Assembly: GCF_018413525.1 (NCBI RefSeq)
Contig: NZ_JAHCDD010000018.1
Span: 1 to 64,000, forward strand
Source of the DNA: Acidovorax sp. CCYZU-2555
Lineage (GTDB): Bacteria > Pseudomonadota > Gammaproteobacteria > Burkholderiales > Burkholderiaceae_C
Direction: 5' to 3'
DNA: 64,000 nt
Shown: piece after piece, positions 1 through 64,000 of the stretch
Position numbering within the stretch: the first letter of the stretch is position 1
Layout: the number at the start of each line of letters is the position of its first letter
The notes under the pieces: model-generated
The model's input: only the letters and a program-made list of their open reading frames with translations
What the model was told of the DNA's origin: nothing
The model's database searches: none
Made by a program: the position numbers and the translations under genes

Positions 1-17
1 TGCTCAGGACGAACGGA
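1..17. repeat. Partial copy of a dispersed palindromic repeat
   Basis: The first bases, TGCTCAGGACGAACGG, match the right half of the repeat at 49722-49756 and resemble the arms at 42200-42244. The left half lies outside the window. It sits downstream of the adenine deaminase gene, an intergenic position typical of REP-like elements. Confidence 0.6.
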
Positions 18-50
18 TTTTTAACGCCCGCTGTTTCTTTTGAACGCCTT

Positions 51-67
51 GCGAGACCTCGTCTCGC
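51..67 (-). terminator. Hairpin after the adenine deaminase gene
   Basis: A perfect 7-bp stem (GCGAGAC / GTCTCGC) with a 3-nt loop begins directly after the stop codon at 68-70, read on the minus strand. There is no clear T-run, so it may work as a weak terminator or an mRNA 3' end stabiliser closing the minus-strand operon. Confidence 0.45.
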
Positions 68-2118
<2,051 letters not shown>

Positions 2119-2144
2119 GCAAAAGGGCTGCCGATGGCAGCCCT
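2119..2144 (-). terminator. Terminator-like hairpin between importer and oxygenase genes
   Basis: On the minus strand a perfect 9-bp stem (AGGGCTGCC / GGCAGCCCT) with a 3-nt loop is followed by TTT. It lies between the stop of the last binding-protein gene (2170) and the oxygenase start. It probably ends most transcripts of the transporter operon and lets a fraction read into the oxygenase-deaminase pair. Confidence 0.65.
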
Positions 2145-2169
2145 GATGACCTAGCGAAAAGGTAAATAC

Positions 2170-3327
2170 TTACTTTTTGTCACCACCTGGGACGCTGCCT
2201 TCCACGCCCTTGACGTAGAAATTCACGCCCGAGAGGAACTTGTCATCGGCCACGGTGTCGGCTGCCACGACAGGCTTGCCGTCCTGGCCGGCGATGGGGC
2301 CCTTCCAGATCGTGAAGCTGCCGTCCTTGAGGCCGGCCTTGACTGCCTCGACCTTGGTCTTGATCTCGGCAGGCACGTCTTCGGCGATCGACACCAGATC
2401 GATCGCGCCTTCCTTCACGCCCCACCAGCTCGCGCCTGTGGCCCAGGTGCCGTCCAGCGCTTCCTTGGTCGCCTTGCTGTAGTAAGGCGCCCAGTTGATG
2501 ATGGCCGAACCCAGGTGGGCCTTGGGGCCGTAGGCGGTCATGTCGGAATCCCAGCCGAACGCGCGCTTGCCCTTTTCCTGCGCGGTCTTGAGCACGGCGG
2601 GCGAATCGGTGTTCTGGAACAGCACGTCGGCGCCGCCGTTGATCAGCGACGTCGCGGCTTCGGTTTCCTTGGGCGGGCTGAACCATTCGTTGACCCAGAC
2701 CACCTTGGTCGTGATCTTGGGGTTGACCGACTGCGCACCCAGCGTGAAGCTGTTGATGTTGCGGATCACTTCGGGAATCGGCACCGAGCCGACCACGCCC
2801 AGCGTGTTGCTCTTGGTCATCGCGCCCGCGATGATGCCGGCCAGGTACGCGCCTTCATAGGTGCGGCTGTCGTAGGTGCGCACGTTGGCCGCGGTCTTGT
2901 AGCCCGTGGCGTGCTCGAATTTCACGCCCGAGAAGTCGGGGGCGATCTTCTGCAGCGCTTCCATGTAGCCGAACGTGGTGCCGAAGATCAGCTTGTTGCC
3001 CTGGCCTGCCAGGTCGCGCAGCACGCGCTCGGCGTCCGGGCCTTCGGGCACGCTTTCGACATAGCTGGTCTGGATCTTGTCGCCGAACTCCTGTTCGAGC
3101 TTCTTGCGCGCCTGGTCGTGGGCAAACGACCAGCCGCCATCGCCCACAGGACCGACATACGCAAACGCGATCTTCAATGGCTCGGGCTTGGCCGCAGCCG
3201 CGGCTTCGGGCGCGGCAACCGGTGCCGGCGCGGGCTCTTCCTTCTTGCCGCAGCCGGCCAGGGCCGCAGCGGCAACGGCGGTCAGCGCCGCCAGCTTGAA
3301 CATCGAGCGCTTGTGCAGATCAGTCAT
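2170..3327 (-). CDS. BMP-family ABC transporter substrate-binding lipoprotein (copy 2)
   Basis: A 385-residue periplasmic binding protein of the Med/BMP (PnrA-like) family, which binds purine nucleosides or related ligands. The N terminus is a lipoprotein signal with lipobox LAGC (Cys about residue 28) followed by GKKEEP. The mature domain contains the family stretches YVGPVGDGGWSF, ATGYKTAANV and NEWFSPPKE. The ATG at 3327 follows a good ribosome binding site (GGAAG); the reading upstream to 3414 lacks a signal peptide. The protein closely resembles its neighbour at 3446-4591 along its whole length, so the two are a tandem duplication. They are the last transporter genes of an operon that begins with the ATPase at 8208. 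The ligand is inferred from the family and the purine context. Confidence 0.9.
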   Translation of the reverse strand: MTDLHKRSMFKLAALTAVAAAALAGCGKKEEPAPAPVAAPEAAAAAKPEPLKIAFAYVGPVGDGGWSFAHDQARKKLEQEFGDKIQTSYVESVPEGPDAERVLRDLAGQGNKLIFGTTFGYMEALQKIAPDFSGVKFEHATGYKTAANVRTYDSRTYEGAYLAGIIAGAMTKSNTLGVVGSVPIPEVIRNINSFTLGAQSVNPKITTKVVWVNEWFSPPKETEAATSLINGGADVLFQNTDSPAVLKTAQEKGKRAFGWDSDMTAYGPKAHLGSAIINWAPYYSKATKEALDGTWATGASWWGVKEGAIDLVSIAEDVPAEIKTKVEAVKAGLKDGSFTIWKGPIAGQDGKPVVAADTVADDKFLSGVNFYVKGVEGSVPGGDKK

Positions 3328-3445
3328 ATTTCTTCCTTGGAAAAAAGCAAAGTCAAAACAACGGGAACAGGGCCTGAACCTGGCCCGGGGAGGCACGTCC
3401 TTGCCTGATCGCATGTATCAGCAAGTAACGTGCCTGGTCCGTGGT

Positions 3446-4591
3446 TTATTTGGCTGCGCCGGGCACGTTGCCGTCGATGCCTGCCACATAGAAGTTGATG
3501 CCGCTCAGGAAGGCATGGTCGCCGTTGGTGCCTTCGGCCAGCAGTTCCTTGCCGGCGTTGTCCTTGAGCGGGCCCTTCCAGATGTGGAACGTGCCTTCCT
3601 TGAGGCCGGCCTTGGCCGCAGCGACCTTGTCCTTCAGATCCTGGGGCACGTCTTCGGCGATGTTCACCAGGTCCATCGCGCCTTCCTTCACGCCCCACCA
3701 GTCCTGGCCCGTGCTCCAGGTGCCGGCCAGCGTGTCCTGCGTGATCTTCTTGTAGTACGGCAGCCAGTTGATTTCGGCCGAAGCCAGGTGGGCCTTGGGC
3801 GCGTAGGCGCTCATGTCCGAATCCTTGCCGAACGCGCGCACGCCGCGTTCCTGCGCGGTCTTGAGCACCGCGGGCGAGTTGGTGTTCTGGTAGAGCACGT
3901 CGACGCCGCCGTTGATCAGCGTGGTCGCGGCTTCCGATTCCTTCGGCGGGCTGAACCATTCGTTGACCCAGACCACGCGCGCCGTGATCTTGGGGTTCAC
4001 GCTTTGCGCGCCCAGCACGTAGCTGTTGATGTTGCGCAGCACTTCGGGAATCGGCACCGAGGCGACCACGCCGATCTGGTTCGACTTGGTCATGCCGCCG
4101 GCGATGATGCCCGCCAGGTACGCGCCTTCGTAGGTGCGCGCGTCATAGGTGCGCACGTTGTCGGCGGTCTTGTAGCCCGTGGCGTGCTCGAACTTCACGC
4201 CCTTGCTGTCGGCAGCGACTTTCTGCACGGGTTCCATGTAGCCGAAGCTGGTGGCGAACACCAGCTTGTTGCCCTGGCCCACCATGTCGCGCAGCACGCG
4301 CTCGGCGTCCGGGCCTTCGGGCACGCTTTCGACCAGCGAGGTCTGGATCTTGTCGCCGAATTCGGCCTGCAGCGCCTGACGCGCCTTCTCATGCTGGAAA
4401 GTCCAGCCGCCGTCGCCCACCGGGCTCACGTACATGAAGCCGATCTTCAGCGGCTCGGCGGCAGCGGCTGCCACGGGAGCGGCAGCGGGCGCAACGGCCT
4501 CTTCTTTCTTGCCGCAGCCAGCCAGCACGGCCAGGCTCACGGCCGACAGCGCGGCGGCTTTGAGAAGGGAGCGTTTTTGCAGGTTCGTCAT
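3446..4591 (-). CDS. BMP-family ABC transporter substrate-binding lipoprotein (copy 1)
   Basis: A 381-residue lipoprotein (lipobox LAGC, then GKKEE) of the Med/BMP family and the closer of two tandem binding-protein genes to the permeases. It shares long identical blocks with the copy at 2170-3327, including ATGYKTA, RTYEGAYLAGIIAG and SVPIPEV. Differences cluster in short stretches that could tune ligand choice, for example MYVSPVGDGGWTF against AYVGPVGDGGWSF. A good ribosome binding site (GAGGAA) precedes the ATG. It probably delivers a nucleoside or nucleobase to the permeases at 4630-6647. Two receptors for one permease pair suggest a broadened substrate range. Confidence 0.9.
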   Translation of the reverse strand: MTNLQKRSLLKAAALSAVSLAVLAGCGKKEEAVAPAAAPVAAAAAEPLKIGFMYVSPVGDGGWTFQHEKARQALQAEFGDKIQTSLVESVPEGPDAERVLRDMVGQGNKLVFATSFGYMEPVQKVAADSKGVKFEHATGYKTADNVRTYDARTYEGAYLAGIIAGGMTKSNQIGVVASVPIPEVLRNINSYVLGAQSVNPKITARVVWVNEWFSPPKESEAATTLINGGVDVLYQNTNSPAVLKTAQERGVRAFGKDSDMSAYAPKAHLASAEINWLPYYKKITQDTLAGTWSTGQDWWGVKEGAMDLVNIAEDVPQDLKDKVAAAKAGLKEGTFHIWKGPLKDNAGKELLAEGTNGDHAFLSGINFYVAGIDGNVPGAAK

Positions 4592-4629
4592 TCTTGTTCC
4601 TCGGATTGCTTGTTATGGAAAGGACCGCT

Positions 4630-5550
4630 TCAGGAGCCGGGGTAGAACGGCTTGCCCAGCGAGGCCGGCATGTTCGCACGAATCCAGGCCGGATTGCGCG
4701 AAATCAGCACCAGCACGACGATGGTCGCAAGGTAAGGCAGCATGCTCAGCAGCTGGCTCGCCAGTTGCACGCCCGACGCCTGAAGATGGAACTGCAGCAT
4801 GGTGACGCCGCCGAAAAGGTAGGCGCCCAGCAGCACGCGCGCCGGCCGCCAGGTGGCGAAGGTGGTCAGCGCCAGCGCGATCCAGCCGCGGCCGGCGACC
4901 ATGCCCTCGACCCACAGCGGCGTGTAGACCACGGAGATGAACGCCCCGGCCAGGCCGCACATCGCGCCGCCGAACATCACCGCCGCCAGGCGTATGCCGC
5001 GCACGTTGTAGCCCAGCGCATGCGCCGACTCGGGCGACTCGCCCACGGCGCGCAGCACCAGGCCGGCGCGCGAACGGTAGAGGAACCAGATCATCGCGAT
5101 CGCCAGCAGCACCACGATGTAGACCAGCGGGTGGTGGCGAAACAGCGCCGGGCCCAGCAGCGGAATGTCGGCCAGACCGGGAATCGCGTACTTCGGCAGC
5201 TCGGGCAGCTTGGCCTGCACATAGTTGAGGCCGGCGAAGGCCGAGAAGCCCGCGCCGAACAGCGTCAGCGCCAGGCCGGTCGCCTGCTGGTTGGTGTTGA
5301 GCCAGATGACCAGCAGGCCGAACAGGCCCGCGAGCAGCGCACCGGCCAGCATGCCGGCGCCAAAGCCCACCCAGGTGTTGCCCGAGTGCACGACGGCCGC
5401 GAAGCCCGCGATCGCCGCGCACAGCATCATGCCTTCGGCGCCGAGGTTGATGATGCCGGCCTTCTCATTGATCAGCAGACCCAGCGCGGCCAGGGCCAGC
5501 ACGGTGCCGGCGCTCAGCGTGGAGCCGAACAGCAATGCATACGACTCCAT
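4630..5550 (-). CDS. ABC transporter inner-membrane permease (nucleoside/nucleobase importer)
   Basis: A 306-residue, very hydrophobic permease with about eight to ten predicted membrane segments. The segment NEKAGIINLGAEGMM near the N terminus is typical of the second permease of BMP/YufPQ-type systems, distantly related to RbsC. Its ATG shares one base with the stop of the preceding permease gene (TAATG), so the two are translationally coupled and likely form a heterodimeric channel. The next gene downstream encodes the binding protein, with a 38-nt gap. Confidence 0.88.
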   Translation of the reverse strand: MESYALLFGSTLSAGTVLALAALGLLINEKAGIINLGAEGMMLCAAIAGFAAVVHSGNTWVGFGAGMLAGALLAGLFGLLVIWLNTNQQATGLALTLFGAGFSAFAGLNYVQAKLPELPKYAIPGLADIPLLGPALFRHHPLVYIVVLLAIAMIWFLYRSRAGLVLRAVGESPESAHALGYNVRGIRLAAVMFGGAMCGLAGAFISVVYTPLWVEGMVAGRGWIALALTTFATWRPARVLLGAYLFGGVTMLQFHLQASGVQLASQLLSMLPYLATIVVLVLISRNPAWIRANMPASLGKPFYPGS

Positions 5551-6647
5551 TACGCGCCTCCCTTGGTCACGGCCGCAGCCGCCGCACGCGGCGTGCGCTG
5601 CCAGCGCAGGCGGTAGGTCACCAGCGTGTCGCAGGCCAGCAGCGCGAACAGCAGCAGGCCCTGGAACACGCCGGTCAGGGATTTGGGCAGGCCCAGGCGC
5701 GACTGCGCGAGTTCACCACCGATATAGAACATGCTCATGAGAATGGCGGAGAAGATCATGCCCACGGGGTGCAGACGCCCGACGAAGGCCACGATGATGG
5801 CGGCGAAACCGTAGCCGGCGGGAACATAGGGGGTCAGCTGGCCCATGGGGCCGGCGACTTCGAGCGCGCCGGCAAGACCGGCCGCGCCACCCGAAATCAG
5901 CAGCGCGGTCCAGAGCGCGCGGCGCGAGGAAAAGCCCGCGTACAGCGCGGCGGCCGGCGCCAGGCCGCTGACCTGCTGGGCGAAGCCGGCGCGCGTGCGC
6001 GCCAGGAATGCCCACAGCAGGCCCGCGCCCAGCAGCGCCAGGATCACGCCGATGTTCATGCGCATGCCGTCGATCAGCTTGGGGATCTGCGTCACGCGTT
6101 CGAACGTCTTGCTCTGCGGGAAGTTGTAGCCCTGCGGGTCCTTCCAGGGGCCGTAGACCAGATAGCCCAGCACCAGGATGGCCACATAGACCAGCATCAG
6201 GCTGACCAGGGTTTCATTCGCGTTGAAGCGGTCGCGCAGGAAAGCCACGATGCCGGCCCAGACCATGCCGCCGAGCACGCCGGCGACGAGAATCGCCGGA
6301 ACGATCCACGGCCCGGTGTTCTTGTCGGCCAGCAGCGCCAGCCCGCCCGCGGCGATCGCGCCCATGACGAACTGGCCTTCGGCGCCGATGTTCCAGACGT
6401 TGGAGCGAAAGCACACGGCCAGGCCCAGCGCCACGAGCAGCAGCGGCGTGGCCTTCATCACCAGCTCGCCCAGCGCGTAGCCCGACTTGATCGGCTCCCA
6501 GAAGAACGCCTGCAGGCCGCGCACCGGGTCCTTGCCCAGCAGCATGAACAGCACGACGCCGATCAGCACGGTGATCGCCAGCGCCAGCACGGGCGAGGCA
6601 TAGGTCCAGACTTTCGAGACCTGGGCGCGGGGTTCGAGCTTAAGCAT
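5550..6647 (-). CDS. ABC transporter inner-membrane permease (partner of 4630-5550)
   Basis: A 365-residue permease with multiple hydrophobic segments and the family stretch NVWNIGAEGQFVMGAI. The ATG at 6647 (MLKLEPRAQ) was chosen because a strong ribosome binding site, GGGAGGT, lies just upstream; a reading from 6683 would extend further into the ATPase gene. The chosen start overlaps the 3' end of the ATPase gene by 8 nt, consistent with coupled translation. With the permease at 4630-5550 it forms the membrane part of the BMP-type importer. Confidence 0.88.
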   Translation of the reverse strand: MLKLEPRAQVSKVWTYASPVLALAITVLIGVVLFMLLGKDPVRGLQAFFWEPIKSGYALGELVMKATPLLLVALGLAVCFRSNVWNIGAEGQFVMGAIAAGGLALLADKNTGPWIVPAILVAGVLGGMVWAGIVAFLRDRFNANETLVSLMLVYVAILVLGYLVYGPWKDPQGYNFPQSKTFERVTQIPKLIDGMRMNIGVILALLGAGLLWAFLARTRAGFAQQVSGLAPAAALYAGFSSRRALWTALLISGGAAGLAGALEVAGPMGQLTPYVPAGYGFAAIIVAFVGRLHPVGMIFSAILMSMFYIGGELAQSRLGLPKSLTGVFQGLLLFALLACDTLVTYRLRWQRTPRAAAAAVTKGGA

Positions 6648-8208
6648 GCGAACCTCCCTGCGCGGCAGCGGGCGTTTCGGCATGCCACAGCCCGCTCATC
6701 CATTCGCCTATGCGCTGCACCGTGGCCTGGGCCCGGGGCACGGAAGGCGACAGCTGGCCCTTGGCCACGACATGCAGTCGATCACAGATTTCAAACAATT
6801 CGTCCAACTCCTCACTGAGCACCAGCACGGCGCAGCCCGCATCGCGCAGCGCCAGGATTTCGCCACGGATCTGCGCGGCCGCGCCCACGTCGACGCCCCA
6901 GGTCGGCTGCGAGATGATCAGCAGCTTGGGCTTGGCTTCGATTTCGCGGCCGACAATGAATTTCTGCAGGTTGCCGCCCGACAGCGACTTGGCCGCCGAA
7001 TGCGGGCCGCCGGCCTTGACCTTGAAGCGCTCGATGATGCCGCGCGCCTGCTCCTGCAGGACATTCATGCGCAGCCAGCCGCCGCGGCCCACGGCGTCGT
7101 CGCGCGTGAGCAGCAGGTTGTGCGCCAGGCTCATCGACGGCACGGCGCCGCGGCCCAGCCGCTCCTCGGGAACGAAATGCAGGCCCAGCGCGCGGCGCTG
7201 GCGCGGCGACATGCGGCCCGCGGCCTGGCCCGAGACCTGGACCATGGCCGGCGCGGCGCGCCGGTCTTCGCCCGACAGGCTGTAGAGCAATTCCTTCTGG
7301 CCGTTGCCCGAGACGCCCGCGATGCCCACGACTTCGCCCGCGCGCACTTCGAAATCGATGCCCGCAAGGTCAACGCCAAAGTGATCGGTGCGCGCCAAGG
7401 TAAGGCCCTGCACGCGCAGCACGGTGTCGCCGGTGGCGACTTCACGGTGCGTCAGCGCGGGCGGCTCGGCGCCAATCATCAGCCGCGACAGCGAGGCATT
7501 GGACTCTTCGCCCGGGCGGCACACGCCCGTGACCTTGCCGCCGCGCAGCACCGTGCAGCTGTCGCACAGTTCGCGGATTTCATGCAGCTTGTGGCTGATA
7601 TAGAGAATGCTGCAGCCTTCGGCCGCGAGCTTGCGCAGCACGATGAACAGCTTCTCGACGGCCTGGGGCGTGAGCACCGACGTGGGCTCGTCGAGAATCA
7701 GCACGCGCGGGCGCGTGAGCAGCGCGCGGATGATTTCGACGCGCTGCATTTCACCGACCGACAAGGTGTGTACCGGGCGCTGCGGGTCTATCGACATGCC
7801 GTAGAGGCTTGCGGTCTCCTCGATGCGGCGCACGACTTCGGCCAGCGCGATCTGCTTGTCGAGGCCCAGCCAGACGTTTTCCGCGACGGTCAGCGTGTCG
7901 AACAGGCTGAAGTGCTGGAACACCATGGCGATGCCCAACTGGCGCGCTTCCTGGGGATTGCGGATCTGCACCACCTTGCCATCGACCTGCAGCAGGCCTT
8001 CGTCGGGCTTGACCGAGCCGTAGATGATCTTCATCAGCGTCGACTTGCCTGCACCGTTTTCGCCCAGCACGGCGTGCACTTCGCCAGGCTGCACCGTCAG
8101 CGAGACTCCGCTGTTGGCCACGACGGCCGGGTAACGTTTGGTAATGCCCGTCAATTGCAAGCGCGGCGGTGTCATACCGGGCGCGGAATTTGTTTCAGGG
8201 GGATTCAT
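6640..8208 (-). CDS. Duplicated-domain ABC transporter ATPase (RbsA/YufO type)
   Basis: A 522-residue protein with two nucleotide-binding domains, as in sugar and nucleoside importers. The first domain has Walker A GENGAGKST, signature LSVGEMQRVEI and Walker B LILDEPTSVL. The second has signature LSGGNLQKFIVGREI, then LLIISQPTWGVD in place of a normal Walker B, and its Walker A region is degenerate (GVSGNGQKELL). Such asymmetry is normal in this family. The ATG at 8208 is the first gene of the minus-strand operon and diverges from xdhA across 400 bp. An internal ATG at 8175 has no better ribosome binding site. The substrate is inferred to be a purine nucleoside or base. Confidence 0.9.
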   Translation of the reverse strand: MNPPETNSAPGMTPPRLQLTGITKRYPAVVANSGVSLTVQPGEVHAVLGENGAGKSTLMKIIYGSVKPDEGLLQVDGKVVQIRNPQEARQLGIAMVFQHFSLFDTLTVAENVWLGLDKQIALAEVVRRIEETASLYGMSIDPQRPVHTLSVGEMQRVEIIRALLTRPRVLILDEPTSVLTPQAVEKLFIVLRKLAAEGCSILYISHKLHEIRELCDSCTVLRGGKVTGVCRPGEESNASLSRLMIGAEPPALTHREVATGDTVLRVQGLTLARTDHFGVDLAGIDFEVRAGEVVGIAGVSGNGQKELLYSLSGEDRRAAPAMVQVSGQAAGRMSPRQRRALGLHFVPEERLGRGAVPSMSLAHNLLLTRDDAVGRGGWLRMNVLQEQARGIIERFKVKAGGPHSAAKSLSGGNLQKFIVGREIEAKPKLLIISQPTWGVDVGAAAQIRGEILALRDAGCAVLVLSEELDELFEICDRLHVVAKGQLSPSVPRAQATVQRIGEWMSGLWHAETPAAAQGGSHA

Positions 8209-8608
8209 GGGCGCGATTGTCTCTCAATTTCACAAACACATTCCATAAGATATCCTGCAAGTGCTTGCCTGGCTTAGTCAACAAGCTATTAAAAATATAG
8301 CAACAAAGTCCCGACTTGCATTGCCCGGCGCTGTCCTTTGCCTCATGCGCAGAGCCGTCAAGCAGGCCTGCAGGCACGGGGCATGCCGGGCAAACACAGC
8401 GCTGCCTGTGCGACGGCGCGCAATCGGCCAGTCTGCGGCAAGCAAAACCCGTGCGCATTGGTGCTTTACCGCATCGGGTGCGCGCCTCTCCGGTGCGGCA
8501 CCGATGGACTCCGGCCGCGCGGCGCATGAAAATTGCTAGTAAACAAAGCCATGGCACCATGGCCACAACCCTTCGATGTTTTCCACCGCTGCTTTCCCAC
8601 GTTGATCC
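8209..8608. promoter_or_regulatory. Divergent promoter region, ABC importer / xdhA
   Basis: This 400-bp gap has no convincing gene. The AT-rich part at 8225-8310 probably carries the importer promoter (minus). It contains the 12-bp inverted repeat GCAAGTGCTTGC at 8257-8268, matched 11 of 12 at 18364-18375 in the puuD/iclR region. A second perfect inverted repeat, GCCATGG-CA-CCATGGC, is at 8548-8563, about 45 bp before the xdhA start. Both are operator candidates; I could not fix -10/-35 boxes with confidence. Confidence 0.5.
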
Positions 8609-10117
8609 ATGACCCTCTCTGTCCTGCAATTCATACGCCGCGGCCAGACCGTGACACTGCACGATGTGCCGCCCGAACGCACGCTTCTTGAAGTGCTGCG
8701 CGAAGACCTGGGCTGCACCGGCACCAAGGAAGGCTGTGCCGAAGGCGATTGCGGCGCCTGCACGGTGGTGATCGGCGAAGCCGTCGCCGCGCCCGAAGGC
8801 GAGCAATTGCGCTATTCGGCGATCAACAGCTGCATACGCCTCGCGCATTCGGTGCAAGGCCTGGCGCTGTGGACCGTCGAAGACCTCACACGCGACCCAT
8901 TGATCGCGCGCGCCGCGCCCACCGACATCCACCCGGCGCAGTCGGCGATGGTCAGCTGCCATGGCTCGCAATGCGGCTTTTGCACGCCGGGCTTCGTCAT
9001 GAGCCTGTTCGGCATGTACCAGAACCGCGTATGCCAGGGCCAGGCCATCAGCCGCGAACAGGCCCAGCATGACCTGTCGGGCAATCTGTGCCGCTGCACC
9101 GGCTACCGCCCCATTCTCGACGCGGCCCAGCAGATGGCAGACCTGCCGCGCGCCCAGGTCGACGAAGCCGCGCTGCTCGCCCAGCTGAAGAAGCTGCCAG
9201 CGCCCCCGCTGGAAGGCGCCGACTATCTCGCGCCGCGCACGCTGGCCGAGCTGCTGCAGGCACGCGCCGACCACCCGCAGGCGCAGATCGTCGCCGGCGG
9301 CACCGATGTGGGTCTTTGGGTCACCAAGCAGTTCCGCGAATTCGGCAAGGTGCTCGATGTGACGCGCGTGGCCGAACTGCGCGCCATAGACGCCAGCGGC
9401 GAGCAACTGGTGATAGGCGCGGCAGCGACGCTGACCCAGGCCTTCGCGGCCCTGCAGGCGCTGTGGCCGCAGCTCGATGAATTCGCCGCGCGCTTCGCGG
9501 GCCTGCCGGTGCGCAATGCGGGCACGCTGGGCGGCAATGTCGCCAACGGCTCGCCCATAGGCGACTCGATGCCGCTGCTGATCGCGCTGGGCGCCCAGGT
9601 CGTGCTGGCCAGCCTGCGTGGCGAGCGCCATCTGGCGATCGAAGATTTCTACACCGGCTACCGCAAGAACCAGCTGGCCGCCGACGAAGTGCTGGTGCGC
9701 ATCGAAGTGCCCAAGCCGCGCGCCGGCCAGCTGCTGCGCGCCTACAAGGTCTCCAAGCGCACCGACGACGACATTTCCGCGGTCTGCCTGGCCATACAGC
9801 TCACGCTGCTGGACGGCCAGGTGCAGACGGCGTCCATTGGCGTGGGCGGGGTCGCCGCCACGCCGGTGCGCGCGCGCGCCACCGAAGCCGTGCTGGCCGG
9901 CGCGCCCTGGAACGAAACCAGCGTGGCCCAGGCCGCAGACACCCTGCGCCACGAATTCCAGCCGCTGTCCGACATGCGCGCCAGCGGCGAATACCGCCGC
10001 GCGCTGCTGGCCCATCTGCTCGAACGCTACTGGCTTGAAAGCACGGGCTCGGGCAGCGTGCTCGCCACCCTGACTCCACTGGCGCAAGCCGCAGCGGTCC
10101 AGAAAGCCCCGGTATGA
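8609..10117 (+). CDS. xdhA: Xanthine dehydrogenase small subunit (2Fe-2S and FAD domains)
   Basis: A 502-residue iron-sulfur flavoprotein subunit. The plant-type [2Fe-2S] cluster uses cysteines in GCTGTKEGCAEGDCGACTV (about residues 36-51). The second cluster is in CGFCTPGF and NLCRCTGYRP. The FAD-binding domain follows from about residue 190 (VAGGTDVGLWVTKQ; NAGTLGGNVANGSPIGDS). It passes electrons from the molybdenum site of XdhB to NAD+ during oxidation of hypoxanthine to xanthine and urate. The stop overlaps the xdhB start by four bases (ATGA). The accessory gene xdhC is not adjacent but lies at 22754-23620 on the other strand. Confidence 0.95.
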   Translation: MTLSVLQFIRRGQTVTLHDVPPERTLLEVLREDLGCTGTKEGCAEGDCGACTVVIGEAVAAPEGEQLRYSAINSCIRLAHSVQGLALWTVEDLTRDPLIARAAPTDIHPAQSAMVSCHGSQCGFCTPGFVMSLFGMYQNRVCQGQAISREQAQHDLSGNLCRCTGYRPILDAAQQMADLPRAQVDEAALLAQLKKLPAPPLEGADYLAPRTLAELLQARADHPQAQIVAGGTDVGLWVTKQFREFGKVLDVTRVAELRAIDASGEQLVIGAAATLTQAFAALQALWPQLDEFAARFAGLPVRNAGTLGGNVANGSPIGDSMPLLIALGAQVVLASLRGERHLAIEDFYTGYRKNQLAADEVLVRIEVPKPRAGQLLRAYKVSKRTDDDISAVCLAIQLTLLDGQVQTASIGVGGVAATPVRARATEAVLAGAPWNETSVAQAADTLRHEFQPLSDMRASGEYRRALLAHLLERYWLESTGSGSVLATLTPLAQAAAVQKAPV

Positions 10118-12468
10118 AAGTCCCCGCCCCGCTCTGCCCCGAAGTCGCCACGGCCATCGCGCCCGAGCGCCCGCTGCCCGCCATGGGCCAGTCGCATGTG
10201 CATGAAAGCGCCCAGGCCCAGGTGCTGGGCACGGTGCACTACATCGACGATCTGCCCGAAGTCAAAGGCACGCTCTACGCCGCGCCCATTCTTTCGAAAG
10301 TCGCGCACGGCCATCTGCGCGGCGTCGACAGCCAGGCGGCACTGCTGCTGCGCGGCGTGCGCGGCGTGGTGCTCGCGGCCGACGTCCCCGGCGACAAGCT
10401 GCTGGCCGCGTTCGGCCATGACGAGCCGGTGTTCGCGCTCGACAGCGTGCAGCATGTGGGCCAGGTCATAGGCCTGGTGGTCGCAGGCAGCATGCGCCAG
10501 GCACGCCGCGCCGCGCGCCTGGTCGAATGCGATATCGAAGCCCTGCCCGCGGTGCTCGACGTGCACAGCGCGCATGCCCAGCAAAGCTATGTGCTGCCGC
10601 CGGTGTTCGTGCGCCGCGGCGATGCCCAGGGCGCGCTGATGCGCAGCACGCACCGCCTCGGCGGCCGGCTCGAAGTCGGCGGCCAGGAGCATTTCTATCT
10701 CGAAGGCCAGATCGCCTATGCGCTGCCGCTGGAGCAAGACCAGTGGCAGATCCTGTCGAGCACCCAGCACCCGGGCGAGGTGCAGCACTGGGTCGCGCAT
10801 GCGCTGGGCCTCGAGAACCACGCGGTCAAGGTCGAATGCCGGCGCATGGGCGGCGGCTTCGGCGGCAAGGAAACCCAGGCCGGCCACCTCGCGGTCTGGG
10901 CCGCCGTGGCGGCGCACAAGTTCGGCTGCCCGGTCAAGCTGCGGCTGGACCGCGACGACGACTTCATGATCACCGGCAAGCGCCACCCGTTCGCCTACGA
11001 GTACGACGTGGGCTTCGACGACAGCGGCCGCATCACCGGGCTGCAGCTCGAGATGCTGGTCAACTGCGGTTTCTCGGCCGACCTGTCTGGCCCGGTCGCC
11101 GACCGCGCTATCTTCCACGCCGACAACGCCTATTTCCTCAGCGACGTCGAGATCGCCTCGTACCGCTGCAAGACCAATACCCAGAGCCATACCGCCTTCC
11201 GCGGCTTCGGCGGGCCCCAGGGCGTGATCGTCATCGAGGCCATCATGGGCGACATCGCGCGCCAGCTGGGCCTTGATGCGTTCGACGTGCGCCTGCACAA
11301 CCTCTACGACGCCGACCCGCAGGGCGCGCGCAGCCTCACGCATTACCAGATGCGCGTGGAAGACAACATCCTGCACGCGCTGCTGCCCACGCTCGCCGCG
11401 TCGGCCGACTACCGCGCGCGCCAGGCGGAGATCACGGCCTGGAACGCGGGCCAGCCCATCATCAAGCGCGGCCTGGCGATCACGCCCGTCAAGTTCGGCA
11501 TCAGCTTCACGGCGACGCTGTTCAATCAGGCGGGCGCGCTGGTCCATGTCTACACCGACGGCAGCGTGCAAGTGAACCATGGCGGCACCGAAATGGGCCA
11601 GGGCCTGAACACCAAGGTCGCGCAGATCGTCGCCGACGAACTGGGCGTGCCGCTGGCGCGCGTGCTGGTCACGGCCAGCGACACCAGCAAGATTCCGAAT
11701 GCCAGCGCCACGGCCGCATCGAGCGGCACCGATCTGAACGGCCGCGCGGCGCAGTACGCGGCGCGCACCGTGCGCAACAACCTCGCGGCGTTCGTCGCCG
11801 GGCTGGACCACTGCGGCGCGGGCGCGGTCGATTTCGTCGGCGGCCTGGTGCGCACGCCCAAGAGCGAACGCCGCTGGGAAGACGTGGTCGGCGAAGCCTT
11901 CGCCAACCGCATTCAGCTGTGGAGCGACGGCTTCTATCGCACGCCCAAGATCCACTACGACAAGCACACGCTCACGGGCCGGCCGTTCTACTACTTCGCG
12001 TATGGCGCGGCCTGCACCGAAGTCGCGATCGACACGCTGACCGGCGAGAGCCGCGTGCTGCGCGTCGACATCCTGCACGACGTGGGCCACAGCATCAACC
12101 CGGCGATCGACGTGGGCCAGATCGAGGGCGGCTTCGTGCAAGGCATGGGCTGGCTCACCACCGAACAGCTGGTCTGGAACGACAAGGGCCTGCTGACCAC
12201 GCACGCGCCCAGCACCTACAAGATTCCGACGGCCGGCGACATTCCCGCGCATTTCCGTGTAGACCTGTGGCCCGAAGCCAACCGCGAAGACAACGTGGGC
12301 GGCAGCAAGGCCGTGGGCGAGCCGCCGTTCATGCTCGCGATCAGCGTCTACGAAGCCCTGCGCAACGCGATCGCCGCGACGCGCAGCGGCATGCTGGCGC
12401 AGCAGCCCCTGGCGCTCACCGCGCCGGCGACGGCGGAGAATGTGTTGCGGGCGCTGGGGAGGGTTTAG
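10114..12468 (+). CDS. xdhB: Xanthine dehydrogenase molybdopterin-binding subunit
   Basis: A 784-residue molybdenum hydroxylase subunit, normal length for bacterial XdhB. Seen motifs include MGGGFGGKE and FRGFGGPQG around the molybdopterin site, GTEMGQGLNTK, and KAVGEPPFM near the C terminus, whose Glu is the expected catalytic base. Together with XdhA it forms the dehydrogenase that makes urate. Its start overlaps the xdhA stop (ATGA). It ends ten bases from the convergent diguanylate cyclase gene with no obvious terminator between them. Confidence 0.95.
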   Translation: MKVPAPLCPEVATAIAPERPLPAMGQSHVHESAQAQVLGTVHYIDDLPEVKGTLYAAPILSKVAHGHLRGVDSQAALLLRGVRGVVLAADVPGDKLLAAFGHDEPVFALDSVQHVGQVIGLVVAGSMRQARRAARLVECDIEALPAVLDVHSAHAQQSYVLPPVFVRRGDAQGALMRSTHRLGGRLEVGGQEHFYLEGQIAYALPLEQDQWQILSSTQHPGEVQHWVAHALGLENHAVKVECRRMGGGFGGKETQAGHLAVWAAVAAHKFGCPVKLRLDRDDDFMITGKRHPFAYEYDVGFDDSGRITGLQLEMLVNCGFSADLSGPVADRAIFHADNAYFLSDVEIASYRCKTNTQSHTAFRGFGGPQGVIVIEAIMGDIARQLGLDAFDVRLHNLYDADPQGARSLTHYQMRVEDNILHALLPTLAASADYRARQAEITAWNAGQPIIKRGLAITPVKFGISFTATLFNQAGALVHVYTDGSVQVNHGGTEMGQGLNTKVAQIVADELGVPLARVLVTASDTSKIPNASATAASSGTDLNGRAAQYAARTVRNNLAAFVAGLDHCGAGAVDFVGGLVRTPKSERRWEDVVGEAFANRIQLWSDGFYRTPKIHYDKHTLTGRPFYYFAYGAACTEVAIDTLTGESRVLRVDILHDVGHSINPAIDVGQIEGGFVQGMGWLTTEQLVWNDKGLLTTHAPSTYKIPTAGDIPAHFRVDLWPEANREDNVGGSKAVGEPPFMLAISVYEALRNAIAATRSGMLAQQPLALTAPATAENVLRALGRV

Positions 12469-12478
12469 GGACGGGCGC

Positions 12479-14605
12479 TCAACCCGGCGCCACCTTCTCC
12501 GCCAACGCATCGGAATGCTGATGCACGCGCCCACGGCCCTGGCGCTTGGCTTCGTAGCAGGCCATGTCGGCCGCGTGCAGCATGGCCGCGATGCCGGGGC
12601 GCTGGGCGTCGAGCACCACCATGCCTATGCTCACGCCCAGCCAGAAGCGCTGGCCCTGGTATGAGGCCTCCCAGGCGCTGATGGCCTGGCACAGCTGGTC
12701 GGCCTGGGCCCGGCCTTCGCGGGCGCTGGCGTCGGGCAGCAGCACCGCGAATTCATCGCCGCCCAGGCGTGCCACCGCGCCCGGGTGGCGCACCAGCGTC
12801 TCGAGCAGGCGCGCGAAATGGCATAGCAAGGCATCGCCCGCGTCGTGGCCGGCAAGATCGTTGACGCTGGCGAAATGGTCGAGATCGAGAAACAGCAGCA
12901 CGCCGCCAAGGCTTTGCCCCGGTGCGGGCCAGGCTTCGCCTGCAACCTGCGTGGGCCTGCGGCGTTCATCAAGCCAATGCTGCAGCCACAGCGTCAAGGC
13001 TTCGCGGTTGGGCAGTTGCGTCAAGGCGTCGTGCTGGGCCTGCCATTGCGGCTGGGTACGCGCTTCGCGCTGATCGGTCACGTCCCTGACCATCCAGACC
13101 ACGGCCGCGCCCGCGCCGGCTTCGCGCCGCAGCGCCGGAGTCACGCGCCGCCCCTGCATGCGCAGCCACACCGGGCTGCCGTTCTTGCGCATCAGGCAGA
13201 CTTCGCCGTCAAACTGGCCGTAGGCGCGTATCTCCCAATCGATGCGCTCCATCAGCCGGCGGTGTTCGGCATCGCTGGCGCAGAGCTGGCGTATCGGATA
13301 GCCCTGCAGCTCCAGCGGCTCGTAGCCCAGCATGCGCGCGGCCTGCGTGCCCAGCAGTTCGACGCGGTCGTGGCGCGTGACCACGATGGCCACCGGCGCC
13401 TCTTCGAGAATGGTCACGGTCTGCGCCTGAAAGCGCGCCGCACGGCGTGCCTGCGTATCGCGCTGGCGCGACAGCGCATGCAGCGCGCGCCACAGCACCG
13501 CGACTTCGCCCCATGCATGGGACAGCGCGGGCATGCGCGCCAGCCGCGGCGCGCCCCCGGGTGCATGGCGCTGCAGCATCTGCGCCGCGCGCGCCGTGAG
13601 TTCCATCCAGGGCTGGGCCAGCAGCACCATGATCGCCGCGGCCAGCAGCGCCAGCAGCGCGGCTCCCAACAGCGCCGCGCTGCCCCAGCCCGCAAGCCCC
13701 CACAGCGGCGGCGCGTCGAGCCGCGTGACGCGCACCAGAAACCACTGCGGCAGCGGCATGCCGGCCAGCGTGTAGAGATAGTCGCCCTGGGCGAGGCTGC
13801 TGCTGCGGATCTGCACCGGCAACTGCTGCTGCAGCGTGCGCACGAAAGGTACGCCCAGACCGATTTCGTCGCGCACATGGCCCAGCCAGCGCGCGGGATT
13901 GGAGTGGGCCACGATGGCGCCATCGGGCGCGACCAGCATCAGCCGGCTCGCGTTCCAGCTGTCGGCGGCCGCGGGCGGCAGCAGCGCCTGCGACGACAGC
14001 CGCATGCCGCCGGCCATCACGCCTATGACTTCGCCATCGCCGGTGCGCAGCGGCGCGGTGAACAGCAGCCGCAAGTCGTCGCTCTCGGCCTGCAGCACCG
14101 TGCCGACCATGGGCTTGCCGCCGGCCAGCGTGCGCCGCAGCAGCTCGCGTTCATTGGCATCGAGCGATTCGAGCGGGCGGTCCTTGCCGGCGCGCATATA
14201 GGCCATGAGCCGGCCGTCGGCCAGTGCCACGCTCACCGAATCGAACCAGTCGACCAGCGGCAGTTCTTCGTGCAGCGCGCGCGCCAGCGCCTGGGTGTCT
14301 TGCAAGCGCTTGAGGGGCATGGAGTCGGCGAGCGTCAGCAGCACTTTCTGCTGCTGCTCGACACGCGCGGCCAGCAGGCGCGCGACCAGTTCGACTTCAT
14401 CGGTCTGCTGGTCGCCGGCATGCGCCTGCGACTCCTGCACCACGCCGCGATGCACATACCAGGCACTGCCCGCGCTGGCCAGCAGCACGCTCACGACCAT
14501 GAGCAGCAGCAGGCAACGCAACAGCGCTCCCAGCCGAGCACGCGGCAGCAAACGGCCTTCGTCGGAGAGGCCTGCGGCACGGGAAAGATCGGCATCAAGG
14601 GCCAT
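12479..14605 (-). CDS. Membrane diguanylate cyclase: periplasmic sensor, PAS and GGDEF domains
   Basis: A 708-residue signalling protein. Two membrane segments (about residues 27-52 and 305-336) bracket a periplasmic Cache-like domain. A PAS domain follows (starting near ILEEAPVAIVVTRHD), then a C-terminal GGDEF domain with an intact LGGDEFAVLLPDA active site. It should make cyclic di-GMP in response to a periplasmic ligand that cannot be told from sequence. The ATG at 14605 places a short basic cytoplasmic tail before the first membrane segment; the reading from 14677 adds an implausible leader. It follows the Crp/Fnr gene on the same strand after about 130 bp. Confidence 0.88.
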   Translation of the reverse strand: MALDADLSRAAGLSDEGRLLPRARLGALLRCLLLLMVVSVLLASAGSAWYVHRGVVQESQAHAGDQQTDEVELVARLLAARVEQQQKVLLTLADSMPLKRLQDTQALARALHEELPLVDWFDSVSVALADGRLMAYMRAGKDRPLESLDANERELLRRTLAGGKPMVGTVLQAESDDLRLLFTAPLRTGDGEVIGVMAGGMRLSSQALLPPAAADSWNASRLMLVAPDGAIVAHSNPARWLGHVRDEIGLGVPFVRTLQQQLPVQIRSSSLAQGDYLYTLAGMPLPQWFLVRVTRLDAPPLWGLAGWGSAALLGAALLALLAAAIMVLLAQPWMELTARAAQMLQRHAPGGAPRLARMPALSHAWGEVAVLWRALHALSRQRDTQARRAARFQAQTVTILEEAPVAIVVTRHDRVELLGTQAARMLGYEPLELQGYPIRQLCASDAEHRRLMERIDWEIRAYGQFDGEVCLMRKNGSPVWLRMQGRRVTPALRREAGAGAAVVWMVRDVTDQREARTQPQWQAQHDALTQLPNREALTLWLQHWLDERRRPTQVAGEAWPAPGQSLGGVLLFLDLDHFASVNDLAGHDAGDALLCHFARLLETLVRHPGAVARLGGDEFAVLLPDASAREGRAQADQLCQAISAWEASYQGQRFWLGVSIGMVVLDAQRPGIAAMLHAADMACYEAKRQGRGRVHQHSDALAEKVAPG

Positions 14606-14734
14606 GAGCGTAGAGCGAACCAATGTGCAGCCAATATAAGCAGCGGTTTTGGTCGGCCCTAGGGGTGGAACCCTCATACCTCGATGAAAACATTTGTAAC
14701 CCGTCGGCCCGCCGACAGTCGGCCTGGCGCAGGC

Positions 14735-15367
14735 TCAGGGCAGGCGACCTGCCAACTCGCGCAAGGCCTCGGGGCTGGGCAGCGCCAGTTGATTGCCCCG
14801 GCCCGCAATCAGGCCCTGGTCGCGCAGCCGGCCCAGCGCGCGTGAGAAAGTTTCGGGCGCGATGCCCAGCTGCGCGGCGATCTGGCGCTTGCGCTCGCCC
14901 AGCAGCACCTGCAGCCCGCCTTCGGGCGCGGCCTGCGCGTGCTGCAGCAACCATTGCGCGCAGCGGCCTTCGGCGTCCTGCAGCAGGCGGCTGATCGCCA
15001 GGTCGGTCTGCGCACAATAGGCCTGGGCCATGTCGTCGACCAGGCCGCGCAACAGCGGCGGCAAGTCCTTCAGGCCGGCTTCGAACGTGCGCAGCGGCAC
15101 GCGGCGCAGCTGGACCGCGCCTTCGGCGACCATGTCCAGGCCGCAGCTGCGTCCGCGCAGCACAAAGGCCGCGTCCAGCCAGGCCGGGCCCTCCACCACT
15201 CCAAGCCGATGGCGCAATCCGCCCTGCGCTTGGCGTATGCCCAGCGCGACCCGGCCGCTGTCGAGGTACAGCACGTCTTCGCTGCGCACGGCGCGCGCGC
15301 GCAGCAGGGCGCCGGCGCAGCGCCGCTCAGCCGGAGAGAAAACTTCGATGCGGGACAAGGGCAACAT
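14735..15367 (-). CDS. Crp/Fnr-family transcriptional regulator
   Basis: A 210-residue protein with an N-terminal cyclic-nucleotide-binding-like domain and a C-terminal winged helix; the recognition region is about QIAAQLGIAPETFSRALGRL. The N-terminal half lacks the cysteines of oxygen-sensing Fnr, so it is not an iron-sulfur sensor; the effector is unknown. The ATG at 15367 is preferred over a TTG at 15415. The gene follows the glycerate kinase gene closely on the same strand, so it may be co-transcribed with puuD and that kinase. A small palindrome, GCCGAC-A-GTCGGC, lies at 14711-14723 just past its stop. Confidence 0.82.
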   Translation of the reverse strand: MLPLSRIEVFSPAERRCAGALLRARAVRSEDVLYLDSGRVALGIRQAQGGLRHRLGVVEGPAWLDAAFVLRGRSCGLDMVAEGAVQLRRVPLRTFEAGLKDLPPLLRGLVDDMAQAYCAQTDLAISRLLQDAEGRCAQWLLQHAQAAPEGGLQVLLGERKRQIAAQLGIAPETFSRALGRLRDQGLIAGRGNQLALPSPEALRELAGRLP

Positions 15368-15411
15368 GCGGCCACTGTGCCGCAGCGCGCCCGCCGACGA
15401 GTTGCGCCAGG

Positions 15412-16785
15412 TCAAGAATCCTGTGCGTCGGCGCCCAGAATCAGCAGCGCGCGGAAATCGTTGACGTTGGTGAACGTGGGGCCGGTGACCACCAGATCGT
15501 CAAGACCGTTGAAATAGGTCCAGGCGTCGTTGCGGTCGAGATGGTCCTGCACCGACAGCGCCAGGCCCTTGGCCCGCGCCAGCGTATCGGGCGAGACCAG
15601 CGCGCCCGCATTGTTCTCCACGCCGTCTATGCCGTCGGTATCGGCCGCGAGCGCCCAGACGCCGGCCTGGCCTTGCAGCGCCTGGGCCAGGCCCAGACAG
15701 AACTCGCCCGCGCGCCCGCCCCGGCCCTTGGCCGCGCCGGGCTGGCGCGCACGCACCGTGACCGTGGTCTCGCCGCCGCTGAGCAGCACGCAAGGCGTCT
15801 TGAACGGCTGGAAAGCCTGGCCCGGGCGCGCCACGGCGCGTGCCAGCGCCGCGTGCACCCGGCCCACTTCGCGCGACTCGCCTTCGATTTCATCGCTGAG
15901 CACCCAGGCATCGATGCCCGCGGCGCGCGCCCGGGCCGCGGCGGCTTCGAGCGCCTGCTGGGGCGCTGAAATCACCGCCAGCGTGTGGCCTGCGAAACAG
16001 GCGTCGCCGGGCTTGGGCGTTTCGAGCGCACCGCCTTGCAGCGCCGCGCGCACGCTGTCGGGCAAGGCAATGCCCAGCCGGTCGATGATGGCCAGCGCCT
16101 GCGCGCAGGTGCCCGCATCGGCCACGGTAGGCCCGCTGGCGATGGTTGCGGGGTCGTCGCCGGGCACATCGCTGATGGTCAGCGTGACCACGCGCGCCGG
16201 CGCGCAGGCCGCGGCCAGCCGGCCGCCCTTGATGCGCGACAGATGCTTGCGCACGCAGTTCATTTCGGCGATATCGGCGCCGCTTTCGAGCAATTGCCGA
16301 TTGATGCGCTGCTTGTCTTCGAGCGTGAGGCCTTCGGCAGGCAGCGTCAGCAGCGAAGAGCCGCCGCCCGAGATCAGGCACAGCACCAGATCGTCGGCCG
16401 TCAGGCCCTGAACCAGCGCCAGAATGCGTTCCGCGGCGCGCATGCCGGCCGCGTCGGGCACGGGGTGCGAGGCTTCGACGACTTCGATGCGTTCGGCCAG
16501 GCCCGCGGGGCGCTCGGGTATGTGGTCATAACGCGTCACGACCAGGCCGGTCAGCGCGGCGTCGGCGGGCCACAGCGCCTCGACGGCCTGGGCCATCGAA
16601 GCGCCCGCCTTGCCCGCGCCTATCACCACCGTGCGGCCGCGCGGCGGCGCGGGCAGGTGCTCGGCGATCGCATGCAGCGGCAGCGCGCTGCGCACCGCCG
16701 TGGCGAAAAGGGCATTCAGGAATTCGCGCGGCTGCCGGTGTGGATCGGGCAGCGCGCTTGTCTCGTCAGGAGTTGTTGTAGTCAT
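15412..16785 (-). CDS. ttuD: Glycerate 2-kinase (MOFRL family, TtuD/GckA)
   Basis: A 457-residue kinase of the type II glycerate kinase family (often annotated hydroxypyruvate reductase), expected to phosphorylate D-glycerate to 2-phosphoglycerate. Motifs include VVIGAGKAGASMAQAVE near the N terminus, LISGGGSSLL in the middle and LAADTDGIDG near the C terminus. The ATG at 16785 avoids an unsupported leader from 16824. It lies 39 bp downstream of the urate oxidase gene on the same strand. Glyoxylate released from purine breakdown can be turned to glycerate via tartronate semialdehyde, so this enzyme gives the pathway a carbon outlet. The condensing and reducing enzymes are not in the window. 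Confidence 0.9.
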   Translation of the reverse strand: MTTTTPDETSALPDPHRQPREFLNALFATAVRSALPLHAIAEHLPAPPRGRTVVIGAGKAGASMAQAVEALWPADAALTGLVVTRYDHIPERPAGLAERIEVVEASHPVPDAAGMRAAERILALVQGLTADDLVLCLISGGGSSLLTLPAEGLTLEDKQRINRQLLESGADIAEMNCVRKHLSRIKGGRLAAACAPARVVTLTISDVPGDDPATIASGPTVADAGTCAQALAIIDRLGIALPDSVRAALQGGALETPKPGDACFAGHTLAVISAPQQALEAAAARARAAGIDAWVLSDEIEGESREVGRVHAALARAVARPGQAFQPFKTPCVLLSGGETTVTVRARQPGAAKGRGGRAGEFCLGLAQALQGQAGVWALAADTDGIDGVENNAGALVSPDTLARAKGLALSVQDHLDRNDAWTYFNGLDDLVVTGPTFTNVNDFRALLILGADAQDS

Positions 16786-16824
16786 GGCCCCAGATTGTGC
16801 ATGGCAAGCCGGCCGGAACGACAT

Positions 16825-18081
16825 TTACTTGATCGGCGCGCCGCCTTCATACCAGCGCTTGACCAGATCGCGCTCGGCGTCGCTGAGCGCGCCCGGGTTG
16901 CCGAACGGCATCTTGCGCAGCACCACGACCTGTTGATAGATCTGCGCCGCATGCAGCTTGACTTCGTCGGGCGCATCGAGCTTGACGTTCTTCTGCGCCA
17001 GCGTCGCCGCGCTGTGGCACACCACGCAATGCTGCGTGAACAGCGGCGCCATCGCTTCATAGCCGGGAACGTCAGGAGTTGCGGCGGCGGGCGCTCCCGC
17101 GGCGGGCGTGGCTGCGGGTGCAGTGGACGCGACCGCAGCGGCAGCCTTCGGAATCGGCTTGAGCCAGACCGCCGTCGCCACCAGCACCATCACGCCGGCC
17201 AGCGCATAGGGCCAGGGGTGGGCGTTGCGGCCCAGCTTGAAGCCGTGGCGCATGACGAAGAACTGGCGAATCGCCGCGCCCGCGAACATCATCAGAATCA
17301 GCACCAGCCAGTTCTGCGCGTGGCTGTGCAGCCAGCCATAGTGATTGGACAGCATGGCGAACAGCACGGGCAGCGTGAAGTAGGTGTTGTGCACGCTGCG
17401 CTGCTTGCCGCGCTTGCCGTGGATGGGGTCGACCGGCCGGCCTTCCTTCAGATCCTTGACCACGGTGCGCTGGCCGGGAATGATCCAGAAGAACACGTTG
17501 GCGCTCATCGAGGTCGCGAGCATCGCGCCCATCAGCAGGAAAGCCGCCTGGCCCGGGAAGATCTGGCACGCGAGCCAGGCCGCGAAGCAGACCAGCACCA
17601 GCACCAGCGCGCCGACGATGGCGTCACCGCGCTCGCGCTGGCCGAAGATGCGGCAGATGCCGTCGTACAGCAGCCAGAACACCACCAGGAAGGCCAGCGC
17701 CGCGGCGATCGCCGCATGCGGGTGCAGCGCGTGCGGGTTCGACGGATCGACCAGATAGATGTTTGCGTTCCAAAGGTACGACACCGTGAGCAGCGCGAAG
17801 CCGCTGAGCCAGGTCGTATAGCTTTCCCAGTAGAACCAGTGCAGGTGGTCGGGCAGCTTGGGCGGTGACACCGCGAACTTGACCGGATGGTAGAAGCCCC
17901 CGCCGTGCACGGCCCAGAGTTCGCCGCTCACGCCCTGTTTCTTGAGGTCTTCGTCCTGCGGCGGCGTGAGACTGCTGTCGAGAAACACGAAGTAGAACGA
18001 GGACCCGACCCAGGCGATTGCCGTGATGACGTGCAACCACCGGAGCAGCAGATTGGCCCAATCGAGAATGTAGCTTTCCAT
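16825..18081 (-). CDS. puuD: Membrane urate oxidase with C-terminal cytochrome c domain (PuuD)
   Basis: A 418-residue integral membrane enzyme expected to oxidise urate to 5-hydroxyisourate and pass electrons to the respiratory chain instead of making hydrogen peroxide. The N-terminal part carries about eight membrane segments with conserved histidines (RWLHVITAIAWVGSSFY, HLHWFYWESYTTW). An Ala/Pro-rich linker leads to a cytochrome c domain with the haem site CVVCH (about residue 349) and a downstream Met in LRKMPFGNP that is a likely axial ligand. The arrangement matches the PuuD family as I know it. No soluble uricase or HpxO-type hydroxylase is present. A GntR-type operator candidate lies about 145 bp upstream. 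Confidence 0.93.
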   Translation of the reverse strand: MESYILDWANLLLRWLHVITAIAWVGSSFYFVFLDSSLTPPQDEDLKKQGVSGELWAVHGGGFYHPVKFAVSPPKLPDHLHWFYWESYTTWLSGFALLTVSYLWNANIYLVDPSNPHALHPHAAIAAALAFLVVFWLLYDGICRIFGQRERGDAIVGALVLVLVCFAAWLACQIFPGQAAFLLMGAMLATSMSANVFFWIIPGQRTVVKDLKEGRPVDPIHGKRGKQRSVHNTYFTLPVLFAMLSNHYGWLHSHAQNWLVLILMMFAGAAIRQFFVMRHGFKLGRNAHPWPYALAGVMVLVATAVWLKPIPKAAAAVASTAPAATPAAGAPAAATPDVPGYEAMAPLFTQHCVVCHSAATLAQKNVKLDAPDEVKLHAAQIYQQVVVLRKMPFGNPGALSDAERDLVKRWYEGGAPIK

Positions 18082-18537
18082 AGCCTCAACCCTGGCAGCG
18101 TGGGGCTGCCGTGAAGATCCACCTGCCCACCACTGCGGGCGCTCTGGGCAGGAGAAGATCGCGCACCTGCGGTGGTTGAACCACCGTCATGGGCACCGCT
18201 GCGACCAAGTCTGTACTGGCGCGAGTGTATACAAAAAGTCACGAAATCCGCGCCTAAAAGTGGCTGCACCACGTTCGCGCAGCGCGCACCCCACAAGTGC
18301 AAGGCGATTCACGGCTTTGGTGCACCTTTTTCTCAGGGTTTACCACCAAGGCTTGAAAGATTAGCAAGCACTTACTCTTTGAATTGAAAATGGCGCATTA
18401 ATAGCAAAAAACTACTAAAACTGGCATTTCCGATTGATGCAATTGCCATGTGCATCACCACCACTTTCCATGCGCATCCCGTATGATGAACGTAAATACC
18501 GAACCAAGTTCCAAAAAACCGAACAGAGACATCCGAC
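18082..18537. promoter_or_regulatory. Divergent promoter region, puuD / iclR operon
   Basis: A 456-bp gap without a convincing gene. It holds the palindrome GTGTATACA at 18225-18233, matching the site at the GntR gene; GCAAGCACTTAC at 18364-18375, the reverse complement of the motif at 8257-8268 with one change; and two direct copies of ACCGAAC at 18498-18504 and 18518-18524, exactly 20 bp apart, just before the IclR start. The part from 18370 to 18500 is AT-rich and likely holds the iclR promoter. Confidence 0.55.
18224..18235. promoter_or_regulatory. GntR-type operator candidate upstream of puuD
   Basis: The sequence AGTGTATACAAA contains the perfect 8-bp palindrome TGTATACA, the same core as in TTGTATACAA at the GntR gene (24706-24715). 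The GT-N2-AC core is the usual form of sites bound by FadR-subfamily GntR regulators. It lies about 145 bp before the urate oxidase start. Confidence 0.55.
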
Positions 18538-19350
18538 ATGAGCATTCTGGAAAACGTACAGCGCCTGCTGACCGTGTATGCACAAGGCGCTGCCGACTTG
18601 AGCTTCAGCGAAGTGGCCGAGCAACTGGACCTGCCCAAAAGCTCGGCCTCGCATCTGCTGCACCAGATGCACCGCTTCGGCCTGCTGGAGCAGAACCCGC
18701 GCACGCGCCGCTACCGCACCAGCGCCCTGCTCGCCCAGGCCTCCCATCCCCAGGGCCAGAACGCGTCCTGGGATGCGCTGTGCTGGCAGGTGCTCGAACA
18801 GCTGTCCGAGCGCACCGGCCTCACGGCCTATCTGTCGACGCTCAATGGCGCGCAGACCATGGTGATACAGCGCCTCGACGGCCGTTCGCCGGTGCAGGTG
18901 GTGTCGCCGCCGGGATCGCTGCGCGCCGCCTGCGACACCGCCATGGGCCGGGCCATGCTTTCGCGCCTGACCGCGGACGAATTCGAAACACTGTACGGCG
19001 ATGACGCGCAACGCGTGCTCGAGCCCCCGAGCCAGGCGCGGCTGGCCAATGTGGGCGCGCTGATCGACGAAGTGGCCGTTGCCACGCGCCAGCACCACTC
19101 GGTGCTGGTCGACGCCGCCCTGCCCGGCGTGGGGGCGGTCGCGGCCGCGGTGCGCCACCCGGTGAGCGGCGAGCTGCGCGGCTTTTGCGTGTCGTTCGTC
19201 GCCGGCGTGCACGCGCCCATGGACGTGCCGTCGATCAACCGCTACCGCCAGCTGATGCTCGACGAAGTCGGCATGCTGGGCCGGCGCGTCAGCGACCGCT
19301 TCTGGACCGAACCCGCACTGCCCAGCGCGCAGTGGTCTCCCACCCTGTGA
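18538..19350 (+). CDS. IclR-family transcriptional regulator
   Basis: A 270-residue regulator with an N-terminal winged helix (SFSEVAEQLDLPKSSASHLL, about residues 22-41) and a C-terminal IclR effector-binding domain (about residues 75-255). It begins a plus-strand series of five closely spaced genes; the next, pepE, starts 11 bp after its stop, so it is probably co-transcribed with the genes it controls. Direct repeats ACCGAAC/ACCGAAC spaced by two helical turns sit at 18498-18524 and are an autoregulatory operator candidate. The effector is unknown; it could be the ligand of the TctC-type binding protein at the end of the operon. Confidence 0.88.
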   Translation: MSILENVQRLLTVYAQGAADLSFSEVAEQLDLPKSSASHLLHQMHRFGLLEQNPRTRRYRTSALLAQASHPQGQNASWDALCWQVLEQLSERTGLTAYLSTLNGAQTMVIQRLDGRSPVQVVSPPGSLRAACDTAMGRAMLSRLTADEFETLYGDDAQRVLEPPSQARLANVGALIDEVAVATRQHHSVLVDAALPGVGAVAAAVRHPVSGELRGFCVSFVAGVHAPMDVPSINRYRQLMLDEVGMLGRRVSDRFWTEPALPSAQWSPTL

Positions 19351-19361
19351 GGTTTTTCGCC

Positions 19362-20069
19362 ATGCAACTTCTTCTCCTGAGCAACTCCACCAGCCCCCAG
19401 GGCTTTCTGACCCACGCACTGCCCGCGATCACCGAATGGGCCGGGCCCGCGACCGAAAACGCGCGCGTGCTGTTCGTGCCTTATGCCGGCGTCACGCGCA
19501 CCTGGGATGCCTACGAAACGCTGGTCGCCGATGCGCTGCGCCCCGTGGGCCTCGACGTGCACTCGCTGCACCGCGAAGCCACGCCGCTAGAAGCCATTGC
19601 GCGCGCCACGCATATCGTGGTCGGCGGCGGCAACACCTTCGCGCTGGTGCGCCAGCTGCGCCAGACCGGCCAGCTCGCGGCCATCGCCGAGCGCGTGCGT
19701 TCGGGCGGTGCCCGCTACCTGGGCTGGAGCGCGGGCGCCAACCTCGCCTGCCCGCGCCTGAGCACCAGCAACGACATGCCCATCGTCGACCCGCTGGGCT
19801 TCGACACGCTGGGCCTGGTGCCGTTCCAGATCAACCCGCATTACACCGAAGCCCATCCCGAAGGCCACCGCGGCGAGACCCGCCAGCAGCGGTTGCGCGA
19901 GTTCGCGCTGCTCAACCCCGGCGTGGCCGTGCTGGGCCTGCCCGAAGGCACGGGCCTGCGCGTCGATGCCGACAACTACACCTTGCTGGGCGATACGCAA
20001 ACGCCGGCCCGCTGGTTCACCGATGCCGAGGCCCCGGCAATCCTGCCCATGGGTGCCTGGAAATTCTGA
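19362..20069 (+). CDS. pepE: Dipeptidase E-like serine peptidase (S51)
   Basis: A 235-residue cytoplasmic peptidase of family S51, with the nucleophile elbow LGWSAGANLA (Ser about residue 125) and HIVVGGGNTFALVRQLR preceding it. Known members cleave Asp-Xaa dipeptides. The ATG at 19362 gives the family's usual N terminus, MQLLLLSNST. It lies 11 bp after the IclR gene and 12 bp before the DUF1177 gene. In this context the substrate may be an acidic amide or ureido compound rather than a dietary dipeptide, but that is only inference. Confidence 0.88.
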   Translation: MQLLLLSNSTSPQGFLTHALPAITEWAGPATENARVLFVPYAGVTRTWDAYETLVADALRPVGLDVHSLHREATPLEAIARATHIVVGGGNTFALVRQLRQTGQLAAIAERVRSGGARYLGWSAGANLACPRLSTSNDMPIVDPLGFDTLGLVPFQINPHYTEAHPEGHRGETRQQRLREFALLNPGVAVLGLPEGTGLRVDADNYTLLGDTQTPARWFTDAEAPAILPMGAWKF

Positions 20070-20081
20070 AGTTCTGACGCC

Positions 20082-21008
20082 ATGAAACACGTATCCCACC
20101 TCATCGACCTTCTGTCCAGCGCCCATGTGAGCGGCGCGAGCATCGCCGAATACCTTGGCGGCTTCGGCGTAGGCAGCATCACCGTCACGCCCGTGAGCCA
20201 GGACGGCCTGTCGACCGACTTCATCGCCATCGAAATTCCCGGCAGCAACCCCGAGGCGCCGCGCCTGGGCATCGTCGGCCGCCTGGGCGGCGTGGGCGCG
20301 CGCCCCAGCGTCATCGGTCTGGTCTCGGACAGCGACGGCGCCGTGGTGGCGCTCGCGGCCGCGGCCCAGCTGATGGAGATGCACAACCGCGGCGACGTGC
20401 TCGAAGGCAGCGTGGTCATCCACACGCATATCTGCCCGCGCGCCGGCACGCGCCCGCAGCACCCCGTGCCCATGATGAAGTCGCCATTCGCGATGCGCGA
20501 AATGATGCGCCACGAAGTCAGCCAGCGCATGGACGCCATCCTGGCCGTGGACACCACGCGCGGCAACCGCCTCGTGAACCAGCGCGGCGTGGCGCTCACG
20601 CCCGTCGCCAAGCAGGGCTACCTGCTGCCAATTCCCGATCTGATGCTGGACCTGATGGGCTGGGTCAGCGGCGAGCTGCCGCTCACGCTGCCGCTGACCA
20701 CGCAGGACATCACGCCCTACGAAAACGGCTTGCCGCATGTGAACTCGATCATGCAGCCGACCATCGCCACCGACGCCCCCGTGGTCGGCGTGGCGCTGAC
20801 CGCCCAGACCACGGTGCCGGGCTGCGCCACGGGCGTGACCAACGCCTGGGACACCGATGTCGCGATGCGCTTTTGCGTCGAAGTGGCGAAGATGTTCGGC
20901 GCGGGCAAGCTGCCTTTTGTGCATGCCGAGCACTGGGCCCAGCTGCAGGCGCGCTACGGCTCGCTGGCCCATCTGCAGACCGTGGGCAACGTGCCCGCGA
21001 ACGCATAA
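20082..21008 (+). CDS. DUF1177 family protein
   Basis: A 308-residue cytoplasmic protein that I recognise as DUF1177; no biochemical function is known to me. Visible stretches are IEIPGSNPEAPRLGIVGRLG, VVIHTHICPRAGTRPQHPVP and AQTTVPGCATGVTNAWDTD. The His and Cys in IHTHICP, with Asp in AVDTTRGN, could form a metal site as in zinc hydrolases, but this is a guess. It sits between pepE and an AroM-family gene with gaps of about 12 bp, which implies one transcription unit and a shared pathway. Confidence 0.8.
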   Translation: MKHVSHLIDLLSSAHVSGASIAEYLGGFGVGSITVTPVSQDGLSTDFIAIEIPGSNPEAPRLGIVGRLGGVGARPSVIGLVSDSDGAVVALAAAAQLMEMHNRGDVLEGSVVIHTHICPRAGTRPQHPVPMMKSPFAMREMMRHEVSQRMDAILAVDTTRGNRLVNQRGVALTPVAKQGYLLPIPDLMLDLMGWVSGELPLTLPLTTQDITPYENGLPHVNSIMQPTIATDAPVVGVALTAQTTVPGCATGVTNAWDTDVAMRFCVEVAKMFGAGKLPFVHAEHWAQLQARYGSLAHLQTVGNVPANA

Positions 21009-21019
21009 GGAACGCCGCC

Positions 21020-21697
21020 ATGGCACGCCGCATTGCCTTCTTCACCATTGGCGAATCGCCGCGCTCCGACGTCGTGCCTGAAATGGCGCTGTGCCTGGGC
21101 GAGCATGTTCGGATAGACGAATTCGGCGTGCTCGACGGCCTCGACGCCGCGCAGCGCGCCGCGCTCGCGCCCCAGCCCGGCAGCCACCGCTTCGCTTCGC
21201 GCCTGCGCGACGGCACGCCGGTCGAGCTGGACCACCATGCGACCGAAGCCCGCCTCGCGGCGCTGATGCAGCAGGCCGACGACAAGGGCTATGACGCGCT
21301 GGTGCCGCTGTGCACCGGCACGCTGATCCCGCGCATGCGCAGCCTCGTGGTCGAGCCGCAGCAAGTGGTCGACCACCATGTCGCGGCGCTGTCGGCGCAT
21401 TGCACCACGCTGGGCCTGATCGTTCCGCTCGCGGCCCAGGTCGCGACCTTTCACCTGGCCCAGCCCGTGGCCTGCGCGGTCAAGACCGTGCATGCCTCGC
21501 CCTACGAGACCGACCCGCAGGCCGCGGCCGCGGCGTTCGACGCCGCAGGCCGCGCGCTGGCCGACTGCGATCTGATCGTCATGCACTGCATGGGCTACGG
21601 CCAGGCGATGCGCGCGCGCGTCGCCCAGGCCAGCGGCCGGCCCACGCTGCTGTCGAACCGCATCGTCGCCGACGCGCTGGCGCAGTTGCTGGCCTGA
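21020..21697 (+). CDS. AroM family protein
   Basis: A 225-residue protein of the AroM family, structurally related to the Asp/Glu/hydantoin racemase superfamily. It starts MARRIAFFTIGESPRSDVVPEM; the GxSPRxD stretch is typical of AroM proteins. CTGTLIP at about residue 97 and LIVMHCMGYG near the C terminus carry cysteines in places where racemases of this superfamily have catalytic Cys, so a racemase or isomerase activity is possible. E. coli aroM has no settled role. The ATG at 21020 follows the DUF1177 stop by 11 bp. Confidence 0.8.
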   Translation: MARRIAFFTIGESPRSDVVPEMALCLGEHVRIDEFGVLDGLDAAQRAALAPQPGSHRFASRLRDGTPVELDHHATEARLAALMQQADDKGYDALVPLCTGTLIPRMRSLVVEPQQVVDHHVAALSAHCTTLGLIVPLAAQVATFHLAQPVACAVKTVHASPYETDPQAAAAAFDAAGRALADCDLIVMHCMGYGQAMRARVAQASGRPTLLSNRIVADALAQLLA

Positions 21698-21744
21698 GTC
21701 TTTTGCCCCCCCGTTTTTTCACTCTGAGTTTGAGGAAGTCTTCC

Positions 21745-22731
21745 ATGTCGATTCGTCCAATGATCCACGCCGGCGTCTGCGCTTTGACCCTGGCCACCAC
21801 CGCCCTCGGCTCCACTGCGGCCCTCGCAGAGTGGAAGCCCGAGCGTCCCGTCAAGCTGCTGGTGGGCTTCGCGCCCGGCGGCTCGGCTGATACCCTGGCG
21901 CGCCTGATCGCCGAACCGCTGGGCCGCAAGATCGGCCAGCCCGTGGTCGTCGAGAACGTTCCCGGCGCGGGCGGCAACATCATGGCCCAGCGTCTGTCGA
22001 CGGCCCCGGCCGACGGCTACACGCTGGGCATGGGCGCGGCCGGCTCGATGTCGGTGACGTTCAATCTGAACCCCGCGGCCACCAAGTACAAGCCCGAGAG
22101 CTTCGCTCCCGTGACGCTGCTCGCGACCCAGCCCAACGTGGTGATCGTCAACAACAACGTGCCGGCGTCGAACATCAACGACCTCAAGGGCTACATCCAG
22201 AAAAATCCGCAGGCCAGCTACGGCATCGCGGGCATTGGCATCTCCAACCACCTGATCGCCGAGTCCATGCTCAGCCGCCTGGGCGTGAAGATGGAAGCCG
22301 TGGCCTACAAGGGCGCAGCGCCCGTGATCACCGACCTGCTGGGCGGCCATATCGTGATGACCGTCGACAACATCACCACCGCCGCGGCGCTGGTCAAGGA
22401 AGGCAAGGTCAAGGCCCTGGGCGTGACCACCGCCAAGCGCGCTCCCCAGCTGCCCGATGTGCCCACGCTGCAGGAACAGGGCATCAAGAACTTCGACATG
22501 CCCACCTGGCAAGGTCTGTTCGCGCCCGCAGGCCTGCCTGCCGACGTGATGAAGACTTACTTCCAGGCCGTGCAGGAAGTGCTCAAGGACCCCGCAACGC
22601 ATGAAAAGATGGCTTTGCTGGGCTCGGAGCCTGTGTCCGGCGTGTCGTCGGCCGACTTCGTGAAGTACCTGGCCAAGGACCGCGCACAATGGGCGCAGAC
22701 CATCAAGGCTGCGAACATTCAACCCCAGTAA
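21745..22731 (+). CDS. Bug/TctC-family periplasmic substrate-binding protein
   Basis: A 328-residue secreted binding protein of the tripartite tricarboxylate transporter family, with a signal peptide ending near TAALAEWKPERPVK and the family stretches LLVGFAPGGSADTLARL and NVPGAGGNIMAQRL. A strong ribosome binding site (GAGGAAG) precedes the ATG at 21745. These proteins bind small carboxylates and amides; many are orphans without adjacent TctAB membrane genes, as here. It closes the IclR-PepE-DUF1177-AroM operon and probably captures that pathway's substrate. Confidence 0.92.
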   Translation: MSIRPMIHAGVCALTLATTALGSTAALAEWKPERPVKLLVGFAPGGSADTLARLIAEPLGRKIGQPVVVENVPGAGGNIMAQRLSTAPADGYTLGMGAAGSMSVTFNLNPAATKYKPESFAPVTLLATQPNVVIVNNNVPASNINDLKGYIQKNPQASYGIAGIGISNHLIAESMLSRLGVKMEAVAYKGAAPVITDLLGGHIVMTVDNITTAAALVKEGKVKALGVTTAKRAPQLPDVPTLQEQGIKNFDMPTWQGLFAPAGLPADVMKTYFQAVQEVLKDPATHEKMALLGSEPVSGVSSADFVKYLAKDRAQWAQTIKAANIQPQ

Positions 22732-22753
22732 GTGCTGTCAGGCAGCGGCAGGC

Positions 22754-23620
22754 TCAGCCCCGCCGCTGCAGCAATTGCGCGGCCACGGCGACGGCGATCA
22801 CGTCGGGCTCCTTGCCGGTGATTCCCGGCAGTCCTATGGGGCAGGTCACCTGGTCCATTTCCTGTTCGCTGAAACCGCGTTGCGCCAGCCGCTTGCGAAA
22901 CACCGCCCACTTGGTCGCGCTGCCGATCAGGCCGATGAAATCGAGGTCGGCGCGCGCGCGCTGGCGTTGCAGGCAGGCCGCGACCACTTCGAGGTCTTCG
23001 GCATGGCTGAAGCTCATGATCAGCACCTGCGAATGCGCCGCAAGATCGGCGACCGCGGCCTCGACCGGCGCGGAATGCTCGCACACCACGGCACCCGTGC
23101 TGTCATCCACCCACTGCGTCTCGAACACCGCGTCGCGGCTGTCTATCCAATGCAGCCTGCAGGGCAGCGTGCTCAGCAGGCGCACCAGCGCATGGCCCAC
23201 GTGGCCCGCGCCGAACAAGGCCACGCGCAGCGCGGGCGCCAGGCGCGCGGCGCTGCGTGCGGCCAGCGCGCGCAGCCCGGTCAGATCGCCCCGCGCCAAC
23301 GGCTCGAAGCGCAACCACACCACGCCGCCGCAGCACTGGCCCAGGCTGGGGCCCAGCGCATAGCGTTGCTCCAGCGCGGGCTGGCCATCGTTGAGCAATT
23401 GCCGCGCCTGGGCCATGGCCTGAAACTCGAGATGGCCGCCGCCAATCGTGCCGACCAGGTCGTCGGCCAGCACCAGCATCCAGGTGCCGGCTTCGCGCGG
23501 CACCGAGCCCTGGGACCGCAGCACTTCGACCCAGCAGGCCGGCGCGGCGCCAAGCTTGTCACAGGCCGTTTTTAATGTATTCAAACGAAAATCCTTCCCC
23601 ACTTTGCCAGCGCAGTGCAT
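22754..23620 (-). CDS. xdhC: Xanthine dehydrogenase accessory protein XdhC
   Basis: A 288-residue protein that, by family, binds and sulfurates the molybdenum cofactor and inserts it into XdhB. The N-terminal half has SVPREAGTWMLV, GTIGGGHLEFQA and LGPSLGQCCGG, whose cysteines are conserved in the family. The C-terminal half is a Rossmann-like domain (VALFGAGHVGHALV; DFIGLIGSATKWAVF). The gene lies about 10 kb from xdhAB on the opposite strand and converges on the TctC gene. The start at 23620 has no clear ribosome binding site, so a few N-terminal residues are uncertain. Confidence 0.9.
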   Translation of the reverse strand: MHCAGKVGKDFRLNTLKTACDKLGAAPACWVEVLRSQGSVPREAGTWMLVLADDLVGTIGGGHLEFQAMAQARQLLNDGQPALEQRYALGPSLGQCCGGVVWLRFEPLARGDLTGLRALAARSAARLAPALRVALFGAGHVGHALVRLLSTLPCRLHWIDSRDAVFETQWVDDSTGAVVCEHSAPVEAAVADLAAHSQVLIMSFSHAEDLEVVAACLQRQRARADLDFIGLIGSATKWAVFRKRLAQRGFSEQEMDQVTCPIGLPGITGKEPDVIAVAVAAQLLQRRG

Positions 23621-23674
23621 GGTTTTGGACGTTGGCGTCGCTGGACCCGCAGGCTTTCAGGATAACCTCGCAGC

Positions 23675-24205
23675 ATGCCCGATAAGCGTTCCCCCACATC
23701 TTCCAAACCGTCCGACACCGGTCGTCCACGTTCCTGGCTCTGGGCCAGCCTCATGGCCGGCGTCGCCTCGCTGGTCGCGGCCTGCAAGTCGCCGCCCGTG
23801 CCGCCCGAGCCCGGCCCTGGCCCCGGTGCCGCCGAGCAAGGCCCGCCCAGCGCCGCATCCGCGCCGTCGGGCGCTGCGACGCCGCGCGCCTACCGCGCCG
23901 ATGCCGCAAAGCACCTGTATGCCCACAACGCGCAGCGCATCTACAAGGGCCAGTTGCCGCCCATGCTGTATGCGGTGGGCGTGCTCGAAGTCGATATCGA
24001 CCGCAATGGCCGCGTGCAGCGCCTGAGCTGGATGCGCGCGCCCAAACATGCGCCCGAAGTCATCGCCGAAATCGAACGCACGGTGCGCAGCGCCGCGCCC
24101 TACCCCGTGCCCGCGCGCATGGGCAAGGTGACCTATACCGATACCTGGCTGTGGGACAAGTCGGGGCAGTTTCAGCTCGATACGTTGACTGAGGGGCAGC
24201 GCTGA
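23675..24205 (+). CDS. Putative lipoprotein with TonB-C-like domain
   Basis: A 176-residue protein with a basic N terminus, one hydrophobic segment and lipobox VAAC (Cys about residue 37), then a Pro/Ala/Gly-rich linker. The C-terminal half (GVLEVDIDRNGRVQRLSWMR ... VIAEIERTVRSAAPYPVP) resembles the TonB/TolA C-terminal fold, so it may contact another envelope protein. No function can be assigned. It diverges from xdhC with 54 bp between starts and ends about 100 bp before the convergent hydroxyisourate hydrolase gene; that 97-bp gap shows nothing clear. Confidence 0.7.
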   Translation: MPDKRSPTSSKPSDTGRPRSWLWASLMAGVASLVAACKSPPVPPEPGPGPGAAEQGPPSAASAPSGAATPRAYRADAAKHLYAHNAQRIYKGQLPPMLYAVGVLEVDIDRNGRVQRLSWMRAPKHAPEVIAEIERTVRSAAPYPVPARMGKVTYTDTWLWDKSGQFQLDTLTEGQR

Positions 24206-24302
24206 AGGCGTATTTCACCGCCCCTTGAACAAGCGCACCATCAATCGCTGATGGCCGTTCGCTCTGCGCCCTGAGCCAGCCAAAGGACCACAGGGCCGAC
24301 TG

Positions 24303-24653
24303 TCACGACCCCCGATAAGTCGAATAACTCCACGGGCTCACCAGCAACGGCACGTGGTAATGCTGATCGGCATGGGCGACGCCGAAATCCAGGCTCACAC
24401 GGTTCAGAAAGTTGGGTTCGGGCAGGGCCACGCCGCGCGCCTTGAAATAGGCGGCCACGTCGAAAGTCAGCCGGTAGGTGCCGGTCTGCAGGCTCGCGTT
24501 GTCGAACAGCGGGCTGTCCGTGCGGCCGTCGCTGTTGAGAACCAACTGGCGCAGCAGCGTGGCCTGGTCGCCCTCGGTGCGATAGAAAGATACGGCCATG
24601 CCGGCGGCCGGGCAGCCGTGCATCGTGTCGAGAACGTGGGTGCTCAGGCCCAT
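24303..24653 (-). CDS. uraH: 5-hydroxyisourate hydrolase (transthyretin-like)
   Basis: A 116-residue enzyme that opens 5-hydroxyisourate to OHCU. The family signatures are present: MGLSTHVLDTMHG at the N terminus, an Arg in SDGRTDSP, HYHVPLLVSPWSYSTYRGS with the diagnostic C-terminal YRGS. A good ribosome binding site (AGGAG) precedes the ATG. It diverges from the GntR regulator gene; the TTGTATACAA operator at 24706-24715 lies in the shared 92-bp promoter region, so it is likely controlled by that regulator. It acts between PuuD and the UraD domain at 26397. Confidence 0.96.
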   Translation of the reverse strand: MGLSTHVLDTMHGCPAAGMAVSFYRTEGDQATLLRQLVLNSDGRTDSPLFDNASLQTGTYRLTFDVAAYFKARGVALPEPNFLNRVSLDFGVAHADQHYHVPLLVSPWSYSTYRGS

Positions 24654-24700
24654 GGGGAATCTCCTGTTTGCATTAGCCTTGCCGGATGGCGGCCTGCCGT

Positions 24701-24720
24701 CAAAATTGTATACAAATTTT
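24701..24720. promoter_or_regulatory. GntR operator, uraH / gntR divergent promoter
   Basis: A near-perfect palindrome, AAAATTGTATACAAATTTT, is centred between the divergent uraH and GntR genes. Its 10-bp core TTGTATACAA is perfectly symmetric and has the GT-N2-AC form expected for FadR-subfamily regulators. It lies 31 bp before the regulator start, a position suited to autorepression. Confidence 0.75.
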
Positions 24721-24745
24721 GTTCTACACCCGCTAAGATTGCACC

Positions 24746-25423
24746 ATGGAATCCACGACCACCCGCACCATTGCCGATGCGCTGACCCGCGCCATCGTGG
24801 AGCACAAGCTGCGCCCCGGCACCAAGCTCGGCGAACAAAAGCTCGCAGATCATTTCGGCGTGTCCCGCACGCTGGTACGCCAGGCGCTGTTCCAGCTCAC
24901 GCAGAACCGCCTTGTCACGCTGGAGCCCGCGCGCGGCGCCTATGTTTCCACGCCTTCGGTGCAGGAGGCGCGCCAGGTGTTCGCCGTGCGCCGCATGCTC
25001 GAAACCGAAATGACGCGCGCCTTTGTCGCGGGCGTCACGCCCGCCAAGATCCAGGCGCTGCGCACCCATGTGGCCGCCGAGCAGGCCGCGATGGACCGCT
25101 CCGATGTCGGCGAGCGCACCGAACTGCTGGGCGACTTCCATGTGCGCATGGCCGAACTGATGGGCAACGAAGTACTGGCCCAGATGATCGCCGACCTCAC
25201 GTCGCGCTGCGCGCTGATCATGCTGATGTACCAGTCCGACTCGGCCGCCGAGCACTCGCACGAAGAGCATGCCGAGATCGTTTCGGCGCTCGCGGCGAAA
25301 GATGCCGAGCTGGCCGTGCGCCTGATGCAGGAACATTTATTGCATGTCGAGGCCGGGCTGATGTTCGACCGCGAAATGCCCGCCAACGACCTGTCCCAGG
25401 CCCTCTCCTCCCTCTCTGTTTGA
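24746..25423 (+). CDS. GntR-family (FadR subfamily, FCD domain) purine-catabolism regulator
   Basis: A 225-residue regulator with an N-terminal winged helix (LGEQKLADHFGVSRTLVRQAL, about residues 28-48) and a C-terminal all-helical FCD domain. Acidic and histidine residues in LGDFHVRMAEL, EEHAEIVSAL and MQEHLLHVEAG fit the metal-binding site of FCD proteins. It starts a plus-strand run with puuE only 11 bp behind. The palindrome upstream and its relatives before puuD, the NCS2 permease and the second importer suggest it is the local purine or allantoin regulator. The effector is inferred, not shown. Confidence 0.9.
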   Translation: MESTTTRTIADALTRAIVEHKLRPGTKLGEQKLADHFGVSRTLVRQALFQLTQNRLVTLEPARGAYVSTPSVQEARQVFAVRRMLETEMTRAFVAGVTPAKIQALRTHVAAEQAAMDRSDVGERTELLGDFHVRMAELMGNEVLAQMIADLTSRCALIMLMYQSDSAAEHSHEEHAEIVSALAAKDAELAVRLMQEHLLHVEAGLMFDREMPANDLSQALSSLSV

Positions 25424-25434
25424 AACACCTGCGC

Positions 25435-26391
25435 ATGCTGTACGACGCCACCGCCCCCTATCCCCGTGACCTGGTGGGCTACGGCCGCAAGCCGCCCCAT
25501 GCGCGATGGCCGGGCCAGGCACGCATCGCCGTGCAGTTCGTTCTCAACTACGAGGAAGGCGGCGAAAACGCCGTGCTGCATGGCGACCCGGCAAGCGAGC
25601 AGTTCCTGTCCGAAATGTTCAATCCCGCGGCCTATCCCGAGCGCCACATGAGCATGGAAGGCATCTACGAATACGGCTCGCGCGCCGGTGTCTGGCGCCT
25701 GCTGCGCGAGTTCGAGAAGCGCGGCCTGCCGCTCACGGTGTTCGGCGTGGCGACGGCCCTGCAGCGCCACCCCGACGTGACCCAGGCTTTCGTCGAACTG
25801 GGCCACGAGATCGCCTGCCACGGCCTCAAGTGGATCCACTACCAGGGCGTTCCCGAGGAAGTCGAACGCGCCCACATGCGCCAGGCGATGGATATCTTCC
25901 AGCAGCTGTTCGGCGACCGCAAGGAGCACGGCCTGGGCTGGTACACGGGCCGCGACAGCCCCAACACCCACCGTCTGGTCGCCGATTTCGGCGGCTTCGC
26001 CTACGACAGCGACTACTACGGCGACGACCTGCCGTTCTGGATGAAAGTCGGCACCAGCAACGGCGACAGCGCGCGCCAGCTGATCGTGCCGTACACGCTC
26101 GACTGCAACGACATGCGCTTCGCGCTGCCCCAGGGCTTCTCGCACGCCGATCCGTTCTTCCAATACCTCAAGGACACTTTCGACGTGCTCTACGCCGAAG
26201 GCGACCCCGCGGGCGACAACGCGCCCAAGATGATGAGCATAGGCATGCACTGCCGGCTGCTGGGCAAGCCCGGCCGCATCACCGCGCTGCAGCGCTTTCT
26301 CGACCATATCCAGCAGCACGACGCTGTCTGGGTGTGCCGACGCATCGACATCGCACGCCACTGGGCACAGACCCACCCCTGCCAGGATTGA
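25435..26391 (+). CDS. puuE: Allantoinase PuuE (polysaccharide deacetylase-like)
   Basis: A 318-residue cofactor-independent allantoinase of the PuuE type, hydrolysing allantoin to allantoate. Conserved stretches are YPRDLVGYG, FVLNYEEGGENAVLHGD, MEGIYEYGSRAGVWRLL, HEIACHGLKWIHY, GWYTGRDSPNTHRLV and MMSIGMHCRLLGKPGR. This is distinct from the amidohydrolase-type allantoinase AllB, which is absent. The ATG at 25435 starts 11 bp after the GntR stop; the ribosome binding site is weak. The next gene begins 5 bp after its stop, so the three downstream enzymes form one transcript. Confidence 0.95.
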   Translation: MLYDATAPYPRDLVGYGRKPPHARWPGQARIAVQFVLNYEEGGENAVLHGDPASEQFLSEMFNPAAYPERHMSMEGIYEYGSRAGVWRLLREFEKRGLPLTVFGVATALQRHPDVTQAFVELGHEIACHGLKWIHYQGVPEEVERAHMRQAMDIFQQLFGDRKEHGLGWYTGRDSPNTHRLVADFGGFAYDSDYYGDDLPFWMKVGTSNGDSARQLIVPYTLDCNDMRFALPQGFSHADPFFQYLKDTFDVLYAEGDPAGDNAPKMMSIGMHCRLLGKPGRITALQRFLDHIQQHDAVWVCRRIDIARHWAQTHPCQD

Positions 26392-26396
26392 ACCTC

Positions 26397-28172
26397 ATGC
26401 CCTTGACGCTGGAACAACTGAATCAGGCCGACCCGGCCCAGGCCCTTGCCCTGCTCGACGGCCTGTATGAACACTCGCCCTGGATTGCTGCGGCGGCGCT
26501 GGCCGAACGGCCGTTCCGCTCGCTGGACCATCTCAAGCACGCGATGGTCAAGGTGCTGGCCGATGCATCGCCGCAATCGCGCATCGACCTGATTCGCGCC
26601 CACCCCGAACTCGCGGGCAAGGCCATGGTGGCGCGCAGTCTCACGGCCGAGTCGACCAACGAACAGAACCGCGCCGGGCTCACGCAATGCTCGCTCGAGG
26701 AGTTCGCGCGCATCCAGCAGCTCAACGCCGACTACAACGCGCGCTTCGGCTTTCCATTCATTCTCGCGGTGCGCGGCCCGCGCGGCCTGGGCCTGGGCAA
26801 GCAGGAAATCATCGCCACGTTCGCGCGCCGTCTGCACAACCACCCCGACTTCGAATGCGCCGAGGCGATACGCAACATCCACCGCATCGCCGAAATCCGC
26901 CTCAACGACAAGTTCGGCCATGTGCCCACGCTGGGCAACGATGTCTGGGACTGGCAGGAATCGCTGGCCCGGCACTCGGACCCGGGCTTTGCCGAACTCG
27001 GCCAGCTCACGGTGACCTATCTCACCGACGCCCACCGCGCCTGCGCCCAGCGCATCAGCGGCTGGATGCGCGACTGCGGCTTCGATGAAGTCGCGATCGA
27101 CGCCGTCGGCAATGTCGTCGGCCGTTATCACCCCAGCGACGCCGCCGGCCGCTATCTGCTCACGGGCAGCCATTACGACACCGTGCGCAACGGCGGCAAG
27201 TACGACGGCCGCCTGGGCATCTTCGTGCCCATGGCCTGCGTGCGCGAGCTGCACCGCGCGGGCCGGCGTCTGCCGTTCGGCATCGAAGTCGTGGCCTTCG
27301 CCGAAGAGGAAGGCCAGCGCTACAAGGCCACGTTCCTGGGCTCGGGCGCGCTGATCGGCGACTTCCGCCCCGAATGGCTGGACCAGGAAGATGCCGACGG
27401 CATCACCATGCGCGCCGCGATGCAGCACGCGGGCCTGTGCCCCGACGACATTCCCGCGCTGCAGCGCGATCCTGCGCAGTACCTGGGCTTTGTCGAAGTG
27501 CATATCGAGCAGGGTCCGGTGCTCAACGAACTCGACATTCCGCTGGGCGTGGTCACGTCGATCAACGGCAGCGTGCGCTATCTGTGCGAAATGACCGGCA
27601 TGGCCAGCCATGCAGGCACCACGCCCATGAACCGCCGCCGCGACGCGGCCACGGCCGTCGCCGAGCTCGCGCTGTTCGTCGAGCAGCGCGCGGCGCGCGA
27701 TGGCGACTCGGTGGCCACGATAGGCCAGTGGCAGGTGCCCAACGGCTCGATCAACGTCGTGCCCGGCCGCTGCTGCTTCAGCCTCGACATGCGCGCGCCC
27801 ACCGACGCCCAGCGCGACGCGCTGGTCGCCGACATACTGGCCGAACTGCAGGCGATCACCGCGCGCCGCGGCCTGCGCTGCAGCAGCGAACTCGCCATGA
27901 GCGCGTGCGCCGCGCCCAGCGATCCGGTGTGGCAGCAGCGCTGGGAGAAAGCCGTCGATGCGCTGGGCCTGCCGGTGCTGCGCCTGCCCAGCGGCGCGGG
28001 CCATGACGCCATGAAGCTGCACGAAATCATGCCCCAGGCGATGCTGTTCGTGCGCGGCCTCAACGCCGGCATCAGCCACAACCCGCTGGAAAGCACCACG
28101 GCCGACGACATGCAGCTCGCGGTCGATGCCTTCACCCACGTACTGAACCAATTGAGCGACGAAGCACGATGA
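26397..28172 (+). CDS. Fusion: OHCU decarboxylase (UraD) with allantoate amidohydrolase (AllC)
   Basis: A 591-residue two-domain enzyme. Residues 1 to about 170 are OHCU decarboxylase: HPELAGK with the expected catalytic His (about residue 69) and FGFPFILAVRG. From about residue 180 it is an M20 allantoate amidohydrolase: GSHYDTVRNGGKYDGRLG, AFAEEEGQRY, VHIEQGPVL, GMASHAGTTPMNRRRDA, LPSGAGHDAM and HNPLES, so the metal and substrate residues look complete. The reading frame is continuous with no sign of a frameshift. The domains act on either side of PuuE, encoded immediately upstream: OHCU to (S)-allantoin, then allantoate to ureidoglycine. The four-base overlap (ATGA) with the next gene implies tight coupling. 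Confidence 0.92.
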   Translation: MPLTLEQLNQADPAQALALLDGLYEHSPWIAAAALAERPFRSLDHLKHAMVKVLADASPQSRIDLIRAHPELAGKAMVARSLTAESTNEQNRAGLTQCSLEEFARIQQLNADYNARFGFPFILAVRGPRGLGLGKQEIIATFARRLHNHPDFECAEAIRNIHRIAEIRLNDKFGHVPTLGNDVWDWQESLARHSDPGFAELGQLTVTYLTDAHRACAQRISGWMRDCGFDEVAIDAVGNVVGRYHPSDAAGRYLLTGSHYDTVRNGGKYDGRLGIFVPMACVRELHRAGRRLPFGIEVVAFAEEEGQRYKATFLGSGALIGDFRPEWLDQEDADGITMRAAMQHAGLCPDDIPALQRDPAQYLGFVEVHIEQGPVLNELDIPLGVVTSINGSVRYLCEMTGMASHAGTTPMNRRRDAATAVAELALFVEQRAARDGDSVATIGQWQVPNGSINVVPGRCCFSLDMRAPTDAQRDALVADILAELQAITARRGLRCSSELAMSACAAPSDPVWQQRWEKAVDALGLPVLRLPSGAGHDAMKLHEIMPQAMLFVRGLNAGISHNPLESTTADDMQLAVDAFTHVLNQLSDEAR

Positions 28173-29443
28173 GCCAAGCCACCGATTCCACCTACTGCGC
28201 ACTCGACGCCTGGATAGACGCGCATTTCGACGCCGAAGTGCGCTTCCTGCAGGCGCTGGTGCACGTGCCCACCGACACCCCGCCCGGCAACAACGCGCCG
28301 CATGCCGAACGCACTGCCACGCTGCTGCAGGACTTCGGCATGCAGGCCGAAAAGCATGCCGTGCCCACGGCCGAAGTCCAAGCCTATGGCATGGAATCGA
28401 TCACCAATCTGATCGTGCGCCGCCCCTACGGCCCCGCGGGCTCGGGCCGCACGATTGCGCTGAACGCGCATGGCGACGTCGTGCCACCGGGCGAAGGCTG
28501 GAGCCGCGACCCGTATGGCGCCGAGATCGACGAAGGCAAGCTCTACGGCCGCGCGTCGGCCGTGAGCAAGAGCGATTTCGCGAGCTTCACGTTCGCCGTG
28601 CAGGCGCTCGAAGCCGTGGCCAGGCCCACCCAGGGCGCGATCGAACTGCACTTCACCTATGACGAGGAATTCGGCGGCGAACTCGGCCCGGGCTGGCTGC
28701 TGAAGAACCAGCTGACAAAGCCTGATCTGATGATCGCCGCAGGCTTCAGCTACGAAGTCGTCACCGCGCACAACGGCTGCCTGCAGATGGAAGTCACGGT
28801 GCACGGCAAGATGGCGCATGCGGCCGTGCCGCATACCGGCGTCGACGCGCTGCAGGCGGCCGTGGCGCTGATGAACGCGCTGTACGCCGAGAACGCCAAG
28901 TACCGGCAGATCACTTCCGCCGTGCCGGGCATCTCCCACCCTTACCTCAACATCGGTCGCATCGAAGGCGGCACCAATACCAACGTCGTTCCCGGCAAGG
29001 TGCTGCTCAAGCTCGACCGGCGCATGATTCCCGAGGAAGATCCGGTGGCCGTCGAAGCCAGCATACGCGCAGTGATTGCCCAGTCCGCGGCCGACTTCAA
29101 CCAGCTGCATGACCTGCAAGGCAACGATGCGGTGCGCATCGACATCAAGCGCATCCTGCTGGCGCGCGCCATGACGCCGCTGGCCGGCAACCAGCCGCTG
29201 GTCGATGCCATCCAGCAGCACGGCGAAGCCGTGTTCGGCGAGAAGCCGCCGGCCGTGGGCACGCCGCTCTACACCGATGTGCGCCTGTATGCCGAGCAAG
29301 GCATTCCCGGCGTGATCTACGGCGCCGGCCCGCGCACGGTGCTCGAATCGCACGCCAAGCGCGCCGACGAACGCCTTGACCTCGAAGACCTGCGCCGCGC
29401 GACCAAGGTCATCGCGCGCAGCCTGCACGATCTGCTTGGCTGA
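28169..29443 (+). CDS. M20-family metallohydrolase (ArgE/DapE-like), candidate ureidoglycolate step
   Basis: A 424-residue M20 amidohydrolase. The first metal site is clear (LNAHGDVVPPGEGW), as are YDEEFGGELGPG and the dimerisation-domain His in HGKMAHAAVPH. In the stretch GRASAVSKSD the position that normally carries the bridging metal Asp (GRGxxDxKG in DapE/ArgE) is Val. I recall a subfamily with the GRxxAVSKSD pattern, so this looks like a family variant rather than damage. It overlaps the UraD-AllC gene by four bases, so it likely acts in the same pathway. No known ureidoglycolate lyase or amidohydrolase is otherwise visible, which makes that reaction a candidate. A strong terminator follows. 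Confidence 0.85.
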   Translation: MSQATDSTYCALDAWIDAHFDAEVRFLQALVHVPTDTPPGNNAPHAERTATLLQDFGMQAEKHAVPTAEVQAYGMESITNLIVRRPYGPAGSGRTIALNAHGDVVPPGEGWSRDPYGAEIDEGKLYGRASAVSKSDFASFTFAVQALEAVARPTQGAIELHFTYDEEFGGELGPGWLLKNQLTKPDLMIAAGFSYEVVTAHNGCLQMEVTVHGKMAHAAVPHTGVDALQAAVALMNALYAENAKYRQITSAVPGISHPYLNIGRIEGGTNTNVVPGKVLLKLDRRMIPEEDPVAVEASIRAVIAQSAADFNQLHDLQGNDAVRIDIKRILLARAMTPLAGNQPLVDAIQQHGEAVFGEKPPAVGTPLYTDVRLYAEQGIPGVIYGAGPRTVLESHAKRADERLDLEDLRRATKVIARSLHDLLG

Positions 29444-29463
29444 GCCCCACCCTGCCCCGTTCC

Positions 29464-29489
29464 AGGCCCTGTTTTCACAGGGCCTTTTT
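29464..29489 (+). terminator. Rho-independent terminator of the puuE operon
   Basis: A perfect 9-bp stem, AGGCCCTGT / ACAGGGCCT, with loop TTTC is followed by a T-run. It lies 20 bp after the M20 hydrolase stop and separates it from the NCS2 permease gene, which therefore needs its own promoter. Confidence 0.9.
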
Positions 29490-29551
29490 CTTGTGTCATT
29501 CAAGCGCCGATTAGGGTAATCGCCATCCAAATGCGCGGGGTCTTGCGGTTC

Positions 29552-29575
29552 AATCTGTATACACATTCTGTATGG
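29552..29575. promoter_or_regulatory. GntR operator candidate upstream of the NCS2 permease
   Basis: The perfect palindrome TGTATACA is at 29556-29563, followed by a half-match (CTGTATGG) at 29569-29576. It lies about 60 bp before the permease start and matches the core of the operator at 24706-24715. It supports regulation of the permease by the GntR protein. Confidence 0.6.
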
Positions 29576-29623
29576 AAATTGAACCCGGCGCAGCAGCTTT
29601 CGCTGCCTGTGCAAAGGACCCCC

Positions 29624-31111
29624 ATGGAAACTGCGATTCACCCCGTCGACGAGAAACTTCCCATGGGCCGTCTCACGGCCCTGGGCCTGCAGCATGTGCT
29701 GGTGATGTATGCCGGCGCCGTCGCCGTGCCGCTGATCATCGGCCGCGCGCTGAACCTGCCTGCGGAACAGGTGGCGATGCTGATTTCAGCCGACCTGTTC
29801 TGCTGCGGTCTGATCACGCTGATCCAGGCCATGGGCGCGACGCAATGGTTCGGCATACGGCTGCCGGTGATGATGGGTGTGACGTTCGCGAGCGTCGCGC
29901 CCATGGTGTCGATGGCGCAGAGCACCTCGGGGCCTGCGGGAGCCGGGCTGATCTTCGGCTCGGTCATAGGCGCGGGCGTGGTGTCGCTGCTGCTGGCGCC
30001 GGCCATCAGCCGCATGCTGCGCTTTTTCCCGCCCGTGGTGACCGGCACCATTATTCTGGTCATTGGCATCAGCCTGATGCGCGTGGGCATCAACTGGATT
30101 TTCGGCAACCCCGTGGGCCCGACCGCGCCCAGCGTGCCCAACCCCGAACACATCAAGTGGCTGGCCGAAGCCCAGGCCGCGGCCGGCGCGCCCGGCAGTT
30201 CGCTGCAGCCCGTGCCCAAGGGCCTGTCGGTCGTTCCCACGCTGCCCAACCCGCGCTACGGCGACCTGACCGGCGTGGGCATTTCCGCGCTGGTGCTGGT
30301 GTCCATTTTGCTGATCGCGCGCTTCGGCAAGGGCTTCATCGCCAACATCTCGGTGCTGCTGGGCATCGTGATCGGCGGCGTTGCCACCACGCTGATGGGC
30401 CTGATGGACTTCCACAAGGTGGCCGAGGCCCAATGGTTCAACATCGTGCTGCCGTTCGAGATAGCACTGCCGGTGTTCGACCCGATGCTGATACTGACCA
30501 TGTCCCTTGTGATGATCGTGGTGATGATCGAGTCCACGGGCATGTTCCTCGCGCTGGGTGAAATGACCGGGCGCAAGATCAGCCAGGACGACCTCACGCG
30601 CGGCCTGCGCACCGACGGCCTGGGCACGCTGATCGGCGGCATCTTCAACACCTTCCCCTACACCAGCTTCTCGCAGAACGTGGGTCTGGTGGCCGTCACC
30701 GGCGTCAAGAGCCGCTGGGTCTGCGTGGCTGGCGGCGTGATCCTGGTGGTGCTGGGCCTGCTGCCCAAGATGGCCGCGCTGATCGAGTCCCTGCCCACCG
30801 TGGTGCTGGGCGGCGCGGGACTGGTGATGTTCGGCATGGTGGCCTCCACCGGAATCCGCATTCTGAGCAATGTCGATTTCCAGAAGAACCGCAACAACGC
30901 CATGATCGTCGCGGTGTCGATCGGCGTCGGCATGGTGCCGCTGGTCGCGCCCAATTTCCGCCAATGGATGCCGCATGCCATCCATCCGCTCATTGAATCC
31001 GGTATCCTGCTGGCCTCACTTGCCGCTGTGGCATTGAACATTTTCTTTAACGGAACGCGCGGCGACACTGCCGACGTTGTGCGAGCTGCCCGCCAAGCCG
31101 ACGCCCACTGA
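29624..31111 (+). CDS. NCS2-family xanthine/urate permease
   Basis: A 495-residue inner-membrane symporter of the nucleobase-cation symporter-2 family with about twelve to fourteen membrane segments. Family motifs include GLQHVLVMYAGAVAVPLI near the N terminus, FNTFPYTSFSQNVGLVAVTG with the conserved QNVG, and VLGGAGLVMFGMV. The specificity is xanthine or urate by family and context. The ATG at 29624 has AAGGA upstream. An operator candidate at 29556 links it to the GntR regulon. A GC-rich stretch of about 170 bp separates it from maeB and shows only weak hairpins. Confidence 0.9.
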   Translation: METAIHPVDEKLPMGRLTALGLQHVLVMYAGAVAVPLIIGRALNLPAEQVAMLISADLFCCGLITLIQAMGATQWFGIRLPVMMGVTFASVAPMVSMAQSTSGPAGAGLIFGSVIGAGVVSLLLAPAISRMLRFFPPVVTGTIILVIGISLMRVGINWIFGNPVGPTAPSVPNPEHIKWLAEAQAAAGAPGSSLQPVPKGLSVVPTLPNPRYGDLTGVGISALVLVSILLIARFGKGFIANISVLLGIVIGGVATTLMGLMDFHKVAEAQWFNIVLPFEIALPVFDPMLILTMSLVMIVVMIESTGMFLALGEMTGRKISQDDLTRGLRTDGLGTLIGGIFNTFPYTSFSQNVGLVAVTGVKSRWVCVAGGVILVVLGLLPKMAALIESLPTVVLGGAGLVMFGMVASTGIRILSNVDFQKNRNNAMIVAVSIGVGMVPLVAPNFRQWMPHAIHPLIESGILLASLAAVALNIFFNGTRGDTADVVRAARQADAH

Positions 31112-31280
31112 GCGACGCACAGGCCCGCAGCTGCCGCCGGCTACCGCCGGCCCTCCTCCCCCCTGCCACAAGGCTCGGGGGATTTGTTTTCCCTGCCAGT
31201 GGGACATGGTCATCTAGGCCATGGACCGCGCTGCCATCAGGTAAGCTAGCAGTAAGCCATTTGTTGTCGAGAATTTTCGT

Positions 31281-33581
31281 ATGACCCAGAACCTGTCCAC
31301 TGCCGAACAAGCCCTGCGCGAAGCTGCGCGCGAATACCACCGCAGCCCCAACAAGGGCAAGATTTCGGTCACCCCGACCAAGCCGCTGTCCAACCAGCGC
31401 GATCTGTCGCTGGCCTACTCGCCCGGCGTCGCCTACCCCTGCCTCGACATCCAGGCCGATCCCACGCTGGCGGCCGAGTACACCGCGCGCGGCAACCTGG
31501 TCGGCGTGATCACCAACGGCACGGCCGTGCTGGGTCTGGGCGACATCGGCCCGCTGGCCAGCAAGCCGGTGATGGAGGGCAAGGGCTGCCTGTTCAAGAA
31601 GTTCGCCGGCGTCGACGTGTTCGACATCGAACTCGCCGAACGCGATCCCGACAAGCTGATCGACATCATTGCCGCGCTCGAGCCCACGCTCGGCGGCATC
31701 AACCTCGAGGACATCAAGGCCCCCGAGTGCTTCTACATCGAGCAGGAGCTGTCCAAGCGCATGAACATTCCGGTGTTCCATGACGACCAGCACGGCACGG
31801 CCATCATCTCCAGCGCCGCGCTGCTCAACGGCCTGGAGCTGGTGGGCAAGGAAATCGACAAGGTGAAGATCGCCGTGTCGGGCGCGGGCGCCGCGGCGAT
31901 CGCCTGCGTCAACGTGATGGTGGGTCTGGGCGTGAAGCGTGAAAACGTGTTCATGTGCGACTCCAAGGGCCTGATCTATGAAGGCCGCCCCGGCGGCTTC
32001 GACGCGTCCAAGGCGCAGTACGCGCAAAAGACCGAAGGCCGCACGCTGGCCGACGCGGTCAATGCGGCCGACGTGTTCCTGGGCTGCTCGGCACCTGGCG
32101 TGCTCACGGCCGAGATGGTCAAGACCATGGCCGACAAGCCAATCATTCTGGCGCTGGCCAACCCCGAGCCTGAAATCCGCCCCGAGCTGGCCAAGGCCAT
32201 CCGCCCCGACTGCATCATCGCCACCGGCCGTTCGGATTACCCGAACCAGGTGAACAACGTGCTGTGCTTCCCCTACATCTTCCGCGGCGCGCTCGATTGC
32301 GGCGCGACCAAGATCACCGAGGAAATGAAGCTGGCCTGCGTGCGCGAAATCGCCAACCTGGCCAAGGCCGAGATGAGCGACGAAGTCGCCGCCGCCTACC
32401 AGGGCAAGGAACTGTCGTTCGGCCCCGACTACATCATTCCCACGCCGTTCGACGTGCGCTTGATCCTGCGCATCGCACCCGCCGTGGCACGCGCCGCCGA
32501 AGCTTCGGGTGTCGCCACGCGCCCCATCGCCGACTACGACGCCTACCGCGAAAGCCTGTCGCGCTTCGTCTACTCGACCAGCATGTTCATGCGCCCGGTG
32601 TTTGCCGCGGCCAAGCAGAACCTGCAACGTGTTGCCTACGCCGAAGGTGAAGACGAGCGCGTTCTGCGCGCCGTGCAGGTCGCCGTCGACGACGGCCTGG
32701 CCAAGCCCATCCTGATCGGCCGCCCCGCAGTGATCGCCACGCGCATCGCCAAGGCCGGCCTGCGCCTGCAGCCGGGCAAGGATGTCGAGATCTGCGACCC
32801 CGAAGACGACCCGCGCTTTCGCCAGTACTGGGAAACGTATCACAAGCTGATGGGCCGCAACGGCGTCACGCCCGAGAACGCCAAGGTGGCCGTGCGTCGC
32901 TCGAACACGCTGATCGCCGCGCTGATGGTGCATCTGGGTGATGCCGACGCGATGCTGTGCGGCCTGGTGGGCCGCTTCGACAGCCACCTCGAGCACATCG
33001 AGAAGGTGCTGGGCCTGAAAGATGGCGCTCCTGGTTTCGCCACCGTGAACGCGCTGATGCTCGAAAGCCGCACGCTGTTCATCGCCGACACCTACATCAA
33101 CGACAACCCCGACGCCGACCTGCTGGCCAGCATTGCGCAGATGGCGGCCGAGGAAGTGCAGCGCTTCGGCCTGCCGCCCAAGGTGGCGTTCCTGTCGCAC
33201 TCGAACTACGGTTCGTCGACACGCCCCTCGGCGCTGAAGATGCGCGCCGCGCGCGAGCAGTTCGCCAAGAACGTGCCGCACATCGAATGCGACGGCGAAA
33301 TGCACGGCGATGCCGCGCTGTCGCCCGAAGTGCGCGCCCGCGCGCTGCTGGAAAGCTCGCTCGACGGCGAAGCCAATGTGCTGATTTGCCCGAATCTCGA
33401 CGCCGCGAACATCCTGTTCAACGTGCTCAAGACCACGGCCGCGCACGGCACGACCATCGGCCCGATGCTGCTGGGCAGCGCCGCCGCCGCCCATGTGCTG
33501 ACGCCTTCGAGCACCGTGCGCCGCGTCGTCAACATGACCGCGCTGGCCGCGGCCCAGGCCCAGACGCTGCACGCCGCCTGA
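31281..33581 (+). CDS. maeB: NADP-dependent malic enzyme with phosphotransacetylase-like domain
   Basis: A 766-residue two-domain protein of the MaeB type. The N-terminal half is malic enzyme: [24 protein letters not shown], and a nucleotide-binding GAGAAAIA. The C-terminal part from about residue 440 resembles phosphotransacetylase but in MaeB acts as a regulatory domain. It makes pyruvate, CO2 and NADPH from malate. It lies among nitrogen-scavenging genes with its own terminator and no sign of co-regulation, so it is likely an unrelated core metabolic gene. Confidence 0.95.
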
Positions 33582-33612
33582 AGCTGCACCCTGCGCTGGC
33601 AGGGTCTGCGCT

Positions 33613-33640
33613 AAAAGCACGCTTTCGGGCGTGCTTTTTT
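33613..33640 (+). terminator. Rho-independent terminator after maeB
   Basis: An 8-bp stem AAGCACGC / GCGTGCTT with a 6-nt loop is followed by TTTT, with A residues on the other side, so it can also serve the convergent flavin reductase gene that ends at 33649. Confidence 0.9.
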
Positions 33641-33648
33641 ATGCCCGT

Positions 33649-34290
33649 CTAGATCTCATCGATCGCGGTACTGGCCTGCGCGGTCTGGGCAGCGTCGCCG
33701 GTGATCGCAAAGCGATCGCGGCAAGTCACATAGAAGCTCGCGCCGAAACGGCCCACGGGAAAGTAGTCCTGCAGCGACACGCGCCACTTCTCGGTGTCTA
33801 CCAGGCCGTCGCGCACCGCGAGCCAGACCACGCGGCCTATGAACACATAGCGGCTTTCGGTTTCCATCACCTCGTGCAGCACGCACTCGAAGGCGACGGG
33901 AGCCTGGGCGATGCGCGGCGGCTGCACGCGCTGCGACGGCAAGGTATCGAGCCCCGCATGCACCAATTCGCTCTGCGTGACCGGCAGGCGGTCACCACAG
34001 CGGTGCATGGCTTCGGCAATCGCTTCGTCGGCGATATGCACCACGAATTCGCGCATGCGCAGAATGTGCGCGGCGGTGTCCTTGAGGTGGCCGTCGCTGA
34101 GCTTGTTGATGCTCACCATCACGATGGGCGGGTCCTCGCCCACCATGTTGAACATGCTGAACGGCGCGGCGTTCACCGTGCCATCTTCGGCCAGCGTGGT
34201 GATCAGCGCGATTGGGCGCGGCACGATCAGGCTGGCCATCAGCTTGTAGCGCGCATAGCTGTCTATCTGGGTGAAATCGATCTCGGTCAT
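33649..34290 (-). CDS. Flavin reductase-like FMN-binding protein
   Basis: A 213-residue protein of the flavin reductase-like domain family, with the FMN-binding stretch VPRPIALITTLAEDGTVNAAPFSMFNMVGEDPP near the N terminus. Such proteins reduce flavin with NAD(P)H or bind FMN for an oxygenase. The ATG at 34290 follows GAAGG; the reading to 34359 has no support. It diverges from the second importer, and TTGCATACAA at 34323-34332, 33 bp before its start, resembles the GntR operator. A role as electron donor for the Rieske oxygenase at 1126-2118 is possible but only a guess. Confidence 0.85.
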   Translation of the reverse strand: MTEIDFTQIDSYARYKLMASLIVPRPIALITTLAEDGTVNAAPFSMFNMVGEDPPIVMVSINKLSDGHLKDTAAHILRMREFVVHIADEAIAEAMHRCGDRLPVTQSELVHAGLDTLPSQRVQPPRIAQAPVAFECVLHEVMETESRYVFIGRVVWLAVRDGLVDTEKWRVSLQDYFPVGRFGASFYVTCRDRFAITGDAAQTAQASTAIDEI

Positions 34291-34607
34291 TACGGGCCTT
34301 CGGGAATGTCGGGGGCGCGCGCTTGCATACAAGCGCGGGAATTGAACAGATTTTCGCAATAAGCATGCCGAGGAACATGGCGCCCCCTCATGTTTTGCCT
34401 AGGGGCGGGCAAACAGTGCGGCCGGCAGCACGCACCAACTCGGCGCACAACGACGCCCCAGTAAGTGTATGCAAGCACTGTATGCAACTTTTGTCGCACC
34501 GCATCGGTGCACACCGGGCCCTGCAGCAATGCGCAGCGGCGTTTGCAAGCTGGCATTGTTTTTGCGCTGTCATGGTTATTAACTGCCCACTCCTTTCAAG
34601 GATCACC
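34291..34607. promoter_or_regulatory. Divergent promoter region with several operator candidates
   Basis: This 317-bp gap has no convincing gene. It contains TTGCATACAA at 34323-34332 and two TGTATGCAA-type sites at 34466-34474 and 34480-34488, all close to the GntR palindrome. CGGTG-CA-CACCG at 34505-34516 is a perfect inverted repeat. A sigma-54-like element is at 34551-34565. The arrangement suggests purine and nitrogen control of the importer. Confidence 0.55.
34551..34565 (+). promoter_or_regulatory. Sigma-54-like promoter candidate before the second importer
   Basis: TGGCATTGTTTTTGC keeps the invariant GG and GC of the -24/-12 elements at the correct spacing, with TTTTTGC at -12 and two differences from the TGGCACG consensus. 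The -12 GC lies 44 nt before the ATG at 34608, close to the spacing seen at ureA and ureD. Confidence 0.5.
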
Positions 34608-35633
34608 ATGCAAAAGCGTTTCTTCCTGAAGGCCAGCGCGGCCGCCCTCGCCCTTTCCTGCGTTGCCGCCCATGCGGCCGACACGCCGATCAAGTTCCAG
34701 CTCGACTGGCGCTTCGAAGGCCCGGCGGCGTTCTTCCTCCAGCCGGTGGCCAAGGGCCACTTCAAGGCCGAAGGTCTGGACGTGCAGGTCGATGCGGGCA
34801 GCGGTTCGGGAGGAGCGGTGCAGCGCGTGGCTTCGGGCACCTATGACATGGGCTTTGCCGATCTGGCCGCGGTGATGGAGTTCCACGCGAACAACCCCGA
34901 TGCGCCCAACAAACCCGTGGCCGTGATGGTGGTCTACAACAACACGCCGTCGTCGGTGATGGCGCTGAAGAAAAGCGGTATCAAGACCGCCGCCGATCTG
35001 ACGGGCAAGAAGCTGGGCGCGCCGGTGTTCGACGCCGGGCGCAAGGCCTTCCCGATCTTCGCCGCCGCCAACAAGGTGGGCAACGTGGCCTGGACTTCCA
35101 TGGACCCGCCGCTGCGCGAAACCATGCTGGTGCGCGGTGACATCGACGCGATCACCGGCTTCACCTTCACCTCGCTGCTCAACCTCGAAGCGCGTGGCGT
35201 CAAGGCCCAGGACGTGGTGGTGCTGCAGTACGCCGACTACGGCGTGAAGATGTACGGCAACGTGATCATCGCCAGCAGCAAGCTGATTCAGGAGAACCCC
35301 GAAGCCGTGCGCAAGTTCCTGCGCGCCTTCACCAAGGGCGCGAAGGAAGTCATCGCCAAGCCCGCCGACGCGATCACCGCCGTCAAGGCGCGTGACGGCA
35401 TCGTCAACGTGCCGCTGGAAACGCGCCGCCTGCAACTGGCGATCGACACCGTCGTCAACAGCCCCGACGCGCGCGCCGAAGGCTTCGGCCAGATCAACGC
35501 CGCGCGCCTGTCGCTGATGGCCTCGCAGGTCTCGGACGTCTACGCGACCAAGCAGCGCGTGCCCACGGCCACGGTGTGGAACGGCAGCTTCCTGCCGACC
35601 GCCGCCGCGCTCGACATCCTGCCGCGCAAGTAA
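34608..35633 (+). CDS. ABC transporter substrate-binding protein, SsuA/THI5-like (copy 1)
   Basis: A 341-residue periplasmic binding protein with a signal peptide ending near AAHAAD. The mature part (IKFQLDWRFEGPAAFFLQPV, GSGGAVQRVASGTYDMGFAD, KSGIKTAADLTGKKLGAPVF) belongs to the NMT1/THI5/SsuA family, whose members bind sulfonates, taurine, pyrimidines or related small rings. The start at 34608 has AAGGA upstream. The gene is followed by a close paralogue, an ATPase, a permease and a base deaminase; with the purine-type operator upstream this points to a nucleobase or pyrimidine-like ligand. Confidence 0.9.
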   Translation: MQKRFFLKASAAALALSCVAAHAADTPIKFQLDWRFEGPAAFFLQPVAKGHFKAEGLDVQVDAGSGSGGAVQRVASGTYDMGFADLAAVMEFHANNPDAPNKPVAVMVVYNNTPSSVMALKKSGIKTAADLTGKKLGAPVFDAGRKAFPIFAAANKVGNVAWTSMDPPLRETMLVRGDIDAITGFTFTSLLNLEARGVKAQDVVVLQYADYGVKMYGNVIIASSKLIQENPEAVRKFLRAFTKGAKEVIAKPADAITAVKARDGIVNVPLETRRLQLAIDTVVNSPDARAEGFGQINAARLSLMASQVSDVYATKQRVPTATVWNGSFLPTAAALDILPRK

Positions 35634-35669
35634 GCCGCGCGCGCCGCCCCACCTCACCAGGAAACTCCA

Positions 35670-36704
35670 GTGAACAAACGCTCCTTCCTCCAGACCGCCG
35701 TTGCCATCGCAGCGCTGACCGCCTCCGCCTGGAGCATTGCCGCGGCACCCGCCGTCACGCCCCTGAAATTCCAGCTCGACTGGCGCTTCGAAGGCCCGGC
35801 AGCGTTCTTCGTGCACCCCGGCGCCAAAGGCTACTACAAGGACAACGGCCTGGACGTGACGGTGGAAGCAGCGAGCGGCGCGGGCGCGATCCAGCGCGTG
35901 GCCTCGGGCACGCACGACCTGGGCTTTGCCGACCTGTCGGCGCTGATGGAATTCCACGCCAACAACCCCGACGCGCCGATCAAGCCCGTGGCCGTGATGG
36001 TGATCTACAACACCACGCCGGCCTCGGTCATGGCGCTGAAGAAAAGCGGCATCAAGACGGCCGCCGATCTGACGGGCAAAAAGCTGGGCGCGCCCATCTT
36101 CGACGCCGGCCGGCGCACCTTTCCGCTGTTCGCGCAAGCCAACAACGTGGGCGAAGTGCAGTGGACCACGATGGATCCACCGCTGCGCGAAACCATGCTG
36201 GTGCGCGGTGACATCGATGCCGTCACGGGCTACACCTTCACCAGCCTGCTCAACCTCGAGGCGCGCGGCGTCAAGCGCGAAGACATCGTCGTGCTGCCCT
36301 ATGCGACGCATGGTGTGAAGCTCTACGGCAACGTCATCATCGCCAGCCCCAAGCTGATCGCCGAGAAGCCCGAAGCGCTCAAGGCCTTCCTGGCCGCGTT
36401 TGCCAAGGGTGCGAAGGAAGTCATCGCCCAGCCCGCTGCCGCGATCGCCTCGCTCAAGGCCAAGGACGGCCTGGTCAACACCGAAGTCGAAATCAAGCGC
36501 CTGCAACTGACCATCGAGACCGCGATCGACGGCCCGGGCGCACGCGAAGAAGGCTTTGGCCAACTGCGCCTGCCACGGCTGCAGTTGATGGCCGAACAGG
36601 TCGCCAAGGCCTACGGCACGAAGAACCCCGTGCCGGCCAATGCGGTCTGGAACGGCAGCTTCCTGCCCTCCGCCGCAGCGCTCGACGTGCTGCCGAAGAA
36701 ATGA
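35670..36704 (+). CDS. ABC transporter substrate-binding protein, SsuA/THI5-like (copy 2)
   Basis: A 344-residue paralogue of the protein at 34608-35633, aligned end to end with it (FQLDWRFEGPAAFF, MEFHANNPDAP, LRETMLVRGDIDA and AVWNGSFLPSAAALDVLPKK are shared or nearly so). It has its own signal peptide. The start is a GTG at 35670 with AGGAAA upstream. The copies differ most in scattered surface stretches, which suggests receptors with related but different ligands feeding one membrane complex. Confidence 0.9.
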   Translation: MNKRSFLQTAVAIAALTASAWSIAAAPAVTPLKFQLDWRFEGPAAFFVHPGAKGYYKDNGLDVTVEAASGAGAIQRVASGTHDLGFADLSALMEFHANNPDAPIKPVAVMVIYNTTPASVMALKKSGIKTAADLTGKKLGAPIFDAGRRTFPLFAQANNVGEVQWTTMDPPLRETMLVRGDIDAVTGYTFTSLLNLEARGVKREDIVVLPYATHGVKLYGNVIIASPKLIAEKPEALKAFLAAFAKGAKEVIAQPAAAIASLKAKDGLVNTEVEIKRLQLTIETAIDGPGAREEGFGQLRLPRLQLMAEQVAKAYGTKNPVPANAVWNGSFLPSAAALDVLPKK

Positions 36705-36742
36705 TGCCCGCGGGCTGACACCGCACCAAAGAAAAGAACCGC

Positions 36743-37573
36743 ATGACGGACACCGCCCCTCCTTTTGTCGACTTCCGCAATGTCTGGCTCGCCTACAACG
36801 AAGAGCTGCGCGCGCAGAACCACTTCGCCGTCGAAGCCATCGACCTGCAACTGCAGCAAGGCGAATTCATTGCCATCGTCGGGCCTTCGGGCTGCGGCAA
36901 GTCCACCTTCATGAAGCTCGCCACGGGCCTGTGCATGCCCTCCATCGGACGCATCCTGATCGACGGCCAGCCCGTGACCGGGCCGCTGAAGATATCGGGT
37001 ATGGCCTTCCAGGCGCCGTCGCTGCTGCCCTGGCGCACCACGGTCGAGAACGTGCTGCTGCCGCTGGAAATCGTCGAGCCCCACCGCAGCCAGTTCAAGG
37101 CCAAGCGCGCCGAGTATGAAGAACGGGCGCGCCGTCTGCTGCAGAAAGTGGGTCTTGCCGGCTACGAAGACAAGTTCCCCTGGCAGCTTTCGGGCGGCAT
37201 GCAGCAGCGCGCGAGCATCTGCCGCGCGCTGATCCACGAACCCAAGCTGCTGCTGCTCGACGAGCCGTTCGGCGCGCTCGACGCGTTCACGCGCGAGGAA
37301 CTCTGGTGCATCCTGCGCGACCTCTGGACCGAGCAGAAATTCAATGTGATCCTGGTGACGCACGACCTGCGCGAATCGGTGTTCCTCGCCGACACGGTCT
37401 ATGTGATGAGCAAGAGCCCGGGCCGTTTCGTCGTCAAGCGCGAGATCGAGCTGCCGCGCCCGCGCGATCTGGAGCTGACCTACACCAAGGAATTCAGCGA
37501 CATCGTGCACGAGCTGCGCGGCCACATCGGCGCGCTGCGCCACGCCGCGCCCAGCACCGCCGCCAGCGTTTGA
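36743..37573 (+). CDS. ABC transporter ATPase (SsuB/TauB family)
   Basis: A 276-residue nucleotide-binding subunit with Walker A GPSGCGKST (about residue 48), Q-loop MAFQAPSLLPWRTT, signature LSGGMQQRASICRAL and Walker B LLLLDEPFGALD, then the switch His in ILVTHDLRESVFLAD. It energises the importer whose receptors precede it and whose permease follows 22 bp after its stop. Confidence 0.93.
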   Translation: MTDTAPPFVDFRNVWLAYNEELRAQNHFAVEAIDLQLQQGEFIAIVGPSGCGKSTFMKLATGLCMPSIGRILIDGQPVTGPLKISGMAFQAPSLLPWRTTVENVLLPLEIVEPHRSQFKAKRAEYEERARRLLQKVGLAGYEDKFPWQLSGGMQQRASICRALIHEPKLLLLDEPFGALDAFTREELWCILRDLWTEQKFNVILVTHDLRESVFLADTVYVMSKSPGRFVVKREIELPRPRDLELTYTKEFSDIVHELRGHIGALRHAAPSTAASV

Positions 37574-37595
37574 GACGCCGCAAGAAAGTCACACC

Positions 37596-38366
37596 ATGAA
37601 AATCTCTCCGCGCGTCGAACGCTGGTCTCCCTGGCTGCTGATGCTGGCCATCATCATCCTCTGGCAGGTCATCTGCTCGGCCTTCCAGGTTTCCGAATTC
37701 ATCTTCCCCAGCCCCTGGCTGATACTCACGCAGTTCGTCGAGTTCAGCGGCGTGATCGCCATGCATGCCTGGCGCACCTACTGGGTGACGATGGCCGGCT
37801 TCGGCCTGGCCATCGTCGTCGGCGTGCTGCTGGGCTTTCTGATCGGCAGTTCGCGCCTGGCCTATGCCGCGCTGTACCCGCTGATGACGGCTTTCAATGC
37901 GCTGCCCAAGGCCGCGTTCGTGCCGATTCTCGTGGTCTGGTTCGGCATTGGCGCAGGCCCGGCCATCCTGACCGCGTTCCTGATCAGCTTCTTTCCCATC
38001 ATGGTCAACATCGCGACCGGCCTGGCCACGCTCGAGCCCGAACTCGAAGACGTGCTGCGCGTGCTCGGCGCCAAGCGCTGGGACGTGCTGACCAAGGTCG
38101 GCCTGCCGCGCTCCATGCCCTACTTCTACGGTTCGCTCAAGGTCGCGATCACGCTGGCCTTCGTCGGCACCACGGTCTCGGAAATGACGGCCGCCAATGA
38201 AGGCATAGGCTATCTGCTGATCTCGGCGGGCTCGTCGATGCAGATGGGCCTGGCCTTCGCCGGCCTGCTGGTCGTCGGCGCGATGGCCATGGCGATGTAC
38301 GAACTGTTCAGCTGGGTCGAAAAGCGCACCACCGGCTGGGCCCACCGCGGCTCGAACAACCACTGA
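37596..38366 (+). CDS. ABC transporter permease (SsuC/TauC family)
   Basis: A 256-residue inner-membrane permease with about six hydrophobic segments and the EAA-type coupling loop near LEDVLRVLGAKRWDVLTKVGLPRSMPYF. Only one permease gene is present, so the channel is probably a homodimer. It follows the ATPase gene by 22 bp and precedes the deaminase gene by about 54 bp. Confidence 0.93.
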   Translation: MKISPRVERWSPWLLMLAIIILWQVICSAFQVSEFIFPSPWLILTQFVEFSGVIAMHAWRTYWVTMAGFGLAIVVGVLLGFLIGSSRLAYAALYPLMTAFNALPKAAFVPILVVWFGIGAGPAILTAFLISFFPIMVNIATGLATLEPELEDVLRVLGAKRWDVLTKVGLPRSMPYFYGSLKVAITLAFVGTTVSEMTAANEGIGYLLISAGSSMQMGLAFAGLLVVGAMAMAMYELFSWVEKRTTGWAHRGSNNH

Positions 38367-38939
<573 letters not shown>

Positions 38940-38967
38940 ACCCCGGCCGGCACCACAACAGTGCATG

Positions 38968-38983
38968 CGGCGCGCTTCTTGCT
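38968..38983 (+). promoter_or_regulatory. Sigma-54-like promoter candidate before ureD
   Basis: CGGCGCGCTTCTTGCT matches the -24/-12 pattern with GG and GC correctly spaced and a full TTGCT at -12, but two mismatches in the -24 box. The -12 GC is 39 nt before the ureD ATG, almost the same distance as at ureA. It would let the isolated ureD respond to nitrogen with the main urease operon. Confidence 0.45.
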
Positions 38984-39019
38984 TATCCTGGGGTATCTGG
39001 ATTTGTTTGGATTTCCCCC

Positions 39020-39850
39020 ATGGCCTGGCTTGCAGAACTTGAACTCGACTATGCCGTTTCGCACGGCCGCAGCGTGGTGCACCACCGCCACAACGGCCCG
39101 CTGCGCGTGCTGCGCAGCCTCTACCCCGAAGGCGATGCGGTGTGCCACAACGTGCTGGTGCATCCGCCCAGCGGCCTGGTCAGCGGCGACACGCTCGACA
39201 TCCGCGCGCACGTGGCGAGCGGCGCCCATGCACTGGTCACCACGCCGGGGGCGACGCGCTTTTACCGCGCCAATGGCGCGCCCGCGCTGCAGGACACGCG
39301 CCTGACGCTGGACGCCGGCGCGCGCATGGAATGGCTGCCGCTGGAAAACATCGCCTACAGCGGCTGCGACGCGCACAACCGGCTGGAGTTGCAGCTCGCA
39401 CCGGGCGCCGAGTTGATAGGCTGGGACATGACGGCGCTGGGCCTGCCCCACGCAGGCCTGCCCTTTGCCGCCGGCCGCTATACCCAGCACCTGGAACTGC
39501 CCGGCCAATGGCTGGAGCATGGCACGCTGGCCGCGGGCGACGCGCTGCTGATGGACGGCCCGCTGGGCCTGGCCGGCCAGCGCTGCCTGGCCTCGCTGTT
39601 CTTCGTCAGCGGCAGCGCGATCGCGCGCGAGCGCCGCGAAGCCGCATTGGAGATGACGCGCACGCTGATCGAAAGCCATGCGCTCGCGCCCCGCTGCGGC
39701 GTGACCAGCCCGCACGACCAGATGATCGTGCTGCGCGCGCTCGCACCCATGGTCGAGCCCGTGATGCAGCTGTGGCAGCAGGTATGGCGGCTATGGCGCA
39801 CGCATTTCTGGGACATGGCTGCCGTGGCGCCGCGCATCTGGGCCATGTAG
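39020..39850 (+). CDS. ureD: Urease accessory protein UreD
   Basis: A 276-residue urease maturation scaffold that binds apo-urease with UreF and UreG during nickel insertion. Recognised stretches include PEGDAVCHNVLVHPPSGLVSGD, HALVTTPGATRFYR, EWLPLENIAYSG and DMTALGLP. The ATG at 39020 gives the expected N terminus; the upstream extension overlaps the deaminase gene. It is separated from ureABC and ureEFG by about 15 kb, whereas ureD usually heads the urease operon, so this looks like a split operon. It converges on the type III effector candidate gene. Confidence 0.93.
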   Translation: MAWLAELELDYAVSHGRSVVHHRHNGPLRVLRSLYPEGDAVCHNVLVHPPSGLVSGDTLDIRAHVASGAHALVTTPGATRFYRANGAPALQDTRLTLDAGARMEWLPLENIAYSGCDAHNRLELQLAPGAELIGWDMTALGLPHAGLPFAAGRYTQHLELPGQWLEHGTLAAGDALLMDGPLGLAGQRCLASLFFVSGSAIARERREAALEMTRTLIESHALAPRCGVTSPHDQMIVLRALAPMVEPVMQLWQQVWRLWRTHFWDMAAVAPRIWAM

Positions 39851-39869
39851 CCCGCCCGGGCTTGTGCGG

Positions 39870-40418
39870 CTAGGCCCGCGCCCGGATCTTTTCGGTCTGA
39901 GCCATCGTCAGCGCGCGCGCGGCCCGCACCTCATCCCCCGCAGCTTTCATGGCCCGGTAGTTGCGCTCATTGGGCGACTGCTGGCACAGCTTGGTCTTTT
40001 GCGCGTGGACCGCCTCCTTCTTCTTGAGGTCCGCCATCAGCGGCTTCATTTCGGCCATCAGTTTCTTGAGCTCACGGTTGCCATCGAGCAGCTGGGACCT
40101 GGCATTCGACACATCGATGATCTCGCGGCTGGTTAATGGCTTGCTGCTGTCGGCGTCGAAGCCCCCGCGGCGCAGCACGTCTTCCAGACCCTTCTGGCTC
40201 AGGCCCTTGCTGATCGAGGCAATGAAGGCGCTCTTGGTGTCCTGGTTGACCTTGGTCGACGATTCACCCCGCAGCCAATTCATCACCCGGGTGAAGAAGC
40301 CTTGCTTTGCCGAAGTCGTGGATTGCAGCGTGCCGCCCTTGAGCGCGACCGCTTCGCCGGATTTCGCCAGAGCCTGGAAACTGGCAAGACTGGGCCCGGA
40401 AGATTGAATGCTCGACAT
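39870..40418 (-). CDS. Putative type III secretion effector or chaperone-dependent substrate
   Basis: A 182-residue soluble protein with no membrane segment. The N terminus is rich in Ser/Gln/Gly (MSSIQSSGPSLASFQALAK), as is usual for type III secretion signals, followed by a helical body (FTRVMNWLRGE, SFIASISKGLSQKGLEDVL-like, SKPLTSREIIDVSNARSQLL) and a Lys-rich C-terminal helix. I cannot assign an activity. It sits 14 bp downstream of a CesT-type chaperone gene on the same strand, the classic chaperone-substrate arrangement, with a good ribosome binding site (AGGAG). No secretion apparatus genes are in the window, so the effector role is inferred from the pairing. Confidence 0.6.
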   Translation of the reverse strand: MSSIQSSGPSLASFQALAKSGEAVALKGGTLQSTTSAKQGFFTRVMNWLRGESSTKVNQDTKSAFIASISKGLSQKGLEDVLRRGGFDADSSKPLTSREIIDVSNARSQLLDGNRELKKLMAEMKPLMADLKKKEAVHAQKTKLCQQSPNERNYRAMKAAGDEVRAARALTMAQTEKIRARA

Positions 40419-40432
40419 GGGCTGCTCCTGCG

Positions 40433-40888
40433 TTAGCCGCGAATGAACTGCTCGAAGCGCGAAGGCGCGGCGGCTGCCTCAGCCGCGGCTGCGGGCGCGG
40501 CATCAAACAGCGCCGCGCAGCTTTCGGCCGCATCGACAAAAGCCTTGATCACGGCCTCCCAGTCCAGCACCTCCATGCCCGCAGCATCCACGACACGCGT
40601 GATGGCGACGCCGCCCGTAGGGCCGTCCAGGCCTATCGTCGCGCCCCCCGTGCCATGAAAGAAGTAGTTGGCTTCGAGCAGACGACGGCAGGCTTCGGGG
40701 CCGGCATCGGCGGACAGCACGCCCAGGCTGCTGTACAGCAGCACCAGGGAGCTGTCGCCCACGGACTCGATATTCACCACGACGTCGTCAAAGCTCAGGC
40801 AGCAGTAGCCGTTTTCATCGAGCGCCAGGCCTTCGAGGCCCAGGGCATTGCCAAAATCGGTCAGCAGGCGGTTGATATGGTCGTTCAT
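40433..40888 (-). CDS. CesT/SycE-family type III secretion chaperone
   Basis: A 151-residue acidic protein matching the class I type III chaperone pattern: an N-terminal helix (INRLLTDFGNALGL), beta strands YCCLSFDDVVVNIE and SLVLLYSSLGVL, then RRLLEANYFFHGTGGATIGLD. The low predicted isoelectric point fits. An Ala-rich C-terminal tail (APAAAAEAAAAP) is unusual. It has a good ribosome binding site (GAGGAAA). Such proteins bind one effector, usually encoded next door, here the gene at 39870-40418. The pair lies in a gap between ureD and pfk, with a 231-bp divergent promoter region ahead of it. Confidence 0.78.
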   Translation of the reverse strand: MNDHINRLLTDFGNALGLEGLALDENGYCCLSFDDVVVNIESVGDSSLVLLYSSLGVLSADAGPEACRRLLEANYFFHGTGGATIGLDGPTGGVAITRVVDAAGMEVLDWEAVIKAFVDAAESCAALFDAAPAAAAEAAAAPSRFEQFIRG

Positions 40889-41119
40889 GGTATTTCCTCA
40901 AGGTCGTTTGCGCGCAAGCCGCGGCATGGCGAATGGCTGCCATGTCCGTGAGTCACGCAGCGTCAATACAAGTTCCAACGCAACGCTTTCCCGGGCCCGG
41001 CGCAGGCCGCAAAAATCTGCGCCTGACACCGGCACCGGAGGCCATGGTCTGGGGCAAAATGCATTGATCCCCTGCGCCTCAACCGGCCTGCCCCCAATGA
41101 ACAAAGAAGCTCTTTTGCC

Positions 41120-42187
41120 ATGCGCGTAGCCATACTCACCGGGGGCGGCGACTGCCCCGGACTCAATGCCGTGATCCGCGCGGTCACCAAATCGCTGATC
41201 CACCACGGCAACGCCGAAGTGCTGGGCATTGCCGACGGATTCGAAGGCCTGATGGGCGAGAACCCGCGCGTCAAGCCGCTGGCCTGGGACGAAGTCTCGG
41301 GCATCCTGCACCAGGGTGGCACCATCCTGGGCACCAGCAACAGCGCCAACCCGCTGCGCGACGCGGCGACGCTGGCGCAGACCGGCAGAAACATCCAGGC
41401 GCTGGGATTGGATGTGGTCGTGGCAATTGGCGGCGACGGCACGATGAGCCTGGCCCATGGGCTGGAGAAAGTCGGCCTGCGCTGCGTGGGCGTGCCCAAG
41501 ACCATAGACAACGACATTGCCAACTGCGAGCGCAGCTTCGGCTTCGACACCGCCGTGGCCACCGTCACGGACAGCCTGCGGCGCATAGAGAGCACGGCCA
41601 TGAGCCACCACCGCGTGATGATCGTCGAGACCATGGGCCGGCACGCGGGCTGGCTCGCGCTCGAGTCTGGCATCGCGGGTGCAGCCGACATCATCCTGCT
41701 GCCCGAAATCGACTACGACCTGCAAGCCGTGATCGACGTGTGCCGCGCGCGCGAGGAACGCCAGCGCTACACCATCATCTGCATAGGCGAAGGAGCAAAG
41801 GAAAGCGGCGCGAGCCAGACCGTGCGCGAGCGCGTGGCGCACAGTCCCGACCCGGTGCGCCTGGGCGGCGTGGGCCATGTGCTGCGCGAACGGCTGCAGC
41901 CGCATCTCAAGAGCGAAGTCCGCACCACGGTGCTGGGCCATGTGCAGCGCGGCGGCGATCCCACGCCCTTCGACCGCGTGCTCGCCACGCGCTTCGGCCA
42001 CCACGCGGCGCAGTTGGTGATACGCGGCCAGTTCGGCCGCATGGTCACGCTGCAGGGCGGTGAAATCACCAGCGTAGAAATTTCCGAAGTGGCGAATGTG
42101 CAGCGCACCATCGCGCTGGACCACAGCCTGCTGGTGATGGCGCGGGATATCGGGATTTCGCTGGGGGAGGCGGGACCGGGGGGCTGA
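41120..42187 (+). CDS. 6-phosphofructokinase (mixed ATP/PPi-type motif)
   Basis: A 355-residue phosphofructokinase. It shows ILTGGGDCPGLNAVIRAV at the N terminus, IGGDGTMSLA for nucleotide binding, PKTIDNDI in the active site and MGRHAGWLAL. Gly in GGDGT is the ATP-type residue, while Lys in PKTIDND is typical of PPi-dependent and some actinobacterial ATP enzymes, so the phosphoryl donor is uncertain. It stands alone between the chaperone gene and the convergent urt operon. The ribosome binding site is weak. Confidence 0.88.
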   Translation: MRVAILTGGGDCPGLNAVIRAVTKSLIHHGNAEVLGIADGFEGLMGENPRVKPLAWDEVSGILHQGGTILGTSNSANPLRDAATLAQTGRNIQALGLDVVVAIGGDGTMSLAHGLEKVGLRCVGVPKTIDNDIANCERSFGFDTAVATVTDSLRRIESTAMSHHRVMIVETMGRHAGWLALESGIAGAADIILLPEIDYDLQAVIDVCRAREERQRYTIICIGEGAKESGASQTVRERVAHSPDPVRLGGVGHVLRERLQPHLKSEVRTTVLGHVQRGGDPTPFDRVLATRFGHHAAQLVIRGQFGRMVTLQGGEITSVEISEVANVQRTIALDHSLLVMARDIGISLGEAGPGG

Positions 42188-42199
42188 TTTCCGGCTACC

Positions 42200-42316
42200 C
42201 GTTCGTCCTGAGCCTGCCTCGCCGGCCGCGTCGAAGGATGAACGGCCTGCGCTCAAGTCATGAGGATTGGGCGTTCATGGTTCGACCGGGCCGCGCAGGC
42301 AGGCTCACCACGAACG
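42200..42316. repeat. Two palindromic REP-like repeat units between pfk and urtE
   Basis: Two adjacent hairpin-forming units lie between convergent genes. The first (42200-42244) has arms CGTTCGTCCT / AGGATGAACG, the second (42272-42316) CGTTCATGGT / ACCACGAACG. The arms relate to the copies at 1-17 and 49722-49756. They may also terminate transcription from both sides. Confidence 0.7.
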
Positions 42317-42330
42317 GGGAGCTCACTCCC

Positions 42331-43023
42331 TCAAATCGCCACCAGCTGGCGTATGCCTTTTTCCTGCATCTCACTGCCCGGCCCCTGGGCGATCACCGCG
42401 CCGCGCTGCATCACCAGGTACTGGTCGGCCAACTCCTCGGCAAAGTCGTAGTACTGCTCGCACAGCAGCACGGCCATGCCGCGCTCGCGCGCAAGCATGC
42501 GGATCACACGGCCTATGTCCTTGATGATGCTCGGCTGAATGCCTTCGGTGGGCTCGTCGAGAATCAGCAGTTTGGGCCCGGGAGCGAGCGCGCGTGCGAT
42601 CGCGAGCTGCTGCTGCTGGCCGCCCGAAAGATCGCCGCCGCGGCGCTGCAGCATCTGCGCGAGCACGGGGAACAGTTCGAACAGATCGGGCGGAATCGGC
42701 GTGGACGCGCTGCAATAGGCCAGGCCCATGCGCAGGTTGTCCTGCACCGTGAGGCGCCCGAAGATCTCGCGCCCCTGGGGCACGAAGCCTATGCCCGCGC
42801 GCGCGCGTTCGTAGGGCGTGAGGCCCGCAATCTGGCGGCCCTGCCATTCGATGGAGCCGCTGCGAATCGGCACGCGGCCCATCAGGCTCTTGAGCAGCGT
42901 GGTCTTGCCCACGCCGTTGCGCCCCAGCAGCACGGTGACCTGGCCGGGTTCGGCGCAAAGGCTCACATCGCGCAGGATGTGCGAGCCGCCGTAGTACTGG
43001 TGAAGGTTCTGGACTTTAAGCAT
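42331..43023 (-). CDS. urtE: Urea ABC transporter ATPase UrtE
   Basis: A 230-residue ATPase of the LivF type with Walker A GRNGVGKTTLL, VPQGREIF in the Q-loop region, signature LSGGQQQQLAIARAL and Walker B LLILDEPTEGIQPS. The EPTEGIQP stretch is typical of UrtE rather than amino acid LivF proteins. The ATG at 43023 gives the family's MLKVQNLHQYYGGSHIL start. It is the last gene of the minus-strand urt operon. Confidence 0.93.
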   Translation of the reverse strand: MLKVQNLHQYYGGSHILRDVSLCAEPGQVTVLLGRNGVGKTTLLKSLMGRVPIRSGSIEWQGRQIAGLTPYERARAGIGFVPQGREIFGRLTVQDNLRMGLAYCSASTPIPPDLFELFPVLAQMLQRRGGDLSGGQQQQLAIARALAPGPKLLILDEPTEGIQPSIIKDIGRVIRMLARERGMAVLLCEQYYDFAEELADQYLVMQRGAVIAQGPGSEMQEKGIRQLVAI

Positions 43024-43039
43024 GATGTGTGCAGGCGAC

Positions 43040-43918
43040 TCAGCGCCCCAGATAGACCTCGACCACACGTTCATCGGCCTGGACCTGGGCCAGCGGGCCC
43101 TCGGCCAGCACCGCGCCGTCGCACAGCACCGTGACCTTCTCGGAGATCGCGGCGATGAACGACATGTCGTGCTCGACCACCATCAGCGAATGCTGGCCCT
43201 TGAGGCGCAGGAACAGTTCGGCGGTGCGCACGGTTTCCTCGTCGGTCATGCCGGCGACGGGTTCATCGAGCAGCAGCAGCTTGGGCTCCTGCATCAGCAG
43301 CATGCCGATTTCCAGCCACTGCTTCTGGCCGTGGCTCAGCACGCCGGCCATGCGCCGCACCGCATCGGCGAGATGGATGGTGTGCAGCACTTCGGCGAGG
43401 CGGTCCTTTTGCGCGCTGTCGAGGCGAAAGAACATCGAGTGGCGCACGCCCTTGTGCGTCTTCAGCGCGAGTTCTAGGTTCTCGAACACCGTGAGGTTTT
43501 CGAACACCGTGGGCTTCTGGAACTTGCGGCCAATGCCCAGCTGGGCGATCTCGGGTTCGTTGTGGCGCAGCAGATCGATGGTCGAGCCGAAGAACACCGT
43601 GCCGCGATCGGGCCGGGTCTTGCCGGTGATGATGTCCATCATCGTCGTCTTGCCTGCGCCGTTCGGGCCGATGATGCAGCGCAGCTCGCCGGGCGCGATG
43701 TCCAGGCTCAGGCCGTTGATCGCCTTGAAGCCGTCGAAGCTCACATGCACATCTTCGAGGTACAGAATGCGCCCGTGCGTCACGTCGACTTCGCCGGGCA
43801 CGGCCGCGCGCGCGTAGCTCGCGCTGCGCCCGCCCGAGTCGCCCTGCTGCTGCGCCGCGCGGCGCACCGCGAGGGCTTCGAGGCGCTCGGCGCCGGCTTC
43901 CATTTGGTCGGGTGTCAT
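43040..43918 (-). CDS. urtD: Urea ABC transporter ATPase UrtD
   Basis: A 292-residue ATPase of the LivG type with Walker A GPNGAGKTTMMD, IGRKFQKPTVFENLTVFENL, signature LSHGQKQWLEIGM and Walker B LLLLDEPVAGMTDEE. The LSHGQKQWLEIGML signature is diagnostic of UrtD in my experience. About 50 residues precede the core domain. Its ATG overlaps the urtC stop by four bases (ATGA). Confidence 0.94.
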   Translation of the reverse strand: MTPDQMEAGAERLEALAVRRAAQQQGDSGGRSASYARAAVPGEVDVTHGRILYLEDVHVSFDGFKAINGLSLDIAPGELRCIIGPNGAGKTTMMDIITGKTRPDRGTVFFGSTIDLLRHNEPEIAQLGIGRKFQKPTVFENLTVFENLELALKTHKGVRHSMFFRLDSAQKDRLAEVLHTIHLADAVRRMAGVLSHGQKQWLEIGMLLMQEPKLLLLDEPVAGMTDEETVRTAELFLRLKGQHSLMVVEHDMSFIAAISEKVTVLCDGAVLAEGPLAQVQADERVVEVYLGR

Positions 43919-45063
43919 TGCCCACCTCCTTCTTCGGGCTTGGCGCGGCGACCCAGTCGCAATTGCCGCACCCAGCCCACCACGCCCTGCGGCAGGAACA
44001 AGGTCACGGCAATGAACAGCGCGCCCAGGAAATAGAGCCAGAACTCGGGCGCGCTGACGGTGAGCCAGCTCTTGGCGCCGTTGACGATGAACGCGCCGAC
44101 GATGGGGCCGATCAGGCTCGCGCGCCCGCCGACCGCAGCCCACACCGCCATCTCGATCGAGTTCGCGGCGCTCATTTCACCGGGGTTGATGATGCCCACC
44201 TGCGGCACATAGAGCGCGCCCGCGATGCCGCACATCATGGCGCTGATGCACCAGATCGTGAGCTTGTAGGGCAGCGGCGAATAGCCCGAGAACATCACGC
44301 GCGTTTCGGCGTCGCGAATCGCCTGCAGCACGCGGCCGAACTTGCTTTGCACCAGCCAGCGCGCGAACAGGTAGCAGCCCAGCAGCACGCAGCCCGTGAG
44401 AACGAACAGGAACATGCGCATTTCCGGCGTCGCGATCGCCACGCCCAGGATGCGCTTGAAATCGGTGAAGCCGTTGTTGCCGCCCAGACCCGTCTCGTTG
44501 CGGAAGAACAGCAGCATCGCCGCATAGGTCAGCGCCTGGGTGATGATCGAGAAATACACACCCTTGATGCGCGAACGGAAGGCGAAGTAGCCGAACACGA
44601 AAGCCACGAAGCCGGGCACGGCCACGATCAGGAACAGCGTGGCGACAAAGCTGTCGCTGAGCTGCCAGTGCCAGGGCAGTTCCTTCCAGTCGAGGAAGAC
44701 CATGAAGTCGGGCAAGGCGCTGCCCGAGTTGCCGTCGGCGCCGATCTGGCGCATCAGGTACATGCCCATCACATAGCCGCCGAGCGCGAAGAACAGGCCG
44801 TGGCCCAGGCTCAGAATGCCCGCGTAGCCCCAGATCAGGTCCATGGCCAGCGCGCAGATCGCGTAGCACATGATCTTGCCGATCAGCGAGACCGCGTAGT
44901 CGGACATATGGAAGGCGCTGCCCGCGGGCACCCACAGATTGAGCAACGGCGCGACGGCGCAGATGACCACCAGCGCGGCGAGAAACACCGACCAGCCGGT
45001 GCGCGTGAGCAGGGGCTTGGGGCCGGGCAGCACGAGAGAGGGAGAAGAAGAATTCAGCTGCAT
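43915..45063 (-). CDS. urtC: Urea ABC transporter permease UrtC
   Basis: A 382-residue LivM-type permease with about ten membrane segments. Stretches such as DLIWGYAGILSLGHGLFFALGGYVMGMY, RNETGLGGNNGFTDFK and AVGGRASLIGPIVGAFIVNGAKSW are typical of UrtC. With UrtB it forms the inner-membrane channel for urea. It starts one base after the urtB stop and overlaps urtD, so translation is coupled. Confidence 0.94.
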   Translation of the reverse strand: MQLNSSSPSLVLPGPKPLLTRTGWSVFLAALVVICAVAPLLNLWVPAGSAFHMSDYAVSLIGKIMCYAICALAMDLIWGYAGILSLGHGLFFALGGYVMGMYLMRQIGADGNSGSALPDFMVFLDWKELPWHWQLSDSFVATLFLIVAVPGFVAFVFGYFAFRSRIKGVYFSIITQALTYAAMLLFFRNETGLGGNNGFTDFKRILGVAIATPEMRMFLFVLTGCVLLGCYLFARWLVQSKFGRVLQAIRDAETRVMFSGYSPLPYKLTIWCISAMMCGIAGALYVPQVGIINPGEMSAANSIEMAVWAAVGGRASLIGPIVGAFIVNGAKSWLTVSAPEFWLYFLGALFIAVTLFLPQGVVGWVRQLRLGRRAKPEEGGGQ

Positions 45064-45064
45064 T

Positions 45065-46684
45065 TCAAGCCTCCGCGCTGCGGCCTTTCATTGCGAAGAT
45101 GCCTTGCGGCCGCTTCTGGATGAATATGATGATGAACACCAGCACCGCGATCTTGGCCAGCACCGCTCCGGTCCAGCCCTCGAGGAATTTGCCCAGGATG
45201 CCCAGACCCAGCGCCGCATAGACCGTGCCCAGCAACTGGCCCACGCCGCCCAGCACCACGACCATGAAGGCATCGACGATGTAGCTCTGTCCCAGGTCGG
45301 GGCCCACATTGCCCACCTGGCTCAGCGCGCAGCCCGCAAGGCCGGCTACGCCAGACCCCAGCGCAAAGGCCATGGTGTCGACGCGTGCCGTGTTCACGCC
45401 CATGCAGGCGGCCATGGCGCGGTTCTGCGTCACGCCGCGCACGAACAGTCCCAGGCGCGTGCGGCTGATGGTCCAGGCCATGGCCAGCAGCACCGCGGCC
45501 GCGAAGACGATGATCACCAGGCGATTGAGCGGCAGTGTGAGGTTGGGCAGCAGCTGCCAGCCGCCGCTCATCCAGACCGGGTTTTCAACACCCACGTTCT
45601 GCGCTCCGAACAAGGTGCGCACGGTCTGCATCAGCACCAGGCTGATGCCCCAGGTCGCAAGCAGTGTTTCAAGCGGGCGGCCGTAGAGAAAGCGCAGCAC
45701 CGAGCGCTCCATGAGCGCGCCCACGGCGGCCGCGGCCAGGAACGACAGCGGCACGGCAGCGAGCAGGTACCAGTCGAACGCGCCCGGGAAATAGGTCTGG
45801 AACAGGTTCTGCACCATGTAGGTCGCATAGGCGCCGATCATCATCAGCTCGCCATGCGCCATGTTGATCACGCCCATCAGCCCGTAGGTGATCGCCAGGC
45901 CCAGCGCGACCAGCAGCAGGATGGAGCCCAAGCTGATGCCCGTGAACACCACGCCCAGGCGTTCGCCCCAGGCCAGGCGGTCGTCCACCTGGGCCAGCGA
46001 GCGCCGTAGCTGGGCCTGCACCTTCTCGTCGCTCTCTTCGGACAGCCGCGTCTGCAGCAGCAGGCGGGCCTGCGGCGAGCCGCTTTCGCCCAGCGAGCCG
46101 GCCGCTTCGCGGCGCTGGTCGACGTGGTCGCTGCCCAGCAGCGCGGCCGAGCGCGCGAGTTCCAGCGACTGGCGCACGGCGCTGTCCTTTTCCTCGGCCA
46201 GCGCGCGTTCGAGCAGAGGAATCGCCGCGGGCGAGGCCTGCTTGAGCATCGCCTGCGCAGCGTCGCGGCGCAGCGCGGTGTCGGGCGCAAACAGATTGAG
46301 CGCGGCCAGCGCGGCAGAGATCTCGCCGCGCAGCCGGTTGTTGTTCATGACATCTTCCGCGCCTTCGGGCAGCGCGGTGGCCGCGCCCGTGGCCGGGTCG
46401 CTGACCTGGCCGTTGCGCACCACCAGCGCGCGGCCGTCGGCGACGACCACCGCATCATCGGCAAGCGCGCGCAGGTAAGGGGCCAAGGTGGCGTCGGGTT
46501 GCTGCAGTGCCGACTGGATGGCGGCGATGCGCGCGTCCGAGTCGCCCTGCGCCATCGCCAGCGCCTGCGCGGGCGTGAGCGCCTGTGCGGCCGTGGCGCC
46601 CAGCAGCGCACAGGCCAGCGCCGCCCGGCGCAGCAGGGCTGCGAGGGCCGGGCGCAAGCCGGTGGTCAGAAAGTTTCCAAGCAT
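45065..46684 (-). CDS. urtB: Urea ABC transporter permease UrtB
   Basis: A 539-residue LivH-type permease with a long N-terminal extension, as usual for UrtB. A signal-like segment (LACALLGATAAQA) leads into a periplasmic helical region of about 200 residues with repeat-like helices (TPAQALAMAQGDSDARIAAIQ, LARSAALLGSDHVDQRREAAGSL). The permease core follows (GVINMAHGELMMIGAYATYMVQ and later SQVGNVGPDLGQSYIVDAFMVV). The ATG at 46684 has a weak ribosome binding site. It follows urtA after a 173-bp gap containing two strong hairpins. Confidence 0.92.
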   Translation of the reverse strand: MLGNFLTTGLRPALAALLRRAALACALLGATAAQALTPAQALAMAQGDSDARIAAIQSALQQPDATLAPYLRALADDAVVVADGRALVVRNGQVSDPATGAATALPEGAEDVMNNNRLRGEISAALAALNLFAPDTALRRDAAQAMLKQASPAAIPLLERALAEEKDSAVRQSLELARSAALLGSDHVDQRREAAGSLGESGSPQARLLLQTRLSEESDEKVQAQLRRSLAQVDDRLAWGERLGVVFTGISLGSILLLVALGLAITYGLMGVINMAHGELMMIGAYATYMVQNLFQTYFPGAFDWYLLAAVPLSFLAAAAVGALMERSVLRFLYGRPLETLLATWGISLVLMQTVRTLFGAQNVGVENPVWMSGGWQLLPNLTLPLNRLVIIVFAAAVLLAMAWTISRTRLGLFVRGVTQNRAMAACMGVNTARVDTMAFALGSGVAGLAGCALSQVGNVGPDLGQSYIVDAFMVVVLGGVGQLLGTVYAALGLGILGKFLEGWTGAVLAKIAVLVFIIIFIQKRPQGIFAMKGRSAEA

Positions 46685-46802
46685 GGTGGTGCCGATTCCG
46701 AAGTAATTTATCCATGCCGAGTGCCCTACCCCCAGTCTTTGCAACTGGCGCGCCCCAGCAAGGGGGCAGCGAGGAAGGGCCGCCCCGCACCGAGGCTGCC
46801 GT

Positions 46803-46846
46803 CCCCCTCCACCGAAGGTTGAGAGGGGGAAGCCGCGTGAGCGGCT
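46803..46846. other. Twin hairpins between urtA and urtB
   Basis: CCCCCTC at 46803-46809 pairs with GAGGGGG at 46823-46829, and AGCCGC / GCGGCT pair at 46831-46846. They lie just after the urtA stop. As at many binding-protein genes, they probably stabilise the urtA message or reduce read-through so that UrtA is made in excess. The element also looks like a dispersed intergenic repeat type. Confidence 0.55.
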
Positions 46847-46857
46847 CAGGGGGTGCC

Positions 46858-48126
46858 TTACTTTTTCTCGGGTTCGTCTTTTTTCTTGTCGTTGCCTGGG
46901 ATGTACGGGCTCCATGGCTTGGCCTTCACCGGTGCGGGCGTCTTCCAGACCACGTTGAACTGGCCGTCGGCCTTGATCTCGCCGATGAACACGTTCTTGT
47001 GCAGATGGTGGTTCTTCTCGTCCATCTTGCTGACGATGCCGCTGGGCGCCTTGAAGGTCTGGCCGGCCATGGCGGCGATCACCTTGTTCACATCGGTGGA
47101 CTTGGCCTTCTCGACGGCCTGCTTCCACATGTGGATGCCGATGTAGGTGGCTTCCATCGGGTCGTTGGTCAGCGGACGGTCCTTGTGGCCGGCGATGTTC
47201 TTGGCCTTGGCGTAGTCGCTCCACTTCTTGATGAACGCCGTGTTCTCGGGGTTCTTGATCGACATGAAGTAGTTCCAGGCGGCCAGGTGGCCGACCAGCG
47301 GCTTGGTGTCCACGCCGCGCAACTCTTCCTCACCCACGGAGAAGGCGACGACGGGCACGTCGGTGGCCTTGAGGCCCGCATTGCCCAGTTCCTTGTAGAA
47401 CGGCACGTTGGAGTCGCCATTGATGGTCGACACCACGGCCGTCTTGCCGCCCTGGCTGAATTTCTTGATGTCGGCAACGATGGTCTGGTAGTCGCTGTGG
47501 CCGAACGGCGTGTACTTCTCGTCGATGTCGCTGTCCTTCACGCCCTTGGTCTTGAGGTAGGCGCGCAGGATCTTGTTGGTGGTGCGCGGGTAGACGTAGT
47601 CGGTGCCCAGCAGCACCCAGCGCTTGGCGCCGCCGCCGTCCTTGCTCATCAGGTAATCGACCGCAGGAATGGCCTGCTGGTTGGGCGCCGCGCCCGTGTA
47701 GAACACGTTCTTCGACAGTTCCTCGCCTTCGTACTGCACGGGGTAGAACAGCAGGCCGTTCATTTCCTCGACCACGGGCAGCACCGACTTGCGGCTCACG
47801 CTGGTCCAGCCGCCGAAGATCACGGCGACCTTGTCCTGGCCCAGCAACTGCTTGGCCTTCTCGGCGAACAGCGGCCAGTTCGATGCCGGGTCGACGACCA
47901 CAGGCTCGAGCTTCTTGCCCAGCACGCCGCCCGAGGCGTTGATTTCATCGATGGCCATCAGCACCGTGTCCTTGAGCACGGTTTCCGAAATCGCCATCGT
48001 GCCCGACAGGCTGTGCAGCACACCGACCTTGATGGTGTCCGCGGCCCATGCCGGCATGGCACCGAAACCCAGGCCGGCAACGGCTGCCGCGGCAGCAAGG
48101 GATTGAAGGGTGAAACGACGATGCAT
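46858..48126 (-). CDS. urtA: Urea ABC transporter substrate-binding protein UrtA
   Basis: A 422-residue periplasmic urea receptor of the FmdD/AmiC-like family. The signal peptide ends near MPAWAADTIKVG. Family stretches include GVLHSLSGTMAISET, GGWTSVSRKSVLPVVEE, FYPVQYEGEE, GTDYVYPRTTNKI and AAWNYFMS. The ATG at 48126 is followed by a standard basic-hydrophobic signal and preceded by AGGAG; the reading from 48171 adds a leader. It is the first gene of the urt operon. An inverted repeat at 48227-48244 lies about 100 bp upstream. Confidence 0.94.
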   Translation of the reverse strand: MHRRFTLQSLAAAAAVAGLGFGAMPAWAADTIKVGVLHSLSGTMAISETVLKDTVLMAIDEINASGGVLGKKLEPVVVDPASNWPLFAEKAKQLLGQDKVAVIFGGWTSVSRKSVLPVVEEMNGLLFYPVQYEGEELSKNVFYTGAAPNQQAIPAVDYLMSKDGGGAKRWVLLGTDYVYPRTTNKILRAYLKTKGVKDSDIDEKYTPFGHSDYQTIVADIKKFSQGGKTAVVSTINGDSNVPFYKELGNAGLKATDVPVVAFSVGEEELRGVDTKPLVGHLAAWNYFMSIKNPENTAFIKKWSDYAKAKNIAGHKDRPLTNDPMEATYIGIHMWKQAVEKAKSTDVNKVIAAMAGQTFKAPSGIVSKMDEKNHHLHKNVFIGEIKADGQFNVVWKTPAPVKAKPWSPYIPGNDKKKDEPEKK

Positions 48127-48226
48127 GGTCAGCGGCTCCTGAGGTGGTTGGACAGGTGCTGCGAAAGCCATCGGCTTTGTTCAGCACCATGGGACCAATG
48201 CTAGGGAGGGGGCCGCTTTTTAGATA

Positions 48227-48244
48227 TACGCCGGATGGCGTATG
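48227..48244. promoter_or_regulatory. Inverted repeat upstream of urtA
   Basis: A perfect inverted repeat, ATACGCC-GGAT-GGCGTAT, lies about 100 bp before the urtA start. On the minus strand it is followed by an AT-rich stretch (ATATCTAAAAAG) that could hold a -10 region, so an activator bound here would sit just upstream of the promoter. The LuxR-type response regulator at 50376-51344 is one candidate binder. Confidence 0.5.
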
Positions 48245-48379
48245 GGGCGGGAAATGCGGGCTGGTCGCGTCGAACGGTGGACGACCTGAGGTCCAAACGC
48301 GGCATCTTCCGGCATCACACCACGGCAACATCGATTCAGTATCCAAGTCCGCAATAGCTTTCGTCGGTTTGCACAAACC

Positions 48380-49762
48380 ATGCTGATCCGTGACCCGCGC
48401 TTTGTTTCAGCCCTGGGCCTGACGCTGGCCCAGCAACTGCTGCTCGCGTTCTCCACCTACTTCATCGCCCGGGCAGGTACAGCGCTGGCCCTTGGCAACA
48501 TCGATCGCGTGCTGCGCGAGATCTCGCTGTTCTTCGGCTTCGCTCTGCTGGCCTATGCAACCAGCTCGGCGGCAAGCTTGCTGAGCGCGCGCGCAGCCAA
48601 CCGAATCTGGCACAACTACACCGAAGCCACCCTTCGCGATGCGACCCAGAGCCTGCAGTACGCATCGGATGACAACCGAAAATCCATCGCCCAATGGCTG
48701 GGTGGTGAGGCACTGTCCACCATCGTGCATGCCTGCAACTTTCATCTCGAGATGCTGTCGGTGGGCCTCAATATTCTTTTCACGCTGGCGGTGTTCCATT
48801 TGGCCCTGGGCTGGGAAATTGCAGCGGCCATCACTGGTTCGCTGGTGGTGGCGTTGGTTCTCGTCCTGCTGCTGCGTCCGAGAATTGAAATCCTGGCGAA
48901 CGCCATGCAGCGGCGCCGCCTGGCTGCGCTGCTGGCCATAGAGCCGACGTGGAACCGCGCTCTTTTTGGCTCTCCCGAAATGCGCTCGCAAGGCTTGCGC
49001 ACGCTGGACGCCAAAATGCAGCGCTACTTTGGCGAGCTCAACCGGTATGTGCTGCTGGAGCAGATGATCGCCTGCGGCCCCATCGTCTTTTCGACACTCG
49101 CATTGATGGGTGTGTTGCGCTTCACCGATCTGTTCACCGCAACCATTGCCGGCGCGCTGGTCGCACTTCTTCCGCGCAGCCTTCAGGTGTTTGGCAATGT
49201 GCATGCGCTGAGCGTCTCGCTGAGCCAGTTCTTTCTGGTCAGGGCCAAACTGCGCAATCTCGATGGCTTTTGCGCCACGCTGGAAAAATTCGACATGCAC
49301 GAGGTGTCGCTGCAAGCCATTTCCATACAAGGCCCACAAAGGCAGTGGGCGCCTGCCGAACTGCTGGAGGCATTGCGGCAAAACAAGCTTCCGCGCGGGC
49401 GCTGGACCGTGACCGGGGCCAATGGCTCGGGCAAGTCCACCTTGCTCAAGCGCATCAAGGAGATGCGGGTCGATGCGCTGCTCCTTGGCGCGGAGACCGG
49501 TTTTCTCGAAGCCGACAACGGCCTTTCGACGGGTCAGCGACGCGTCAAGGACATCGAGAATGCGCTTTCCATGGCGCCGACCTTGCTCATGCTGGATGAG
49601 TGGAATGCAAATCTGGATGGGGAAAATTGCCGGAAGATCGATCAATTGCTGGACGACGCATCAAGGCGAATGGTCGTGATCGAGGTGAGGCATCTGCGGC
49701 CCGGGGAGCATCCGAGCGCAGGCCGTTCATCCTTCGACGGGCTCAGGACGAACGGGGGGTGA
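48380..49762 (+). CDS. Membrane ABC protein with an unusually short ATPase domain
   Basis: A 460-residue protein with an N-terminal membrane domain of about five or six segments (residues 10-275) and a C-terminal ATPase-like domain. It has Walker A GANGSGKST (346-354), signature-like LSTGQRR (382-388) and Walker B TLLMLDEW (401-408). Only about 30 residues separate Walker A from the signature, where ordinary ABC domains have about 90, so the Q-loop and helical subdomain are missing. The last roughly 15 residues (SSFDGLRTNGG) are encoded by the repeat at 49722-49756. It may be a reduced exporter or a decayed gene. No neighbour suggests a substrate. Confidence 0.65.
   Translation: MLIRDPRFVSALGLTLAQQLLLAFSTYFIARAGTALALGNIDRVLREISLFFGFALLAYATSSAASLLSARAANRIWHNYTEATLRDATQSLQYASDDNRKSIAQWLGGEALSTIVHACNFHLEMLSVGLNILFTLAVFHLALGWEIAAAITGSLVVALVLVLLLRPRIEILANAMQRRRLAALLAIEPTWNRALFGSPEMRSQGLRTLDAKMQRYFGELNRYVLLEQMIACGPIVFSTLALMGVLRFTDLFTATIAGALVALLPRSLQVFGNVHALSVSLSQFFLVRAKLRNLDGFCATLEKFDMHEVSLQAISIQGPQRQWAPAELLEALRQNKLPRGRWTVTGANGSGKSTLLKRIKEMRVDALLLGAETGFLEADNGLSTGQRRVKDIENALSMAPTLLMLDEWNANLDGENCRKIDQLLDDASRRMVVIEVRHLRPGEHPSAGRSSFDGLRTNGG
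49722..49756. repeat. Dispersed palindromic repeat unit
   Basis: GCCGTTCATCCTTCGACG followed by GGCTCAGGACGAACGG forms a hairpin with CCGTTC / GAACGG ends. It matches the partial copy at 1-17 and resembles 42200-42244. It overlaps the 3' end of the ABC gene and supplies that gene's last codons, and it separates it from the convergent ankyrin gene. Confidence 0.75.
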
Positions 49763-49770
49763 GGCGTGCC

Positions 49771-50304
49771 CTAACCACCCTGCCCACGCAACACCGCCAC
49801 CGCCTCCTGCGCGCCCATCGCCAGCGCGCAGCCCAGTGGCGTCGTGCCTTGCGCATCGGTCGCATCGACCCGCGCGCCGCGCGCGATCAGCAGCTGCATG
49901 ATGTCGAGGCGATTGAACATCGCGGCAAACATCAGCGGCGTGCGGCCGTCGGGCGAGGGGCTGTCGACGCCGGCGCCATGGTCCAGCAGCAACTCGGCCA
50001 TCGCCAGATCGCCCTTGAACGCCACGCCGGCCAGCGGCGTCTGGCCGCGCAGATTCGCCAGCGCCGCGTCGGCGCCGTGCTGCAGCAGCACGGCGGCCGC
50101 GGCCGCATGGCCGTGGTAGCTGGCGAGCATCAGCAGACTGTCGCCCTTGGCGTTGCGCAGATCGGGCGGCAGGCCCGCGGCCAGCCATTGCGCGAGGCTG
50201 TGGGCGTCGCCCTGGCGCGCGGCGTCGAACACCTTGTCGGCAAAGGCCAGCGTTGCATCGTCGAGGCTCTGGGGCGCGGGGGAATTGGAAGTTTCTTGCG
50301 TCAT
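49771..50304 (-). CDS. Ankyrin-repeat protein
   Basis: A 177-residue soluble protein with three to four ankyrin repeats after a helical N terminus (about residue 25 on): NAKGDSLLMLASYHGHAAAAAVLLQHGADAAL, RGQTPLAGVAFKGDLAMAELLLDHGAGVDS, GRTPLMFAAMFNRLDIMQLLIARGARVDA and a partial fourth are visible as consecutive units. No signal peptide is seen. The ATG at 50304 separates it from the response regulator gene by about 70 bp on the same strand, so it may be co-transcribed with the two-component system. Its partner is unknown. Confidence 0.85.
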   Translation of the reverse strand: MTQETSNSPAPQSLDDATLAFADKVFDAARQGDAHSLAQWLAAGLPPDLRNAKGDSLLMLASYHGHAAAAAVLLQHGADAALANLRGQTPLAGVAFKGDLAMAELLLDHGAGVDSPSPDGRTPLMFAAMFNRLDIMQLLIARGARVDATDAQGTTPLGCALAMGAQEAVAVLRGQGG

Positions 50305-50375
50305 GAAGGCCAGTGTAGACAGCGCGGCCCCCGCCGTGGGTTGTAAATCTGGATGATGCGGATTGCCAATCCTCA

Positions 50376-51344
50376 TCACGCCGGCAGGCGCGCCATCGCC
50401 ATCGCCGCGGCCGCGGTGCGCGTCTCCACGCCCAGTTTGGCGAAGATGCGTTCGAGGTGCTTCTTCACCGTCGCCGGGCTGCAGCCGACGATGTCGGCGA
50501 TGTCGCGGTTGATCTTGCCCTGGGCCAGCCAATAGAGCACTTCGGCTTCCTTGGCGGTGATGCCAAAGCCCTGGCGCAGCGTCTCGCGCGCCGCGAGATC
50601 CGACTCCTCGCGCATCACCAGCAGCAGCTCGCCGTCTTCGGCTTCGGGCGAAGGCGGGTGCAGGCGCAGAACCACGGGGCCCAAGCCCGTATCGAAGGTC
50701 CAGCGCGGCGGCTCGAGCTGCAGCGCCAGCGTGGGCTGCTGGCGTTGAATCCACGACGTGATGTCGTCGGGCAGCACGGCGCGCAGGCCTTCGAGCCCGA
50801 GGTGGCGGCGCAGCAGTTCGCGCGCCAGCGGCGTCTGCCACAGCACGCGGCCGTCGGTGATGCGCACCGTGAGGCTCGCATAGCCGAACGCGTCCAGCGC
50901 GCTGCGCGCTTGCACCGCCTGCTGCTGCTGGGCGCGCGCGCGCCGCGCCGTGCCCAGGTGCACGCCCATGCGCGCCAGCACTTCGGCGGGCTTGATGGGC
51001 TTGGTCACATAGTCGACGCCGCCGGCCGCGAGCGCGGCGATCAGGTGCTCGGTCTCGGTCAGGCCGGTCATGAAGACGATGGGAATCGGGGCCGTGTGCG
51101 CGTCGGCCTTGAGGCGGCGCGCGACTTCGAATCCGTCCATGCCGGGCATCATCGCGTCGAGCAGCACGATGTCGGGCAGGGCCTGGGCGGCGCGCGCCAG
51201 CGCGGCTTCGCCGCTGGTCGCGACCAGCACGATATACCCCGCGGCATCGAGCGCGTCGTGCAGCATCGCGAGGTTGTCGGGCACATCGTCGACGATCAGC
51301 ACCAGGTTGGCGTCGCGTACGGGAACGGGGGGGAAATCCATCAT
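50376..51344 (-). CDS. Response regulator: receiver, middle domain, LuxR-type HTH
   Basis: A 322-residue response regulator. The receiver domain occupies about residues 10-125 with phosphoacceptor Asp in DIVLLDAMMPGMDG and the conserved Lys in DYVTKPIKP. A middle region of about 100 residues (residues 140-245, PAS-like in character) precedes a LuxR/FixJ helix-turn-helix at the C terminus (ITAKEAEVLYWLAQGKINRDIA ... SPATVKKHLERIF). Its first ATG shares a base with the stop of the kinase gene (TGATGATG), so the two are translationally coupled cognate partners. Targets are likely near: urtA and the urease operon flank the pair. Confidence 0.9.
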   Translation of the reverse strand: MMDFPPVPVRDANLVLIVDDVPDNLAMLHDALDAAGYIVLVATSGEAALARAAQALPDIVLLDAMMPGMDGFEVARRLKADAHTAPIPIVFMTGLTETEHLIAALAAGGVDYVTKPIKPAEVLARMGVHLGTARRARAQQQQAVQARSALDAFGYASLTVRITDGRVLWQTPLARELLRRHLGLEGLRAVLPDDITSWIQRQQPTLALQLEPPRWTFDTGLGPVVLRLHPPSPEAEDGELLLVMREESDLAARETLRQGFGITAKEAEVLYWLAQGKINRDIADIVGCSPATVKKHLERIFAKLGVETRTAAAAMAMARLPA

Positions 51345-54300
51345 CAGACCTTTGTCTCTGCGGCGCCAGGCGCGTTCAATTGCTGGGCCATGGCCTCGAA
51401 CTGGAATTGCTGGGCCTGGGCCTGCAGCCTGCGCCACGCGGGCGCGGCCTGTGGGTAGTCCTGGGCGAGCTGGGCCAGCGCCTGCACCACGCCGCGCACA
51501 TAGCCCCATTCGATCGCCTGGCGCAAGGCCGTGAGCGCCGCGGCGGGTATGCCGTCGAGCCCGGTATCGGTGTCTTGGCACAGCGTGACGGGCGCCGGCA
51601 GCGGCGCACTGCGCCACACAAGTTCAAGCCGGTCTTCGAGCCACTGCAGCAGCTCGCTGTGGCGCACCGGCTTGACCAGGAAGTCCTGCGGCGTGATGCC
51701 TACGTCGTTGGGCATTTCACGGTCGAAGGCATTGGCCGAAACAATGGCGCAGGCGACTTCGCCCAGCGGCATCTGGCGCAGCTGGCGCAGGCATTCCCAG
51801 CCGTCCATTCCCGGCATCGCCAGGTCCATGAAGATCGCCTGCGGGCGGTAGCCCGCGGCCAGCAGCGCCAGCGCCTCCTGTCCGTTGGCCGCGTGCTGCA
51901 CCGCAAAGCCCAGCGGCACCAGCAGCTGCGCCAGCAGTTCGCGGTCGGCCTCCTCGTTGTCGACGACCAGCAGCCGGCGCGTCGCGCCCGCATAGCCCAC
52001 GGGCCGCGGCACGGCGGGCAGCTGGGCCGGCCCGCGTTCGAGCGACGGCAGGAACAGGCGGATATGAAAAGACGCGCCCTGGCCCGGCTGGCTGCTCACG
52101 CTCAGCGCGCCGCCCATCAACTCGGTCAGCATCTTGGCCATGGTCAGGCCCAGGCCCGCGCCCGCGCTCGACTGCGCGCCCGAGCCGCGCGCGAACGGCT
52201 CGAAGACCTGGGCCTGCTCGGCTTCGCTCAGGCCCGGGCCGGTATCGATCACCGACACATAGGCCATCTGCCGGCTGTGGCGCACGCGCAAGGTGACCGC
52301 GCCGCGCGCCGTGAACTTGATGGCATTGCCCAGCAGGTTGAACAGAATCTGGCGCAGGCGCTTCTCATCGGTGCGCACCCACTCCGGCAGCGCGCCTTCG
52401 GGTTCGTAGTGGAAGTTCAAGCCCTTGGCCGCGGCCTGGAGTTCGAACATGCCGGCCATCTCCTGCAGGCCCGCGGCGAACTGCATGGGCTGGACCTGCA
52501 GCGCGAGCTTGCCCGATTCGATGCGCGCGATGTCCAGCGTGCCCTCGATCAGCGACAGCAGATGCTCGCCGCCGCGGCGTATCACGGCCACCGCCTGGCG
52601 CCGGTGCGGCGGCACTTCGGCGTCTTCACCCATGAGCTGGGCATAGCCCAGGATGCTGTTGAGCGGCGTGCGCAGCTCGTGGCTGATGGCGCTGATGTAG
52701 CGGCTCTTGGCCTGGTTGGCGAGATCGGCCGCGCGGCGCGCGTCCTCGGCCACGGTGCGCGCATCCTCGGCCGCGCGCCGCGCCTGCTGTAGTTGGCCGT
52801 CGGTGGCGCGGTGCAGCGCGATTTCGCGCACCAGCAGGCCGGTCTGGCGGTTCGACTCCTGCTGCGCGACCTTGCGGCTGTGCTGGGCCAGCACCAGCCA
52901 CCAGGCGACGACGCCCGAGACCAGCAGCAGGCCCACGCCCACCTTGAGCAGCACGGTCTGCAGCACGGCTTCGGCCCCGGGCAGCGCATTGACCGGCAGG
53001 CTGCGCGCATGCGTCTGCAGCTCCAGCAGATACAGCAGACCGATCACCGCGGCGAGCGTGGGCACGATCAGCAGCATCAGCAGCACAAAGTGCAGCAGCC
53101 CCTTGTCGAGCAGGCGCCACATGCTCGTCGGCAGCAGCCGGCGCGCGGCCGCGCGCCACTGCACGGCGAGATGCGCCTGGGGCCGGCACAGATCGCCGCA
53201 GCGCGCGTCCAGCGTGCAGCACAACGAACAGATGCCGCCCTGGTAGGCCGGGCAATGCACCATGTCGGGCGCTTCGTATTCGCGCTCGCAGACCACGCAG
53301 CGCTGCAGCCGCGGCGGGCCCGCAGAGCGCAGCGCCGCGCAGCCTGCAGGCTCCACGGCCTGGGCGGCGTCGGGCACCAGGTAGTAGCGCCCACGCGTCC
53401 ACCAGGCGATCAGCGGCGACGCGATCAGCGCCACCAGCATCGCGATCACCGCCGAGAACGCCTGCGCCAGCGGCCCGAACGCGCCCAGGTGCGCGGCCAC
53501 CGACAGCAGCGACGACAGCGCCATCGCGCCCACGCCCACCGGGTTGATGTCGTAGAGCCGCGCGCGCTTGAACTCTATGCCGCGCGGCGACCAGCCCATG
53601 GGCTTGTTGATCACCAGATCGGCGACCACGGCCATGATCCAGGCGATCGCCAGATTCGAGTAAAGCCCCAGCACTTCGCCCAGCGCGCGGAACACGTTCA
53701 TCTCCATCAGCATGAAGGCGATCAGCGTGTTGAACACCACCCACACCACGCGCCCCGGGTGGCTGTGCGTGACGCGCGAGAAGAAATTGCTCCAGGCCAG
53801 CGAGCCCGCATAGGCATTGGTCACATTGATCTTGAGCTGCGACAGCACGACGAACAGCGCCGTCGCCGCCACGGCCCAGCCGTAGTCGGGGAACACGTAG
53901 TTGTAGGCCGCGAGGTACATCTGGTTAGGGTCCACCGCATGGTCGGGCGGCACGGCCTGCGAAATGGCGAGATAGGCCAGCAGCGCGCCGCCCAGCATTT
54001 TGGCCACGCCCAGCAGCACCCAGCCCGGCCCGCCCAGCATCACCGCGCCCCACCAGCGCCAGCGATTGGCCCGCGTGCGCACCGGCATGAAGCGCAGATA
54101 GTCGGCCTGCTCGCCCATCTGCGTGATCAGCGCAATGCCCACCGTCAATCCAGCACCAAAAAGAGGCAGACTGAAGCCTGCCATCAGGCCTTCACGCTGC
54201 TGCGACGCACCCGGATAGTGCAGAACTTCGGAAAACACCCCAGGCTGGTGCATCAGCACAAAGACGAAAGGCACGATCAGCATCAGCAGCCACAGCGGCT

Positions 54301-54886
54301 GGGTCCAGACCTGCAGCCGGCTGATCGCCGAGACCCCGTGCGTGACCAGCGGAATCACCACCAGCGCGCAGATCAGATAGCCCCAGCGCGGTGGAATGTC
54401 GAGTGCAAGTTCAAGCGCATAGGCCATCACGGCCGCCTCGAGCGCAAAGAAGATGAAGGTGAAACTCGCGTAGATCAGCGAAGTGATGCTGGAGCCGATA
54501 TAGCCAAAGCCCGCGCCGCGCGTGAGCAGATCCATGTCGACGCCGTGGCGCGCCGCGTAGACGCTGATCGGCAGGCCCGCGGCAAAGATGATCAGCCCGG
54601 TGCAGACGATGGCCCAGAAGGCATTGATGAAGCCGTACTGCACCAGCAGCGTCGCGCCCACGGCTTCGAGCACCAGAAACGAGGCCGCGCCGAACGCGGT
54701 ATGCGCCACGCCCCACTCCGACCAGCGGCGCGCGCGCTGCGGCGTGTAGCGCAGCGCGTAGTCCTCCAGCGTCTCGGTGGCCACCCAGCGGTTGTAGTCG
54801 CGCCGCACCTTGACCACGCGCTGCTGCGCGGGCGCACCCAAGGGTTCCGATGGCGGGCAGTGTGGATCAGGAGTGGCATGAATCAT
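51344..54886 (-). CDS. NCS1 transporter-fused hybrid sensor histidine kinase
   Basis: A 1180-residue sensor. An NCS1 (purine-cytosine permease-like) transporter domain with about twelve membrane segments spans residues 45-500 (MDLLTRGAGFGYIGSS, QADYLRFMP, INVTNAYAGSLAWSNFFSR). A cysteine-rich segment follows at about 516-567 (CVVC, then CPAYQGGICSLCC, CGDLC), likely a metal or redox site. Two more membrane segments and a coiled coil lead to HisKA (His about 736 in SHELRTPLNS), HATPase (LLGNAIKF, DTGPGL, GAGLGLTM) and a receiver (Asp about 1021, FMDLAMPG), then a helical tail. It probably senses a nucleobase, allantoin or urea-like compound through the transporter fold. An in-frame ATG at 54928 would add 14 residues, but its apparent ribosome binding site is the complement of the sigma-54 element for ureA. 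Confidence 0.9.
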   Translation of the reverse strand: MIHATPDPHCPPSEPLGAPAQQRVVKVRRDYNRWVATETLEDYALRYTPQRARRWSEWGVAHTAFGAASFLVLEAVGATLLVQYGFINAFWAIVCTGLIIFAAGLPISVYAARHGVDMDLLTRGAGFGYIGSSITSLIYASFTFIFFALEAAVMAYALELALDIPPRWGYLICALVVIPLVTHGVSAISRLQVWTQPLWLLMLIVPFVFVLMHQPGVFSEVLHYPGASQQREGLMAGFSLPLFGAGLTVGIALITQMGEQADYLRFMPVRTRANRWRWWGAVMLGGPGWVLLGVAKMLGGALLAYLAISQAVPPDHAVDPNQMYLAAYNYVFPDYGWAVAATALFVVLSQLKINVTNAYAGSLAWSNFFSRVTHSHPGRVVWVVFNTLIAFMLMEMNVFRALGEVLGLYSNLAIAWIMAVVADLVINKPMGWSPRGIEFKRARLYDINPVGVGAMALSSLLSVAAHLGAFGPLAQAFSAVIAMLVALIASPLIAWWTRGRYYLVPDAAQAVEPAGCAALRSAGPPRLQRCVVCEREYEAPDMVHCPAYQGGICSLCCTLDARCGDLCRPQAHLAVQWRAAARRLLPTSMWRLLDKGLLHFVLLMLLIVPTLAAVIGLLYLLELQTHARSLPVNALPGAEAVLQTVLLKVGVGLLLVSGVVAWWLVLAQHSRKVAQQESNRQTGLLVREIALHRATDGQLQQARRAAEDARTVAEDARRAADLANQAKSRYISAISHELRTPLNSILGYAQLMGEDAEVPPHRRQAVAVIRRGGEHLLSLIEGTLDIARIESGKLALQVQPMQFAAGLQEMAGMFELQAAAKGLNFHYEPEGALPEWVRTDEKRLRQILFNLLGNAIKFTARGAVTLRVRHSRQMAYVSVIDTGPGLSEAEQAQVFEPFARGSGAQSSAGAGLGLTMAKMLTELMGGALSVSSQPGQGASFHIRLFLPSLERGPAQLPAVPRPVGYAGATRRLLVVDNEEADRELLAQLLVPLGFAVQHAANGQEALALLAAGYRPQAIFMDLAMPGMDGWECLRQLRQMPLGEVACAIVSANAFDREMPNDVGITPQDFLVKPVRHSELLQWLEDRLELVWRSAPLPAPVTLCQDTDTGLDGIPAAALTALRQAIEWGYVRGVVQALAQLAQDYPQAAPAWRRLQAQAQQFQFEAMAQQLNAPGAAETKV

Positions 54887-54911
54887 GGCAACACGACTGC
54901 GTGCAGCTTCT

Positions 54912-54943
54912 GTGCCATGTTGCAGCATGGCACGTACCTTGCT
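54912..54943 (+). promoter_or_regulatory. Sigma-54 promoter of the urease operon, with overlapping inverted repeat
   Basis: TGGCACGTACCTTGCT at 54928-54943 is a near-perfect sigma-54 -24/-12 promoter, with its -12 GC 40 nt before the ureA ATG. The -24 box is also the right arm of a perfect inverted repeat, GTGCCATG-N6-CATGGCAC (54912-54933), so a protein bound there could block or aid sigma-54 polymerase. This points to nitrogen-limitation control of urease. Confidence 0.75.
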
Positions 54944-54980
54944 GCAAACCCCTTATCTGCACCGTCCCCGCCCCTAAGCC

Positions 54981-55283
54981 ATGGAACTCACTCCGCGCGA
55001 AAAAGACAAGCTGCTTCTGTTCACCGCCGCACTGGTGGCCGAGCGCCGCAAGGCCCGTGGCCTGAAGCTCAACTACCCCGAAGCCATGGCCCTGATCAGC
55101 GCGGCCGTGATGGAAGGCGCGCGCGACGGCAAGACCGTGGCGCAGCTGATGAGCGAAGGCCGCACGGTGCTCACGCGCGCCGATGTCATGGACGGCATCG
55201 CCGAAATGATTCCCGACATCCAGGTCGAAGCCACGTTTCCCGACGGCACCAAGCTGGTCACCGTGCACGACCCCATCGTCTAA
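54981..55283 (+). CDS. ureA: Urease subunit gamma
   Basis: A 100-residue subunit, the standard length. It begins [23 protein letters not shown] and contains [22 protein letters not shown] and [24 protein letters not shown], all typical. It is the first gene of the plus-strand urease operon, behind the sigma-54-type promoter at 54928-54943. It forms the (alpha-beta-gamma)3 enzyme with UreB and UreC. Confidence 0.97.
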
Positions 55284-55304
55284 ACCCCTTTTCAAGCCTT
55301 CGCC

Positions 55305-55913
55305 ATGCAAGTCAAACCCCTGATCGCCGCCGCCGGCGCAGCCCTCGCCGCGCTGCCCTTTGCCGCCCTTGCCCACCCGGCCGCGGGCGGTGCGCACAGC
55401 CACGGCCTGCTCGATACCGCTGTGCACGCCTTTGCGCACCCGTTCACCGGCGCCGATCACCTCGCGGCCATGGTCGCCGTGGGCGCCTGGAGCGCGCTGA
55501 CCACCAGCCCGGCCTGGCGCGCGCCCGCGGCCTTTGTCGCGCTGCTGGTCGCCGGTGCCCTCGCCGGTTTCGCCGGCCTGCAACTGCCTGGCGTCGAACC
55601 CATGATCGCGGCTTCGGTGCTGGTGCTGGGCCTGCTGCTCGCACTGCAAAAGAAAATGCCCTGGGGCGCGGCGGCCACGCTGGCCGGCGTGTTCGCGTTC
55701 TTCCACGGCGCGGCCCACGGCTATGAACTCGCGGGCGATACCGGCCTCACGGCCGTTGCCGCGCTGGCCGGCATCGCGCTGGGCTCGGCGACGCTGCACC
55801 TCGCCGGCATGCTGCTGGGCCGCGCGGTGCTGCAACGCCACCGCGTTCTCACGGCGCTGGGCGGTGCGGCCACGGCCGCGCTGGGCGTGTTCATGCTGAC
55901 CCGCCTGGCCTGA
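55305..55913 (+). CDS. ureJ: HupE/UreJ-family membrane protein (nickel uptake)
   Basis: A 202-residue membrane protein with a signal-like first segment ([13 protein letters not shown]) and about six membrane segments. The HupE/UreJ signature [16 protein letters not shown] is present, with further histidines in [10 protein letters not shown]. Family members are nickel permeases. Its place between ureA and ureB is a common arrangement in this group and supports nickel supply for urease. Confidence 0.92.
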
Positions 55914-55924
55914 GGAGAAAAGCC

Positions 55925-56251
55925 ATGGTGCCCGGTGAACTGATTCTCGACGCGGGCGAACATGCCCTCAACACAGGCCGCCGCTGCACCACGCTGCTGG
56001 TGCGCAACGCCAGCGACCGGCCCATTCAGGTCGGCTCGCACTACCACTTCGCCGAAACCAATGCGGGTCTGGACTTCGACCGCGCCGCGGCCCATGGAAT
56101 GCGGCTGAACATCGCCAGCGGCATGGCCGTGCGCTTCGAGCCGGGCCAGCAGCGCACGGTGGAACTCGTCGATTTCGCGGGCGAGCGCCTGGTCTACGGC
56201 TTTCGCGGCCTGGTCCAGGGCGCGCTCGACAACCAGCCTGGAGACCACTGA
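55925..56251 (+). CDS. ureB: Urease subunit beta
   Basis: A 108-residue subunit with the usual stretches [59 protein letters not shown] and a slightly longer C-terminal tail. A GAGGAG-like ribosome binding site precedes the ATG. It lies 2 bp before ureC, so translation is probably coupled. Confidence 0.97.
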
Positions 56252-56253
56252 AC

Positions 56254-57972
<1,719 letters not shown>

Positions 57973-57976
57973 GGGT

Positions 57977-58417
57977 CTAGCCTTGCCGCTGCGTCCACCA
58001 GGCCAGCCAGTCGTCGGCGTCGATCACCGCGCGTCCCTGCACTCCCGCGGGCTGCGCGACATAGATCAGCACCGACACGGGCTGGGACTGGCCACCGTCC
58101 AGCGGCAGCAGTTCCACATCGACGATGTGCTTGGCATATTCGCCGATATCGACAGGCCATATCTCCTCGACACGATCGAGCTCGCGCTCGAGCGCAGGAT
58201 TGAGTTCGTAGACTTCGGCCAGCACCTTGTAACTGCCATCGAGCACCAGCCCCGGATACGGCCCCATGTCATGGAGCTGCCCCGGCAGCCGGCAATGCCC
58301 GAGCCAGCGCACATCGGCCTGCCAGCGCCGGATATCGTTGCTGCCGCCACGGCGCAGGGTGCCGTAAACGGCGACCATGGGGCAGTTGCTGGGGATATGG
58401 GGGATAGGATCGGTCAT
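57977..58417 (-). CDS. Gamma-glutamylcyclotransferase-like (GGCT/AIG2) protein
   Basis: A 146-residue protein of the GGCT-like fold: VAVYGTLRRGGSND near the N terminus, YPGLVLDG, VLAEVYELNPALERELDRVEE and DIGEYAKHIVDVEL. The family includes gamma-glutamyl and other amine cyclotransferases; the exact reaction here is unknown. It is on the opposite strand between ureC and ureE and so interrupts the urease operon. The start at 58417 (MTDPIPHIP) is chosen over 58426 or 58579; none has a good ribosome binding site. Confidence 0.82.
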   Translation of the reverse strand: MTDPIPHIPSNCPMVAVYGTLRRGGSNDIRRWQADVRWLGHCRLPGQLHDMGPYPGLVLDGSYKVLAEVYELNPALERELDRVEEIWPVDIGEYAKHIVDVELLPLDGGQSQPVSVLIYVAQPAGVQGRAVIDADDWLAWWTQRQG

Positions 58418-58506
58418 GAGACACATGCTAAAACGTTTTGTCGACACGCCCTGAAACGTACCCGCTCCAGTGCGCCCCTGACCTGTCCCCAGTTCACTGA
58501 ATCCAA

Positions 58507-59076
58507 ATGCTCTCCATCCAAAAACTGATCCCCCAAGGCAAAGGCCTGGCCCGTGTGCTGCTGCAGCGCGCAACGACAATCGAACTGGATTGGGACGTGC
58601 GCCAGAAAAGCCGTTTCGCGGCGACTGACTCGCAAGGCCGCGAGCTGGCCATCTTCCTGCCGCGCGGCCAGGCCGTGCGCGGCGGCGATGTGCTGGTTGC
58701 CGAAGACGGCTCCATGGTGCGCGTGATCGCCGCGCCGCAGAAAGTGCTGTACATCACCACCTGCCCCACGCATGGCACGCCCTTCGATCTGATGCGCGCC
58801 GCCTACCACCTGGGCAACCGCCATGTGCCCATCGAACTGCAGCCCGACCATCTGAAGATCGAACCCGACCATGTGCTCGCCGACATGCTGCGCAGCATGC
58901 ACCTGACCGTGGTCGCAGCCGACATGGCGTTCGAGCCCGAAGGCGGTGCCTACGGCGGCCATGTGACCAACGACGGCCACAGCCACCATGCGCATGGCAA
59001 CGCGCACAAGCATGAACACGACCACGGGCATGACCACGGCCATGTCCACGGCCCGGGCTGCAACCACGCGCACTGA
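58507..59076 (+). CDS. ureE: Urease accessory nickel chaperone UreE
   Basis: A 189-residue nickel metallochaperone. The N-terminal domain begins MLSIQKLIPQGKGLARVLL; the metal-binding domain contains YHLGNRHVPIELQPDHLKIEPDHVLADML with the central His. The C-terminal 40 residues are rich in His (HDHGHDHGHVHGPGCNHAH), a nickel store. It is about 90 bp downstream of the GGCT gene start on the other strand, so ureEFG may need their own promoter, which I could not place. Confidence 0.95.
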   Translation: MLSIQKLIPQGKGLARVLLQRATTIELDWDVRQKSRFAATDSQGRELAIFLPRGQAVRGGDVLVAEDGSMVRVIAAPQKVLYITTCPTHGTPFDLMRAAYHLGNRHVPIELQPDHLKIEPDHVLADMLRSMHLTVVAADMAFEPEGGAYGGHVTNDGHSHHAHGNAHKHEHDHGHDHGHVHGPGCNHAH

Positions 59077-59082
59077 TCTCCC

Positions 59083-59853
59083 ATGGCCTCTCGTCCCCCT
59101 CCGAATGCCACCACGCCCTGGCGCCGCCGCCAGGCCGCAGCCGCTGCCGCCCAGGCCGCGCCCGCCGTCGCGCCGCACAGCCTGCTGCAGCTGATGTGGC
59201 TGGCCTCGCCCGCGCTGCCCATTGGCGGCTTCTCCTATTCGGAAGGCCTCGAGGCCGCGATCAGCAGCGGCTGGGTCGAAGGCGAGGCCGATGCGGCCCA
59301 CTGGATCGTGCAGCAATTGCAGCTCACCCAGGCGCGCGGCGACATGGCGGCCATTGCCCAGGCCCTGCCCGCCTGGGCCGGCGATGACCGCACGCGCATC
59401 GCCGCGCTCAACGCCTGGGTGCGCGAGACGCGCGAAAGCAGCGAGCTGCGCCTGCAGACCGAACAAATGGGGCGCTCGCTGATCGCCTGGCTGCGCAACC
59501 AGCATGCCGGCGACGCCGCGCGCCTGGACGCCATCGAATGGCTTGCGGCGCAGGACGCAAGCTACCCGCTGGCCTTTTCCCTGGCCGCGCATTTCAGCGG
59601 CGCCTCGGCGCGCCCCGCGCTGCTGGCCTACGCCTTCGGCTGGGCCGAAAACATGGTGCAGGCCGCGATCAAGGCCGTACCCCTGGGCCAGAGCGCGGGC
59701 CAGCGCATCCTGTCGCAGCTCGCGGCCCACATTCCCGCCGCCGTCGACCACGCGCTGGCCCTGTCCGACGCGCAGCGCCAGGCCTTTTCGCCCATGCTGG
59801 CCATTCTCTCGGCCCAGCATGAAAACCAGTACTCACGACTGTTCCGATCATGA
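59083..59853 (+). CDS. ureF: Urease accessory protein UreF
   Basis: A 256-residue all-helical protein with the family stretches [40 protein letters not shown] and [22 protein letters not shown]. An Ala/Arg/Pro-rich N-terminal stretch of about 30 residues ([19 protein letters not shown]) precedes the domain and may reflect an upstream start choice. It overlaps ureG by four bases (ATGA). It bridges UreD and UreG in the maturation complex. Confidence 0.95.
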
Positions 59854-60509
59854 ACTCGCCACTCCACCACATCCCCCACCGCAGCAAGAAGCTGCCCCCG
59901 CTGCGCGTGGGCATAGGCGGCCCCGTGGGCTCAGGCAAGACCACGCTGCTCGAAATGCTCTGCAAGGCCATGCGCGAACAATACGACCTGGTCGCGATCA
60001 CCAACGACATCTACACCAAGGAAGACCAGCGCCTGCTGACCGTGAGCGGCGCGCTGCCCGCCGAACGCATCATGGGCGTGGAAACCGGCGGCTGCCCGCA
60101 TACCGCGATCCGCGAGGACGCATCGATCAACCTCGAAGCCATAGACCGCATGCTGGGCGAGTTTCCCGATGCCGACATCGTCTTCATCGAGTCGGGCGGC
60201 GACAACCTCGCGGCCACGTTCAGCCCCGAACTCTCCGACCTGACGATCTACGTGATCGACGTCGCCGCGGGCGAGAAGATTCCGCGCAAGGGCGGCCCAG
60301 GCATCACCAAGAGCGACCTGTTCATCATCAACAAGACCGATCTGGCGCCGCACGTCGGCGCCAATCTCGACGTGATGCATGCCGACACCGTGCGCATGCG
60401 CACCACGCCCAAGGGCCTCAAGCCTTTCGTCATGACCAACCTCAAGACCCAGGAAGGCCTGGCCCAGGTAATCGCCTTCATCGAGACCCAGGGTCTGCTC
60501 AAGGCCTGA
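59850..60509 (+). CDS. ureG: Urease accessory GTPase UreG
   Basis: A 219-residue SIMIBI GTPase that powers nickel insertion. P-loop [13 protein letters not shown] (about residue 25), the nickel-binding CPH motif in [28 protein letters not shown] and the NKTD guanine-specificity motif are all present. It ends the urease operon, 33 bp before the tRNA-Ser gene. Confidence 0.97.
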
Positions 60510-60542
60510 GCCCGGCAATCTGTGTGTAAAATCGCAGGCTTC

Positions 60543-60630
60543 GGAGGTTTGGGTGAGTGGTTTAAACCAGCAGTCTTGAAAACTGCCGACGGGTAACTGT
60601 CCGTGAGTTCGAATCTCACAGCCTCCGCCA
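60543..60630 (+). tRNA. tRNA-Ser (anticodon UGA)
   Basis: An 88-nt gene with a complete cloverleaf: acceptor GGAGGTT / AGCCTCC, anticodon stem GCAGT / ACTGC with loop CTTGAAA (anticodon TGA), a long variable arm typical of serine tRNAs, T-loop GTTCGAATC, and an encoded CCA end. It lies between ureG and a bidirectional terminator. Confidence 0.97.
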
Positions 60631-60632
60631 AA

Positions 60633-60665
60633 AAATCAATGAAATCAGGGTCTGACCATTGATTT
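60633..60665. repeat. Inverted repeat directly after tRNA-Ser
   Basis: AAATCAATG and CATTGATTT form a 9-bp inverted repeat around a 15-nt centre that itself contains GGGTC / GACC. It begins two bases after the tRNA CCA. It may be tRNA processing or terminator structure or a small REP-type element; no integrase is near. Confidence 0.5.
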
Positions 60666-60680
60666 CAGGACCCAGGTCCC

Positions 60681-60718
60681 AAAAAAGCCAACCATGGTCG
60701 CGCGCGGTTGGCTTTTTT
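60681..60718. terminator. Bidirectional terminator, tRNA-Ser / DUF697-like gene
   Basis: A run of A then GCCAACC pairs with GGTTGGC followed by a T-run, giving a strong rho-independent terminator usable in both directions between the tRNA and the convergent membrane protein gene. Confidence 0.88.
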
Positions 60719-60736
60719 CGTTGCGCAGCGCCGCGC

Positions 60737-61993
60737 TTACGCGGGTGGCTTCTTTGCAGCGTCAGACTGCTGATCCACGTTCAACTTTTCCTTGCGCTGA
60801 AACAGCCCGGCCGTCGAATCGATCACGTCCGAAGTGGCGTGGGAAATGCTGCGCCCCGCGCCAGTCACCTTGCCACCGGCGGCCAGCGTGGCGTTGCCGA
60901 CCGCCTTGGACGCGCCGGCGGCAGCACCGGCCACGGAAGACACCGCGCCCGTCACCGCCGCGCCGGTGGCCGAAGTCGCCCTTTTCGCGCCACCGACCAC
61001 CGCACCAGCCGCCTTGCCCACCGCGCTGCCGGCACCGGCCCATACGCTCTTCACGATCTGCCCGCCCTTTTCCTGCGTGATCGCGCCCAGCATCGACAGC
61101 GCAGCCACGGTGGCGCTCTTGCGCACCGCCGCGCGTTCAGGCCTTGCCAGCGGAGCGCAGTAGCTCTTGGCGATCAGGCCCACGCGCAAAGTCAGGAAGG
61201 CATTGGCCGAGCCGTTGGCCAGGCTGTTGACCAGCAAGTTGCCCACGCCTTGCAGCCCGGGCACCGCTGCCGCCAGCGAAGGCACGACCGAGCTAACGAG
61301 AGGGCCGGCGAGCTCGGTGAAATCGAGTTCTTCCAGCTGCGCGGCCACCAGCATGGCGCCGCCCACATTGGAGTACAGATACCAGAGTTGGCGCGGCGAG
61401 GGACGCAGGTTGTAGAGCGCGCCGATCTGCCATATCAGGCGCAGCTGGGTCGCCAGCACCACCAGCCCGTCCAGCCGCCCGTTTTGCAGCAGCGCGGTGC
61501 TGACGAAGACATTGCTCGCCGTGCCGCGGATGAACTCATCGGCCCGTGCGCTCAATGCCTGCAAGGCCGCAGGAACATCGCCGCTGGAGGCCAGGGCCGC
61601 GACGGCGGCGTCTGGATGCTGGGCGAGATGGCGCTCAAGCCAGTCTCTGTAGACAGCGTGGTCGGGCGACGACGCGTCTTCGGGTGGCTGCATGGCCTTG
61701 GGCAGGCGCAAGAGCAGTACCAGCGGATAGAGCAGCAGCGCGCCGAACAACGCCAGCAGCGACCAGAACAATGGCTGGCCCGCGCCGAGATGGACGCGAT
61801 CGGCGGCGGCGGCCAGCTGCGTGAACGTGGCGACGACGGCGGCCACTGCATAAAGTGCCACCACGACCGAAACGACGGCCAGGACTTTGACAAAGACTTT
61901 GTTCACGGGATGGAATTTTTGCAGCGTTGGCGATGCGCAGTCAGCAGCAGGATGGCTGACAAACACCACAAGGATAGCTGCTCCGGTAGGCAT
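60737..61993 (-). CDS. DUF697-like membrane protein
   Basis: A protein of up to about 418 residues with two N-terminal membrane segments (KVLAVVSVVVALYAVAAVVATF and LFWSLLALFGALLLYPLVLLL), a central domain resembling DUF697 (LIWQIGALYNLRPSPRQLWYLYSNVG, VGNLLVNSLANGSANAFLTLRVG) and a Gly/Ala-rich C terminus with glycine-zipper-like periodicity. No function is known to me. The start is uncertain: the ATG at 61993 has no ribosome binding site, and a GTG at 61906 (VNKVFVKVLAVV) fits the first membrane segment better. A reading from 62071 would run through the Fur box and is unlikely. Confidence 0.75.
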   Translation of the reverse strand: MPTGAAILVVFVSHPAADCASPTLQKFHPVNKVFVKVLAVVSVVVALYAVAAVVATFTQLAAAADRVHLGAGQPLFWSLLALFGALLLYPLVLLLRLPKAMQPPEDASSPDHAVYRDWLERHLAQHPDAAVAALASSGDVPAALQALSARADEFIRGTASNVFVSTALLQNGRLDGLVVLATQLRLIWQIGALYNLRPSPRQLWYLYSNVGGAMLVAAQLEELDFTELAGPLVSSVVPSLAAAVPGLQGVGNLLVNSLANGSANAFLTLRVGLIAKSYCAPLARPERAAVRKSATVAALSMLGAITQEKGGQIVKSVWAGAGSAVGKAAGAVVGGAKRATSATGAAVTGAVSSVAGAAAGASKAVGNATLAAGGKVTGAGRSISHATSDVIDSTAGLFQRKEKLNVDQQSDAAKKPPA

Positions 61994-62045
61994 GAAGACA
62001 ACAACCCGCCCCGGCCGGCTTTGCACCAACTTTACAATTGAATAT

Positions 62046-62066
62046 AATTGAGATTGATTCTCAATT
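62046..62066. promoter_or_regulatory. Fur box upstream of the FecI-type sigma factor gene
   Basis: AATTGAGA-N5-TCTCAATT is a 21-bp palindrome of AT-rich form very like a Fur operator. It lies about 35 bp before the sigma factor start and explains iron-dependent expression of the fecI-fecR pair. Confidence 0.75.
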
Positions 62067-62099
62067 ATCAACCTTCACCACGTGAGGGTGCATGACGGC

Positions 62100-62603
62100 A
62101 TGGCCTTCTTCGGATCTGCTTCACCGATAGAAGCGCTTTACACCAATCACCACGCCTGGCTGCTGTCGTGGTTGCGGCGCCGCCTCGGGGACGCGAGCGA
62201 TGCCGCCGATCTGGCCCATGACACGTTTGTGCGCCTCATGCTGTCATCGCGCGAAGCCGCCGTGGGCGAGGAGCCGCGCGCGTTCCTGACCCATGTGGCC
62301 AAGGGACTGGTGATCGACCTGTGGCGCCGGCGCGAACTGGAGCGGGCCTATCTGGATGCGATTGCCCACCTTCCGCAAGCGCATGCGCCCTCCCCCGAAG
62401 CGCAGTTGCTGGTTGTCGAAGCCTTGTTGCAGATCGATCGCCTGCTCGCGGCGCTGGCGCCCAACACACGCAAGATCTTCCTGCTCGCGCAGCTCGACGG
62501 TCTAACGCTGCAGCAGATCTCCGATCAGATGTCCATGCCGGTGATCACGGTGCGCCGCCATATCCACAAGGCGCTGGTCAGCTGCATGAGCGTACTGCAA
62601 TGA
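62100..62603 (+). CDS. fecI: ECF sigma factor, FecI type
   Basis: A 167-residue extracytoplasmic-function sigma factor. Region 2 includes LYTNHHAWLLSWLRRRLGDASDAADLAHDTFVRLM; region 4 includes LLAQLDGLTLQQISDQMSMPVITVRRHI. The pattern fits the iron-starvation FecI group. The ATG at 62100 is favoured; a GTG at 62082 is also in frame. It overlaps the anti-sigma gene by four bases (ATGA) and lies behind a Fur box. Confidence 0.9.
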   Translation: MAFFGSASPIEALYTNHHAWLLSWLRRRLGDASDAADLAHDTFVRLMLSSREAAVGEEPRAFLTHVAKGLVIDLWRRRELERAYLDAIAHLPQAHAPSPEAQLLVVEALLQIDRLLAALAPNTRKIFLLAQLDGLTLQQISDQMSMPVITVRRHIHKALVSCMSVLQ

Positions 62604-63556
62604 GCGGCGCTGCCACCGACCCGATCTTGCTGAGCGAAGCCGCCGACTGGCTGATCATCTTGCACTATGAAAAGCCATCGGCGCAAGACATAGCCGCTTT
62701 CGACCGCTGGCACCAGCAAAGCAGCGCGCATGGCGCGGCCTGGGGCCGGGCGCAGGCCATGCTCGGGGCGTTTGCGCAGGTGCCGCCTGAAGTCTGCAAG
62801 CAGACGCTGGTCACCGCGCCGCGGATGAACCGGCGCAGAAGTCTGGGCGTGCTGACCGCCTTGCTCGTCGCGGCACCGGCCAGCTGGCTCGCATGGCGCG
62901 AGCTGGGCTGGAGCGAATGGGCGGCCGACGAAGTCACGGCGCGCGGCGAACAGCGCTCCATCGTGCTGCCCGACGGCTCGCGGCTCACGCTCAACACAGC
63001 CAGCGCCGTGGCGGTGCGCTTCACGCCGGGCGAACGGCGCATACGGCTGCTTGAAGGCGAGATTCTCGTCACCACCCATGCCGCCCCCTCGCCCACCTAC
63101 CGGCCTTTTCTGGTGCAGACCCGCCAGGGCACGGCCCAGGCCCTGGGCACGCGCTTCAGCGTGCGCCGGATCGATGAAGCCACCACGCGCGTCGCCGTCT
63201 TCGAGCATGCGGTGGGCATCAAGACCATTGATGGTGCGACCCGGCTGCTGCGCGCAGGCGATGCCGCGGACTTCAACGCAGTCGACATAGGCGCGACCGC
63301 CGAGGTGCAAAGCAGCGCCGCGCTGTGGGAGCGCGGCATGCTGCTCGCCAAGAACATGCGCCTGACCGATGTGGTGACCGAGCTGGCGCGCTACCACGGC
63401 GGCGCGCTGCAATGCGCGCCCGAAGTGGCGCAACTGCGGGTCTCGGGCGCGGTGTCGCTGAAAGACGCCGATGCCAGCCTGGACCTGCTGGCGCAGTCGC
63501 TGCCGGTGCGCATCGCGCGCCACGAACGGGGCAGCGTGACGGTGATGCCGCGTTAG
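62600..63556 (+). CDS. fecR: FecR-type anti-sigma/signal transducer
   Basis: A 318-residue inner-membrane regulator: a cytoplasmic N-terminal FecR domain (EAADWLIILHYEKPSAQDIAAFDRWHQQ), one membrane segment (about residues 83-98), and a periplasmic FecR/STN-interacting domain (RGEQRSIVLPDGSRLTLNTASAV, GTRFSVRRID, VSGAVSLKDADASLDLLAQ). It relays a signal from the TonB-dependent receptor encoded next to FecI. Between its stop and the receptor start lies a 121-bp gap with a small hairpin (GCGAAA / TTTCGC, 63571-63586). Confidence 0.92.
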   Translation: MSGAATDPILLSEAADWLIILHYEKPSAQDIAAFDRWHQQSSAHGAAWGRAQAMLGAFAQVPPEVCKQTLVTAPRMNRRRSLGVLTALLVAAPASWLAWRELGWSEWAADEVTARGEQRSIVLPDGSRLTLNTASAVAVRFTPGERRIRLLEGEILVTTHAAPSPTYRPFLVQTRQGTAQALGTRFSVRRIDEATTRVAVFEHAVGIKTIDGATRLLRAGDAADFNAVDIGATAEVQSSAALWERGMLLAKNMRLTDVVTELARYHGGALQCAPEVAQLRVSGAVSLKDADASLDLLAQSLPVRIARHERGSVTVMPR

Positions 63557-63677
63557 AAAAAGCAGCCATCGCGAAAATTCTTTCGCCAAAGGTGATCACT
63601 TTTTTGCTTTCGTTCGGTGTACAGAGCAATGGCACTTTGAGATGCAAAGGCCAGCCCAGATACAAGGACGAAAACCA

Positions 63678-64000
63678 ATGCGACCCCAACACCAACGCAG
63701 CGCCTGGCCCAACGAACGCTTTGCGCTTGCCATTCTCAGCGGCGCCATGCGCGCCGCTCTGGGCAGTGCCGCCCTGGGCATGACCCTGGCCGCGCCGCTG
63801 GCCATTGCCGCCGAACCCGCCGCGGGCGCCACGGCACATGCCATCGCCCCCGGCCCGCTGTCCGATGCGCTGGCGCAATATGCGGCCGCCACGGGCGTAC
63901 AGCTGGTCTATGAACAATCGACGCTGGCCGGTCTGCGCAGCGCCGGTCTGCAAGGCCGCTACACCGAAAGCGAAGGCTTCGCCCAACTGCTGCGCGGCAG
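63678..64000 (+). CDS. TonB-dependent siderophore receptor, N-terminal part
   Basis: Only the first 107 codons are in the window. A long signal peptide (ends near LAIAAEPAAG) is followed by an STN domain, HAIAPGPLSDALAQYAAATG, VQLVYEQSTLAGLRSAGLQG and RYTESEGFAQLLRG, the N-terminal signalling domain of FecA-type transducers. With FecI/FecR it forms a cell-surface signalling system. The plug and barrel lie beyond the window edge. AAGGA precedes the ATG at 63678. Confidence 0.88.
   Translation, partial: MRPQHQRSAWPNERFALAILSGAMRAALGSAALGMTLAAPLAIAAEPAAGATAHAIAPGPLSDALAQYAAATGVQLVYEQSTLAGLRSAGLQGRYTESEGFAQLLRG

What the first reader, a model, noticed from the sequence alone, without database searches (positions are those of the whole stretch)
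51344..54886. NCS1 transporter fused to a hybrid histidine kinase through a cysteine-rich module
Seen: one reading frame joins an NCS1 permease-like domain, a segment with eight or more cysteines in a CxxC/CxxCC pattern, extra membrane helices, HisKA, HATPase and a receiver, followed by a coupled LuxR-type response regulator. Known: transporter-fused kinases of the SLC5 type (CbrA) exist; an NCS1 version with a zinc-finger-like linker is little described to my knowledge. Inference: the transporter fold senses or carries a purine, allantoin or urea-like ligand and controls the urease and urea uptake genes on either side.
Basis: partly seen in the sequence, partly recalled or inferred. Interest (0 to 1): 0.82.

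Follow-up and report, generated by a model that had tools for sequence, protein, structure and literature searches.

The report
NCS1-transporter sensor kinase near urea genes
A bacterial sensor protein whose front half is built like an NCS1 membrane transporter, with an eight-cysteine tail that looks metal-binding, most likely detects urea (or, in relatives, small amides) and switches on urea uptake genes; no description of it turned up in the papers searched, and the idea can be tested directly.

Summary
One 1180-residue protein (window 51344-54886, minus) joins an NCS1 fold (best PDB folds Mhp1 and CodB), an eight-cysteine module, a two-helix hairpin, HisKA, HATPase and a receiver; a LuxR-type regulator gene overlaps it by one base. 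The eight cysteines are present in 139 of 139 aligned rows. In 59 of 60 sampled loci the kinase lies near urea (urt/ure) or formamide (fmdA) genes, in 64 of 80 nearest-hit loci near urt/ure; three later loci have none. Stand-alone permease relatives with a form of the cysteine tail lie in urease and formamidase operons, so the transporter half is probably a urea/amide permease turned sensor. The palindrome TACGYC-N4-GRCGTA (11 or more of 12) lies before urtA in 16 of 20 kinase-bearing and 1 of 40 kinase-less relatives; 24 of the 40, but none of the 20, have a sigma-54-like site. Best reading: urea binding drives the kinase, and the regulator binds this operator to induce urea uptake. Urease looks mainly sigma-54 driven. 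A new variant of transporter-fused kinases (CbrA). Ligand, phosphotransfer and DNA binding are inferred.

The parts
51344..54886 (-). NCS1 transporter-fused hybrid histidine kinase, 1180 aa
53387..54829 (-). NCS1-fold membrane domain (about residues 20-500)
   Evidence: model mdfe7d0be8a9b, Foldseek best hits Mhp1 and CodB
53186..53299 (-). eight-cysteine module, residues 530-567, probable two-metal zinc finger (metal inferred)
   Evidence: all eight Cys in 139 of 139 rows; no Pfam match; weak RING-finger hits in the PDB at E 3.7 and 8.3
52775..53098 (-). two-helix membrane hairpin and coiled coil leading to HisKA (about residues 597-704)
   Evidence: predicted helices; the nine stand-alone relatives end before it
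51641..52711 (-). HisKA (H736), HATPase_c, receiver (D1021)
   Evidence: Pfam; H736, N854, D881 in 139 of 139 rows, D1021 in 134 with 5 gaps
50376..51344 (-). LuxR-type response regulator, start overlaps kinase stop by one base
48227..48242 (.). proposed regulator operator TACGCC-N4-GGCGTA upstream of urtA
   Evidence: 12 of 12 match, the only site with 11 or more in the 64 kb window; one of two exact sites in the 5.76 Mb genome
46858..48171 (-). urtA, urea ABC transporter binding protein
   Evidence: TIGR03407 above cut-off
45065..46567 (-). urtB
   Evidence: TIGR03409 above cut-off
43915..45063 (-). urtC
   Evidence: TIGR03408 above cut-off
43040..43906 (-). urtD
   Evidence: TIGR03411 above cut-off
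42331..43074 (-). urtE
   Evidence: TIGR03410 above cut-off
54927..54943 (+). sigma-54 promoter-like site ATGGCACG-N4-TTGCT before ureA, 12 of 13
   Evidence: letters printed; the consensus is recalled
54981..55283 (+). ureA, divergent from the kinase
   Evidence: NF009712 above cut-off
55925..57972 (+). ureB (55925-56251) and ureC (56254-57972)
   Evidence: ureB NF009682 above cut-off; ureC named from its translation and used as tblastn query, no family search

Best explanation
The protein is a transporter-derived receptor kinase. Its NCS1 fold binds urea at or from the periplasm (in sister clades formamide or other short-chain amides). Moving between outward and inward states, it shifts the cytoplasmic eight-cysteine metal module and the membrane hairpin, which set the kinase. 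Phosphate from H736 reaches the LuxR-type regulator encoded next to it, which binds the palindrome TACGYC-N4-GRCGTA and induces the urea uptake operon urtABCDE. Urease, divergent from the kinase, is probably transcribed mainly from a sigma-54 promoter under general nitrogen control. Shown here: architecture, conservation, gene linkage, stand-alone permease relatives, co-occurrence of operator and kinase. Inferred: the ligand, metal binding, signal direction, phosphotransfer, regulator-operator binding, induction, and whether the domain still transports.
For: NCS1 fold. 59 of 60 sampled loci beside ure, urt or fmdA and 64 of 80 nearest loci beside ure or urt. Stand-alone relatives beside urease (L175, L191, L262, L265), formamidase (L174, L190) or aliphatic amidase (L264): 7 of the 9 examined (L175 and L265 are 99.8% identical). 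In L190 the kinase faces a permease-fmdA-fmdB set with a 12 of 12 operator between them. Operator with 11 or more of 12: 36 of 41 urtA regions (discovery set, shuffles 1 of 123); then 16 of 20 kinase-bearing against 1 of 40 kinase-less relatives (shuffles 1 of 60 and 2 of 120; Fisher p 5e-10; one of the 20 regions is also in the discovery set). Of 85 such sites in 2.67 Mb of loci, 70 lie in the urtA, urtA-like or ureA upstream regions and 9 more within 400 bp upstream of fmdA, urtA-like or ureA. In the tree urea-linked members sit in four separate places among amide-linked ones (read by eye). M. methylotrophus fmd genes are induced by formamide and urea (passage of review PMC10781810).
Against: 16 of 80 nearest loci show no ure or urt gene in the stretch held; 5 of these are cut by contig ends, 11 are not. 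L193, L194 and L195 have none and no site of 11 or more. The operator is before ureA in only 8 of 56, not in the window. The motif was found on the discovery set itself, and related genomes are not independent. One kinase-less genome (G079) has the operator without a close regulator homologue (best 45% over the receiver). The amide clade has 11 or more in only 22 of 39 (37 of 39 at 10 or more). No ligand, phosphorylation or binding data.
Confidence: 0.72

Rival explanations
1. The kinase senses ammonium or general nitrogen status, or uptake flux itself, rather than urea; it sits by urea genes because these are nitrogen genes.
For: Kinase-less relatives carry a sigma-54-like site before urtA (24 of 40 at 12 or more of 13), which suggests nitrogen control of urt there.
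Against: The transporter half is kin to permeases placed in urease, formamidase and amidase operons. In three of the four genomes with two kinase loci held, one lies by urease and the other by fmdA (L153/L154, L155/L156, L115/L116); in the fourth, G238, both lie by fmdA.
Confidence: 0.13
2. The NCS1 domain senses or carries purines, allantoin or another ureide; urea genes are the end of that pathway.
For: NCS1/NCS2 transporters carry such ligands (PMC11633122, passages); the window also holds purine-breakdown genes.
Against: Homologues sit with the formamidase gene fmdA, which is not a purine gene, in 43 of 60 sampled loci. Purine genes were not searched for in the other loci, so this is only partly tested.
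Confidence: 0.08
3. The regulator acts elsewhere; the palindrome belongs to another regulator that happens to be gained and lost together with the kinase.
For: No binding data; genomes are related; one kinase-less genome has the site.
Against: The site follows the kinase-regulator pair to different targets: urtA, urtA-like, fmdA and a stand-alone permease; it is absent from the regions tested in three loci whose kinase has another kind of partner (L132, L140, L165).
Confidence: 0.07

Closest known systems
CbrA (SLC5-STAC histidine kinase, Pseudomonas), with CrbS and RpuS
   Same: Transporter fold fused in one chain to a histidine kinase; nutrient sensing; induces a transporter of the same nutrient, HutT (PMC13022988, introduction and discussion read; PMC9100948 and PMC5715377 seen only as listing and abstract start).
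   Different: SLC5 rather than NCS1; STAC four-helix domain and PAS rather than an eight-cysteine module and hairpin; other ligands.
Ammonium sensor kinase of Kuenenia (Amt-fused)
   Same: Nitrogen-source transporter fused to a histidine kinase (PMC5764959, listing and abstract start).
   Different: Amt domain, other ligand.
Mhp1 and CodB (NCS1 transporters)
   Same: Fold of the membrane half.
   Different: 15-17% identity; no Pfam match for the membrane half; a cysteine tail on them is not known to me.
Stand-alone 'allantoin/cytosine permease' relatives, e.g. after ureG in Klebsiella pneumoniae
   Same: 44.8% identity over residues 37-560 for the Moraxella match; most share part of the cysteine module.
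   Different: No kinase and no hairpin; mostly four of the eight cysteines.
Dechloromonas aromatica histidine kinase 583663 (1131 aa) with receiver 583664 (308 aa) and UrtA
   Same: Similar gene order and sizes in a published table (PMC2907700, passages); sequences not compared here.
   Different: The passages seen do not comment on a fusion.

Membership tests
Transporter-fused histidine kinases (CbrA-like transceptor kinases) | Transporter fold and kinase in one chain | tested here: met
SLC5-STAC kinases | SLC5 fold | tested here: not met
   NCS1 structures take ranks 1-5; sodium symporters such as 5nv9 and NIS rank 8 and below
SLC5-STAC kinases | STAC domain | tested here: inconclusive
   No Pfam match between transporter and kinase; STAC was not looked for by fold
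NCS1 transporters | NCS1 fold | tested here: met
NCS1 transporters | Match to a Pfam NCS1 sequence model (PF02133, recalled) | tested here: not met
   No Pfam family matched; the own-genome paralogue L002 also matches none. That the model is in the library was not checked
NCS1 transporters | Cation-coupled transport and substrate residues | not testable with these tools
   No residue-level structural alignment to Mhp1 was had (not available; one search gave none)
RING-like zinc fingers | Eight Cys/His ligands in an interleaved two-metal site | tested here: inconclusive
   Weak PDB hits at E 3.7 and 8.3; no Pfam match; interleaving inferred from four-cysteine relatives
Hybrid histidine kinases | HisKA H, N box, receiver D | tested here: met

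The most novel reading that the evidence does not exclude
An undescribed clade of NCS1 urea/short-chain-amide permeases with a metal-binding tail gave rise to (or shares origin with) a portable sensory module, now fused to hybrid kinases, plain kinases and a PAS-GGDEF-EAL protein. With a LuxR-type regulator and its own operator it took urea uptake out of sigma-54 control, and it switched between urea and formamide operons several times.
Probability: 0.5. Interest if true: 0.82.

Novelty: new variant of a known kind. Interest (0 to 1): 0.74.

Why it matters
What triggers CbrA-like transporter-kinases, ligand binding or transport, is open (PMC13022988). Here the same fold exists as a probable permease and as a kinase, divergently next to each other in L190 and L261, with a predicted ligand, target gene and operator, so the question becomes testable. 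It also names a likely urea permease in urease operons (after ureG in a Klebsiella record) and a likely dedicated regulator of urea and formamide use in many Proteobacteria.

Tried and rejected
Looked for NCS1 by Pfam and by PDB sequence search: no match; only the fold search gave it. The first fold search, on the full chain, showed only kinase-type structures in its 50 listed rows. Looked for positions in the NCS1 part that separate urea-linked from amide-linked members: only scattered weak signals (such as 417, 290, 343), so no specificity residues are claimed. Tried to reach Mhp1 through another NCS1 protein: no useful alignment. An HPt in the C-terminal helices was considered: no position in 1108-1175 has histidine in more than 40 of 139 rows, so the route from receiver to regulator is unknown. 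The second exact operator match in the own genome lies by a transposase-like ORF (named from its translation) and is taken as chance. The ankyrin gene after the regulator is not claimed as a part: in L032 regulator and urtA start about 1.1 kb apart, which leaves no room for it. My first sigma-54 count for the two relatives' sets read the genes of the minus strand on the wrong strand; one search repeats it oriented, and its numbers are used here. Paper searches; no title or abstract start listed describes an NCS1-kinase fusion or a bacterial NCS1 urea permease; lists were capped and most hits were not opened.

Full report
Observation. The frame 51344-54886 (minus) encodes 1180 residues. Pfam finds HisKA, HATPase_c and a receiver and nothing in residues 1-674. 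AlphaFold2 on the full chain with 54 rows gave pLDDT 78.8; residues 20-704 with 81 rows gave pLDDT 82.8 and pTM 0.84, lower in the cysteine module (block means about 60-80). The regulator's ATG overlaps the kinase stop by one base.

Spread. Long matches: 45 of 149 relatives' genomes (47 matched; G109 and G116 are weak partial matches) and 52 of 398 genomes drawn from the phylum (54 matched; G376 is a fragment and G337 weak). The eight cysteines, H736, N854 and D881 are kept in 139 of 139 rows, the window included; the receiver D1021 in 134, the other 5 being gaps (three short rows dropped; the gap rows are L132, L140, L165, L167, L169).

Neighbours. Window proteins for Urt and Ure, plus FmdA and FmdB of L163 and FmdA of L165 and a urtA-like protein of L129, were searched in 140 loci. 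The 80 best hits of the named collection, close relatives by design: ure and urt 21, ure only 35, urt only 8, none 16. Of the 16, L046, L053, L075, L077 and L108 are cut by contig ends; the other 11 are misses within about 10 kb. The 60 sampled loci (49 of the 57 long places and 11, mostly about 9 kb each side): urt and fmdA 38, ure and urt 8, urt 7, fmdA 4, ure 1, all three 1, none 1 (a 4.8 kb contig). Six more loci were fetched: of the five that hold a kinase or like fusion, L190 lies by fmdA and L192 by urt genes, and L193, L194 and L195 have none. Four genomes gave two kinase loci: in G302, G386 and G513 one lies by urease and one by fmdA; in G238 both lie by fmdA. In the tree of 82 rows urea-linked members (ure or the window type of UrtA, without fmdA) lie in four separate places; the label 'urt and fmdA' needs 8 changes, at least 5 of them forced by well-supported branches, against 27 when shuffled.

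Stand-alone relatives. Protein searches of plasmid records and of 369 class genomes found relatives without a kinase; I examined nine. Beside urease: L175, L191, L262, L265 (L175 and L265 nearly identical; the Klebsiella record L262 has no annotated ureC and a transposase gene in that place). Beside formamidase: L174, L190. Beside an aliphatic amidase: L264. Streptomyces L263 has no such neighbour in 8 kb; A. baumannii L261 has none that my queries found in 9 kb but faces a kinase. Their C-tails keep the equivalents of C530, C533, C553 and C556 in 8 of 9; all of the other four only in L190; Streptomyces has one of them, Arthrobacter has lost the set. I infer two interleaved metal sites. In a tree the four tested stand-alones form one group; the outgroup branches are very long, so whether the kinase was gained late or lost once is open.

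Portable module. The NCS1-cysteine part also precedes non-hybrid kinases (L132, L140, L165, L193), a PAS hybrid kinase (L195) and PAS-GGDEF-EAL (L194). L193-L195 lack urea genes nearby, so their ligand is open.

Operator. A palindrome search before urtA found TACGC-N6-GCGTA in 21 of 41 regions, against at most 2 for any palindrome in each of five shuffles. Scored as TACGYC-N4-GRCGTA, 36 of 41 urtA regions reach 11 of 12 (shuffles 1 of 123), the amide clade's urtA-like regions 22 of 39 (2 of 117; 37 of 39 at 10 or more), ureA regions 8 of 56 (0 of 168). In the own genome the pattern has 2 exact sites and 10 with up to one mismatch, against 95 for the reversed control pattern. A second test took up to 1 kb upstream of UrtA genes above the TIGR03407 cut-off: 20 of the 41 such kinase-bearing relatives and 40 of the 45 kinase-less ones (counts checked; two of the 40 are shorter, 229 and 797 bases). 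The operator was in 16 of 20 and 1 of 40. Of the four misses, the kinases of G137 and G096 lie by the amide operon instead (L161, L158); G063 scores 10; G136 is unexplained. One of the 20 regions (L246) is also in the first set. New places: kinase/permease-fmdA in L190 12 of 12, kinase/fmdA in L163 12, L177 12, L176 11, A. baumannii L261 10 (reached by 2 of 200 shuffles); regions of the kinase-less L174, L175, L191, L262 score 7-9; Arthrobacter L264 10, reached by 18 of 200 shuffles. In five genomes with both kinds of site (G054, G055, G063, G074, G386) the two differ in their inner bases.

Sigma-54. The recalled consensus YTGGCACGNNNNTTGCW reaches 11 of 13 before ureA in 35 of 56 (shuffles 0 of 168) and before urtA in 2 of 41 (2 of 123). 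In the second test, with each region read in the direction of its gene, 12 or more occurs in 0 of 20 kinase-bearing and 24 of 40 kinase-less urtA regions (shuffles 1 of 100 and 0 of 200), 11 or more in 5 of 20 and 36 of 40 (Fisher p 2e-6 and 7e-7). So the kinase system seems to replace sigma-54 control at urtA. UrtA above cut-off is in 41 of 45 kinase-bearing and 45 of 104 other relatives (recounted; Fisher). All these genomes are related, so the p-values are too small.

Literature. Read: abstract, introduction and discussion of the CbrA structure preprint; passages of eight papers. PMC11271267 names an NCS1-like importer in a metformin cluster. PMC11633122 says its small tree holds all characterised bacterial NCS1 transporters. 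No listing of my ten searches showed this fusion; most hits were not opened.

Verdict. A real, widespread and, as far as searched, undescribed variant of transporter-fused kinases, most likely a urea sensor for urea uptake.

Noticed in passing
window 2170-28172: Purine-breakdown genes share the window: molybdopterin-binding subunit of the xanthine dehydrogenase type (10114-12468), an OHCU decarboxylase/M20 peptidase reading frame (25506-28172); also a MOFRL protein (15412-16824) and a PnrA-like ABC binding protein (2170-3414).
   Followed up: no
window 39152-39757: ureD lies alone on the plus strand, apart from ureABC; the only UreD match in the genome.
   Followed up: partly
window 40433-40888: A gene of the CesT (Tir chaperone) family, known from type III secretion, between urtE and ureD.
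   Followed up: no
window 62082-62603: FecI-like sigma factor.
   Followed up: no
window 54920-54947: Inverted repeat TTGCAGC...GCTGCAA around the sigma-54-like site between kinase and ureA (read).
   Followed up: no
L002 1429-3066: Own genome holds a distant stand-alone NCS1-like paralogue (28% identity) beside an isochorismatase-domain hydrolase.
   Followed up: partly
L176; plasmid records: 342 of 546 plasmid records with a match are Klebsiella; the one opened carries kinase, regulator, urtABCDE and amiF on an IncF plasmid. Sampling of records is uneven.
   Followed up: partly
L194 6849-10520: The sensory module is fused to PAS-GGDEF-EAL.
   Followed up: partly
L172 5949-9168: Another NCS1-type transporter beside a double carbon-nitrogen hydrolase-like protein and a binding-protein-like gene (named from the translations only).
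   Followed up: no
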